From Eimeria necatrix (lineage: Eukaryota > Apicomplexa > Conoidasida > Eucoccidiorida > Eimeriidae), in the NCBI RefSeq assembly GCF_000499385.1, contig NW_013651812.1, forward strand, positions 176,280-240,279: a stretch of DNA of 64,000 nucleotides, given 5' to 3'. Of the stretch, positions 1-64,000 are shown piece after piece; within the stretch, counting starts at the first letter, position 1, and every line of letters begins with the position of its first letter. A model generated the notes under the pieces. The model searched no databases and had not been told where the DNA came from. It saw nothing but the letters and a program-made list of their open reading frames with translations. The translations under genes were made by a program, and so were the position numbers.

Positions 1-296
1 ATTAACATTGGAACGCGGAAACTGGAAAGCAGTTCCCCCCGCCAATAAGGACAGCTGCTCCGCAAAAGGCGAGCATCAACTAAGCGAACTCGAATTGACA
101 AGCAGCTCTTGACTTATTAGTTCGTCAGCGTTCGTGTAACATCCTAATGTGCATTTTAGGTACTTAATTTGCTTTTATGGTGTTCGCCTGGAGATCGTCT
201 GGCCTTAAACCGAGTTAACGAATAGCAGAAGTGAAATGAAGAGCAAGTTGACTGATCAGTGAATTTGCTGAACAATTAAATGCTTGTTTGTTGCAG

Positions 297-1589
297 CCGA
301 GCGACTACTTGATAACTGAGGACTTCATCGACGCAATTGCGGATACGCTCAAAATGAACTTAATTACACACCAGCTGCCCGTACGCCACAGCAACAACAA
401 GCACAAGCTCAGCAATCCGAACTGGGATCACTATGCGCCTTCTGAGCACAACTCAGAGGTTGTAAGTTCAGGAGTATGCCGTACTGCTAACTAAACAATG
501 AAAATTGTTTTGTCAGTTCTCTCACCTGTTTGCAACTAGGATAAATTAATTAGAACGTATTTTGTGCCTCCCACTTTGCTGTTTTTGAAGGCAAATGCCT
601 TCGTTGGAATTAATGAATAAACAAGCAAATTAGTGTTTCTCAACAAGCTCTTCCAGTGAATTGTGGCCATGCATTGCGTTTCTCCTGCCTCACGATTGTG
701 GCTAGTGTTGTGAAAATCCGCGCTCTGTTTGGTTTAAATTAAGCATTCTGTTTTGTTTGATTGCTTTCCTTTCAAAATGATTCAGTTGCTTCATTTGTTT
801 GTTTGCTCGAGTGTACGTGCGTCTGTGCAGGACGACCACGACGGCCACACTAAGTAAAGAGGAAAACTAGTGTCTCCAAACATACTTAAGGTATAAATTA
901 GTGGCAAAGCAAACGAATTGAACACCAAAGGAACTGGTGGAGATTCTTCTGTTAAATTATGGCGTATTTTTTTAATTTGAATTCAAGTATTCACTTTTTT
1001 AGGGTGCGTGCCTCTGGCAAGACATTGAATCACGTTGCGCTACGTAGCTAGCACTCTCGCCCTACTTCATTATAGAGTGCTCGTTCCGACCATACTGGAC
1101 AGTACTAGCAATTTAAATATGAACAAAATTCAGATAAATATGTAGCCACCCAGAGGGACGTTTACAAAGCTTTGAATGCTATCAACCCACAAAGAGTTGG
1201 ACTTAGAGAGTTGGTCTTTGATTTGCAGTGCCCAGCAGCTGCACCTGTCACTACATCTCAAGTAAGCGAGCAAACAGGTATACGTTGATTAGTATACGGG
1301 AGGCTTTTGTTTGTGAAGGTCGGCAGTGGCTGTGTGTGTGTGTATCATGGGATGATGGAGACCGAGAGCCTGCTTAGCAACAAGTATAATTGGGTAGCTT
1401 CGGCTGTAAAGTTAGCTTCCGTCTTTTTTTATTTGCTGATTTTCCAACTTACCTCTAGGTGCATGGCTTTCCTTCCTTCAGCTGATACATTCAGTTACGC
1501 ATTTACTTTTCACTCGAGAGCTCCAGCGTTTTGTAATTGATACTTGTGGCAATCCATTTGGCAATTCTTGTGTTCATTATATGAAGTAG
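297..1589 (+). CDS. 3' exons of an unrecognised spliced gene (partial)
   Basis: Proposed exons are 297-461, 1003-1043, 1156-1261 and 1482-1589, ending in TAG. Each junction has an AG acceptor and GT donor, and the phases close (0, 2, 0). Together they give a continuous peptide with runs such as DYLITEDFIDAIADTL, LWQDIESRC and GLRELVFDLQCPAA. The final exon could stop at a donor at 1570 instead of reading to the TAG. No family is recognised. A loose resemblance of the ELxFDL and GNS motifs to ZPR1 zinc-finger proteins was considered, but the spacing and cysteines do not fit. The exon at 297 begins at an acceptor, so the 5' part lies before it, probably left of the window; bases 1-296 show no exon with a usable donor. 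Confidence rests only on splice-phase consistency. Confidence 0.45.
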
Positions 1590-3844
1590 ATAAAGTACAC
1601 CGTTTTTATTCGGTTGTACTACTCATTAGTGCGTTCCTATGCATTTGCTTTCCTGTCCGTAAGACCGCCAACCTGAGCCAGAGACATGGCCAAAAATGCA
1701 AGAAAAAGGAATTAATGAAGAAAATGCGAAACGTCAAGTAACTGAAGGACGCACTGGACGACTGCACAAACAGACACTTATGATGGACAAACGAGATTCA
1801 CGGCTTTGTCACCATGACTAGTACTATTTTCGCTTTGGTGCAGTTATTCTACTTACATTTGCTTATCATTAGTACTTCCATAGTTGTCTACAACATTTAG
1901 TGTGCACTACAGGTTCGGCAACATAAGAAACACTACGTAGGCGTATACACATAGTGCTTGTAGGACATACTTCCTAATTATTTTACCGGTGGGTCCACGC
2001 CATCGTATTCACATATTAAATCATGAGTAAACATGTAAGTAGATGTTAGCTCACGTTATGTATGCTGCTCTTTTCACAGCCAAGCTACCACCGCTATTCA
2101 CGTCGTCAGAATTGCAATACCTTTATTTAGAACAATTTACTACCGGAGTTATTGTTGGTAGTTTAGCAACAAGCATTGCATTTCTGTTACTATTATTCTC
2201 TCATATCATCACTATTCTTATATGCACTAGCAATATTACTGTTACGTACGTCATTATGAGCATTTTTGTTTTTACCGTTACTCACACATATACTCAGTGG
2301 TGGGCATTCTTGGGATTTAACATGTGTAAAATACGCCGTCCTCGGGACTCTGTGCCTGGTGTTGCTGCTGCTGTTGGTGCTGTTGCCGCTGTGGGTGCTT
2401 GTGGTGATGTTACTGCTGTAGGCGCCGCTGCTGCTGGTGCCGCTGCTGCGGTTGGTGCCGCTGCTGCAGCACATATTCCATTGAATAAAACAATGAGTTG
2501 GATACTTGAATTAGCTATTCGGCTTGTAACTGCGAAACGGAAAACATGTAAATGAAGAAAATGATTCCTGCGTGCATCTGCCTACACCCGTTCCAGCTTC
2601 AAAACTTTATGAATGCCCCATGGATGAGGGTTTTCGTAGTACGAGTTCCTTCCGTTGACCCGTTAGATGTTTACTGTGTGCCTATTACTAGACATAGGGT
2701 CTGTAGCTGCAACATTCTTCGGCACAAAAGACCAACAAGAGCTAAGTCGCTGTACATCTGTAACCCTTTTCATGCACTCCAAAAATTCTGTTCCTCAGTG
2801 AGTTGCTGCACTGCAATCTGTCTATATTCATTGCTCCTAGCACTCTGTATAGACACTGCTGCTGCTTCCGATGAATCCACCGTCCTCCGCTTCTATACTC
2901 ATTGCTCATTTCTTAGTACTCTGGATAGACACTGGTGCTGCTTCCGTTGCATCCACCGGCCTCCGCTGCCTGTGCCGCTGGGAACTTCATCTGTTCATTT
3001 CACTAGGCTGTCGTATTTCGCTCTTCGTTTGTGTTCAGAGCACTTTGTTTCTAATCGCCTTTTTTTTGCTCCCGCCTCTGCCTGTTTCGCCCGTTTGCCG
3101 CTGCGCGCTCTCCGATTCACCCCGTAGCTCGCTCGACCAGCCGGTAGTTACCTCCTTACTTATCACGTGCTAACTTACTTCCACACGTAGCGCGTAACCA
3201 GTCAAGAGAAAGCAGCATTACCAAAGCATCTAGGTCTGCAACTCTAGACCGCAGTCTGTGCGATGTGTTACCTCAGCCTCAATATATCAAATTTAAATGT
3301 CAAACTCGAACTCATTCCGCAGAAGACGCACTAAACTATGGATTGTTTATCTCCCATACAACTGGAACGAAGTAACTTGACGTAACTCCTAAATGGCTAG
3401 GCATCTTGCAAACAAACTTACGGTGTAACCTATACAGAAACAAACAAGATGCTTGATTTTGTGTTGTGTGTGGATCCAGTCCTCTTGGAGGGGCTTGGCA
3501 CGCATACATAATAGCACTGCTTCCATTTACGTAAATTGTCCCGCGTATTGAGCTGTGGGGCAAAACATCACTGCGATTTCATGAAAAAAACTGAAAGATC
3601 AATATTTACTATTCAGTGTGCCTAAGACGCAGGAGAAACAAAACGTGTATTTACTTATTATTACGGCTTCGCAATAATCCTTTGATTCGTCCACCTCCAT
3701 TTCTGATTCGTCACTTGTCCATTCACTGTGTTTTCCAAGACTTCCACCACCAATGCAAGTACCAACAATCCACTCTGCATCTGTTGCAATTCAACTATTT
3801 TATACAGTTTACTCGTGTGCCTGTATATCGTTTATTTGTCATAT
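1590..3844. other. Non-coding stretch with small repeats
   Basis: No supported gene. A GCT/GGT-rich block at about 2350-2470 creates alanine-rich open frames on one strand and serine-rich ones on the other, which is what trinucleotide repeats do by chance. An imperfect tandem duplication of about 75 bp lies at 2828-2970. Open frames at 1307-1741 and 2552-3173 lack family features; one possible exon after an acceptor near 1657 runs to a stop near 1840 but could not be connected to anything. Confidence 0.5.
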
Positions 3845-6800
3845 TCACGAGTCAACAACAACCTCCCTCTTGTCCTGTTTATTTTCCTTTTTGTGTTTCC
3901 CCCTCTTTTGACTTTCACTTTCCCCGGGCGCCCTAAGGTTGTCAGTGCCGCTGCTTTCATTACTGTTTGTGTTAGTGCTCGTGGTGTTAATGTTGTTGTT
4001 GCTTCGGTTCAAGCCGTGGCTAGGGCCAGCATTACTTTTCTTATCGTTCGCAAATGAACGTGCCCGTAGGACTTCGTCCGGAGGAGGCCGCTCGCAACGG
4101 CTAATGCCCCAAATCTTCTCCGCGTATTCGCGCATGCATCTGTCAGTGCTGAACTTGCCCATGGATGCCGCCGCCTGAAAATCACAAAGCGAATAAAACA
4201 AACCATTCAAATAGCAATCGAGGGCGGACCGCCTTTCCAAGGCTGCCAGTGTGCCTCCACATCCACTGCTTTCTCTGCCTGCCGTCACGTCTTCGGGTTT
4301 CGAGTTTGCGTCCCATCAGCCCGTCCCAACGCATTCCTCGAATTAGTGTAGACTGCGTGGCATCGCATGCTGCTCGGAAGAATCCGAAGCAGCAACGGCA
4401 GCAAAAGCAGCAGCTCGCACCTTAATAGATAGGCGCCACCATTTGTCTGGGTTCCTGTACGTCCTATCGACCTCGTCTTGAGCTCTGCAGTAATCTGGGA
4501 AGTCATGTATAAGAAGGTAATAATCCCCGTTGTTTCCATTTCCGTTGTTGCAAATCGTGTCCAAAATCGCACAGAAATCTCCATGAGACTTGTCGTCGCC
4601 GCAAGCCAGAGCCCCAGAACGAATCCAGTCAAACACCTCGCGCATGCGGTGATCCATGGGATAGGAGCCGTTGCGTGCCTGAGTGAAGCCAAAAAGTGGA
4701 AGTGTTTGCCTTGTGCCAACATCTGAGTTTCTCTATAAACTGAAGTGACCAGCTAAATTCGCTTGACCAGGCGACACTCTCAGCCCCGTTTCACGCATGT
4801 ATGCACGCGATGCTGTGACTGCTGGCATGAATGATTTACCGCCCACTATTTACTGCCCACTTTAACTACGGTTTACCTGGCTTCTCATCTACTTTTAGTG
4901 CTCGCTTCACCCCTCTACTTCGCTCATTTCACTTTTCCAGAGGAACAGCACAGCACTACAACTAGAATGTTTAGGGAACCTCCATTCCCATAACTTCCCA
5001 CTCATCTCCAACTATGGAAACGCTACGCTAGTGTGCGCCGCGTGAATAGTCTCACCCGCTCCCTGATATGGTCAACTTCATGTTCTTTGGCCCCGAATAT
5101 GAACATGGTTTCATCGCCGCCCTCTTCTCTGATCTCGATATTGGCTCCGTCTAGCGTGCCGATAATTAGGCCTCCGTTCATCACGAATTTTATGTTTGAA
5201 GTGCCTGAGGCTTCGGTGCCTGCTGTGGATATGTGCTGCGATATATCGCTAGCCGGAATTATAACTTGCGCGTTCGAGACGTTGTAGTTGGGCAGGAACA
5301 CAACCTGTACACCAAACCAAGCTTCCGTCCAACACTTAGTGTGCCTCTTTGCTGATGTGCGCAAAATATGGCTCACCAAACTAATGTGTATGGAACAGTA
5401 ATTTCATACGCAGACACATTTGTACCAGCTCACAAGTACCTCGCACGCCTCTACACGGTAAATTGGATACTTCACACAAATGAAAGCAACGGCATAAAAG
5501 ACGGCCACTGAACGAACAGACAAGCTTGTAAAATTCCGCCTAGCCGCCAATGCCTTTCAGCACCCATCCACCAGTCCGCTATGAGAGGCGCCCGACCAGC
5601 TGATATGGAGAAAGAGCGCGAATAAAATTCAAGGTCAAAGAAACGAGTACACAGAGAAGTACCCAATGTGCCTTCACCTCCAGAGCAGCAACACCGCCTC
5701 TGAAGAGGCCGACAATGCCTTGGATGACTTGAGTAGCCTGCTTACCTTGAGGTACTTGTCGACATCTGGGTCGTTGTTGACAATCTGCGCGACGCTGTTT
5801 GCCATTTTGATGATGGTCTTTGCAGTGTAGTAACCCGGCGCCGCTTTGCCCCCAATGAGGCACGCTCTAGGGAGCATGTTGCTCCTGTCCGCTGGTTGCA
5901 TACGTTTCAGGGTGAGATATCTGTGGATAATGTAGATGATGTTGAGCAGCTGGCGTTTGTACTCGTGGATTCTCTTGACTTGTATGTCGAACAACATGGT
6001 GTCCACATCAAGCTTCACGTTGCAGCGCTGCTCGACCCACAGCGCAAGCCTCTTCTTGTTCTCCTTCTTCACCGCTGCCCACTCTGCCCTGAACGAGGGG
6101 TTATCTATGTGGTTCATCAGACCTGCAATCATGTCCAGCTCCTTCAGCCAAGAGTCCGATCCCAGCCAGTTGCTGAAAAGATCCGCCAAGCCCCTGTTCG
6201 AGCAATAGATCCAGCGGCGCGGGGTGACACCATTGGTCACGTTCAGGAACTTATCATTAACTCCTTGGCGAGAGTAGAACTCGACGAATTCTGGGAACAA
6301 GTTCTTTTTCACAAGCTCGCTGTGGATTGCTGCTACACCATTTACGTGTCGGCCACCTATCACTGCCAAGTTCGCCATCCTTATACGCTTCTCGTTGCCT
6401 TCTTCGTAAATCGACATGCGGCCAATCTTGTTCCAGTCGTCTCCAAAGATGGACCGTGCCTCGTTCAAGAAACGGAAGTTTATCTCGTTTATAATCAACA
6501 AGTGCCTGGAACAAGCACCCACGCACGAGCACGTAAAAGCGTGCAGACCTCACGCAGCCAAACTGTTGCTGATGCGGGCTGCTGCTGCTGCTGTGGCTCC
6601 GCTAGGTTGTGCTTTTGAGAGGATACATGGCACACATATAGGTGGCCATTCCATGTGCAAGCGCCCACACACACGCACGCGCATGCGCATCAATTTGCAT
6701 ACAGGCATTAATACATGCGATGCACGCAAGCATTTCTGCACATGCAGAAACATAGAGCTCTATACGTTCCATACAGAAATGTAGTCGCACTAACGCCCGC

Positions 6801-8834
6801 CAAGCACTCTACTGCTCCCTTTCCTCATCTCCTTCCAAAGCCCGGCCACGTAAAGCCAGCTGAACGCGAATACTAGACAGAACGGAGCTGAGGAAAGAAA
6901 ATCAAGGTTTACCTGGGCAAGAGTCTTGAAATGAGATCCGCAGACCACTTCTCAAGAGCTTCAGGCAACACAGTGTGGTTCGTATAGTTGAAACAGCGCC
7001 TTGTCAAGTCCCAGGCGGTGTCCCAGTCCAGGCCCTCTACGTCCAACAGGATCCGCATCAACTCCGGGATGGCTATGGTTGGGTGTGTGTCGTTCAGCTG
7101 GCACTGAATCTTGTCCGGCAGTTCCTTCCAGTCGCGACCAGGCACTTTCTTGAAGCGACGAAGCACATCTTGGATTGTGGCGCAGCAGAAGAAGTACTGC
7201 TGCTTCAGCCGTAGCTCCTTTCCTTCCATGGTGTTGTCGTTCGGGTACAGCACCGCCGAAATCGACTCCGCATTCTGCCGTTCTCGCACAGATTCCAGGT
7301 AACGCCCGACGTCAAACAAGTGGAAGTCGAACTCCTTAGACGGGCAGGCCTTCCACAGCCGTAGGTTGATCGTATTGTACGTGTCGAATCCCGGAATAGG
7401 CGTATCGTAGGCCATAGCCTGCACTATCTCGCCCCCAACCCATTTGCTGCGCATGCGTCCGCTCTGAGGGTCCCTATACTCCTTAACGCTGCCGTAAATG
7501 CGGACGGCGTACGTGCAATCTGGCCGCTCGATCTCCCATGGGTTCGACAGAGTCAACCAGTAATCAGGGTACTCCACCTGTCGTCCATTCACTATCTTCT
7601 GCTCAAATATGCCGTACGTGTAACGAATGCCGTAACCCCAGCAAGGCAAGTTCAGAGTAGCCATCGAGTCTAGGAAACAAGCAGCCAAACGACCTGCAGA
7701 CGGACAAAAGAAACAAACAAACGGTGAGTGAGCAGGTGGCCTAAGGCCACCAAAGACCACTAAAAGAATGCGTTCTCAGCTCCAGGTACACCCTAAATAC
7801 AGGAATGTGTTCTCAACTCCAGGTACACCCTAAATAGAGGCAGCGTTGAAGCATACGCACCGAGACCGCCATTGCCTAGAGCCGGGTCGTGTTCGAACTC
7901 GTAGAGCTGCTCCAAACTGAAACCCAAATCTGCAAGGGCCGTGCGGTAGTTTTTCTCAATGTCCAAATTAACCAACGCATTTTGGAAAGCTGTACAGAAC
8001 AGAGCAGATAAAGAAGACTGCCTGTCCCACTACTGGCCAGCGCATTTCGAAAAGCCGTACGGAACAGAGCGGATAGAAAAAGAAGACCACCGTGCCCACT
8101 AGGGACCACATGTGAGCAGAGGCCGCAGACAAACACTGCATGTGAGCATGCAGCCCGGCCATTCCAGACAGAGATTCGGATCCTCGTCGCACAACGGTGT
8201 TGGGTATCTCGTGCAGACAACTGGGTAGCCTGAACCTGAACGGGAGAGTCAGCGGTAAATTCGGAATGTGTCAGGCCTCACCGCGACCTAGGAGGAACTC
8301 AAGGGAAAGGTAGTAGGCCCGCTTTACGTCCTTCTCATGGAAGAAGGCATTGGTGTCATTGAGGGTCTCAATCAAACGGTCGCGAACAGAGAAAGCAGCT
8401 GCTCGGTAACACGACTCCGGGTCGAGGTTGAAGCGGGTCTTAGCTAGGGTGTACTCCTACGGAAATATAGCAAAATTGCTGCACAAGCGGTCTTGCTCAG
8501 CCAAAACTGCATCATTTGCTGTGTGCAGTATGATAAAATTCGCTGCAAAGAGAGGAGTCCCATGCACACCTGGACTGAATTAGAAAGCGACGCGACCTAC
8601 CACGTGGTTGACTATGCTTCTCTGGATGGAATGTACATCAGAAGGAAGATAGGTTTCCATCAGCTTCCACAGTTTCTCCTTTTTATCGTCCGCATGCGGG
8701 TCTTCTACGACGTTGTACATTCCTGGTATCGTCCTGGGCACGGCACCAGTTAGTTTAGAAAAGGAAGCCTTGCGCTTCATTTCCCAGTGCTGGTTGGTGT
8801 CCCTGGTAAACACATCCTCAACTCCGGTCGCCAT
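3845..8834 (-). CDS. Glycogen (amylopectin) phosphorylase, 8 exons, 971 aa
   Basis: Releases glucose-1-phosphate from the alpha-1,4 chains of the cytosolic storage polysaccharide (amylopectin granules in coccidia), using pyridoxal phosphate. Exons, 5' to 3' on the minus strand: 8834-8601, 8456-8282, 7989-7861, 7693-6913, 6505-5746, 5304-5056, 4678-4421, 4174-3845. Phases close exactly to 972 codons including the stop. Family signatures seen: [12 protein letters not shown] followed by [52 protein letters not shown], the PLP-lysine block [10 protein letters not shown] (Lys at about residue 732) and the C-terminal GKFSTDR...EYAEKIW. The start at 8834 has a good context (AAAATGGC); an in-frame upstream extension exists but is not family-like. 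The last exon adds an Asn/Lys-rich tail of about 100 residues beyond the usual end. Length fits the family with that extension. Confidence 0.97.
7766..7836. repeat. 37-bp tandem duplication in a phosphorylase intron
   Basis: Two copies, 7766-7799 and 7803-7836, differ at two positions. They lie in the intron between phosphorylase exons 3 and 4 (7694-7860). Confidence 0.85.
7972..8104. repeat. Diverged 65-bp tandem duplication spanning a splice acceptor
   Basis: Copy A (7972-8036) contains the start of phosphorylase exon 3 and its CAG acceptor (7990-7992, minus strand). Copy B (8037-8104) is a diverged duplicate lying in the upstream intron, in which the acceptor AG is changed to GG. The extra exon copy is therefore not usable. 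Confidence 0.85.
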
Positions 8835-8965
8835 TTTCACAAAGTAGGTTAGGAAGCGCAAATACGAGAAGAGAAGAAAGAAGGCGAGGAAGTAAGTGGA
8901 ACGAGACCTTCGCAGCCGAACGGCTCCCTCCTCCAGGCGAGGAAGCAACGACACACTGACCCAGC

Positions 8966-9355
8966 TTAGCAACGGCCGAGGAAGGGCCTTATAGCGCAAT
9001 GAAGTAAAGAAATATAGAAGAAACCCGTGAGAACTTGTATGGCGCTAAGTCGCCACCAGAACCAGCTGAACGCAGCCACTTCTAGGGTGTGCTGCCGTTC
9101 ACGTGTGCGTGCACCATACCATCGCCAGGCTGAGGCGGCTGCGGAGAAGTTCACGGCGCTGGGTTCCACACAGTCCTGCACCAGACTTCAACGAAGGATA
9201 GATGGCATTTGTCTTGCTCCGTGAATTCGTGTTAATGTATTCTTACATTGCCTTCTATGTGTAGCATAACTTGGCGGCACGCACACACCCTTCAAGTCAG
9301 CTGCTGCGGCCACCCAACGCACAGCCGACAACGCAAACCCACGAACACTAAACAT
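8966..9355 (-). CDS. Possible small mitochondrial-type protein (tentative)
   Basis: A peptide ending at 8966-8968 reads from an acceptor near 9180 and contains AFSWFWWRLSAIQ and a second hydrophobic stretch. A plausible first exon starts at ATG 9355 with MFSVRGFALSAVRWVAA, which looks like an amphipathic mitochondrial presequence. The best phase-compatible donor (near 9287, after DLKG) is weak, so the join is uncertain. The pattern of a His/Arg-rich segment followed by WFWW recalls small single-pass subunits of respiratory complexes, but no family can be named. The gene would end about 130 bases upstream of the phosphorylase start on the same strand. It could also be untranslated leader of that gene. 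Confidence 0.3.
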
Positions 9356-12300
9356 ACTTTTTGAGAAATGTACTATATGCCAGGAGCGTTTCCTTTGTTT
9401 CTGAAGCAGCGTCTCGTGCCTAGCAGTTTCGCGTAGAGTTGCCGGCAGCCGAGGCTTTAGCAACAACAGCAGTGTAGCTATGACTGCGCAGTTGCCGTGT
9501 AAGCTTCTGTAGAAACAGTGCAGCTCGGCAGTCTATATCGGTTGCTACCCATGCATGCCCTGTGCGCTTCCTTCGACTGTTGCAGTGGCAGCGGCTCTTT
9601 TCACCACTGACATATCATACGCGAGCACTAGAGCACATACCTGGTGATATCGATGTGATGGTAGTTAGGGTACGCATAAAGGCGAACTTCTGGCAATCCT
9701 TAACCTGAGTGGAAGCCTGTTCCGCGTTCAAACTGCCGTGAATCCATCTCTGCAGTGCGACTTCTGTACCAGTAAACTCTCCTAAGCATACTTTTAAAAT
9801 CAGTAGCGCGTAATCAGGCCATGTTTGAACAGATTGGCCCTAGGAAAAAGTAGCATAGTCAGTAGAGACAACGGCCTAATGCGCCGAAGCTTGGAAAACG
9901 TGGGGCTGAGCAGGTGTGACTCGCGAAAACATGTTTTGGCAGAAATGGTGACAGGCAGAGCAGATCAGATGTTAGTGTCATAGGTGTACCACTATAGAAG
10001 TGCACGCTGGCCGGACGAGACAGAGGAAATGGAATACGTAGGGAGCCCGCTGCTCCCTTGAGCAGCCATCTTAGCGACAATCATTACGAAGTGCCATCAG
10101 GTACTGTTCGTGCAAAGTGTTTCCGTATTGTTCGTGCTCAGAGGGATACCCATGGGTCGCAACTGCTTGCACGATAGCATTTATGGGGGGAAATGCTTTC
10201 AGCCTCCAGCAATAAATGCCTGTTGATGCGCCGAACATTCCAAAAGAAACAATTGTGCAGCTTCGTTACGCTTTGCTACTCTCAGTCCCAGTTGTTCGTC
10301 CTTGTAGACTGAATATCAGCGTTAGCAACCAGCCTCGCGATCGGCTACCGTGCTTATATATGTCATATGTTTGCTAATGAAACTAAATTGTGACCCACGA
10401 GTGGAGAAAAACATGGGAACTCATGAGCTATTCTTTAAGGGAGAGCCAGCAAAAGAGGACAAGGCGCTAACTGGGACGCAGAAACTCACGGTGCTGACAG
10501 CATTGCCCCCAAACTGCCTTCACTGGATGATCAGTTCAAAGCAGAATTCACAAGACGAGAACAATCACATAACGTCTTGTAGATGTATGACACTATGAGT
10601 TTCTGGAGAGAAATCGCGCACCCAAGAAATGCTGGTTGCTAATGATTGTTCAAGGGGCACTGGAAGCATTTTCTTTTTCCTATCTTATGCCTGTGGTACC
10701 GGATCAGCGTACTTTTACTTTCCACGCGGGCAAAGTGCGGGGTAAGTCAGTCTTTTGTGGCTGGCCTTGAGTGCCGTATCCCGCGTTAGGTAAGTCCAAA
10801 ACACGCTATGCAATTTAATTCATGGATTTTATACTACCGAAGATACCATGCTTGTAAAAATGATTCCTAAGACACCCGGCCGTGTCCAACTGCATTGCCC
10901 TCACAAGAACTAACGTGCCTACAGGCCTCACGATTGTCTAAAGCTCGTTTACCTTTCGCTGTGCTAACGAACAAAAGCACTTGGTTTGAATGCACTAGCG
11001 TTCTTGATGCGCACAGCAGGAACAACCTCTGCCTAGTAGTTATGTCAAGCCAAAGCTCCTCCAAATAATGCTGCTCTATCATGGCGAAAAGTCCGTAGGC
11101 ACATTCAAAGGAAAGATGGTTGCTGACACTTTAGTGGGGAGAGTACGCGGCAGTCCCACTGTATACTCAAGCAAAGTCGAACAGCCCGCTTTCCAGAGAA
11201 CCCATGTAAGGCTATGGCAGCTAACTTCTTTGCGAGTGCTGGGGTAACCCATGGAATTTTCGTTTTTGCATAAATTCTTCAACCCTGCATTCAGTCACTA
11301 TGGCCGAATGGCCGGTAGAACCTGTACAGGAGCGTTTCGTGTCCAGGTACCTATTTAATATGTACACGCACAGGCAGGTCATGAGACCCTGCGTTTTAAA
11401 GCACACAGAAAACCTGCCAGTGCAAACAAGTACGCCAGTGCAACCTCCGTTCGTGTTTTGTCAAGCGGCCTTGATGACTCTTCTGGTTACTACCAGCACT
11501 GTACGCATGGCTTCGACTCGCTTGCTGCGTCTCAAGGACAGAACTCAGAAAATGTATATTTCGGGCAGAGCCTCTGTATCTTGGCGACTAGCGTCGCGTG
11601 AGTCCCTCCCAATATACATGCTTTAAGTTCAACAAACAGGCAAGCGAATTGGAAGATCAACACCTACTTCATTGCTGGCCTCGGATTGGTCAACCCTGGC
11701 CAGGCGCAGCGCTTCATTCTGTTATCCCACATCGTTGCCAAACCACTATTGCAGCCACGATTTTAGGCATATCAGCACCTGTCTTTTTCAGTATGAATAC
11801 TTTGCAGCCTCGTTGATCACTTTTCCGTTTATCTCAATTGATTTTGCGTTGCATGCAGACTAGCACTAAGAGGCTTCGAAGAAGGAGCGTCATATTCCTC
11901 ATTTCTTCAGAACAGAATCTCGCGTGAGATCGCACCACGCGGCGGATAGGCAAGAGCTAGCTCCTTAACAGATTGGCGGAAAAGGGCATCGGCAAGAGCA
12001 GTGCATCTCGCGGCACAATTTTGCAAGCCAAGCCTCAAAGTTCGTCCAGACGCAGTTTCCCTTGACCTATCTATGTGGGTTTATTGGCATTAGTTTATAG
12101 GCACGGTAGCGGCCCCTACACACCAACGTAAACGAGCCGTGGATATAAACACGGAAAATTTTAAACGCCCTCACAACAGCAAGACTCTACGCTCAGCGGC
12201 ACATCACCTGCGGTGTTTCGTACAGTGCACACGACCAGCAAAGCTTGTAGGCGCTTTTCGTACGGGACCCACGTTGTTGCAGGAAAGCGCCATGTCCTAT

Positions 12301-15300
12301 GATATTTCATGCCCGTGGATAACTCTGCTGGATCCGACTACGAAAGGCAGTCAAATGAGCCATACAGCGCGCAAAAGCGCTTTCTGTGGCCTCGAAAGGC
12401 CACGCAAAAGTGGCGGCTTCCCGCATTTATTGTTGCAGCAGCCCCGCTAGTTCAGCAAATTGCGGATAAAATGCAGTAGTTGATGTCAATTACCCGAAAG
12501 AAAGCATCGGACACCCCTGCTGTGCTTTACACGGGAAAAAGACAAGAGGGCAGCCCTTGCTGCGTAAGGGCAGATTCCTTCCACCCATAGTACGGATCTA
12601 AAATAGTTGGTTTCCTTCGAGCACAAGGCATAATTAAACGGCTGCGTGTGCGTAGCGCATGGTTAGCGTTACCAAGTGAGCGACGTGCTCCTAGAATGCG
12701 AAACAGAAGGCGACTATCTCGCCCATGTGTACAGTCGCATACACCTAGAAACATGCCAGCAGTTTGACCGTCATGCTGCTGAGCACTGGATTCAAGTGCA
12801 CGCTGGGCGGGCCCAAACTGACACTTTCATATCAAAGCACGATTTTCAAGTGGCATGAAAGCTGATATTGGCCAGTTCGGTAAACTAAGGCTCTACTCCC
12901 AGGGACTGGTCAGGAATAGTCTTCTAATTTCTATTCAGGAAAGCGGCCTTTTTTCTTCCACTTCATGAGGGATCAACCCAAGCGCATGCAGCGCACATTG
13001 ACCACTATCAACTTTCAGCCCGGGCGAAAAACCTGCTTTGATGGTTTAACCCTCCCAGCAAGCACTCGGATGCTGCTCGCCACATCAGATAAGGCAAGCA
13101 CGCTCCCACCACACTAAAATAAACGTCTTCATCTGAGGATTTGACGCAGTGGTATAGTAGTTCTGCAGAACAACGTAGCAGAGCAAACTACGAAGGAAAG
13201 CATTCAAGGTTTTCTTAAAGCCTCGTATCAAGCTGCCAGATTTGTCACAGCCAAATTAACACCCAACGAACTTGGGATGTTCTTGGTGATATCTGCTTTC
13301 GCTAAGTGAACATGCTGTCGACTGTTTCCCAAACCCATCAAATGAGGCGGAGAAATAGAATTTAGGAGAGCTTCGCGAACCAGAGGAGGAGTTCGGGAAT
13401 AAACTGAATAGTGATTGGAGCACGAGGAGCAGGATGAAATAGGTCAGTGGTGGAGCATCGAACAAAGGGCCCACCGTTTAGCCCTTTTAAGTGCCGTTTA
13501 CCCTGTGAGCCTCGAGACCGCAGCTCACTGCCTGTACCTCCTGATTTTGCGAGAGCTTTCAAGCATATAACACATTGGTTAAACATTGTATTGCAGTCTA
13601 AAACGGACATAAGCAAAAGCGCCAAGTGGAGTAGCAACCGGCGTTCGACGGCCATGGACGGCCCAGTGATCTAGTGACGCCGTTGGCAGTTCAGCTACGC
13701 AGTTCCCAAGGGACTGCGCAGCCTTTCGAGTGTTCGAAGGGCTAGAAGCGTCTTCGGACACGTTAAACAATCTGGTTGTGCGTCATATGCACGGTTCAGT
13801 GTTTCCTGAACCCCTTCCAGTTGAAACTGCAGGATCCAGGAGAAGACGCGCCTCGACTAACCGCATTTCTGAGCTATACATAAGTTTGGTACCGCAAGCG
13901 TAGAACAAAAATGGCGGAGGAGCGTTTGGTTTGCCACCGCGGAAGCCCGCGGATCACAGGCAACCAGTTCGGTACCTGGCAGCTGGAAAACCGAGGCAGC
14001 GCGGGTCATAGGACCAGGTTTCTGTTCATTCGACTAGCGTCTAATGGAAAAGACACTACAGTAGAGCTGTGTAGTCTTCTGCTTCTCCTCGGCTTAGGTT
14101 TGCTAGTGCTGGTGGTGGCTCTGCTGCAGTTGCCGTTGCTTCACATCAGAAATGTGAGGGGGAAGTGGGCATCAGGTGCCTAGAGTATCTGCCTCGTTCT
14201 GTGTGCTCTTCCAGCAGACTCTTACAGCGGTCTTCCGCATCAAACAAACTGTCAAACGCATTCTGTCACTGCTTGCCAATCATGTTCTCACGTATCTGCT
14301 GGTGCAGCAACTGTTGCTCATGCCGCTCGCGATAATGATTATGACGTCACAGTCGTAGTGATGAGCATTACCATTAGGAAAAAACTCAAAAAGTATGACA
14401 CAGCGCAAATGAGATGGCAGTTGGTGCACAAGACCCGCCAATGCAGGATCACTTTGGGACTGGCCAGAGCAGCATGGGACTTAGGCTTCCCGCGAATGGC
14501 ACCTATAACACAAGAAACAGCGTCACTGAACTGAAATACATGAATATATATTATAATATACAAAAACCTAAGTAGGTAAGAAATTGGTAGGCTCAAACAA
14601 TGCTAATCGCACTGTTGGCTCACCGCTAGTTGCTTGCTGGCTGCTAGCAGCGCAACTACTATTCAGTGCTGTGGGGAAATGAAGACCAGTGCTTTTAATA
14701 CATAGAAGAGGCTCATACTTAATTTGACGCTATATGAAATATCTGTGCATTTAGAATCTTAGAGGACGTACCGCTACGTTCTTGCAGTACAAGGTGTACT
14801 ATGCAGAACTGGAACATAAGGACCAGAAGTGGCCTTCAGGGGAATATAATTTAGAACATATAAGGTAAATGAGCAACTAGAGGCAGCTAACAAGGAAAAG
14901 GAAATAGTAGTCTGGAGTTGAGGACTAGTGTGCTCTGCTGTTGAGCCCAAGTGTCGCGGTTCACAACGGCGCTGAAGATGTACTGGGCAATACGCAGAGA
15001 GGAAGGAACAGCTCGGAGCCAGATATATGCCTTGGAAATCGGATGTACAATGGTGATGTTTAGGCCTTTTTATTGTTCGAATGATGCCTTTTGTGAACAT
15101 TGATAGGTATCAACGTGTGCCTCCACAGCGGGAGACACCTATGCACCACGGTGGCCTTCTCTCACTAATCCAGACCTAGAGTGGCATGCGTAAGCACATA
15201 CAAACGCTAAGTACACAACAAGAGCATTCTATGATTTGGGATGGAGCTCAGAGGAGGGTCATAGCTACAAAGGTTTTTATACGCATGGAGACGCCTGCAG

Positions 15301-17420
15301 AAACGCTGCATGACAGCTATGACAGCAGCAGCAACAACACCAGCAACAGCGCCATCTGGCTCCGTAGCAAAACAAACAACCAGAGATGTAGCGGAAGCGG
15401 CACTTAATGGCAGCTGCGTTAGCAACGAAATATCAGCAGCAGCAGCAGCAGCGGAGGCAGAAGCATCTGCTCCCGTTGCAGGAACAATAGTTGCTTTTTG
15501 GGACCGTACACTGCACGACCACAGCAAAGTTGAGAAGTTTCAACATAGCAGCACACCTAAGTGCGCTCACAGATTACACAAGCGAATACATAGCTGCGTA
15601 TTCGTTTGTATGTTATCTGAACAGTAGATATATGATAGCAAAGCTCTGAGTGTGCAGCAGACCAAATAGTGAAGAGCTCTGCAGACATCTTGCGCAGACA
15701 TCTTGCGCAGAATGAGGCCTCACCAAGCAGGACACCCATCCACTGAGCTGGCTACCTATCCACTGCTTGACTTAACTCTTTTCGTGGAGGAGCTGTAGCT
15801 GGTGATTTCCTTTCTGTTGTTGCTTCGTACTGATGCTGCATTTCGTTGTATGTGCTGCGGTGGCTGTAGGGATTAAACTTTCTGCACTGAATACCTCGCC
15901 AACTAGAATTTTGCTCTTTTCTGAAACTCGCTTGTATGCAGTAGGCCAATCGTGCCGATTTCGGATATCACTCTCGGGCTGAGGAGGCGCGAAAGGCGAA
16001 TCATGGCCGTTTCAGGTGCCATGTTGGGGCGCACGTGGTGCTCATGCTTTGAAGTAAGTTAATGGAAATATGCCTACAGCAGTGGACGAAACACTAACTC
16101 CCGGGGATGAAACACTAAGACGCCATTAGCGAGGTTATCATGTGACTAGTGCTCTCTTTGTTCGCGCCTTCCAGGCAAAGCTCTTCCAGACTGAATGCAG
16201 CTTTCCTAAAAAGTGTAGCAGCATAGTAGCTATTGTGAAAGCAGTCGCTTCCGTTTGCTGCAATGCGAAGTAGCAAAAGCAGCAGCTGCTGAGCAGCAAC
16301 GAGCACGAGCACTGCTGTTCAGCTAAGGCAAATGAAAACAATTCTCACGAAACTGAAATGTTGAGAAATAACAATGAAACGAAGCAGTGAAACGTAGAAA
16401 ACACGCAAAGCAAGCGCAGCGCTTGTGCTCGTGAGAGTCAAGGGCATACGTTTCGGGTTTAAGGGTTCGCAGCTGCAGTTGTTGGTTAAATGCATACCCT
16501 TATATATCGTGGACATATTTTTTGTTTCTAAATTGCGCATTCAACTATCCAATTAGGGAAATCGAAAGGCGATCCTAAAGGAAAGCAGTGCACAGAGCTG
16601 TTACATTGTGGCGTCGCGGCTGTCAACCAGATCACGCTTCCATGCAATAAACACAAAAAGCACGGAAAGAATGTTCAATGAGCCTCAAAACTGCATGCAG
16701 ATTAACACGGCAACTCTGCGCTCGGTGTACAGGCACAGTGAACTGGCGAGTAGCAGGAGGAACTGGCGAGCGTTCGAGAAAATTCGGCTTCTTTATCTTC
16801 TATTGGAATTAGTATTGCAAGAAAATTATTTCCTTTTTAATTTCACCGCTAGAAACAAATTAAGAAAAGAAGCATCTGCATCTGCATTTGAGAGCTCCAG
16901 CGATCTGATGGTCGATTGGCAACATGGACGGGCAGTGCTCGCTCCCACGTGAGGAGAGCGTGCTAATTCTCCCTGCTTTGCGCTAGCCAAACTTGAGAAA
17001 TAAGTTTCAATTAGTTTACAATTTAATATGGGCTTCAGAGAGACAACAACAGCGTGGGAAACAGCAGCCATGGACGCTGGTCCGCCCGCAGCTGGCCGCA
17101 CACAGGAGGCATGGCGTAGCTAGCTCTGGCCGATCTCGTCTGGTTTTAACTGCATTCATTAATTTTCCTGATCCCTATTTGGGACTTATTCCTCAATTTT
17201 TCCTCATCAATCGCCACTTCCTTTTTCTTATTTGGGCTTCTTGTGCTCACCTGTCGTGTCGCTTTCCAGAATCGGGCGCCACCAGCTAACCGCCCTTCAC
17301 AGTGTCGTTCCACATGCTGGCTCATGAGCCAAAGGGTTATGTTTCTTCCTTTTGTTGATGACAATTTCTGCTTCTGTGTAGCTAGTATCTAAGCACAGTT
17401 TGGCCGTTCCTGCGGCAACA
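9356..17420. other. 8-kb gene-poor region
   Basis: Only short overlapping frames are visible, none with family signatures. A CAG/CAA-type cluster lies at about 15320-15460. Isolated exon-like pieces were noted but could not be chained: a possible plus-strand start at ATG 16002 (MAVSGAMLGRTWCSCFE) followed by a GTAAGT donor at 16053, and a possible minus-strand start near 10067 (MAAQGSSGLPTYS). Promoter and 5' sequence of MIC4 presumably lies in the right end. A hidden multi-exon gene cannot be excluded by eye. Confidence 0.5.
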
Positions 17421-20400
17421 ATGCTGCAACGCAACCCGCGGTGGGCGCTTTGCGCGACCCTTGCCGCACTCTACAGCGGCACGCGCATCCAGAGTAAGCG
17501 AAAGCACATACATATCAGGCTCCATCCCCGTTTACAGTCAATATTAGCGCATTCCAGTCTCATTCTAGTGCATTTCACACTTGGAGGGGCACTGTCGTCT
17601 CCGAATTAATGCTGCGCAGCGGCAGATGCTCATATGGCTAGGGGCTCACCTGGCATGCCGTTTTATTGTGAAGAACTGATGCAGTTGCCACGCCTCATCT
17701 ATTCGTGCTTCTCCTAGTGCTTATGGCGTGTTTCTCGAGCTGAGTTGCCACAATGCATGTGTAGTCATAGGCGTGCTGAGTATGTTTGCTGCTGTTTTGC
17801 TGCTGCTTTGCGCAAACCACTGCGTGTTGGTTTTGGTTTTGTTGCTGTGCAGGCGCATCAGGTGCTGAATCTCAGGATGTCAGCCAATGTGAGTCAGCTT
17901 GGACTCCGTGGACAACTTGCAACCCGAGTACAGGCATGCAAGAAAGACATAACTCGCAGTGCGAGACGTGGGTGGAAGTGAAAGAATGCCAGAAGCTCTC
18001 AGGATGTACGTGTTTTGCGTTCTAAACCGACCCTTAACCCTGAAGTCGTTTCTGCAGCTGGCTTCTGTTGTTGTGGGTCTCGAGTATGTGCAGGCTAGAT
18101 TGTGTGCGGGACGTATTATACTGTGTTCGTTTTTTATCTGTCCAGGTGGTGCTTTTTCGGCGTGGTCTCCCAGCGACGTTGCTTGCGTCCCCGGTCAGTT
18201 CCAGAGTCGATCTCGGGAAAACTGTCCGGAGGTGATGGAAATTAGGTCCTGTAAGCACGAGTCAAAAGAGTGTAACAAACTATGGACCCCGTGGACAGTC
18301 TGCGACACCAACAACTTGCAAGAGCGGTACAACTCTGCCTGCGGGCCTGTTGAAGTGCGCGAATGCCAAATGTCGGAGGAAGAAGTCAAGAAGTGTGAGT
18401 TTGGGTATTTTGCAAATTTGGAAAGTTGTGCCGTTGCCGTATAGGTGCCATTCATTCTTTCGTATGTGTGATACATGAGTAAGTCGATGGGTCTTTTTGT
18501 TTTCACAGGCGGTGAATTCGGCGACTGGAGCCCCCCTCTCGCTGGTGACTGCGTCCCTGGCACTACTCACACACGCCAGAGGGCAAATTGCCCAAACCAC
18601 AAGGAGGTGCGGGTTTGCGGCGCCTTCGATTGCAGCCAGTGCTCAGCCAACGCTACCTGTGACCCCCTCGGAGCCACTTGCCAGTGCAAGCCGGGTTTCC
18701 GGGGCGATGGGACTCAGTGCGAGGCATTCAACCCTTGCGAAGGGGAGACGGCTCCGTGTGATGCGAACGCGACTTGCACGCCTGATGGAAATGACGCCAA
18801 ATGCCACTGCAACAAGGGCTGGAACGGGGACAGCAAGGCAGGTGCCAGCGGTCATGCATGCGTGGAGGAGGACGAATGCGCCGCCAACACGCACGAATGC
18901 CCGCAACACTCAACTTGCGTTAACACTGAGGGCTCCTATGAATGCAACTGCTTGCCGGGTTACCAAAAGGATCAGGATGGGAAGTGCCAGGACATAGACG
19001 AGTGCGCTGGGGAACATGGTTGCCCCGCACACTCGACTTGTGTGAACACAGAAGGCAGCTTCGAGTGCAAGTGCGACGCTGGTTTCAGTGGCAGTGCTAC
19101 CTCTGAGAGCCCGTGCTCGAATATAGACGAGTGCCAAGACCCGGATGCCTGCTCAGCCAACGCAATCTGCACAGACACCGATGGCTCTTTCACTTGCAGC
19201 TGCCCTGAGGGATACAGCGGTGCGGGGTCACACGACTCTCCTTGCTCGAAAATAGATTACTGCGCTGACCCCACACTGAACACCTGCGGGGCCCACTCGA
19301 CTTGCGTGAACACACTAACGACGTTCAAGTGCGTTTGCGACGCCGGTTATGACGGCGCGGGAACGCACGAGAGCCCTTGTGTGGATATCGACGAGTGCTC
19401 CAAAGAGAAACCATCCAACGACTGCAACCGGAACGCTGTTTGCACAAATACTGAGGGATCTTACACCTGCACATGCAAGGAAGGCTTCTCTGGCGAGGGT
19501 TTCGGAGCTGCAGGGTGTGCAGATGTCGATGAGTGCGCGAATTCGCCCTGCGACGCCCACGCCTCTTGTGCCAACACCGAGGGTTCCTACGTTTGCACTT
19601 GCAACCCTGGCTATGAACCAGCCTCAAGCGACGGACACGCATGCAAGGACGTTGACGAGTGCACAGCGGGTACGGCGGAATGCCACGTCTCCGCACAGTG
19701 TGTGAACTCGGAAGGCAGCTACGAATGCCACTGCTTGGAAGGCTTCATTGGCGACGGAAAGGTGTGCAGTGACGTTGACGAGTGTGCGGCTGAGGCCTCG
19801 CCCTGTGGCGCAAACACGCATTGCCTGAACACCATCGGCAGCTACGAGTGCGAGTGCAAGGACGGGTATGGCCACATGGAGGGCAACGCGTGCAGCGACA
19901 TCGACGAGTGCTCAGAGGCTTCTACGGAGATCCCAGAGAACTGCAACTGCGTCAACACCGAGGGGAGCTTCTCCCTTGAGGCCAAGCCCGGGTATGAGCT
20001 CGTGGACGGCAAGTGCGTCAAGATCGACTTCTGCGCCCGTGGTGCATGCAACTCGCTGGCGCACTGCAAGGAGAATCCCGAGGGCACCGCCGCGATCTGC
20101 ACTTGCATGGATGGCTATTCAGGTGACGGCACAGCTCAGGGCCATTGCGATGACATCGATGAGTGCTTGGCGGAGAATGACTGCGCCCCTACCGATCAAG
20201 GAGGAATTTGCGAGAACACTGTCGGCTCTTACACCTGCAAATGCGCAGCTGGGTACCAGCAAGACGGCAACTCATGCACTGACATTGACGAGTGCGCCAA
20301 CGGCACTCACAACTGCCATGCCTCCGCGACATGCACGAACACGCAAGGCTCCTTCGAGTGCGCCTGCAACGCAGGCTTCAGCGGCAACGGGGTTGAATGC

Positions 20401-23400
20401 AACGACATCGACGAGTGCTCGACTGACGCTGACGATTGCGGGGAGAACACACTGTGCAACAACACAGTTGGCAGCTTCGAGTGCACATGCATGGCTGGCT
20501 TCGAGGCCGCGGACGAGAAGACCTGCAAAGACATCGACGAATGTGCAAGCGGGACCCACACTTGCTCCGCCCACGCGACATGCACCAACACTGCAGGGTC
20601 GTTCACATGTGAGTGCAACCCAGGCTTTGACGGTGACGGCCACAAGTGCGAGGACGTGGACTTCTGTGGCCAGGGGCTGCACGACTGCAACGTGCATGCA
20701 GAGTGCTCGGAAAGCGACGACAACACCACCTTCAAGTGCACCTGCGGCATTGGGTACAGCGGGGATGGCCACGGGGAGAACGGTTGCCAAGACATTGATG
20801 AGTGCGTTCAAGATGGCGCCTGTGGGGAGAACACAGTGTGTACCAACACACCAGGTAGCTTCGAGTGTGCTTGTGTGGAAGGGTTCGTGGCTGTGGGAGC
20901 GAAGCTCAAGGGAGCAACTTCACTGACCTGCGTAGACATCGATGAATGTAACGACGCCTCGAAAAACACTTGCGCCACTTCAGCCGACGGAGGCTCTTGC
21001 AAGAACACCGCGGGCAGCTATGAGTGTTCGTGTTTGCCTGGGTTCCAGGGCGACGGCCACAGCTGCGCAGATATTGATGAGTGCGCCACCCAAGGCGTAT
21101 GCGGGGAACATGCGACATGCGAAAACACTGCGGGTTCGTACAAATGCACCTGCGAAGCGGGCTACACTCAGCAAGATGGGGCCGTCGGCTGCATTGATAT
21201 TGATGAGTGCGCAGCCTCCACAGCAGTGTTACCCGAGAACGCCACTTGCGTGAACACTGACGGCAGCTATACCTTCGAATGCGTGCCCGGCTACCGCCAT
21301 ACAGAGAATGGCTGCACCAAGATTGATTTCTGCAGCGAGAAGGGATGCAATGCGAATGCCAGCTGCAAAGAGAACGACGCAGGCACCGAAGCCATCTGCA
21401 CCTGCCACAGCGGGTACGAGGGCAATGGCGAAGGAGAAGAAGGCTGCAAAAACATTGACGAGTGCTCCATGGGAGAGCCATGCAAAGACTTCGGCGAGGG
21501 CGGCATCTGCGTCGATTCTCCGGGATCCTTCAGCTGCTCTTGCGCTGCCGGTTTTATCAAGAGGCGATCTACTTGCCAGGATATAGATGAGTGCCTCGAC
21601 GGAAAGATGAACACTTGCGCCTCCGTGGGGGGTGTCTGCACGAACACCGTCGGCTCCTTCACCTGCTCTTGCGCTGCTGGCTTCACGGGTGACGGCCACA
21701 CTTGCGAGGACATCGACGAATGTGCTACGGCGGCGCACACGTGCGATCCCAACGCCACCTGTGTCAACACTATCGGCAGCTTCGAATGCGGATGCAAGGA
21801 GGGATTCTCTGGAGACGGCCACACATGCACCGACATCGACGAATGCGCTGACCCTAACCTTAACAAATGCGACACACACAAGGGGCTCTGCCAGAACGGC
21901 ACTGGGTCCTACACTTGCGGGTGCAGGCCTGGATACAGCCTCGCGGCGGACGGCTTCACTTGCGACAGTAAGTGACATGTTGCAGGACGTTCTTTAATCT
22001 TCTTGGGCACGGTTTCTGCTGCAGTTGAATTTGGTCAGTAGTACTTTGGGTGGGCAGAAATGGGGTCGTAAATGTTTGTGTTGCCGTCCGCTTTTCAGAT
22101 GTCGATGAGTGCACTGCTGGCACGGCCACTTGCGGAGACCGCAGCTTCTGCGTGGACACACAAGGGTCATACAAGTGCGAGTGCAAGAACGGCTACCGCC
22201 AGTCTGGGGAGGACTGCGTGGACGTTGACGAGTGCGAGGCTGATGTGCACACATGCAGCGAGCACGCTACGTGCACGAACACTGAGGGGAGCCACACCTG
22301 TACCTGCAATGAAGGATACCAGGGAGACGGGAAGAAGTGCGAGAAGACAGTGGGCCCTTGCGACAACTCGCCATGCGGCAACAACGCCATGTGTGAAGCT
22401 ACTGCCGATAGCTACAACTGCACTTGCAATGCTGGCTACGAGATGAAGGACGGGGCCTGCGTCGACATTGATGAGTGCCAGGCAGGCACGCACAACTGCG
22501 ACCCGCATGCTGACTGCAGCAACACCGATGGATCCTTCACGTGCACGTGCGGTTCCGGCTACACTGGTTTGGGTACCCTTTGCGAGGATGTGGACGAGTG
22601 CGCGGGCAACCATGCGGGCTGTGACATCAACGCTGTTTGCACTAACGTCCCTGGCTCGTTCACTTGCGAGTGCAAGACTGGCTTCGAAGGCGATGGGCAC
22701 GAGTGTACGGAGAAAGTGGTGCTCCCTGGCCAGGTCCACTGCGATTCCTGGACTGCCTGGACCGAGTGTACAGCTGAAACTAAGCAGAGCACCCGCAAGT
22801 GCGTGGCTCTTCCTCTCAAGGTCGAAGTGAAGCTTTGCCCCGATGCTGACATTTCATCCTGCGGTGAACTCGGCGAATGGTCATCATGCCCAGGAGCTGA
22901 CAACAACCTGTCGCACCGCAGGGCAGAGAAGTTCGGGGAGCCGGGCTGTGAGCACGCTGAGGAGGTCAGGGAGTGCGCAGATGAAGGTCAGTTTGAAATG
23001 TCGCGCGTGGTTTTCTTTCTGCTCCGTTCAGTAGGTCTTGCGAAGTAATCTTTTACATATCGAATCAATACGTTGTTTTTGACTCTCTTGCCTATCTTTT
23101 TGCAGAAGTTGAGGAGCGCTGTGGCGCCTTTGGCGAGTGGACTGCATGCGGCGATCCTTCTGAGGGATTGAGGACCAGGACGCGCCAGAACTGCCCAGAA
23201 GAGGCAGAATTCGAGCACTGCACAATGCCCTCTGCACCCTCTGTTCCCGAGGGCGGCAGCAGCTGCACAGAGTTCGGGGCCTGGAGTGAATGCGTGGCTG
23301 ACGCACATGGGATCAAGACGCAGCACAGGACGTGCGCACACAATGAAGCTGTGCAGGAACACAGAATCTGCACGGTGGAAGACCCACAACAATGCGGGGA

Positions 23401-26107
23401 GTGGTCGCAGTGGTCAGAGTGCAAGAATGGCAAGCAGTACAGGGGCGCCGCCGGATGCGCGTCTGTGTACGAAGTCCGAGCCTGCAGTGGTCAGTCCATA
23501 TCCACTGTAGCCACCTGTGTGAAGGCTTGTGCACAGCAGCAGAAGCTGTCAGACTATAGGGTTGCCTACTACGCAGGGCAGACCAGTGGTGAATTATTTG
23601 TTACGTGTCGTGTGTGCATGGGTTTCAGGCGATAGCGGTGCGAAAGAATGCACTTTCGGCGAGTGGAGCGGCTGCGTGGTGGAGTTTGGCGGTAACACTT
23701 ACAAACTGCGAAACTCAATCGACTGCGAGCTCAGTGAGCTGCAGGCTTGCAAGCCGAGCGGCGCCACCGAGGGCGAGGGCAAGTGCACTGCTTGGAGCCC
23801 CTGGACGATCTGCAGGGACGGCATGCAGACTCGCGACTGCAAAAGCCTGGGTGTTCAGGAGTCCCGCCCGTGCTCAGCTGAAGGCGAGACCGATTCTTGC
23901 GGTGAGTAACCCGACTGGGGATATAGTATTGCTACAGTGGTAGACATTGGGCTACTGGCAAGGGGAATTTGAGGCCGGCCGAACTTTGTGTCTAGTAGAG
24001 GTACGATTTCTGAACCGGCTATTTCTTTTGTGTACGAACACAGGAGCCTTTGGACCCTTCGAGCCGGCGGCTTGCAAGGCTGGCGAGATGGTCACGAGGA
24101 CTCGCGAGTGCAACGGTGCTCAGCAGAAGGAAACCAGACTCTGCAATCCTGGTAGGTTCATCAGATGGACGCACTATTTTGCGTGTTCAGATAGTTGCAG
24201 CGAGGCATGGCTCACTTTAAATACACTGTCTGCCTATTTCCCAGTTTTTCGATATCTCTCCGTATGTATTATTTGCAGAGGGTTATGACAATTGCAACAA
24301 CTGGAGTGCTTGGACAGAGTGCTCGCTAGTTGTGGGCGGCTCTGCCTTGCGGTCTCGCGAGGAGTCCAATTGCGGCTATGTGGAGTTAGAGGAGTGCAGT
24401 GGCAGCAGCAGCAGCGGCGACCAGACCGTCCACTGCGGCACCTGGTCGGAGTGCTCCATGAGAAAAATGGAGCGCACCTGTGATATCCTCTCCGACGGAT
24501 CTCACACCAGCGTTACTGAAGTGCTCACCTGCGACGACGTGTTGCCTGACTCTTGTAAGTTTTTCAAGTTTACAGCAAACTGGACGGCGTATGCTCGTCA
24601 GGGGCCGGTCGGGGATAGTTTAGAATCCGATATGCGTGGGATTATTTGTGGGTTTGGGTTTGTTTTGCTCATAATGGGCTAGCTTTTGTAGTTAATTGCG
24701 TGAATTGAGTGAAGTAACAGACTACATTGAGGTAGTTCTTCGCGCAATTATGCCCGGAATGTGCTTGGCTCCTCCTCTGCTCAGGCGGTGAATTCGGCGA
24801 GTGGTCCGAATGTAGCGCTGACGGCTTGCATTCAAGGTCTCTGTCGGGCTGCCCAGACGTAACTGAAGTGATGACTTGCGGCAGTAAGCAGAAACAGCAC
24901 GCAGCGGAGCTGCACATACGTATATATGCTCGCAGGGAGTAGCAGTGGCAAACAGCAGACGTAACAGTTTATTTCTTTGTTGTGTATCGGTTTGTTGATT
25001 TTTATAGGCGAAAACTGCCCGGCTTTCGGCGAGTGGAGCGAGTGCGGCAGCCCAGAGGAGGGTCTACGGTCGCGTCAGCGAGCGAACTGCGAAGAGGGAT
25101 CCGGCTGCATCTGCTCCGAGACAGAAGCCTGTGTTAACACTGAACTCCGCCCCACCCCACTGCCAGTTCCTGGCGGCGGCGAGGGCAGCGAGGGCGGCGA
25201 GGGCGGCCAGACTGGAGAGGAGGGAACGGAGGGAGGCGCAGGCGGTGCTGGAGGATCCGGTGGTGGCGCTGAGGAGCTGCCCGGGGAGGGCGGCGCAGGT
25301 GCCGGCGGAGAAGGAGGCTCTGGCGGTAATGCTGAGGAGCTGCCCGGAGAGGGCGGCGCAGGTGCCGGCGGAGAAGGAGGCTCTGGCGGTAATGCTGAGG
25401 AGTTGCCCGGAGAGGGCGGCGCAGGTGCCGGCGGAGAAGGAGGCTCTGGTGGTAATGCTGAGGAGTTGCCCGGAGAGGGCGGCGCAGGTGCCGGCGGAGA
25501 AGGAGGCTCTGGTGGTAATGCTGAGGAGCTGCCCGGAGAGGGCGGCGCGGGTGCTGGAGGGGCCGAAGGCGAGACAGGGAAACCTGGCGGCGAAGAGGGA
25601 GAGGGCGGCGCTGGCGGTGAAGAGGGTGGCGCAGGCGGCGCTGGTGAGGGTGCTGGCGGTGAAGGTGGTGAGGTCCAGCCTGGAGAGGGAGAAGGGGCGA
25701 CTGAAGGAGGCGAGCAAGTGCCGGAAACCCCTGAGACACCCGAACCTGAAACGCCTGAAACTGAAACACCTGAGACTGAAACACCTGAAGAGCAGCCCTC
25801 GACGGAAACTCCAGCAGAGGAGCCCACAGAAGGCGGTGCAGAGGAAGAGGAGAAGGAGGAGGGTAGCGGCTTCCCCACGGCAGCTGTTGCCGGAGGTGTA
25901 GGTGGTGTACTACTGCTGGCAGCAGTGGGTGGTGGCGTTGCCGCGTACTCCGGTGGTGGTGGAGGGGGCGGTGCCGAGGAGGCTGAGCAGGTTGAGTTTG
26001 AAGGTGAAGAGTCGGGTGGTGCGTCTGCCGAAACACCTGAAGCTGATACTGTGATTGACATCACTGACGAAGACGACTACTGGGCGGACAGTGGTGATAT
26101 CCAGTAG
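17421..26107 (+). CDS. MIC4: Microneme protein MIC4 (EGF/TSP1 adhesin), 11 exons, 2353 aa
   Basis: Surface adhesin stored in micronemes and discharged at the apical end before invasion; in E. tenella it pairs with MIC5. Exons: 17421-17493, 17853-18005, 18146-18394, 18509-21967, 22099-22986, 23106-23489, 23629-23901, 24044-24151, 24279-24554, 24785-24883, 25008-26107; all ten introns are phase 1 and the frame closes. Order: signal peptide (about residues 1-22), four thrombospondin-1-like modules (WTPWTTC type), 31 EGF-like modules (26 in exon 4, 5 in exon 5), mostly calcium-binding type (DIDEC...CxNTxGSYxCxC), then about 12 more TSP modules (some degenerate, e.g. 24044-24151), a Gly/Glu/Pro stalk containing a 21-residue repeat, a transmembrane helix ([20 protein letters not shown]) and an acidic cytoplasmic tail with Trp near the end ([11 protein letters not shown]), as in TRAP/MIC adhesins. 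The 31-EGF count matches published EtMIC4. Confidence 0.95.
25268..25555 (+). repeat. 63-bp coding minisatellite in the MIC4 stalk
   Basis: Four full 63-bp units (25268-25330, 25331-25393, 25394-25456, 25457-25519) and a partial fifth encode a 21-residue acidic unit beginning [14 protein letters not shown]. Units differ only at a few synonymous positions, so copy number probably varies between strains. A shorter PETPETE repeat follows at about 25725-25790. Confidence 0.95.
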
Positions 26108-27738
26108 GAGTGCGGTAATTGATGCAGTGACAAAACGGAGGACAAGGGCAGGAGGAACAGACAGTGTTGAAAGAGCGGAGGTCATAGATTTACCACTAAC
26201 AGCTGGCAAAGTGGGGGGATGTGCGCAGAGTGATCTTCTAATGGGTTTATAGTCGGCCATCAATTTGATGCGACTTGAGACACTCCTCATATCCCTTCCT
26301 GACGAGTTGTATTATTTTCGTTTGTGGCGGGTCATTGGTGGGAAATGGACTGCAGACGCGCTATGTCGTCTGTAGCTCTTGAATATACACAAACGTGCGT
26401 TTTTGTGTGCGTGCATACATACTGTATATGTGTAACTTTGCACACATATGCGTATAGAGAGCTGACGGCGGCCTCATTACACTTGTATGCTGAATTTAAT
26501 TTCAAGGGGCGCTCGTCCACGCAGTGAAATGGAGCACTCAGATGTTCATGTTATGAACACAACTCAGTGGCACTACTTTGTTAAGAAGCGTCGATGGCGT
26601 AGCGACCTTGGCACTTGGGTCCCGTTCTCTCCCCAGCACCTGAGGGGATAGGGAGATCGGGGTTGGTGGTTCAAGTGTGTGGCCATCCTCGACTATGATG
26701 CAGTGCGACCAATGAGTGGAAACGTGAACAAGGAGTGCCTGCCTGTCATCGCTCTGCACCGAGATCAATGCGAGGCGTCTCGGTTTTTTTTGCCGAGAAT
26801 GAATACATCCCGAACCATTTACTACACACACGCTTCATCAAAAGTGGCTCGACAGTCCTGCCGAGCGACTTCACATGAACCCCATGGTGATTTTCTCTAC
26901 CTCCCAGGTTTCCCCAACTTCGGAGGCAAAGCCTCCTTTCTTCATCACGCGAACTCATTTCGACTGGGAATTCAGTTGCGGTTGTACACTGATATGCGAC
27001 GTTATGATTTTCACCACGCTAGTGTAGTTATTGAACTGCAGAAGAACGCAAATGGGTACATGGTGCTGCGAATGCAAGTATCTACTTTGCGTAGTGCGCA
27101 GCGCGCCCACACAGATTGTAGCAGATGTCCACGACGTGTAAGAGTACTTCAAAACGCGGCAGCGCAGGACGTAGGCAGTATCGTTGGCAAGGTCGTAGCA
27201 CTGCGAGAAGATCCTGGCAGGGGCAGTTTTAATAGCTAGCCTCTCCGGGACAGCGTCTCCTTCGTCGCTGGCCTTCTTCTTCCGCACACTGTGTCCTCTA
27301 CGTGCCTCCCCGAATTTTTTAATGGATATGACCACAAAAGGAATCGACTCGCGCTAAGGTAGTGTTTGGAACTGAACGGCCCATGAGTTACTTGTTTCGA
27401 TAGAATTTAGATACTTGCCACCACCTTCTGAAGACTGCCTCTGCAGTCTCGTCGAACACGAGCACTTTTCCGCTGAGACAAGCAACTACAAAACAGTCTT
27501 GAAGTGCCATATATTTTGCCTGCCTAGTATTAATGTGTCTTGTTGCTGTCACTTTCGGTCATTTTTAACACTACGCAGGTAAAATATACTGCGCACATTA
27601 ACTAGGTTCAAATTTTCAAAGTTGGGTTAGGCAAGGAGGTCAACAGTGAGCAAAGGAGAGCCCGAATACTTCTGTATTAAAACAATACGTCAAAAAAACA
27701 CCCGCTAGACCGATTCCTATAGATCCCTGGTCATCCTT
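26108..27738. other. Region between MIC4 and TMA7
   Basis: The MIC4 3' untranslated region presumably lies at the left end. Two overlapping open frames, 26679-27239 (+) and 26955-27335 (-), lack ATG starts at their ends and show no family match. The minus-strand one has a basic, coding-looking stretch (KTAPARIFSQCYDLANDT), so a small unrecognised exon is possible but not supported further. Confidence 0.4.
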
Positions 27739-28505
27739 TTATTTCTTCTTGGCGGCTGCCTTGGCCAATAATGCCTTTCGAGCAGCTTCTTCCTCCCTAA
27801 AAGCATCCCGCATGATGCACCGCAAGACACGAAGAGCTGTTCAAGCACTGTGAGATGCTGCTGCGGCTCGTGGTTGTTGAGCTTCCACTCACCGCTTAGC
27901 TTGGGCCTGCTTCTGCTTAAACTCCTTGTCGTCTTCAAATTCAATTGTCTCCTTCTTTGGAGCCTTCAAAGGCTTCTTTTTGCCTCCCTGAGCAGTTTGT
28001 CAAAGGATAGCACGAAGCTGGGAATATGCACCCGAAAGTCGCTACTTCCCGTGCCTGTGAAGAATCTCTAGCTAGCTGCTGAAGAGACTACACAGCGAAG
28101 AAGATTTATGGAATTGCAACTCCTTGTCAAAGTGATCACTGCACTAGGGATGGATGCCCCCAAAAGTCGTGCAGCAATAAAACGGCGGCTACTATCTACT
28201 GTTAGAGAAACTGGCACCAAGAATCCTGTTGCACTTGGCAAGGAATGTTATACTTTGCTACATATATCGCTCTTGGAGCCATTTACTGGAACAGACTGAT
28301 TGTAGTTGAGTCTGACTTTTGACACGGCTTAGCAATGACAAAACCAATGCATCCCGACGATTATCTAACGATCACCCGAATTCCGGAAATTCTAAGAAAC
28401 TACACTGTACAGAAAAATTAAAACGTCCGCAAAGAGCAAGGCAGTCTCCAGCCTCACTCTCACTCTGGTGGGGAACACTAAACATACCTGGTTTCCAGTG
28501 GGCAT
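27739..28505 (-). CDS. TMA7: Translation machinery-associated protein 7 (TMA7/CCDC72), 56 aa
   Basis: Small basic ribosome-associated protein conserved in eukaryotes. Three exons on the minus strand: 28505-28488 (MPTGNQ), 27987-27893 and 27796-27739; phases 0 and 2 close to 57 codons with the stop. The core GGKKKPLKAPKK followed by an acidic stretch, EFKQKQAQAKR and an Ala/Lys-rich end (LLAKAAAKKK) matches the family layout (human: GGKKKPLKQPKK, FKQKQK). The protein is slightly shorter than the 64-residue human one. It is too short and too split to appear as one open frame. Donors are gtatgt and gtgagt, acceptors ctcag and tttag. Confidence 0.87.
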
Positions 28506-28881
28506 CGTGACTCAGGACTGGGAAGGAATTACTACGTTGAAGTTTGTTCCCTTAGAACAATCTAGATTGTTCAAATTAAATGTTTGTTTTGTTCTTAATT
28601 GCCCAAACTTTTGCCCTGCTTCATCTGGTTTCCTTCACCGTTGCATGCACTCAATGGCAAGGCCAGCCACTTACGTCACAATAGCATGACGCCTTGGATG
28701 CTCGGCGCTTTTGCTGTAAATTGTGCTATTATATCTTTCAATGTTAATTAAATTTATGAACTGTGATTGCGCTAGCACTCGGTACCGCCACTTCGTGGGA
28801 CTAGCCATCGTCACGCATTCTTTACAACAGAATTCGCGTTTGAAACACCAGTTCTGCAAGCCCGTATTCAATCTCAGCAAA

Positions 28882-29234
28882 ATGGATATTAGCGGAGACC
28901 AAGTGAAGAAGACTCCGAAGGTTGTTGTTGTCCCTCCGTCAAGCAGGTCAGCGACCCATGGCTGCTCGAGGTGTGTTCAGAAGTGTTTCATACCACACAC
29001 TTCTGTATCTATGAATTTTTTTGCAGACCCCCTGAGGCCCAATTCGCAGACCCGGCAACAGGTGCACCAATTCACGGCAAAATGCCTCCTAAAGGCAACT
29101 CTGGTCCAATAGAAGCTACGAGTGGAGCGTCCAAGTTGCTAGACCCAGCAGACATCGAAGATGTATTTGAGAGGCAGGACAGCCGCATGCCGGATATATG
29201 CGAAGACGAACAAAAAAATTCGAATTCGAAATGA
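28882..29234 (+). CDS. Hypothetical 90-aa protein, two exons
   Basis: Exons 28882-28946 and 29027-29234 join in phase 2 to a 90-residue protein starting MDISGDQVKKTPKVVVVPP and ending with an acidic segment (DPADIEDVFERQD) before a Ser/Asn/Lys tail. It is hydrophilic with no signal peptide or membrane segment. The ATG context (AAAATGGA) is good, and the donor gtcagc resembles others used here. No family recognised. It converges with the minus-strand membrane-protein gene, whose stop lies at 29301, leaving only 66 bases between them. Start and exon count are inferred from splice signals alone. Confidence 0.5.
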
Positions 29235-29300
29235 GCGTGTAAGCTATCAGTTTACAGCGGCACATTTCATGCAGATATGCCCGCTTAACATAATCGAGGT

Positions 29301-30633
29301 TCACACACGAGCTGCACTCTTTGCCACTTTTGCCTTGATGTGTTTTCCAGCGGAAACAACGGCGCCTCCAAAGTTGTCGGCGTATATTTTTGTATATTCC
29401 ATTATGCCTGTAAGCGCCGGCGAAATTGTCAAACAGTTGGCCTGCGGAGGTTGCACAATTCTTACCGTAGGGCATGTTGGCGAAAATAAGAACCAGAAAC
29501 GCAGAGAGGCCAGCTAGTACAACTGAATTTCGGCTATTTATATGCATTCAGGCACGACGCTTGGTTATGGACTCACCGCCACATGCAGCACTGATGGTCC
29601 AGAAGAGGACAGCGTCTGTCTTCAGACACGTCTGAATGGTTATCTGTATCGGGACGTTCCGATTTTGCTTCAATTTGTTGGACTTACCAGAGATTCCGCT
29701 AGAAGCATTGCTCCAGACAACGCAACAGCAGCGTCAACAACGAGTAGAATGTGGTAGGTGTAGACCTGCGCAAGTGGTGTGCCACGAAGTTTACGCCGGC
29801 ATGACGTGCTTCAACTCACGAGCACGATATCAACTACTCTGGAGTGGTGTTGTAAATTTTATAAGAGAGTCATGCTGCATTATCAGCCTTACCCAATAGT
29901 CACAGTGCCGGAGGTCAGTGAGACCTGTTTCCTCAAATGAGTACAAGGAACTTCGCGGCTTCGCGATTCGGGAAATCAGCTGACCTCGACGAGCTCTTTG
30001 ATAGACCTAGAACAGAGGAGAATAAGCCAAGTGTCGTAAACATTTTGGGAGGTCTTCCTCACCAGGGGTGCATTATTATTTTGCTTTCGGTGCTGGCTCC
30101 CTCATTTCTGGCGTATGCCATGAGTCCAGCGCATAGCCCTGTCTGAACTGGCGTTCACAGAGTTCTAAGGAGGTATGTGGTATGTGCTTACCGCAACGAG
30201 AAGGCCGCCCATCAGCCTTGCGAAGCCTGCAAGCTCGTGTGAGGAGTATGTATTCGAGAGGACTGCTCATGCCGTCATACTAATGCAGTCGGGACAGTAG
30301 GATGCCAAAGCAGCAGAAGCAAAGCATGCTGTTCCCCCGCAAAGGCAGAGCCAAAACGCGACCTGAAACATGCAGTGGGATTTTATTTTCAGGCCGGCAA
30401 AACTGTTCGAACTAACCTGCAATGCAGACTGCAGGTGGCCTTGCAGTTTGCCCCGCATGGCCAAGTGACCGTCAAAGGCCATTCGTGCTTGCATCCACAG
30501 CTGCATCTTCAGAAAGTGCTGAAAGGAGAAGATGGTTTGGGTTCTGCTGCAAGCACGGCTTGAAGGAAGGAGCGCATTCGGAAAGATCAGAAATAATGAA
30601 TCTGACGGCACGGGGCGGCTGCCAATTCCTCAT
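29301..30633 (-). CDS. Unrecognised multi-membrane-spanning protein, 7-8 small exons, about 180 aa
   Basis: Exons on the minus strand: 30518-30417, 30362-30281, 30226-30192, 29765-29688, 29631-29577, 29522-29466, 29407-29301, with a possible first exon 30633-30607 (MRNWQPPRA). All seven core exons have AG/GT borders and the phases close exactly to 172 codons with the stop. The peptide has an amphipathic Met/Gln/Leu-rich N-terminal segment (LKMQLWMQARMAFDGHLAM), then three or four hydrophobic segments (VAFWLCLCGGTACFASAALA; FARLMGGLLVAVYTYHILLV; WTISAACGVVLAGLSAFLVL) and a basic cytosolic-type tail (GKHIKAKVAKSAARV). Exons are 35-107 bases, so no long open frame marks the gene. Without exon 1 a start at the Met codon in exon 2 is possible. 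I do not recognise the family; an apicomplexan inner-membrane-complex or mitochondrial membrane protein are guesses. Confidence 0.72.
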
Positions 30634-32548
30634 GCTGTCTGTACACTTCGGCGTTGGTACGCGCCACTGTATGGCAACGAACATTTCTGAAACGCAATAT
30701 GCGTACGTACATACGCAGGAACTGACTGCCTTCACTTGTGTCCCAGCAGGAGCGCGTTTTCGCATTGCTAAATTGTTCACACTAACTTTGACAGCTGTCA
30801 GTGTTCTGCTGTCAGGATAGCTCTGCAGCGAGTAGCTTGTGTCATTGAAATTGTAATGTCAGCGAGTGTCGTAGTGTTGGTTCCGTAGCAACAAATGGCC
30901 ATGATGCGATCTTTCAGTATAGCATTCCTCATTTTGCCAAAAGGTAGGGAATTCCTACGTGTCAAGCATCTAGTTTTCCCGCCATAGACCGGGGTGGAAT
31001 GCGAGCCAACACTGGGTCGTTGCTATGTCCGATGGTGAACACTAAGGCATAGCAATTCAGTGCTGGACTGTGCACTGAAGCCACTGAAAAGGTAAAAGGA
31101 CACGATTTTTCGCTGCGCCTAGTGAACTATGAAGCGCCTTCATGTCTTTGGCTCCCTAGCGAGGATCCAGCTAATGAGCGCACACATAGATAGGCATAAA
31201 CGGATTCACATAATCCTTATAACGCAGCAATATCCTTTGATCTTGCACTTCAACAAATACTTGAAGCAAGGCAAATTTATAAAAGGTGCCCGCGTGCTAC
31301 AGTAGTTCACACTCCGCACAGGCGTACATTTGTTGTTTCGCCGCGTTCAACCATTGAGCTTTCGAATACATAGGAAGCAACAAAACAGCATAATGCTAAT
31401 GTTTTCTAAAAAACTGCGGCAGAAACCTGACGCTCTTCCCTGCTTTCTCGAGCATATGTAACGTGTCGTCTGCGGTGAGATCACCAAACAGTTGCACTGT
31501 TGTTGTTGCAGCATTCGCAGTTGCCCACCCTTTTAGCCAAACTTTTCCTGACACTCAATCATATAGATCGAAGTTGACAGTAATTTTTTGATGGCTTCTC
31601 CTCCTCCACCGTACTTGAACAGTCAGCTTAGCCGTTGGAGTGACGTACTGATCTACTGTCCTCAACTCCACGTCTTAAGGCCCCAGTATCCCTATGTTAC
31701 CAATTACGATCTGCTCTTAAACTTTTTTCGTGGTGAATCAAATGCAGAAACGAGTGAGTTGGAAGGAAGTCCTGTGGAATGACACATTTCTTCGGAACCC
31801 CTAGCTCACAGTAACCACCGCGGCTCGTAAATGCGCGCGTAGAAATGCAACGAGAATGGGACGGTCGCCATGAAAGCTAACTATTATAAGTAAAATAGGT
31901 TAAATTTGTGCTAGTTTGGGGGCCTTGGTAGCCAACACATTGACAGAAGAGACCAACCGGCTCGAAGAACTATCAGCCATCAAGCATGCCACTCTCGGCT
32001 CATGTGCATCTCCACACCTCAGTCGCCTTCTATCCATACTGATAGGGCTTTTTTTTTACTTCTTTTTCATGTTGGAAATTTTTACGCAAAGAAAGACCGG
32101 TAACTGCAGCTTATTCACTAGCAGCGGACCACCTGGCCACAGTTACGGTCAGTCAGTCCTGCCCTATTTATGAAAAAACTGTCTGTCCCCCTGCTTACAC
32201 ATTGAATTCTTCACTACATGTGCATATCGATGAATTTGTTTCCGCAGCCCAACTAACATATTCTTCAGCTTCCTCACATATTTCACGACAGCCGCAGGCG
32301 GTCTAACCGCCATCAGGATCGACTTGGCGCGTAGCGAGCGAGACCAATGCTTCGTACACTGAGGTTCCTAAAATATCCGCAGGCTGCGAATCTGCTGGAT
32401 GATAGTTTTAATGGGGAAACAAGAATTTTTTCTGGGAAGCCTTCGTAGGAAGCCGAAAGGCCTCACTTTGGGGCTGCAAAACAACTCGAAAACGAAGAGT
32501 AGGGCGTGCAGGCCACCTCCTACATAGTGATAAATAAAGCTCACCGCA
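30634..32548. other. Ferlin upstream region with one short open frame
   Basis: The only notable frame is 31591-31782 (+): ATG, 63 codons, beginning MASPPPPYLNSQLSRW and ending acidic. It has no family match and may be chance or an upstream frame in the ferlin leader. Nothing else is supported here; promoter elements of the ferlin are expected in the right half. Confidence 0.4.
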
Positions 32549-35500
32549 ATGGCGGACCTCACGTCTCTGCTGCTTGCGGCCACACTTGGCGGTGGACAAC
32601 CTCGTCAGCCATCTCAGGGTCTCGAACTTCCGTCATTCTTCAACTGCGGGGCAAAGGAAGCAGAAATTGATGAGAAGTTTGTGAATGCTCCCCCACCCAA
32701 GCAGGGACCGCTGTTTTTGCGCATGTGCGTTCTATGTGGAAATGATCTAGCTGCAGGTACGCCTTCGAATCTGTGTTTCTCCCACGACACAAGTCTATTT
32801 CCTTCAACCATCATGCTTTCGTTGCCAAGATAGAGTCGCTCAAACTTGGCCCTAATTAACCGAACTGATGGCTACACCATATTTTTAAGTATTGGTAGCT
32901 GTGCTACATTTCTAGTTTTAGAGACTGCGCAGCACCGTTGTTTCGTTTTCAACAGGCGACGTCACGGGGGCTTCTGACCCGTATGTGAGCATCCGCTATG
33001 AGGGCAACTCCTTTTGCTCGCCGCCTCAGATGAACACGCTCAACCCTGTATGGGAGTATTCGTTCGAGACAGAAATCAAAGTATGCTTAGAGGTTACCTG
33101 GACATTGACACGGCAGGCAATGACGCAAGCTCGAAACAGAAATGACTTTTGTTTTGTGCCCAAGTGCACTTGTGAAAGTTTTGCGTCTTTGAACCGTTCT
33201 TTTTTCTGCTGGGCGATCAGGAAAATGGAACTCTACATATTAGCGTGTACGACCAAGACATGGGGATGCAAGGCGATTTTTTGGGCTCTTGCCAGATGCA
33301 GATAACGAGGAGCCCATGCAAGCTTAAGAAGGAGACGATTCCGCTAGCCTCTGTCCCTGCTCCGTTTTTTTCAAAGCCGCCGAACAGTCGCATAACTGTG
33401 TTCTACCATATTGTCGAGAGACTAGAAGACCAACCAGACTTGGTCGAGCTGGCAAGACGTTTGGGTGACGATGCTACGGAACAGCAGAAGCCGCAGAACA
33501 TGACAGTTAGATGTTACTGCCTGCAAGTAGGCCGTAACTGCACTCAAACACAGGACAGAGGGCAGCTCCCCAATGAATTATCACAGGCTATGGGTTCACT
33601 TTCAGTGAAAATGAGATCCTGCCTCCTGATGGTACCGTCCTTTGAGTCGCTGGCTGTTGCGCGGAACCCATCAGCTGACAAAATTCCTGACACGTACACG
33701 GTACAGCGCAATGGCAGTAGCGCAGCAACTGATGTTGCTGTGATGTGATTCGCCTCGTCTTTTCGGTGCAGACAGACCATCCGTCAGTTTCCAACGACAA
33801 AATGGCGGCCCTACGCTTAACCATCGGATCTCAAAGGGCCATCAGCCCTCCCGGAATCCCTGATGGCGAGCGCTACTTGTATGGCCCCCCGGGTGTGGTA
33901 AGAAGTGTACAAGAAGCACACTCTACTAGCTCAGCTTACGCACTAAAATATTCCCTTACATGCGCATGCAAAAATGACGTCGGCATTTAGAATGAAGAAA
34001 AGTACACAGGTAAACACATCACTGTATAAAACCTGCAGGAGTTTTGTAATTTTTGACAAACACATGCGCCATTCCTTCGCTCTAGGGTTGGCAAACTGAC
34101 TTCAGCTTGAAAGACACCACTCTGGAGGATTTGATGCAATTACGCATTGTTGTCGATTGGATGCTTCGCGAAGCGACGGTAAGTTTGCCCGGTACTCATT
34201 TCTCTCTGCATCCCGGTGCAGTACGGTTTATGATCATTTCTTTAACATCTAATGAGGACATAAAATCACTTCTGCGCGCCTCATTAATACACGTAGGTGC
34301 TCTTGGCCATGCTCAATTCCGGGACAGTTAGGAGGCACAGAATTCGGTTCCTCCCCAGATTCCCTTGCTTGCGCGCAGGCTGATGAGATAGAAGGGGCAC
34401 GGAAGGAATACTTGAGTGCAGAAGCTGTACCAGACCAAAGTCCTGACCCAGGAGACACGGTGCAACCAAACAATGCTGAAGCAACACCTGAAGCAGTCAA
34501 TAACGGTGGGGATTTGCCAGAAGAGCGTCCTTGTCGCATTGGCCAAAAGGTGAAAATCCAAACGACAGCCAGCGGCTTGGCCAGAGAAGAAGAAGTGAGT
34601 AACCGGGATACTGAAGACGCACCTGCACTCACTCTTCAAGGACGTAAGCGCTACCATGGCATAGCCTGTGTACAGTGGCTAGGTGTAAGTAGATATCTTG
34701 AAGGCATAACTGTCAGCTTCAAGCCTACACGCGAGAATTGTGCAGTGTGAACTTGGCAAGGCATCTTCAACATTACGCTCGTGTGCTAATCACAGGGTCT
34801 AAGGCAAGGAGAAGGCGCAAACATAATGGTGACTCTAAGGTGCGTACGGTCCGCATGGATTCCCTCACCGTGGAGCTATCCGCATCTTAGATTTTCCTAC
34901 TCTCCGAAAGCCTTTTCTACCATTGGCTGTCCTTCATGACTATAAATATGCCTGTTCGAAGTGTGTCGTCGTGTTGCAAATTCCCGCCCTTGCCATCGCA
35001 AAAACGCATGGACTGGAGGACCGTAAAGGGCCTTTTCAATGTGTTTGTTTTCCCTCGTCAGAAAGGTTTCTTAACATTTGGCTCATGGCAGTTGCCACTG
35101 GAGGAGATCCGTGAATTTTGCAGCGAGCGTCGCCTATGTGCTTGGGCTGCGCGGTGTACTTTAACGAGTAAAAGCGGAGTCAGAAGGGGAGAGGTACTGG
35201 CACATTATACATAAAGAAAGAGGAACACAAAGATAAAATGTTTTAACAATCAGCGGGCAAATAGCTAATCACTTCTGCATCACTCCGTAACACTTGGAAT
35301 GGGCACTGTGTAAAGCCTCTTCAAGTTCATATGCAACTATTTAGTTTTTTCTGTGTGGTTTTCGGTGCAGCTGCTGATGCACGTTGACATTTTTGCAGAA
35401 GGCGAGAAACCTCTGCCAAGAGTAAACATTTTGCGTTATCCTCCTCCAGTGTAAGTAACGAGCACTCGTTCCTAAAATCCACCTTCTAATGGCTAGCGTG

Positions 35501-38500
35501 TACATGCTAGGAGTCCAACTACTTCCTGTGCCGTGTTTCTCGCGGACAGCTCATGCCTCTCTTCCCATGTCCCACTATAGCGCAAGCAGTTCGACCACTG
35601 ATTTGGGTGGAATAGGATTCTTTGTGCGTAGGTCGCTCGGGTCTGCCATTGCAGCTGCTGTGACACCTGGGAAAGAAACGAATGCTGGAGAACCGTCAGA
35701 GGCCGTTGATCATTCCAAAAAAGATTTGGTGAGATGTGAAGGTCCACAAGTGCACCTGCTCAACCTACGCACTTCCTCAACGGGGGAATGTCTGGATACA
35801 CTGAAAAATTAAGCTGTGTATCCCGTGGTTAGCCGAACGGCTGATGCGCCCGTGCTGCGGATATGTCAAACGAAAAATCTTTACATACACGCTACGCGAC
35901 AGTGGCAGGGTCTGTGTTGGTGGACCATGGCTATTTTTGCAGTCGGCGAATCTTGATCTGTGCTTGCTTGTCGTTATCAAAAACTCGTTGAGGGCGGCAC
36001 GGTACATTTTGAAGCAAACTGCTTCTGATGGTGCGCGCTCCTCTACGTATTCATTCGAACTGTTCTATGGAAACTTTTCAGACTCTGTACCTACACTTGT
36101 ATGCGGACTTCCTGCCGAAGACAGATGCGGACTTCGACTCGCAGCCGTGGAACGACTGTGACCCCTTTGTGGTGATCAAGTCAAGCCACCTGAAGGAACA
36201 GAAAAATTCGTGGACGACAACTGTTCAAAACAATCGCCAGAGAGAAGTTGAATGGGAGTGCATGACTATTCAAGTTTGCAAAGACCAGTAGGACTCAAGC
36301 GGCACGCAACAGCGTCGAATCGGTCGTCCACATTAAGTGTGCTCCTGAAGTCTAACTTGCTAAATAGTCAAACTGCCTCTGCAAAACAATTGTGTCTGCC
36401 ATTTGCAGGCGGCGTCGCCGATTGCAGCTGGAAGTTTTCGACTCTGATACTCCTTTTATGTTTGGCTCGGGCATTTTAAAGCAGCAAGTGGGCATGGCTC
36501 AAATGAGACGAATACCGCTGAACCGTCCCACCTGGCTGCACATGTTTGGAGGTGCAATAAATGGAACGAGGGAAGAATTCAGCACTGCCATGATCAAGGG
36601 AGCTCTGGAGCCTCCGTCAACGTACCGCGGCAGCCTCTGCGTGCTTGCTGACACGAAGCGCACGAAACGAAGAGACTGGCCACCTTTCCCGGACCGGTCG
36701 GGAGTCTTAGTTCATGTCCAAATAACAATCGGCAGAGCCATTTACTTGCCTGACACATATCGGTAAGGCTATTCATCGAAGGAAAGAAGTGACAACCCGC
36801 GCTCTCGTCGATATTTGTCTGCACTGAAAAATACTGCCTGTAGTGTGGCTTGTCTTTCTGCATTGCAGGGGTCGGGAGGTTAGCTTACTAATTCAAGTTC
36901 CTGGATGCGTTCTAGAAATACCTGGACCCATAGTTGCTCCTGGACGTGGGCTTTTTGCTCAGCGGCAAGTAGCCAAGCCAGTTACCCTGACGAGGAATAT
37001 CACTGGAATCCGGAAATGCAGGGAAATGGCTGAAATACCACATGCGAATTCCGATATCCTCGAGTTTCCGGGTTATGTAGACGATAGTGGTGTGCTTCGT
37101 GTGTATAATTGGACAGCACCACGTGCGCAGATGCAACACGACACAGCCATTGCATTCAAAGAAGCTAACGCAAATGGCGGAGGCATAGCAGGCAGCATAT
37201 ATGAGACAGACTCGTCTCTTAAAGGCCTCAGCGAGCTTCCTATTTCCCTGCTGAATGCCTGGGTTTTTCGTGAATCCGAGGCAGTGTTCCTGCTCCCTCA
37301 GGTACAGCATGCTTACGTGTACTTGGTACCAGTTGGAGAGGAACACGAGCCACCCAAAATATTTGGTCGCATTCCCCTCACCCTCAGTGAGCGTACGAAG
37401 GCAGCTTTTGAGAAACATGGTTCAGCAGGAAGTTCCAACGAGTGGCCGCCAGCTGAAGCCTTCGCTTCTGGAAAATCAGACAGCGAATCAGAGCTACAGC
37501 AGATAATCGGACCCAGTAAGAACATGCGCTCTTTAGCATTCAAGAAGCATTGTTTGTTTCCGTTTGCACCTGGGGTGTTTTCTTATTTGCGGTTACACCT
37601 TGCTGAACTCGTCCACCTGAATTCCCAGCACGGATGCTGCAAAAGATTGTGAAATGCCCCTATGTTGTAGCTCTTCATCATTACACTGCAGTGCGGCTTG
37701 ACTCTGCTTGTATTGGCTTAACTTTAAAATACTACGGTGCTCTTCAGACTTTTTTATTCTCTTGTTCACAATCGGGACAGCGTGCACAACGTCTTATCGT
37801 CTGCGCAGGAAGCGGAGAGGAAGCAAAGAAAAGTTTACACCCCGCAGTGCCTGAGTGTGCGAGAATGTCTTGGGAGTCCAGCACAATACGAGAGCCAAAC
37901 TCGGCGTCCATATCCGATGACGGAATCGACATTGAGCCGCTTAAGTGGATCCAAGTATGCAGTTGCTCTTCTGGCTTCTCTGCCCATACAGTGCACAAGA
38001 TGTGTGTTGCTGCACTTTTTTGACACGCATGGAGTACATGCTGTGTAGCTGCTATGTGCGTGCGCTGCTACTTACTGCGCAGATGCATTGGGACCAGTCC
38101 GTGACACCTCTGCCAGAATGTCGCTTTCCTTCCACGTTTGCTGCTTGCCTACTTGCCTCTGCACGTGCTGTTTTAAGCTCCCCAGATTCACCTCCAGCAT
38201 ACGATTCTACTGCTGCTGGTGATTCACAAAGCAGCCTAGACGACCTCAGCGAAGGAAGAGGCTCAGATTCCGCAAGCGGGTAAGGCGGCACACGCCCAAG
38301 ATACGTTTGCTTGTTCTGTCGCTGCGAAAAATTCATCTACATGACGGGCCTCAAGCGTATGCATGAACGCGTTGTTTTGTACAGCTGTCCCGATTCATGT
38401 GTGTCACGGTTGGCCAGTGCTCTGCTGTGTGTCCATAGGAACGCGGACCCTGGGGAGTTGCATACAGACAGACGCTTGACTGTTCAGAACGAAATTCCCA

Positions 38501-41500
38501 AAACAGAGATCGTTTCAGTGTTCTGTGGAATGGACACAGTTGAACGTCGCTGTGGGCATGTAGGAAGGAAGGTCTTTAGCGAGTCGCTGTTTTGCCTTTC
38601 TCCTTCAAGTGGACGACCTGAACAGCGTGAACCTAGCGGGACTTTCAGAGGCGGTTTGAGTGGCCAAGCCACTGTCCCAGAGGCGGCAACTCCTCCAACT
38701 TCGTTTCTCACTGCTTCCCCCTTCTACAAGAAGGTCTATTTCCATGCCGATATACTACAGGCTAGGAGTCTCCCCGCAATGGATAATGACGCCCTTGTCA
38801 ATCCGTGGTGGTCTCTCGAAGTAGAGGGGGAGGTGAGCTCATATAGCTGGATGCTGGAGCCTTGCAGGATATACATATATACATATATACATATATGCTT
38901 GCAATATATACATATATACCATCAGCCATGGAATATATATACATATATTCCATGGCTGATGCTGCGAAACATGCTTGACACTTAGTTATTCTGGTTGGAC
39001 TTTCTCAGGTAATTAAAATGGTTGACGAGAGCCAAATTGATCGAGAAATGAGTTGTTTGAAGACAAGTTTGAATCCAGCTTTTCTTCAGCGGACAGGAGC
39101 TCCTGTATACTTGTACCTTAGTCCTCAAACGAGTGTACAAGCACTTTCCTTTGCAAACGGAATACCGCCATTTGATCAGTTGCTTCTTCCTCCTCCTCCT
39201 GTCTTACTACGTATATTCGACATCGACATCGAGAAGGGCGGCGAAGTGACGAAGGAAATGATAGCATTGATCGTTGAGTGGAGTCCTGCAAATATCGACG
39301 CGAGGTACAGAGCTGCTCTGCAGGAGCTGGAGGGTTTGAAGAGCCAGGACAATGGTAAGGAGCTCAGGGACTCAGAAACGGACGTTAATTATGCCCACGA
39401 AGCGATTTGGTATTCACTTTCAAGCAAAGAGCAGGTGGCATTCGCCACAGTGGAGGGAAGTATGGCAAAGAGCCTTGAGTGGGACACAAAGCCTCGGCTT
39501 CTCGCAGCTGTTGGTTTTACCCTAAGTGGCACTGAGACTTCCGCAAAGCAGCCTATCACTGCAGGAAAGAAGGCAGCCTCTGCAAGTGATTCAAAGGGAA
39601 AAGAAATAAGACGAGGAGCTAGCACACAACTGGCTCGCTGGCCAGTGCTTGCTCTTGACAACCCCGCTACTGCTGAAGTTTCTAAGTGCAAGCTTTTGAG
39701 ATACCACTTTGATATCGACATCCTTGGCGTTCGGTTTCTTCCAACGTCGCAAGCCGATCAGCTTTCAGAATATATCCTCCAGGTGTCTGCGTTTTGGCAA
39801 GGGAAGGCAAAGGATTTGCAGTTGGCCCTGAGCTCTTCAGACTTTCCGGCTCCAAATGTGATTGCGAGGTTCAGCGAGACCGAACCTGTAAGAGGATTAG
39901 CAGATACGCTTGTTCCAGTTCTAAAACAGCTTTGTTTCCCTTCAATGGATCGTTGCTGCCAGACCTGCTAGTGTTGCTGCTTTCCAGGAGACGAAGCGGA
40001 AAGTGTTTGTTGAGGTATTTGATGCAAAAGAAGAAAAACTGTCTCGGCAAGTTCTTTTGCCAATACGGCGCAACATGGGTGGGCTGCAGTCTGCACTGAA
40101 ATAACATTGCCATGGGCATTCATCTCTGATTATTTAATACAGGAGTGCGACGTCTGTGTCGCGCCCTCGGTGCTCATCTAAGCAATGCTTTTGACTGTCT
40201 GGGTTATATATTTTGGGTGTGGTACTCTTCATATTGCATAAACGTCTTCGTCATGCACAACTAAGCACTGCACATTTCAACTCCAGGCGACAGACTGGCT
40301 TCTGACCTTTTTTTACATTGCCGCTATTTGCTCCTCTCAGAGTCAAGCACTGCCCCCGGCCAGTGGGTTGGAGCACGATTGTCCATCAGCTCCTTCGTCA
40401 CGCCGTATTTGCCCTATATTCAAGATGTGGTGTTGCATACATCACGCCCCGCAGAAAGGGGGCGAAGGTCGGCGCCTACAAAGTCAGGGGGTGGAAAGGA
40501 TTGGAAGTCTATTGGCTCACATGGAACACTGTGCAGCCGGAAAGATTCTGAAGGCTCTTACCGCAGCAGGGGCGGCGTGCACATTATGCAGAATCGAGGA
40601 GTGAAGGCAATCCTACCTGACATTTGCTTCCGCTTAGTGAACAAAGACGGAGCTGAGATGGGCACATTGTCCCTGGCACTGAACTCGTTCGTAAAAGTGC
40701 CGCAGGGAGAGCACTGCCTCAAGCTTCAGCTTGAGAGTCCCCTGCTGGCTCGACTTCCTCCCCCGATGATGGACATGGCAATGATGGTGAGAGACTCAAA
40801 GGACTGAGCACTATCAGCACGAACAGCGCCGTGCCTTGAGCCTCCCAGTGCCGCCAGTGTGCATACAAGCAAAGGGCGCAAATGCACTTCATATGAAGGA
40901 AGCTAGTGGTGAACGAGACCCGTGCAGTGCAGAATGGCTATTAAAAGTGTGTGAAAGTAATGAAACTGGCAGGGCTCTAGATTTACACACAAGCCGATTC
41001 TTGAACTGAGGAAATCTTTCAGCATGCTTGGATTTGATGCGGTCTGTCAACTCAGGAACAGCGGATTATGCCAGACTTGCCTTTTGTCAATACTGTAGAT
41101 ATAGACATCATCGTCGAGTGTTTCAGCGAATATACTGGTGAATTGATATACGACTCCGACTGTCGACCAGGTCGGATGCTGACCGATCATGATATGTTTT
41201 TTGTACGTGACAAAGCGGGAGTTGTCTACACCCACGTCTTAAACGCTGATGACTACTTCGTTGGGTGTGAAGATAAAGAAGATGTCCCGTTTGTAGAGCC
41301 CATCATGCAAGTGAGAGACAAGCCTGTCAAAAATCACTCCGTATGCGTTATAACCGGTAGCAGGGCCGCTTTCAGACCCTACTACGCAAACACAAAACCT
41401 GAGTAATAGTTTTAGATTTCCTTTTTTCTGCTCCGAAGCTGCGTCACGTCCTGTTGTGCTTTCTCCTTCCCCTGCAGGCCGACTTGTCTGATTCGGGCCC

Positions 41501-44500
41501 GAACTCTATGGAGTACGCTCAGTTCTTCGAAGAAACCCGTCGTTGCAGCAGTGAGAGAAAGGATACCCTGCGGCTGGGCGACAAGAAAAGGCTCGTGCAG
41601 CAACCGAAAACATTTTTGCCAGAAGATGAAGAAGAGGAAGTGTCAAAGCAAAAATATGACTCGAAAGCAAGAGGTAGTGAGTTCAAGCCCTGAACCTTCA
41701 AAAAATTGCCTGCGATTGCACTGCGGGCCTTCTGGTCGGAGAAGCATTCCCTAATTTGTACAATTTCACCGGAGTGCAGCCCAGCAAACACTTTACTAGT
41801 GCTTTACACCTGCAGCCCATTCTGCTCTCGCAGATCGTGAGGAAAATCGAGTCCGTCATGCAACACGCACTTGGGTCCGCAAACGAGGCCATGAAGCCTC
41901 ACTTGATGAAGAGAAGTAGGCCACCACCCCTTCAGCGTCCCAGTTGACTATTTTTTGATATTAGCTGCGTCGCACTCGATGCCGATCTCACCGTGCCTTG
42001 TGCGTGCACATTTTCAAGTTCTGCCGGTGAACAGGCTCTTCTTGCGTAGTCTTGGCCCCTAATTAAACATTGGCAAGAGTGTTTGTGTGTGTTCACAATT
42101 CCTTAGTTCTTGTTTGTTGGCTCGACTGATGCTGATGCGTTCGGATTATGGCGGATCCCTGGAATCTCAGAGAGAAACAGTTACAGCAGCCAACAAGGAT
42201 CTTCCAAGAACTCTACTGCCAACTTTTAACATGGTCAACATTTTCACAAGACGTGAAGGCAAGCTGCGCAACGTGTTAGAGCTTTCCTCATAGTGTAGCC
42301 CTCTTCTCATGCTAGCTGAGAAAATATCTATCCACCTCAACTGATACTCATCTTGTAACCATCAAGTTCACGGCGAACCTTTGCTTACGGTGAAGAGGCC
42401 TGGAATGAATTCACGCGCGGCTCCGAAAGAGCCTTGCCGGCTCCAGCACATTCCAACACTTCTATGCTTGCCATATTTCGTATTCGTGTGCGCACTTTTG
42501 TCGTTTGCCTTCAGGAGTGGTGGTCTGGTCTGCATCGCCCAGTGGATGTGACGGTCACTTTGGTAGGACGGGTGATTTGCTGCTCATCTTCAGAACAACA
42601 GCAGACAGGCAATACCACCGCGTGTGTGTCCCAAGCCTTGATATACGGTTAGTCTGAGAAGGCTTTCCTTTCCTCACGGGAATCCTGCTCTGCAATCACT
42701 TTCGCGACAAAAGTGACGACAGCAAAGCATTGTTCAGGTCAACTGAGTACACATTTCCAGAAGTGATGATGCTTTTCTTCTCAGATATCCCCACGAGAAT
42801 TCCTTCTACATCTATGATACAATCACACAGAGTTTCACAGATTTCCACAAAATGTGAGCTTCCATTTATTCTCCCAGTTTTAAGGCCAGCAGTGCGCTGT
42901 GGCTATTTTGTTTATTCTCACTAAATAACTAGAGCGAATTATTCCCGCCATGGTATGCGCTCTGACCCACACCGTCCCTTTTCCCGAATGTGAAACTGCT
43001 TAGGTGTGTTGAACAAAAGCTTCAACGGCTTAAAATGCAATTGAGAGGGCGAGAAAAAGAAAATCTGGCAAGTAATAGACTCAAAACTGAGTAGCTAAAG
43101 TCACGCGTATTTTCTTGTATCTTTCAAATGCCATAGAGTGAAAGCCATCGGTACACTGCGTGAATATCTTAGGTGGGACAAGCGGAGCGACAGCAGTTGG
43201 AAGTGGAGATTCTCGAGCAGGAGTCCGAGCTGGCGAAGCTTCGAGAAGCCGTAAGATTGTGGCATTGAGCAGAAATCGTGCTACTTAGTAGTTTCGTGCA
43301 GATTCAGAGTAGAGCAAAATCCTAGCAGGGTACTTCGTAGCCCACAGCCACAACATCATGAGTTATGTGAAAATTTTGGGCGCTGCAGGGGGGTGGTTAC
43401 AGGAAGAGTTTCAATGAGGACTCAAAGGCAGGCTTTAGCTACTCCATTGACGTGCAGCGTGGAGAATTAGTGTGTCGGTTGAAGAAAACTTGCACCTACT
43501 TCGACCGTGACCAAACCGTGTTATGGTTTGACAGCTTTTCAATGTTGCCGACGCTCAACTTGGCGCAACCTGTGGTTTGGGGAGAAGACAAGAAGAAAAT
43601 TGCCCTACTGAAAGTAAGAATGCCCATAGCGCGCGCTTGCAGAGCGTCGTAGTGGCACAGTGGGGCTCAAGTGCTCCTAGAACGGGTCAGCGGCGCTGCT
43701 CAGTTTCTGTGTAAGTCTGCGGTGCTTTTTAGGGGTGGGTGAGAGTGACGGATGTTACAGCGACAAACAAGGCTTTGACAGACAAAACTGATGTCGGGGC
43801 TGCGAAGGAACCCTCTCAAGCAGTATCTGAGACAAAGGCACTCGCGCAGCGTCAACAGCTGCCAGGAAACAAGCAGGCCTCCAGCAATCCGGCCGACAAA
43901 AACTCTCTCGCGACTTCTGGCTATGCTCCTCCCGACGTGCTTATAGCGCCGCCCATGCACCGCTGGATGGAAGAAGTTGTTGTAGTGCATGTTTACATTT
44001 TGACTGCGCGAAACCTCCAAAATGTGGACACCATAGGCATGAGCGATCCGTATCTAAAGCTCCAAGTGGGGCAGCAGGTTATAGTCTCCGACCGGGTATT
44101 TGATGGGTAGGTCGTCGACGGAATGAGCTCAATGCATGGATGCTAATCTTACGCCAATAGTAGCAAGTGCTGCTCAACAACACAATGCTGTAACTCACAT
44201 GAAGAGTACTAACGTGTTGTTCTTGATGTTAGTCAGCCGTCCTATTTATGCGGGGTCCAAGTTTGACTGAACCTCGCTGCAGTAGGATGGGGCACAAATA
44301 CGTGTATATATATGGATGTCGGCAGACGCTGCGCTTCCTATTCATGCTGTACACTGCTGCAGTTTACGGCAGCTACCCAATATATTGTGGAACAAATTGG
44401 GCGTAGAGAGTGCTTCATTCTGCCTGCAGCAACTGTAATCCAAACTTTTACGAGCACTTTGTATTTCGAGTGCTGATTCCGGGGCCTGCCCTGCTAAAAA

Positions 44501-47230
44501 TTGTTGTCATGGATAAGGGTGATGTGCTGCAAAGCGACTCGCCATTAGGAATGGTTTCTGTTGACCTGGAAGAACGGTAAGCCGCCTTTTTAGGTTCCTA
44601 ATTGTTTCTCTGCAGCCATGCATATTACGACTTATTTATGCATGCTCACTTAGCTAAGCCAGCTTTATTTGTTTGCGCGCAGCTTATTTGTTCGTGTTTC
44701 GAAAGGGCCCAACCTTTTGACTAGGCATAGTCAGTGCAACTGAATCTGGCTGCTACTTGCAACTCTCCGCTGATTCGCTGTCTCGTGGCTTCGCAGGTGG
44801 CTGGCTCTCAAGGCGTCGCGTATAAATAAATATCAAAAAACCTGGTAAATCACATGTTCAATGACGAATGCTCATCGGCAGCACCAGCCGCACCAGTGTG
44901 TCGTTAGTGGCCGTGCACTACGTTTGTGGACAATGCTTTCAACTACGTACGTGTTCAATGCGTTACCTGTGTCTTACAACTGCAGCCCAGTTGTAGGACC
45001 GGGGAAGAAAGCTTATGTTCCGCCACTACATTACTTCCCTATTGAGTATCAACCCCTTCAAACAGGAGAAAACGAAGGGGAGCTTGGTGTTTCTCAGGGG
45101 ACCCTTCGATACTTCATTGATATGGTAGGCGCAGTAGACATATCAGGCACCTTTCCTTTGTTCTTGTCACTTCTTGACACTCACAGTTCTGCATGTCACA
45201 TTCGGCAGCAGTAGGGCTTTTTGTTGAAACGGTTTTTGCCTCATGTGTATCAGGTTGGTGAACTAGATCCATATGAAGAGCTCTACATCTCGAATTTGGG
45301 ACAAGAAGAAGAATTCGAGCTTCGTTTTATCATTTGGAATGTGGAAAACATAAACGTCTTCAAGGGTTCTTCAGGTGAGCCGGAACTATGATCAGAGTGG
45401 TGCGAGCACTGCAGCCGATAGAAGCAGCTAGTTTGTTGACACTTTCCATGTGTTCTTCTGCGTTTTATTATTTACACTCTCTGATCAGGTTGCCACTGCT
45501 TCCTGTCATTTCTTCGTCTCTTGCAGGGGAACGCAACGATCTCAAAGTTCGCGTCGAGCTCTTCACGACAGATTTTGAGTTGGAGGATTCATACGACTGC
45601 TTTGACACAGACGTGCACTTCTTCTCTCGACGCACTGCCACTTTCAACTGGCGCATACTGAAACGCGTTAAGCTACCACTGGCAGCTATGAGCGCAAAGG
45701 TTAGAACGGATAATATAATGCAGCAAGAATGCATACAATACATAGCACTGATAATGTGCTATGGAAGAAGGCAACGGACTACGAGTATCCGAGGGAGATT
45801 CTGTGCCAATTTTTCCATTAGGTGCCTCGTTCTGCGTGCGAGGTTCCTCTTTAGCAAATACACACCGACAGTCATGTTACCTACTTGTGGCAACACTGTT
45901 ATCGTGTACATGGTAGCTTTGCACAACTATTGCGTATGCTGCCGAGCATTGGCATTTTCAGCTTACTCTGATCGACATTAACGCCCCTGCAACTGACAAT
46001 GCCCTTTACAACTCCGAGACTCTCAGTCTTGATGCATTTGCCCTCTCGGCAATGACTCGCTTCCGCCAAGACCAAGGGTCCATCAGCCCGATTGACTTCG
46101 ATGTTACATTTGATGACCCTCTGGGGGCCGGAATGTGAGGGCAGACCAATGTTAGCTTCTTGCTCTACCAGATGCCTCTTCTTATAGTTTTAAGCTGAAG
46201 CAATCGTTTCTCCTCACTGAAGTTCCCGGAGCACCAAGGAGAATTGCAGCGTTGAGTCGCACTGTGTCTGCCTTCAGGGTCGAGCGTTGGTGCCAGGCAT
46301 TTTGGTGTGCCCCATACGAAGCCATGGGTTGCCCTGCTTCCGTAACGGGTTGCTGCAACCGCCGAGAAGTGAAAGAAAACTTCCTTGACCAGACAGATGA
46401 TTCCGTCGCTCTCTGCTGCTGTCTAGGAATTTGCTGCTGCGGCAGACAGGCCAAACGCCGCCGCATACGAACGTGGGCTGAACCACCACATAACCAGATA
46501 ACCCCAAAGTTACCCTGGGATTGACGCGAGTTCCATCATTCCTGCCGAAGGCTGGCTACAGCGTGCACTTGACAACGATTGGCGGTAGCTTGCCTATCTG
46601 CCGCACTCACTGTGAAGCTTGGCCCTGAAAAACATCCTTGTGAAATGCGCGTGCTGCTATATTAGGCTTGTGTCCGGCTCTGCTACTCTTCACTGCACAG
46701 TTGCTTTAGTTCCCAAGGGCGAAGCCGAGGCTCATCCGGTTGGCGCTGGCCGCGCTGCCCCCGAGCCCCTGGCAGAACCGGCGGACCGCCCTTCTCCCAA
46801 CATGATTTTATCTGTGAGAGGGGCCGGGTTTCCTGCCTTCATCACCATATTGTGTAGCAACCTGTGAACGAGCCAGGAGTTTTGGCATGTGAATGAAATC
46901 TCAAAAGCATTCCGTTGCTTCTGTATGAGCCTGTCTGCAGGACCCCGTGGGTTACCTAACGCTGGTGGTGGGGAATCAGACCTGTGCCCTTATACAGTGA
47001 GTCAAGAAGCAACGTTCCCCACTGGATACACAGGCCCACGTTTGTTCGGCTTCGCTGTACGCGTTAACATGTAGCACCGAACTGCTGCGCACCTGCTTAT
47101 TCGTGTATTAGGTGTACACTCATCCTCTGCTGTGCTGCTTAGGGCAACCTCAATGGGGTGCTGCATGTTGACGATACTGCTGCTTATGGTCCTCATCGCC
47201 GCGATCATAATCATTGCGGCCCGCGTCTAG
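32549..47230 (+). CDS. Ferlin (multi-C2-domain, tail-anchored membrane fusion protein)
   Basis: Ferlins are calcium- and phospholipid-binding proteins; in coccidia they are needed for microneme and rhoptry secretion. About 38 exons encode roughly 2500-2600 residues. Seen in order: an N-terminal C2 domain (GDVTGASDPYVSIRYEG, exons 1-3); a ferlin-type C2 region (LNRPTWLHMFGG, exon 12); further C2 blocks in exons 16-20; the Fer-type motif IFQELYCQLLTWSTF near 42.2 kb; a C-terminal C2 (GMSDPYLKLQVG, DSPLGMVSVDLEER, exons 28-29); the final ferlin C2 (EEEFELRFIIWNVENI, then GERNDLKVRV and TDVHF...FNWRI); the linker HPVGAGRAAPEPL; and a C-terminal membrane helix (CCMLTILLLMVLIAAIIIIA). The start at 32549 is a clear ATG opening a continuous first exon. 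I cannot say which of the FER1-3 paralogues this is; it is long for the family. The region 41640-43200 and the last four junctions are only partly resolved. Confidence 0.93.
32549..47230 (+). other. Ferlin exon map
   Basis: Phase-consistent exons: 32549-32756, 32956-33080, 33221-33505 (or to 33526), 33772-33897, 34086-34178, 34379-34684, 34796-34843, 35062-35193, 35371-35450, 35581-35728, 36082-36257, 36409-36762, 36869-37515, 37809-37954, 38083-38279, 38439-38832, 39009-39887, 39988-40078, 40341-40786, 41056-41310; then, less certain, exons starting near 41478, 41834, 42170, 42514, 42793 and 43174; then 43389-43613, 43733-44106, 44430-44576, 44797-44844, 44986-45124, 45254-45374, 45527-45699, 45962-46134; then exons starting near 46178 (Cys-rich, CCCLGICCCGRQAKRRR), 46692 and 46938, and the terminal exon 47143-47230. 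Between 42.1 and 43.2 kb two reading-frame chains compete and at least one small exon is probably missing from this model. Confidence 0.75.
38920..38961. repeat. 18-bp inverted repeat (hairpin) in a ferlin intron
   Basis: Arms 38920-38937 and 38944-38961 are perfect reverse complements (catcagccatggaatata) around a 6-base spacer, preceded by an (ATATAC)n tract from about 38868. It lies in the intron between exons 38439-38832 and 39009-39887. Confidence 0.9.
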
Positions 47231-47997
47231 TTTAAGAGCTGCGAAGATCGGCAGCGACGTTGCCGCTATGCTCGCACAAAAGAGCCGTATACTTTTAGCA
47301 GTGACCACCGACTACAAGTGTTTAAATTTAAACTGTATATGAACGCGAGCCAGTCTATATACTGTTTGCAAGCAAGTGAGCCTTTGGCTAGTCCCTCAGT
47401 ATTACCTGCAGGCTCTTTGCCGTTGGGCTCACCTGCCTGCGCAAGCCAGTCTATATACTGTTTGCAAGCAAGTGAGCCTTTGGCTAGTCCCTCAGTATTA
47501 CCTGCAGGCTCTTTGCCGTTGGGCTCACCTGCCTGCGTCCTCCCCTAAAGCAGCACTACTTCGATTGGTACAGTATCTAACCAACGCAAAACGGTAGCCT
47601 CACTACTCATTAAGCACTACAGTTCAAGAGCGACAGCAGCCTAGCACGCATCCCTCATCAGACAAAATGGTTCAAAGCGGAGCTGTCACTGCCGACACCC
47701 CTCCCGCTTATGTGACGGCGAGCACCGCCAAGACGCTAGGACCTGTTAAGCACAGGCCGCCATGCAATAGATGCTCCCAGGGTAAATCAGTACGACAGAG
47801 GCTCATCTCCTGCTAAGAAGGGCAATCTGGAGTCCACTATCTAAGATCCACGCCGGAATGGAAGAACAGATCGCTTCACCACTACAAACTAAGGCATTCT
47901 CGTGTTGCAAATGGGACGGAACACATATGCATAGAGTTTTCTGCTCATCAATTCCCGCGGCGCAACAGCTAATCTACGCTCCTGTCATCACGCTAGC
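47231..47997. other. Convergent intergenic region (ferlin / SF3B1)
   Basis: Contains the 3' ends of two converging genes and a 96-bp tandem duplication. No gene seen. Confidence 0.6.
47348..47536. repeat. 96-bp tandem duplication, two essentially identical copies
   Basis: Copy 1 is 47348-47443 and copy 2 is 47444-47536. They are identical apart from their ends and lie about 120 bases past the ferlin stop. The near identity points to a recent duplication. Confidence 0.95.
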
Positions 47998-50900
47998 CTA
48001 AATGACCAGTTCAAGCTCATGACGGGCAAATGAATGCTTCCCGTCGTCGGGAAGTCTTGGGAAAAAAGCTACCATCGCGTCCTGGTGCCCGATGTACACG
48101 TTGTTATACACCCTCCAATACACCTCTCGTACCTGCATAAAAAAGCACAACGGCAATAAAAATGAATTCGAACTCCGGGCACACCCATGGTGACCCCCTG
48201 TTTGCACCATGCAAGCAGTATGCAGATCGACCAACATGCCAACTGTATCGACACAAATTCGGGCTTTGGCTTTGCAATAGATGCTGGGACAGCGCGAGAA
48301 AAGGGGACATTCGAGAGAACAAGTTACTTACTTTGCGTGCAGGGTGGAAGAGGCCCAAGATGACATATCGGAAAACAACTCCGGGCCCAATAGCAACGCG
48401 CATGCCGTCCACAGCATCAAAAAACGCCTGCAAGCAGCATAAAAAAGCGCACAGAGGAGTGTTATAGAAAAGCGCACAGAGGAGTGCTAATGCTCGTATA
48501 GCGTATAGCGCAAGTTGTCATGAAAAGGCACTTTCCAACATGCAACAGTGGCTACACTGGCCACATGCACATGCAACAAAAAGTCCTTTCAGCAAAAAGG
48601 GAAAAGGGAACACGTAACTTACTTGGACCATGTGTGCCGACACTTCGAAAATGTTTGGCCAGACGTAGTTAAACAAATGAGTAAGCGCATCTTCACAGCT
48701 CAGTCCGTGGACGCCTATGTAATCCACAAACACCGGAAAAGCTTGCAACTTCGTTGCAACATGTTGTTCTACCGAACGCCATCAAAAGTATGAAGCATTC
48801 ATGTCACTGAAATCCTTCCCTGTTACCTGGTAACTTTGCCCGTTGCTGAATACAGTGCGCACTAGTGAAACAGTGTCTTTCAATAACAAATGCTTGAGCA
48901 GAACGAACTTATGCTCACCAAGCGCAAGGTGCTTGCAAGCCCAAGCTGCAGTTTGTCTGTGGACAAGGTCTCTGTCCATGAGGGCATCTTCTAACAACGG
49001 CGTGACTGTATAGATGTAGTCCTTGGCCATCTCGCCAATGTACTCAAACATGAAGCTAAGAGTCTTCAAGACGCCGTTTTGAATGTTCAGTTCGGGCACT
49101 CGGTATTCGTTGATGAGCGCAGGCAGCACAGAATACGGCAAGCAGGTCTCAGCCACGATAGCAATGGCGATGGTCGTGCAAAGTCGCAACTGACGTTCTT
49201 GCATCTTCAAATTGTTCAGGAGTGTTGCCAGCACGTCTTGCGGCCCTATAGTCCTGGCAATGTAGCCAAACGTGTTCACAGTGGCTCTCCGAATGCTCTT
49301 TTTCTGGGCTCTCAACAAGTCCAAAAGGTCGAAGCAAATCCTGTCCCACTCCTTGGGCGACACCAAGTCGCCTCCGCGATCGGCGATGCGGCCGATGAGG
49401 TCAATAAGGTTTTCCTGCACTTTTTCGTGGCGGTTTTTGAGGATGGGAGTTAAGCGAGGCAGCAGATCCTTGATGGGAGGCGTCATCTTGTTCATTCCAA
49501 TCACGTTCACGATGGCTTTCAAGGCGCACAGAATGCTTCCCAACACATCGGGGTACTCTTCGCCCAAGTACTCGTACAAGAACAAGCCCAAGTGGCCCAG
49601 CATTTGCTCTTCGCCACTCTTGAACATGACAGTTGCAATGCGCGCCACGAGGTCTGCGGCTTGCTGCCTCAGCTTCGCCGAAGGGGTGTTCAGCCGCCAG
49701 CGAATGACACCGCAGATCTGCGGGAGGTAGGGCTTAACGCGGGTGGAGAGTGCATTAACAATAGTTGAAAAGCCATTTAAAAGCACTTGAGTGTCCTCAG
49801 TGGTCTGTTCTTGGAAGGCGTAAAGCAAGCCGTCGATCAGCTGCTCCTCCAGCCTCCCGTCTATGTCCGCCACCCCCCCGTTCACTATCACCTGTTCTAT
49901 CGTTTCGAGAGTCACCTTTCTGAAGGGCTCGCTGGGGTCTTTAAGATCATCTACAATGAACTTAATGACGTGGGCCCCGCCGGCCTTGGAGGCCAACTCC
50001 GTGGCGGTTTCGGTGAGGAGTTTGGCCGTGCGGCGATCCAGGGCGTTTCGGACGAGCCACATTTTCGAAAAGAAAGGAGGAATGATGTCAGTGCGAATAT
50101 ATTCCCCCTCCACGCCCTCAGTGGCCACGCACTGTTTGACGACTCGCAAAACGATCTTTTTCATTTCCTCGTCGTTGGTTTCGAACTCCCGCACCAGCAT
50201 CACCATGACTTCCCGCGTGTAGTAACTCGCGTGGTAAGCGTCCATCAGCGGAATGATGGAGCCAATGGCCTTCAAGTAGGCCGCCAGGCTCTTCCCCTTT
50301 ATTTCCCCTATGCCCTTCCACAGCGGCCGCAGCACGCAGTCGAAGGCCTCAATGCCGTAGGGCGCTGCGGCCTCGGCCAGCGCGGCCAGGGCCAGCGCGG
50401 TGACAGTCTTAATTTTGAGAACGGGGTCGTCGAGCCCGTGTTGGATTATTTCCACGAACTGCCGCAAGTGCGGCAACACCCCGCACCCCAGCAAAATGGC
50501 TATTTGCTGAATTATTTTTATCCCCGTGTGCCGCGCCTGCCACGACTTCTTGCTCTGGCACACGGCCTTCAAGAACAGCAGCAGCGAAGGCACTCCCAAG
50601 GCAGAGGCCACCACAGCAAACGCCCTGAAGAACAAAAAAGAAAAAAAAAACAAACATTCCAACCCCACATGCGCAGGGCCTACTGCTACTACTAGAGGAG
50701 CTGATGCAGACAAGCTAGAGGGACTTGAAAGATGCAAACATGCATGTTCTGGTTCGCGCTGCTGCAGCTGCTGCAGCTGCTGCAGCTGCTGCAGCTGCTG
50801 CAGCAGCAGCAGCAGCAGCAATCTCAACGCGGGCCTAGTGAAGGTCAATCGGAAACTTGCACGAAAGCGCTAAATTTCGCAACTCCGATTTTGCAAGCCG

Positions 50901-52161
50901 CGTGAAAGTGCACTCGCGAAGGCCCGTCTGTACCTGGCAGTTGTGTTTCGCACGTATTCGTCGGGATGGTCAATGTCTGGCCTCATGGTGGCGATCATGG
51001 TCGCCAGGCCCGCGGCCTTGGCCAAATTGCTGATTATTTCTCTGCCTTCTATGCGGGCGTAGTAATCCTCGTCGATCAGCAGCGGCTCGATGACCACCAG
51101 GATCTTGTGGGCGTAGGGCCGCACCAGGTCGTCCAGCTTGTACAGCACGCGATCTATGACTTTCACGAGCAAGTGGCGCTCCTGCAGCGCACAATCCCGC
51201 AAAACTTTGCAAAAAAATGATGAAAGTGCTTTGCAAAAAAGTGATGAAAGCGCCGTTTCATCGAGGCCTGGCCAGCAGCCGCGCGCACGCGGCTCAGCTG
51301 TACATACACCCCAACTTGCACCGCGCCCACCTGGTCCTCCAGCGTCGTCTGCATCATCAGAGGCAAAATTTGGTTGAAAAGTGCAGCAGCTCCGAACTCT
51401 TTTGCTTTGTCAGTCAAAATGCGCAGCGCAGAACGGCGCAGCGGGGGAGTTCCGTTCTTGATCTTGAGCAGCAGCAGCTGGATCTTCTTTTCCTTGACTT
51501 CCTGCAAGCCCAACACACAACACAGCAGCACCTCCGATCACTCCTAGCTTGCACTTAATTAAAAAATCAAAATTTGGAGAATTCAACTTCTGCAAACCCA
51601 GCTTCCCCTCCCGAAGCCCGGAAGCAGCAGCGCGCCCCCCAGAGTCACCTCCTGGGTCATTTGGTCTTCTGGTTTTTCTTCAAAGAGCTTCGAAAAGAAG
51701 TGGAAGTCCTCAGCCTTCATCTGCACGCCCCCAGAAGCCTCCCCCAGCCCCTGGGGGTCCAGCAGAGACCCCGTGGGGTCCAAAGCCTTCACCGAAATGC
51801 CCCCCTCTTCAGGCATCACGTACATGGGAGTGACCCCCAGGGGAGTGGCAGCAGCAGCAACTCCGGGGGTGGCGGGGCCCATCCCCGAAGAGGCCAGGGC
51901 CTGCTGCCGCGCGCGCGCTGCAGCAACAGCAGCAGAAGTCGGCGGCGGGTTGTAGTCGCTCGGCGGCTGCACCACTTCGTAGCCCTCAGTCGGCATTATT
52001 CTGTCAAGTTCTTCATCTGTCAAGTATCTGTTTCTTTCATCGAACTCCTGCTGCAGCCGCAGCGCCAGCAGCTGCTCCGGGGTCTGCAAAGGAGTGCTGG
52101 GGGTCATCGGCGTGGACCCCAGCCCTGCGAAGACACGCCTCCGCAGCCCCAGCCCGCTGCA

Positions 52162-52205
<44 letters not shown>

Positions 52206-52320
52206 CCAGGGGGCGGCGCCTGCAGCAGCAGCGGCGGAGCCGCGCCGCCTTCCCTGCGGCCCGCAGGCACCCGCAGCGCCAGCGCGCCCCGCACGCTGCC
52301 CGCAGGCACCAGCAGCAGCA

Positions 52321-52354
<34 letters not shown>

Positions 52355-53664
52355 CGCGCACCGGTCATGGCCAGCGGCGTGGCGCCAGGGGTCAAGCCGG
52401 AAGTCATGGGGGTGGCGCCCGGAGTCTGGGAAAGGCCGGGGGTGGCGAGGCCGGCGTCGGAGCCGTCGGCCAGGCGGGCCCCCGTGAGCGGAGTGGCCAT
52501 GGCCGAGCCCACCCCCGAGCCCTCTTCGCCGCCAGGCACTGGAGTTGCGTCCCATCGACTTTTCTTTTTCATTGCCAACGGAGTTTGGCCTCCAGGCCCC
52601 GCCACGAGCGGCGTGGCTCCCCACTGGCCGGGGGTGGGCGTTTCCTGCGGTGTACGTACACCCCAGCGCGCGCGCGTGAGCGCGCCGCTTCCGCGCCGAT
52701 CCGCGGGAATTTAGTGCTTTCCCGCTCAGATTCAAGTTTAAAAGAGTAAAAGTGTTGAATAAAAGTGGAAATTCGGAAGTTTCGCGAGAAAAAAAACGAA
52801 AAGTGGAAAAGTTGCACAGAAAGCTGCACGAAAGCTGCACGAAAGCTGCACAGCGACGTACCTGGCCAGTGCCGGGCTGCGCCGGCGTGGCGTCCCACCG
52901 GCTTCTCTTTTTGGGTTTTTGTTCTGCTGCTTCTGCTGCTGCTTCTCCGCCAGAAGCCATGGGCGTGTCGCCCCAGCCGGGGGCCTGGCCGCCGGCCTGG
53001 AGGGGAGTGTCCCAGCGGCTGGTGAGGCTGGCGGCAGCAGCAGCAGCGCCCTCGCTGCCCTGCTGCTGCTGCTGCTGCTGCAGCGCCAAGCGCTCTGCGT
53101 CGGTGAGCTGGCGGTCGCCGGCCCAGCGGCCGCGCTTGCCCGCGGCGGCCGCGCCCGCCGCCTCCTGCTGCTGCTGCTGCAGCAGCTGCTGCGCGAAAGC
53201 CGCGTCTTCCTGCAGCTTGCGGATTTGTTTGACTGCTGCTTGCTTCTCCCTGTCGAGCTGCTGCTCCACCATCACGTCTGCGTAGCTGCGGGCGCTCACG
53301 TCGGCCCTGCGGCCCCCGTCTGCAGCGAAAGGGTCTTGTCTTTCGGGCGAGAGCGCTCGCTGGAAGCGCTGCCTGCGGTACAAGTCCTCGCGAGCGACGC
53401 TGGCCTTCTTCTCGAGGAGCGCTGCAGCGTCGCTCGCGTCCCCCCCCCCGGCGGACAGCATCGCTCGCCGCTCGCTCTCCACCAGCCGCGCCACCGAGTC
53501 CACGCCCCTGCGCTGCGGCTGCGCCTCTTCGCCGAAAACGGCCCCCAGCGGCGTCGGCTGTTCATCTTCTGCGGGGATCTCCGAGAGGTACTGGTGGACG
53601 GGCGTTTCGCCGTAGAGGTGTGCGTCGAAGGCGCCCTTCGAGGTCAGCGGCGCCTGGCTGCCCG

Positions 53665-53709
<45 letters not shown>

Positions 53710-53746
53710 GGCTGCCGGAGCCGCCGCGGCCGTCGCCGTTCTCCAT
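47998..53746 (-). CDS. SF3B1: Splicing factor 3b subunit 1 (SF3B1/SF3b155), 9 exons, 1363 aa
   Basis: Core of the U2 snRNP SF3b complex; its HEAT-repeat ring holds the branch-point helix. Exons (minus strand): 53746-52862, 52644-52362, 52124-51649, 51501-51331, 51181-50934, 50624-48919, 48714-48623, 48427-48332, 48132-47998; phases close to 1364 codons with the stop. The N-terminal half is disordered, with poly-Ser (about 13) and Gln/Ala tracts from CAG runs, then repeated SRWDATP/TPxxTP motifs that in the family bind U2AF-homology partners and are phosphorylated. From exon 4 it is highly conserved: [99 protein letters not shown]. The stop at 47998 follows ARHELELVI, matching the usual end. 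It is slightly longer than the 1304-residue human protein because of repeat tracts. Start chosen as the first ATG of the open N-terminal exon ([12 protein letters not shown]). Confidence 0.97.
48443..48490. repeat. Short tandem duplication in an SF3B1 intron
   Basis: The string aaaagcgcacagaggagtg occurs twice, 27 bases apart, in the intron between SF3B1 exons 48714-48623 and 48427-48332. Confidence 0.75.
50757..50821. repeat. (CTGCAG)n/(CAG)n tract in an SF3B1 intron
   Basis: Alternating CTGCAG units pass into pure CAG. The tract lies in the intron 50625-50933, not in coding sequence. It is the leftmost long CAG tract of the repeat-rich part of the window. Confidence 0.9.
52158..52352. repeat. 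Two (CAG)n runs inside one SF3B1 intron
   Basis: Runs at about 52165-52203 and 52315-52350 fall in the intron 52125-52361. On the plus strand they create a long glutamine/serine open frame that is not a gene. Confidence 0.9.
52649..52662. repeat. Palindromic 14-mer GGTGTACGTACACC
   Basis: Perfect palindrome directly upstream of the acceptor of SF3B1 exon 2: on the minus strand the palindrome is followed immediately by GCAG and then the exon. A variant (tgtacatacacc) lies at 51299-51310 in another SF3B1 intron. Confidence 0.9.
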
Positions 53747-54907
53747 CGCGGCCGGAAGCGCTGACGCTAGCCCGCAGGCAGAACGCGGGGAAAGCCCCTG
53801 CCGCAACTGCTGCTATCCAGCCCAAGTGCTGCTGCTGCTGCTGCTCGCCCGACAGCCCTGCTGCTGCGCTGCTGCTGCTGCGTCTCGCCCGGAACGGAAG
53901 CGCTTTGTGCTGCAGTCCGCGAAAAAGCCCCTAAGGCCGCCAAAGGCCTTCGAATCGCTGCGCTGCAGCGCGAAATTCAACGCGGCCGGCCGCGGCTCCT
54001 GCGGTGGCGGCAGCTGAGCTCTCCAGCCTCGCCTCTCAGCTGGCCATGGGCTCCAACAAAGCACTCCGCAAACAAAACGCAAATGCCTACTCCGAAGAAA
54101 AGCTTGGGAAACTGCGTAAATCTGCGGCGCTGCAGAGGCCGCCGCAGCCGCCGCGGCAGCCGCCATTCAACTTCCCCTGCATGCAGACAAACCCGCAGCG
54201 CCAGCGGGCAACCCCCTTCGCTCCCCAGTCGATTCCTAGCCAGCAATTTTCTCCAATCTTTTCCTGCAAAAGCAAAAGGAACGCGCAAAATCAGCGCAAG
54301 GGCGCAGCCTGAGACGCCGGCGTGCCCGCGGTGCCCCACATTCCGCACGAGCATCCGCCCGAACTTCCGGCGTTTTCCAACCCCTTTTGGGCTCCAAAAG
54401 AAGAAAATATGTAAATGAAATAGTTTTAGCGGCAGAGCTCAAGTAGGGGCGAGCAGGGCAAGCAGCACACGCCCAGTTTCCCGCGCTTCCCCCTGGGTCT
54501 GAACTCCCGCGGGGAGGCAACTTTGCAGCTTGCTTCATGCATGACGGCTTCAGCCACAGCGTAGGCACTTAAGCCCTTAAAGTGAAGAGCAGGAGAGGCT
54601 GAGCTGAGGCTGCAGCAGATCAGTGCAAAAGGGTGTTAGTTCCATATCATTAGGGGTGGCTCTCTGTGAGCTCGGGCTCACTGCGAACACCCTAAGCGCT
54701 GTTCATAATGAAGGACCCTTAGTAGGGAAGTGAAGCTGCAGCAATAAGAGATTTGTATGGCGTCTGCAGGCTGCGGAAGTTGTTTTGCTGCTGCAGCTTT
54801 CCTCGGCCTGAAGCGCTATTTGAACGCCGCTGGGATGTAGACTTCGGGCTGCGCAGGCCAGCAGGTGCAGATCCGCATTTAAATAGCCTTTAGGATCATC
54901 TTTAAAC

Positions 54908-54950
54908 AGGAAATACTTTGAGTATTCCCAGGAAATACTTTGAGTATTCC
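54908..54950. repeat. 22-bp direct duplication
   Basis: aggaaatactttgagtattc occurs twice back to back, near 54908 and 54930. Confidence 0.85.
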
Positions 54951-55817
54951 ACAAGAATATCTAGTTGAACGGGAGGTTGCATGCATGCATGTCTATACGA
55001 AGTTGTACAGTTGTTTGTTTCGTGAGTTCGATCCGTGCTTATATCTGAATTACTTGTCTACACAGAACATGAATACATATTTTGCATTATTATTGCATTT
55101 GAAACACAGTTACAGGCATACTTTATGGCTGGGTTCGGAAGCCACTGTTTGTCGATGGTCAGTGCAGGAATTTGCCTTAGCTCTGGAGGCACAGCGCTGT
55201 TTTTTGGTTTTATTGAACGAAATTATGTTTATTAAGTTTGAGTTCGTGTTCAAATGCATGCGGGATGCATGCGGCATGCATGCGGGATTTGCTTGTTTGC
55301 ACCTTTTTGCTCCTTGCACATATGCTGAGTTCAGTTACTTTCGTCTTTGAAAACCGGAAATATTAAAATATTTCCATTTTCACCAGTTCTCCCGCAATAA
55401 GAAAGGCCCAGAAACAAATTAAGAAACAAATTAAGAAAGACTTCGTTGCAGCTTTCTGCACGAATTCAATGCGAGCTTTCTCATTCGCAGTCTGCTGTTG
55501 CAACTTTTCACGTTTCTCCAGCAAAAGGCGCTCGCTGCGTCTTTTCCATTTTCTTTTTTTTTCTATTTTGTCTGAAACAGATAAAGTTCTGGTTGTGTGG
55601 ATCTCCTCAAGTGTTTTCAAATAAGCATATAAGTCTATTACAATTATATTTTGGATTTATTTCTTCCAGTTTTGCCCACCAGTGTATTCATTTATTGAGT
55701 ATTTTATTTGAATTTGGCCGTTATGTTTTTGCCTTTCTGCCATTTCCTCAAGACAAGAGGAAAAGGGGAAATGACTTAGCGCATCTACTTACTTCGAAAC
55801 CTCGGTGAAGGTACATT

Positions 55818-56040
55818 CTAGCCACGGCTAGCTACGGCTAGCTACAGCCAGCTGCAGCTAGCTACAGCTAGCTATGGCTAGCTACAGCTAGCTTTGGCTA
55901 GCTGCAGCTTGCTACGGCCAGTGACCGCTAGCCACAGGCGGCTACAGCTACAGCTAGCTACGGTTAGCTACAGCTAGCTACGGCTAGCTACAGCTAGCTG
56001 TAGCTAGCTGTACATGGGGGGAGCTAGCCACAGCTGCTTA
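55818..56040. repeat. About 10-bp GCTAGCTACA minisatellite
   Basis: About 20 imperfect copies of a 10-bp unit (gctagctaca/gctagctacg, with degenerate versions) in tandem. Each unit carries the palindrome AGCTAGCT, so the array can form many small hairpins. It lies between two divergent genes. Confidence 0.92.
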
Positions 56041-56910
56041 CAGCTCGCGCCTCGTGAAAAGAGAAAACAGGAAAGCAGGTGTCTTTGTGGCTCGCAGCTT
56101 CTGCGTGGGAAGTGTTGAGAGTTTCCCGAAAGAGTTGTAATGTGAAGTTTCTGGGCTGGCGGTTTTGTCTAAATTTAAACAAAGTGTTCTATTTAGATTT
56201 CTTTGTTGAAATTTGAACAGAAGGATTTATTCAGTTGTGACAATGAAGGCGAGCGAAGGGATCTACCACTCCCAGATATGTGGCCTTCTGCAAGGAGCAG
56301 GATCGCCCAGCAGCACAGCTGCAGCGAATGGCAATTTGGAAGCAGCAACAAATTAAAAAGCAATTTGGGACTTTAATAACGAAATTAAGTTGCGAAGTTG
56401 CGAAATTTGTGACTGCTGCGCATGCATTCCGCAGGCACCTGGAAGCCCCGGCAGGTTCCCCGTGTCCAGCCTCGACGGATCCGGAGTCAAACGAGAGAGC
56501 TATTGCTGCACATTTGAAACGGAAATGATTGGAATGCAAAAAGAGAGAACACTAACTAAAAAAGGCGAATAAAAGTGGCGTTTGAGGCCTTCGCAGACAA
56601 CACTGAGCAGCAGCGCCGCGGTGGGGCTGGGTACGCCGCGCTGCGGCCTGGGTCGCCGCATGCGGAAAAGCGCCCCCGAAGCCCCACTGACATTTATTTT
56701 GTGCAAAATGACAAACTTTCGGATAATGTTTGCGACTTAGCATGTTTTCTTTGCCGCGGGTTCGCGGGAAAGGCGGGCGGCGTCCGCTGCGCGGTGTTGG
56801 TGGCGGTGGCCGCAGCGCTGGGGTTTCGCGCGGACTTGGGCTGAATCTGCGGGTTTTCGCGCGGATCTCGCGCTGATTTCGAATTGTTTTGAATAGTTTG
56901 GGACTTGCGG

Positions 56911-56999
56911 ATGGTTTCGGAGCTTGCGGCGGGGAAAGTCGCGGCGGATCGGCCGCGGGCGCGGCTGCGTCGGCTGAGGGCGAAGGCGGAGCCGGCGGA

Positions 57000-57032
<33 letters not shown>

Positions 57033-58499
57033 CTGCTGCAGCAAGCTGGCGGGAGAGGAGCCGCCGCGGGAGCAGCAAGAAAAGAAAAGGGAGCTGCAGA
57101 AGCCCTCGAAGGCGGAGCGGATTCTGCTGCCCAGCGAAGACCCCGTGTACCGGCCTGCGCTGGCGCCCTCGCAGCTGCCGCTGGGCTTTTCGCAAGTGGC
57201 CGCCAGAGGCGAAGAGAGCTTCAGCGAGCAGCAGCAGCAGCTGCTGGCGCTGGGGGCCCCCGGGGCCACGGGGCTGTGGCGCATGCATGCGCGCAGCGGG
57301 CTGAAGTACCGCAAGGGCCCCTTCACGCAGGAGGAGCAGCAGCTGCTGCGGGAGGCGCTGCAGCAGCTGGCGCAGCAGGAGGGCCTGGGTTCGGCGGAGG
57401 AGGCTGCGCGGAGCCTGGCGAGCGGCGGGGGCCCCCGGGGGGGCCCCCGGGGGGGCCCCCTGGGGGCCCCCCTGGGCGCCGCGGCGGGGGGCCCCCCGGG
57501 GGCCCCCCGGGGGCCCCCCGGCCGCTTCCAAGCCGTCGCCCGCTGCCTCCCCGAACGCCCCTTCGCCTCCATCTACGGCTACCTGCGCCGCAGCATGGCT
57601 GCGGGGGTGCGGAGGGGCCCCTGGGGGCCCCTCGAGACGCTGCAGCTAGCTGAGCTAGCCAAGCAGCTAGCTGGCCCGCGGCGGGGCTGCTGGGTGAAGA
57701 TTGCTGCAGTGCTTAACCGGCGGCCCGCAGACGTTTGCGACAAGTGGCGGGCCATTGCCCCGCGGCTGAGTCACTACGAGGCCCTGGCCCGCAGGGCGCT
57801 GCGGGAGGCCCCTGCTGCTGCTGCTGGCGGTGCAGCAGCAAACTGGCGAGGAGCTGCCGGCCTTCGGAGTGCCCTGGCGCCGCATCCAGGCCGAGAACTT
57901 CCCGCAGCAAACGCATGCATTCTTGCGGAGGGAATACAACTTGCTGCTGCTGCCGCAGCTGCTGCAGCAGCGGATGGGCGCGGAGCCGCGGCCCGTGCTG
58001 CTGCGCCACCTGCTGCGCTGCTTCCAGCGGCTGCAGCAGCAGCAGCTGCCGCAGGGGCTGCGGGGAGTCGAATGGCTGGACATTTTGCCCCTGGCTCCTG
58101 CGCGGCTGCAGCGGGACTTGCTGGCAGCAGCAGCAGCAGGCTTGATGCGGGAGCGGGGGCTGGGGCTGGAGGCTGCGGTGCCGCTGCTGCTGCAGCAGCA
58201 GCAGCAGCAGCTCGCCGCCACCCGCAAGAAAGACGCAGCCAGGCTGCTGCGCGCTGCGCTGCCGCTGCAGCAGCAGCAAACCCTCCACGACCAAGTCCAG
58301 GCCAAGGCTGCTGCCAGGGGCTGGAGTCTCAAGAAGCAGCGCCGGAAGCTGCGGCGGGCCATTCGAAGAGCAGCAGCAGCAGAGCTGCAGCGCCTCAAGA
58401 CACGGCTTGCTGCTGTCAGGGAGGCGCCCCTCAACGCGCCCCCCAAGGGCGTGCAGCACCAGCTCCGGGATCAGGCCAGGCCCCCCGCGATCGAGGACT

Positions 58500-58545
<46 letters not shown>

Positions 58546-58685
58546 GCTGGCACTTGAACAGGGGGGAACGGTCGGAGCCACTGCTGCGCTGCTCGACACG
58601 CCCTTCACAGCCTCCGAGCTGCCTCTGGCGGAAGCAGCGGAGAAGCGAGACGCGCAGCAGCAGACGCGTGCAGCTGCTGCTGCTG

Positions 58686-58717
<32 letters not shown>

Positions 58718-59074
58718 GCTGCAGCGGGGGAGGCCGAGGGCGACGAGAACGAGGCCGGGAGCAGCAAACTGCTGCAGCAAAGCGACGGAAGCGCGAAGAA
58801 GAGAAAAAGAAGCAGCAAGAAGCAGCAGCAAAAGGAGCTGCTGCTGCTGCCTTCCTCCAGTGCTTCCGAAAGTGAACAGGAAGCGGCGGTGCTTCCTGCA
58901 GCAAAAGAAAAACAAAAAGTCAAAAACAAAAACAAATCCAATTTTGAATTCAAAGAAAAAGACAAAAAGAAACAGAAAGTGAAAGAGCCGGAGGAGCTGC
59001 AGGCGGAGGTTTCCGAATCGCCGCAGAAGAAAAAGAAGAAAAAAAGAAAAGAATGCGACGAAGAGCCCACTTGA
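56911..59074 (+). CDS. Myb/SANT-domain nuclear protein, about 720 aa, with one frame discontinuity
   Basis: Probable DNA-binding protein. From ATG 56911: basic N-terminus, poly-Ala from a CTG run (57002-57045), a first Myb-like repeat (KYRKGPFTQEEQQLLREAL) interrupted by a Gly/Pro block (57427-57525), a second repeat (RRGPWGPLETLQLAELAKQL ... WVKIAAVLNRRPADVCDKWR) and a third (LLLLLAVQQQTGEELPAF ... PWRRI). The C-terminal half has Gln, Ser and Ala tracts and a strongly basic nuclear-type end (SPQKKKKKKRKECDEEPT). The VCDKWR signature resembles TTF1/REB1/DMTF1-type Myb repeats. The frame shifts by one between the second and third repeats, around 57770-57830: either an indel in the CTG run or a 25-base GT-AG intron at 57770-57794. 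Repeat tracts make the long antisense frame 57713-59254 open by chance. Confidence 0.83.
57427..57525. repeat. GGGGGCCCCC-type block repeat in coding sequence
   Basis: Runs of 5-7 G alternating with runs of C encode Gly/Pro/Arg inside the first Myb-like repeat of the nuclear protein. Strongly self-complementary and able to form G-quadruplexes. A similar block lies at 60176-60360. Confidence 0.9.
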
Positions 59075-59805
59075 GTTCATTACTTTTCCTCTTTGCACAA
59101 ATTCTTGTTTATTTGCATATATGAATTGCCACTGGGAACTTAAACTCAAGAAAATGGACTCTGCGAATATTTGCAACAACTGCATGAAGTTGAACTTGCA
59201 ACTCCGCCAAAGTGGAAGGACAGCCTGACGATGCAGAAGTGCAAATATTTGCAAATGCAGAAATTTGCAACAAATTCAGACAATAATATTCATGCAAAAG
59301 TGCATATGCATGCACTTGTTCAACTGTGCAGAATATGCTTACCGCTGGTCCTGTGCGCGTGCTGCGGATCCGCAGAAACAGCAGGTAAACGCGCTTTAAA
59401 AGTGTGCTGGTGCTGCACATCTTTTAATTTCTTTTTAATTTCTTTTATTTAATTATTTTGCACTTTCTGGCCGTCATCGCCACGGGGGCGAGGCTGCGCG
59501 CCTCACCTGGTGGCTGTTCTTCCGCCATGCAAACATGCAGTGCATGCAAACAATTTAGACTTAAAGTGCATGCAAATAGTTTAGAATTTATAATAAACAC
59601 AAATAGTTTAGAATTTATAATAAATACAAGTTGTAGAGTAAATGCAAATTATAATTGGACTTGCGTGGCAAAGAGATCCGGCAGCCTCAGTCAGTTCAGG
59701 TTCCCTGCAGCGCCGGCAGCTGATCTGTTCCCTTCTGCTGCACTTGGAAATAATTTTTCATTTTTAATTCAACTTCATTCCAAGACTTTGAAAAAAGAGT
59801 TCGAG
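59075..59805. other. Short convergent intergenic stretch; possible tiny minus-strand gene
   Basis: A minus-strand ATG at 59528 opens MAEEQPP and ends at a gtgagg donor. A gtaagc donor lies at about 59341 and a frame ending at 59109 reads TLAELQVQLHAVVANIRRV. Phases do not close in any combination I tried, so no gene is called. A 27-base duplication (aatagtttagaatttataat) lies at 59576-59630. Confidence 0.3.
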
Positions 59806-61247
59806 TTAATTGAATTGATTGCAAGGAGGCGAGACTCTGCGCTCCCTGCGCATATTCGCCTGCGAAAATTCAAGCTGCTGCAGCAGCAGCTTCTGCTGCA
59901 GCAGCAGCTTCTGCTGCAGCAGCAGCTTCTGCTGCAGCAGCAGCTTCTGCCGCAGCAACAGCAACATGGTCTGCTGTTGCTTCTCGGCATGCCGCGCAGC
60001 TGTTGCTGCTGCTTCTGTTGCACGTTGCAAAGCCTCAATAGCTGCTGGTTTTTGCTGCTGCTCCGAGCTGTGCTGCTGCTGCTGCTGCTGCCAGCTCCTC
60101 TTCTGTGGGAAGCCGAGTCAACGGGTAAACAGTGTTAATTGCCGGAGTCGGAGAAACGGGCCCGGGGGCCCCTGGCGCCACTGGTGGGGGGCCCCCCCCA
60201 GGGGCCCCCACAGGGGCCCCCCCAGGGGCCCCCCCAAGGGGGCCCCAAGGGAGGCCCCAAGGGAGGCCCCAAGGGGCTGCCGCAGGGGGCCCCCCAGGGG
60301 GGCCCCCTTGGGGGCCCCCCTGGGGGCCCCCTTGGGGGCCCCCTTGGGGGCCCTGCTGGAGATTGAGGCGGGTGGGTAAGTTGAGTTCGGGGATTTCGGG
60401 TTCTTTGGAATAAAAGACTTCTGTGAATTCCATGAGCTGAAGAGAAGTGCAGTTAAGTTGTTGAGTGTTGAACTTGAAAAAAATTCAAGTTTTTGAACTT
60501 TGAACTTGAAAAAAATTCAAGTTTTTGAATTTTGAACTTGGGAAAAATTCAAGTTTTTGAATTTTGAACTTGAAAAAAATTCAAGTTTTTGAATTTTCAA
60601 GTTTTCGGCTTTCTGACTTTTACCCACAGCTTTCAGAATCTGCTCCGCCAAGTCCTCAGGGCCTGCAGAATGTTGAATTGAAATAAAAGTTAAATTTGAA
60701 TTTTAAATTTAATGAATTTCAAATTTGAACTTCAAATTAATTTGAACTTCTCACTGGCCAGTTCTGCTTCTGTCTCAGTGCATTTTCGCCTGCATTGCTG
60801 GGGGAATTTAAAGTTGAATTTCTTTTTCGAAAATTCAATTTAATTTTTTGAAGTTTTTTGAAGTTTTTTGAAGTTTTTTGAAGTTTTTTGAAGTTCAGCA
60901 TTTAATGGAGAATGAATTGGCCAAGAAATGAGGAAAAGTGGCATTTAATGGCATTTAATGCAGAATCAATTAAGACTTCTTTTGCAAGTTCAGCTCTTAA
61001 TTCGGCCTTCTCTGCAGCAGCGCTCGTTATTGCGGCTTTCAGGCGCAGCAGCAGCAGCAGCAGCTGCTGCTGCTGCTGCTGCCAGTTACCAGCTGCGAGC
61101 GGTCTTCGCCGGGGCTTGCTGCAGAGTGGAAGTTGCTGCAGCAGCAGGTTTTGAAGTATGCTGCTGCCTTACGGATTCTGGAGACTGTCATGATGCAGCA
61201 AATCTCGCAGATGTCCTGGCCGCACTGCAGCAGACATTTGAATGGCT

Positions 61248-61278
<31 letters not shown>

Positions 61279-62068
61279 GGACTTGCCTGCGCCTCTTCTG
61301 CTGCACTTGCACTTGCGATCGAAAACGCAGCGCAGCGCTCCTCCCTCGCCTCTGCCGAGTCGAAGCAGCAAAAATAAATCGAAGTCCAAGAGAATCGGAA
61401 AGCTGCAGCAGCCAAGCTGCAGCAGCCGAGCTGCAGCAGCCGAGCTGCAGCAGCTGAGCTGCAGCAGCCGAGCTGCAGCAGCCGAGCTGCAGCAGCAGCG
61501 CAGCAGCAGCAGCAGCGTACTCAGGCGGTGGAAGCTGCATTCACATTCCGGGGGGAGAGGGGGGTCGCCGCGCAGGGCCTCGTCGGCGGCGCAAACAGTT
61601 CCTGTTTGGAGAAAAAGAAAAAATTCAACTTCGCAAATTCGACTGAGTCCGAAAGCGCTGCGCAGTACCGTTGTGGACATCCGTGACTTGGGCGAACGGC
61701 CCGTCGGCGAGGGCGCTGGGGCCGAGCCCGCGCGGACTCCACGCGCGAACAAGTGCGAACTGCAGTGAAATTAAAGAGACAAAAACAAAAAGCATTTTGA
61801 AAAGCTTTGCAAAAAATGCAGCTTTCCGAGATCAGTTCAAGTTTCGCTTTCCGCGGCGAAACTTGAACGGAACTTGCGGCGGTGGTTGGGGTGTACGTAC
61901 ACCTCAGCCCGCGCAGCCACGCGCTCCAAGCCGCAAAACTCGCCGCACTTTTCTCTGTCCATTCCCAACTCGGCAAACGTGCAACAGCAGCACTTAAACG
62001 GTCTTTGCTTGCAATTCAACTTCCTTTTTCCGCCGAAGTCCTTCAAAAACCATTCCAAGTCTTCAGCG
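59806..62068 (-). CDS. Unrecognised spliced gene with Cys-rich, Gln/Leu and Gly/Pro segments (5' incomplete)
   Basis: Nine exons on the minus strand: 62068-61903, 61759-61669, 61601-61521, 61224-61173, 61118-60977, 60773-60755, 60662-60628, 60436-60182, 60102-59806. Every phase closes and the total is 379 codons with the stop. The N-terminal part has EDLEWFLKDFGGKRKLNC, a CCCC cluster and FALVRAWSPRGLGPSALADG; the middle is Gln6-Leu6 followed by a charged Ala/Glu helix (EKAELRAELAKETEAELA); then MEFTEVFYSKEPEIPELNL, a Gly-Pro block, poly-Gln, a coiled-coil-like stretch (AIEALQRATEAAATAARHAE) and a KLLLQQ repeat. The first exon listed starts with one base of a split codon, so a 5' exon is missing; it may lie between 62069 and 62420. 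No family recognised. Weaker choices: the donors at 60628 (gct|gtgggt) and 60182 and the acceptor at 60773. Confidence 0.65.
59875..59950. repeat. 18-bp coding repeat (KLLLQQ)
   Basis: Four tandem copies of an 18-bp unit (cttctgctgcagcagcag) encode the repeat KLLLQQ in the last exon of the unrecognised minus-strand gene. Confidence 0.9.
60176..60360. repeat. Gly/Pro-encoding GGGGCCCCC block repeat
   Basis: About 185 bases of alternating G and C blocks with units such as caaggggggcccc, coding Gly-Pro-Gln/Pro-Trp on the minus strand (exon 60436-60182). Both strands stay open across it. Confidence 0.9.
60470..60600. repeat. AT-rich imperfect tandem repeat with internal dyad
   Basis: Roughly 40-bp units, each containing cttgaaaaaaattcaag, a perfect inverted repeat. 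The array sits in the intron 60437-60627 of the unrecognised minus-strand gene. Confidence 0.88.
60846..60896. repeat. 10-bp ttttttgaag tandem repeat
   Basis: Five copies in a row, in the intron 60774-60976 of the same gene. Confidence 0.9.
61403..61510. repeat. 15-bp GCTGCAGCAGCCGA minisatellite
   Basis: Six to seven imperfect 15-bp units followed by pure CAG, within the intron 61225-61520. The period is a multiple of three, which opens long false frames on both strands. Confidence 0.9.
61890..61903. repeat. Palindromic 14-mer GGTGTACGTACACC at a splice donor
   Basis: On the minus strand the exon ending at 61903 stops inside this palindrome: the junction reads gag|gtgtac, so the palindrome itself supplies the donor GT. 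Confidence 0.85.
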
Positions 62069-62517
62069 CTGCATGCGCAGCAGCAGCTCCAGCAGCAGGT
62101 CAACGCGCCCCCAGAAAGGCCGCACTCCGCGCAGCAGCAGCGCTTGGCTGCAGCAGCAGCAATTGGCTGCAGCAGCAGCACTTGGCTGCAGCAGCAGCAC
62201 TTGGCTGCAGCAGCAGCATTTGGCTGCAGCAGCAGCACTTGGCTGCAGCAGCAGCATTTGGCTGCAGCAGCAGCACATGGCTGCAGCAGCAGCACATGGC
62301 TGCAGCAGCAGCACTTGGCTGCAGCAGCAGCACTTGGTTTAATGGAAGTGCAAGTCTTGAGTCTCGAGTCCAACAAGTCGCCTCCCCGCTCCAGCAGGCA
62401 CCATCTCCTCGACTCTTGCTTTAATTATTCTTTAATTCTTTAATTCTTTTATTCTTTTTATTCTTTTATTTCTTTTATTCTTTTATTTTTTATTTTTATT
62501 TTTTATTTTTCTTTTCT
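62069..62517. other. Intergenic: 19-bp minisatellite and T-rich tail
   Basis: Holds the 19-bp array (62145-62340) and a (ttcttttatt)n T-rich tract at 62425-62515 just past the START gene stop. The missing 5' exon of the upstream-lying minus-strand gene could be around 62340-62420. Confidence 0.5.
62145..62340. repeat. 19-bp minisatellite (cttggctgcagcagcagca)
   Basis: About ten copies. Because 19 is not a multiple of three, successive units cycle through all three frames, and no unit contains a stop on either strand, so all frames look open. This argues against a coding role. Confidence 0.93.
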
Positions 62518-63330
62518 TCAAGCTGTCGGGTTGTACGGCGGCACGTAGTTGCCGTGTTCCTTCATATAAGCCTTGCAGGCCTTCTTCAGATTTTCCACCC
62601 AACCCACGGGGGCCCTCGCGGCGGTGGTGTTGACAATCCACTGAGCCCATCCCGCAAACCCTAAACCCTAAACCCTAAACCCTAAACCCTAAACCCCAAA
62701 CCCCTGACGCGACCCCCAGCAGCAGCAGCAGCAGCGGCAGCAGCACCAGGGGCAGCAGCAGCAGGAGCAGCAGCAGCAGCAGGAGCAGCAGCAGCGGCGG
62801 CGGCGCGCTGCTGCTGCTGCTGCTGCTGCGGGCCCGCGCCAGGTGTACGTACACCCGAGACGCACTTTGGGGATGAGACCTCTGACGTCAGTCTGCGCCA
62901 AAATGAAAAGAGTGGAGGAGTTTTCGTCGTCGGGCTTTTGCTGCATGATGTAGCCTGCAAAAAACAATGCCATTGGCAGCAAAAAGCGCAAAAAGAAACT
63001 TCTGACTTCTTTTTATTTCCCTCAAAAAGAATTAATGCAAAATTAAGTCCACCTCGGGTGTACGTACACCTGCGCCACGGCTCGGGTGTACGTACACCTG
63101 CGCCGCTGCGCCTGCGCCGCGCTCTCGGGAACTTGAACTGAATGAATTAAATGGAATTAATTAAATTATATTAATTAAATTAAATTAATTAAATTAATTT
63201 AATTTAATTAATTAAATTGAATTAATTAAATTCAACGAAGGCAGCAAACAAACCCGAAATCAAAGTCTCCGCTCTGACCACTCCGCTCCTCTCCGGCATC
63301 GAGGGATGGTCAGCCGACCTGCAGCCCCGT

Positions 63331-63389
<59 letters not shown>

Positions 63390-63672
63390 GCAGCAACAAA
63401 CGCTAGATTGGGGTCGTCCCCTTTTGTGGAACCCCTGGAGCTTGAAAAGAACAGCAGGCTGTACATACACCTGAATGCCGTGCAAGAGTCTAAAACTAAA
63501 TTAAAATTAAACTCAAAATTAAATTAAATTAAATTAAATTAAATTAAATTACAACTCTGTGGGGCCCCACAGGGGCAGCTCGGACCTCATAAGCATGCGG
63601 ACGATTTTGGCCTCCGGGTCTTCTTCAGTTCTCCTCCACTGCAGCAGCACGCAGCTCTTAAACAGTTCCAAT

Positions 63673-63712
<40 letters not shown>

Positions 63713-63907
63713 CAACAGCAGCAGCAGCAGCAACAGCAACAGCAGCAGCAGCAGCAGCAGCGGCAGCAGCAGCGGCAGCAGCAGCAGCAGCAGACCTGCA
63801 AGAAGTCTCTGTTTGAAACTGGAAAGGGGGCCTTCATGAGGCAGTAAATCATTTCGCAGCCGTCCACGTCTTCCTCAATCACCCGGTAGTCCCCAAACGT
63901 CGTGTCC
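62518..63907 (-). CDS. START-domain lipid-transfer protein (partial, 5' end beyond window)
   Basis: START domains form a hydrophobic pocket that carries one lipid between membranes. Five exons on the minus strand: 63907-63796, 63638-63553, 63318-63254, 62954-62866, 62640-62518; phases 0, 2, 1, 0 all close, giving 157 residues. Family features in order: MIYCLMKAPFPVSNRDF, HPSMPERSGVVRAETLISGY, LFILAQTDVRGLIPKWIVN and the C-terminal helix WVENLKKACKAYMKEHGNY. The protein ends soon after the helix (PPYNPTA). The first exon here begins with one base of a split codon, so more 5' exons lie past 64000. Resembles PCTP/STARD-type proteins; the lipid cannot be told from sequence. Every intron holds a CAG run, a palindromic 14-mer or a telomere-like tract. 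Confidence 0.92.
62655..62704. repeat. Interstitial telomere-like (AAACCCT)n tract
   Basis: Five to six heptamers with a variant aaacccc at the end, inside the START gene intron 62641-62865, just upstream (minus strand) of the last exon. The heptamer is the apicomplexan telomere type, but coding sequence continues on both sides, so this is not a chromosome end. Confidence 0.95.
62715..62830. repeat. (CAG)n with GGAG/GGCAG interruptions
   Basis: Several CAG runs and then CTG runs in inverted orientation, in the same START intron as the telomere-like tract. Confidence 0.9.
62842..62855. repeat. Palindromic 14-mer GGTGTACGTACACC
   Basis: Lies 11-24 bases downstream (minus strand) of the START exon end at 62866. 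Confidence 0.9.
63057..63098. repeat. Two palindromic 14-mers in direct repeat
   Basis: Perfect copies at 63057-63070 and 63085-63098, 28 bases apart, each followed by tgcgcc, in the START intron 62955-63253. Confidence 0.92.
63150..63235. repeat. AATTAAATT-rich low-complexity tract
   Basis: Nearly pure A/T made of attaa/ttaat units in a START intron. A related aaatt tract lies at 63490-63550 next to the donor at 63552. Confidence 0.9.
63330..63396. repeat. (CAG)n run in a START intron
   Basis: About 22 CAG/CAA units just upstream of the acceptor of exon 63318-63254 on the minus strand. Confidence 0.9.
63671..63795. repeat. (CAG)n/(CAA) run filling a START intron
   Basis: About 40 CAG/CAA/CGG units occupy most of the intron 63639-63795. 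On the minus strand the donor is followed directly by CTG repeats. Confidence 0.93.
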
Positions 63908-63914
63908 CTGCAGC

Positions 63915-63917
<3 letters not shown>

Positions 63918-63959
<42 letters not shown>

Positions 63960-63966
63960 CAGCAGC
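63918..63966. repeat. (CAG)n run at the window edge
   Basis: About 16 CAG units in the intron upstream of the first visible START exon. Confidence 0.9.
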
Positions 63967-64000
63967 TCGTCTCCCCCACAGCTCCCCCCACCTCCCCCCC

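Follow-up and report, generated by a model that had tools for sequence, protein, structure and literature searches.

A 14-base palindrome concentrated in repeat-rich Eimeria DNA as a putative dyad protein-binding site

Results

The palindrome GGTGTACGTACACC, which recurs in a 64-kb stretch of Eimeria DNA (the window, meaning that whole stretch), concentrates in repeat-rich DNA and is rare in repeat-poor segments. The element is a symmetric motif with the consensus of about CYSRGGTGTACGTACACCYSRG, roughly 22 bp long around an exact core of 14 bp. Judging from its sequence pattern, it is on balance probably a dyad site at the DNA level, bound by a protein that is dimeric or has two DNA-binding domains and perhaps belongs to the ApiAP2 family.

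The window holds five exact copies and two copies with two mismatches, whereas shuffled 64-kb sequences led us to expect 0.06 (matches at ≤2 mismatches: mean 0.06, maximum 1). Besides these seven, no further matches at ≤2 mismatches were found across the 64 kb, and the original prediction that the first 50 kb lack any copy was right. In the 44-Mb source genome we counted 2,413 exact copies against 0 for the reversed control; the 12-mer core, allowing ≤1 mismatch, occurs 5,134 times compared with 205 for its reversed control. We also performed a k-mer census over 231 kb, comprising the window and 19 loci of its own genome, 8 of which were picked for showing copies in the genome-wide listing. 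In this census GGTGTACGTACACC led the non-simple 14-mers when ranked by 1-kb bins, and among 14-base palindromes it stood far ahead, with 47 copies compared with 7 for the runner-up. The window shuffles, the genome count against the reversed control and the census all disfavour a chance word. The predicted recurrence is confirmed and is stronger than had been claimed, with seven copies in the window and 2,413 genome-wide, far above the control rather than at chance level. At least 120 stretches in viral contigs also match the 14-mer, which we judge to be roughly the chance number for so large a collection.

The perfect copies lie at 52649..52662, 61890..61903, 62842..62855, 63057..63070 and 63085..63098, all exact matches at the predicted starts. 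Both predicted variants also exist as two-mismatch copies with the sequence GCTGTACATACACC on the plus strand, at 51297..51310 and 63458..63471; their starts had been given as 51299 and 63461, 2–3 bases off because they were counted from the inner TGTACATACACC. Six of the seven copies are intronic in two homology-supported gene models. The SF3B1-like gene (48521..53746, minus strand; PF08920 and HEAT repeats), with both ends and several exon borders placed by eye, hosts the variant at 51297 (transcript strand GGTGTATGTACAGC), 20 nt from a donor, and the exact copy at 52649, which lies on the acceptor side 4 nt (GCAG) before the exon and bears out the prediction of a copy abutting an acceptor. 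The START-domain gene (62521..63907, minus strand; PF01852) hosts four: the 62842 copy lies 10 nt from a donor, the 63057 and 63085 copies sit 28 bp apart in the interior of one intron, away from its ends, and the 63458 variant is likewise intron-interior. This model joins five exons in one open frame and stops at 63907, its N-terminal part lying beyond. The START match emerged only once the exons were joined, and a Pfam scan of the three minus frames over 58.5–64 kb of the window gave no match. The seventh copy, at 61890, is unplaced, with no homologue recognised for the gene there, so that the claim that all copies lie in introns of three minus-strand genes holds for six copies in two genes. 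It is possible that GAG/GTGTAC at this copy is the donor of a minus-strand gene, with the palindrome supplying the GT as originally read.

Genome-wide, the palindrome is not confined to introns as had been proposed: two copies elsewhere lie inside conserved coding exons. One of these, in an AAA ATPase, is translated as VYVH and closes a Pfam match that aligns 59 residues to 59 positions; with the match equally long on both sides, we see no insertion there. In a crude coding-potential test based on codon usage, there was no clear exon avoidance at 82 sites, the coding-like fractions for sites and random positions being 0.56 and 0.41 (cut 0.1), 0.37 and 0.30 (0.15), 0.18 and 0.19 (0.2), and 0.04 and 0.07 (0.3). 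Scanned against Pfam in all six frames, L135:1501-5500 yielded a single weak match, below cut-off, in each of two of them.

We measured splice-site distances for eight intronic copies, two of them variants, in three modelled genes hand-picked as recognisable. Three of the eight have a splice site no more than 10 nt away (P 0.036), and at a limit of 20 nt the number is four (P 0.045), borderline values for cut-offs set after the distances were seen. The predicted tendency to touch splice sites is thus weakly supported. Similar placements were seen by eye in a dynein gene (14 nt), in a thioesterase-like gene (9 nt; assigned from a Pfam match below cut-off) and at a likely donor in an EF-G gene, and in a few cases the palindrome flank provides the CAG acceptor or the GT donor. 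Named homologues among the best EF-G matches came from E. media, E. flavescens, E. acervulina and Cyclospora cayetanensis, at 48–58% identity across 35–70% of the query.

All window copies fall within a repeat-rich (R-type) stretch at 48000..64000, its start approximate. CAG-type and AAACCCT runs, repeats present in the source genome as in Eimeria-type coccidia, number 0–3 per 4 kb before 48 kb and then rise to 6, 14, 24 and 39. Across the window and 11 loci, the 12-mer occurs 0 times in 77.6 kb of repeat-poor DNA and 18 times in 81.9 kb of repeat-rich DNA, a comparison biased by the choice of the window for its copies, and a test on nine contigs was added. In this test, outside the window, 31 of the 32 copy-bearing 1-kb bins drawn from the nine contigs were repeat-rich, whereas the background bins were so in 65 of 96 cases (Fisher p 0.0007); the exception was a three-copy cluster on contig C18. 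The 11 loci, chosen regardless of the motif, hold 0 12-mers in 30.6 kb of repeat-poor and 13 in 64.9 kb of repeat-rich DNA, and taken alone they show no significant preference (0/31 poor and 7/65 rich bins, p 0.09; 14-mer, p 0.17). The original prediction had missed this link to repeat-rich DNA. In Eimeria genomes, an alternation of repeat-rich and repeat-poor segments was reportedly described by Ling in 2007 for E. tenella chromosome 1. It has been extended to the whole genome (PMC3505466, PMC9131526), and the passages of these two papers on the alternation give no mechanism for it.

Half of the 12-mer sites surveyed (33/66) are isolated. At these 33 sites the flank preferences, read outward, are C (.89), C/T (.83), C/G (.99), A/G (.95) and G (.52), and the signal fades about 6 nt out. 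Other sites form tandem clusters with a spacing of 18–38 bp, and CAG repeats enclose some of the arrays. A motif-translation probe hit two short assembly proteins, at E 5.9e-12 and 5.0e-4, that by eye resemble translations of tandem arrays in which this palindrome, or a variant of it, is repeated; a further hit had E 4.7.

The halves of the motif vary independently at the two positions tested, in genome-wide counts that include tandem arrays and hence sites that are not fully independent. Flank position 2 gave 370 : 439 : 772 against 361.5 : 430.5 : 789 under half independence (chi2 0.73, p 0.39), and stem pair 2-13 gave 2413 : 522 : 31 against an expected 2410.7 : 526.5 : 28.7 (p 0.64). Independent halves and the lack of compensated stem changes at the tested pair argue against both an RNA stem and copied subfamilies. 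Simple half-site independence is nevertheless broken by a deficit of doubly changed centres (GGTGTATATACACC: 30 observed, 49 expected, p 0.002) and by an excess of one paired variant, GCTGTACATACACC, with 201 genomic copies against about 79 expected (2.5-fold) and 75 copies of the alternative combination GCTGTATGTACACC. This excess may point to a subfamily that has spread or to asymmetry of the site. In 285 kb that hold 80 exact 12-mers, 24 of the 30 one-mismatch 12-mers belong to two substitution classes out of 18, centre G>A (12) and outer C>G (12), a skew unlike neutral decay, which we infer should be more even.

Discussion

Of the three ideas put forward originally, a transcription-factor site fits best because the motif is symmetric and weight-matrix-like, its half-sites are independent and specific substitutions are tolerated, although the binder itself is putative. 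Each half of the ~22 bp site would most likely be read by one module of a dimer or two-domain protein, for which ApiAP2 would be the first candidate family. AP2-domain matches in the source genome number 29 or more, 22 of them above cut-off; any coccidian normally has such domains, and their presence carries no information on the palindrome site. The sites lie mainly in repeat-rich DNA, singly in introns and some exons and also in short tandem clusters, and probably arise and persist through selection for binding, which would serve chromatin or gene regulation in that DNA.

The main rival is a process like that behind HIP1, coupled to methylation, repair or gene conversion, that makes and keeps the word without any regulatory role. 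We consider it unlikely, though a single palindrome at the top of the k-mer census with 2,413 genomic copies is what it would give, the AAA ATPase copy was apparently created in place, and one of the two main variants is a transition at the CpG of the centre. Deviations of HIP1 itself favour outer bases, with a link to a methyltransferase (PMC4390886). The Eimeria site, however, is longer, has degenerate flanks and favours one genome compartment. Less probable still is a neutral, minisatellite-like word spread by slippage and duplication alongside the CAG and AAACCCT repeats. The tandem clusters, the co-location with simple repeats (some arrays lying within CAG repeats) and the paired-variant excess, as expected from copying, speak for such a word, while the isolated half of the sites with flanks conserved yet independently varying, flank pairs without excess similarity, the strongly non-uniform mutation spectrum and the copy within a conserved exon match without insertion speak against it.

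The two other ideas in the original prediction found no support. A hairpin or sequence element acting in RNA close to splice sites is improbable: the splice distances and by-eye placements are consistent with one, and the exact 14-mer (−4.5 kcal/mol) and variant GGUGUACAGACACC (−4.7) fold, but compensation shows no excess at stem pair 2-13 (31 against 28.7), the frequent variant GCUGUACAUACACC (201 genomic copies) loses the hairpin, its complement reaching only −0.4, and there is no Rfam match in 48–64 kb of the window. Some copies are, moreover, intron-interior and others exonic, and the distances come from hand-recognised genes with post hoc cut-offs and borderline P values. As for the footprint of a mobile, intron-like element, be it palindromic ends from a non-autonomous element or introns made by one, we think it very improbable. 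A palindrome dispersed across many introns, whose flank occasionally supplies a splice site, would suit it; yet the masked 150-nt flanks of 40 isolated sites show no similarity beyond the motif in excess of random places (19 of 780 pairs alike; random mean 16.3, range 7–37), so shared flanks did not appear. Nor was there an excess of direct repeats of 3–8 nt beside the 14-mer at these 40 sites (P 0.20–0.50), the half-sites are independent at two positions, and the AAA-exon copy lies in an equal-length conserved alignment without insertion.

Returning to the dyad protein site, a bolder version, which we regard as possible but doubtful, is that thousands of 22-bp gene-body sites, some in coding exons, let a single dyad-binding protein mark the repeat-rich bands of Eimeria chromosomes, as an architectural or regulatory factor that would distinguish R from P segments. 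A long, precise, symmetric site concentrated in one segment type offers a concrete handle on Eimeria banding, and site maps could tell whether the putative binder sets the bands or else gene expression or recombination within them.

No title or abstract among the related literature searched names the palindrome, which does not by itself establish its absence from print. One paper, about an aptamer, contains its 12-mer, and one has GTACGTAC together with Apicomplexa, in a microsatellite table. The main text on Plasmodium ApiAP2 specificities (PMC2965767), as distinct from its motif figures, lacks GTAC, TACAC and "palindrom", and passages of PMC8515493 and PMC12659853 do not mention the palindrome.

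Among known systems, HIP1 and the alternative HIPs of cyanobacteria are likewise highly overabundant palindromes with position-biased deviations, but they are bacterial, 8 bp long and tied to methyltransferases (PMC4390886), whereas the Eimeria site is longer and compartment-biased. Introners resemble it in reaching up to thousands of intronic copies and in being able to provide splice sites, and many, though not all, of their families have target-site duplications; they are, however, intron-sized (family median lengths 30–654 nt) and grouped by sequence similarity (PMC9860276), whereas the Eimeria palindrome is a short site that shares no flanks and is also exonic. For the R regions of coccidia, Lim 2012 (PMC3505466) described the palindromic octamer TGCATGCA, likewise as a feature of repeat-rich DNA in Eimeria, where trinucleotide and AGGGTTT repeats accompany it. 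The octamer differs in sequence and in length (8 bp, compared with 14 bp exact and ~22 bp with flanks here), and it is present in sampled loci without GGTGTACGTACACC, such as L136. Finally, the SPE2 sites of P. falciparum, bound by the ApiAP2 protein PfSIP2, are bipartite, with two 6-bp halves 4 bp apart that are both needed (PMC2829057), and the half-site GTGCA resembles GTGTA of the Eimeria palindrome. SPE2 consists of two imperfect repeats at chromosome ends (PMC2829057), whereas the Eimeria site lies as an inverted dyad in the gene bodies of internal repeat-rich DNA, with a putative binder.

Abundance and genomic distribution of the palindrome

We found five exact copies of the 14-base palindrome GGTGTACGTACACC in the window, together with two copies bearing two mismatches, all beyond 51 kb; dinucleotide shuffles gave 0.06 expected matches, confirming the original prediction of a recurrent palindrome late in the window. 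The window spans C287:176280–240279 of a 44.0-Mb genome, in which exact copies number 2,413 and the reversed word is absent; the 12-mer core with at most one mismatch occurred at 5,134 places (reversed control, 205). The genome itself was sampled in part, as approximately 285 kb of non-N sequence. Within 231 kb of own-genome sequence (the window and 19 loci, 8 of them picked because the genomic listing showed copies there), GGTGTACGTACACC was the non-simple 14-mer occupying the most 1-kb bins and ranked first among 14-base palindromes (47 copies vs 7 for the next). Two short assembly proteins matched by a probe made of motif translations, P0241 and P0242, resemble by eye the translation of a tandem array, built either from the palindrome or from its centre variant.

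The source genome carries AAACCCT and CAG repeats, and its EF-G has homologues in Eimeria media, E. flavescens, E. acervulina, and Cyclospora cayetanensis (48–58% identity over 35–70% of the query), which identifies an Eimeria-like coccidian. Such genomes are described as alternating between repeat-rich and repeat-poor segments (PMC3505466, PMC4287421, PMC9131526). CAG-type or AAACCCT runs numbered 0–3 per 4 kb of the window before 48 kb and then 6, 14, 24, and 39; every window copy lay within this run-dense part, past 48 kb. Over the window and 11 loci whose selection did not depend on the motif (159 kb in total), the 12-mer had 0 copies in bins with <1 run/kb (77.6 kb), 1 in bins with 1–3 runs (23 kb), 2 in bins with 3–8 (19 kb), and 15, including 7 in one array, in bins with ≥8 (39.9 kb). 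Copies of the 12-mer occupied 0/78 repeat-poor vs 11/82 repeat-rich bins (p = 0.0007), a comparison that includes the window, which was picked for its copies; the 11 loci by themselves gave 0/31 vs 7/65 (p = 0.09), and for the 14-mer 5/65 repeat-rich bins (p = 0.17). As an independent test, we turned to nine other contigs and took 15 stretches that were listed as bearing copies: 31/32 copy-bearing bins were repeat-rich vs 65/96 background bins (p = 0.0007, with bins within one contig not independent), and the sole repeat-poor copy-bearing bin was a three-copy cluster on contig C18. We read the palindrome as concentrated in, but not strictly confined to, repeat-rich DNA.

Other window features include a tandem array of 10/20-bp units (CTAGCTACAG / CTAGCTACGG; approximately 19 short units) at 55818–56009 and an array of GGGGCCCC-type G/C words with a 12-bp period at 60189–60353. 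A 1,166-aa open frame at 18475–21975 gave EGF/fibrillin-like matches, the best of which (41% identity) is a protein that is on file as an unverified contaminant of the Colinus virginianus (bobwhite quail) assembly.

Gene context and splice sites

The palindrome had been predicted to be confined to introns. Six of the seven window copies do lie in introns of homology-supported genes, two in an SF3B1-like gene (PF08920) and four in a START-domain gene, of which five exons, once joined, form a single open frame that matches PF01852; the seventh, at 61890, is unplaced. The START-gene intron holding the palindrome at 62842 also contains an interstitial telomere-like AAACCCT array (62656–62703). Outside the window, introns of an eEF1B-like gene (PF00736) hold two copies, the closer of which to an acceptor is 6 nt away, and a variant palindrome lies at the likely donor of an EF-G gene. 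Elsewhere, however, copies at 8279–8292 of locus L129 and 6654–6667 of locus L146 are exonic and read in one common frame as VYVH in conserved domains, namely at residues 67–70 of an AAA ATPase exon (PF00004, residues 12–70 to profile 72–130) and residues 133–136 of a dynein heavy chain exon (PF08385, residues 88–259); the palindrome is thus not confined to introns. Frequent contact with splice sites, also predicted, was weakly borne out: among eight copies in fully modelled introns, three lay within 10 nt (P = 0.036) and four within 20 nt (P = 0.045), a weak signal since genes were limited to recognisable ones and both cut-offs were chosen after the distances were known. Gene models are partial, with borders drawn partly by eye.

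Motif anatomy and variants

Flanking the 12-mer, the consensus reads outward C, Y, S, R, G before information is lost (33 isolated among 66 12-mer sites, 271 kb). Among 40 isolated of 82 sites, a set enlarged by two further loci, similarity past 22 bp was found in 19/780 pairs of masked 150-nt flanks, within the range for random places (mean 16.3, range 7–37, 30 draws), and direct repeats of 3–8 nt beside the 14-mer showed no excess (P 0.20–0.50). Sites were also clustered, with spacings of 18–38 bp, most commonly 20, 26, and 32 (285 kb). The same 285 kb held 80 exact 12-mers and 30 one-mismatch forms, comprising centre G>A (12), outer C>G (12), and the other 16 substitution classes (6 altogether).

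The palindrome fits a dyad for putative protein recognition: the motif is symmetric with halves independent at two tested positions, specific substitutions are tolerated, sites have nothing in common beyond the motif, and an exonic copy has no visible insertion. Were it instead an RNA stem, changes on both sides should compensate. As RNA, the exact 14-mer folds at −4.5 kcal/mol and GGUGUACAGACACC at −4.7 kcal/mol; GCUGUACAUACACC has no fold, and its complement reaches only −0.4 kcal/mol. At stem pair 2–13, genome-wide counts of unchanged, single, and compensated sites (2,413, 522, and 31) match independence (2,410.7, 526.5, and 28.7 expected), with no compensatory excess found. Descent from a few mobile ancestors should link left and right flanks, but the halves are unlinked both at this pair and at flank position 2, where G..C, A..T, and mixed classes, covering 1,581/2,413 sites, numbered 370, 439, and 772 genome-wide (361.5, 430.5, and 789 expected).

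Two observations run counter to a simple half-site model. Double centre changes were rarer than under independence (30 vs 49 expected, p = 0.002), so the centre is not read additively, and the asymmetric variant GCTGTACATACACC was in approximately 2.5-fold excess genome-wide (201 vs 79 expected). The other combination, GCTGTATGTACACC, was not above expectation (75 genome-wide); some variant counts take in arrays, such as 8 of these 75 on one contig. From its sequence counts, GCTGTACATACACC would be one asymmetric variant that is favoured or propagated. The strongest rival to a protein-recognised dyad is that methylation or repair may maintain the palindrome as a HIP1-like word (PMC4390886).

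Comparison with known systems

At least 29 AP2-domain matches are present in the source genome, 22 over the cut-off. An AP2-domain repertoire of that order is ordinary for a coccidian, and its presence does not identify the binder of the putative dyad. The nearest working analogue of the Eimeria site is SPE2/PfSIP2 of Plasmodium. PMC2829057 describes it as a bipartite, AP2-bound element with clusters both in heterochromatic domains and in telomere-associated repeats.
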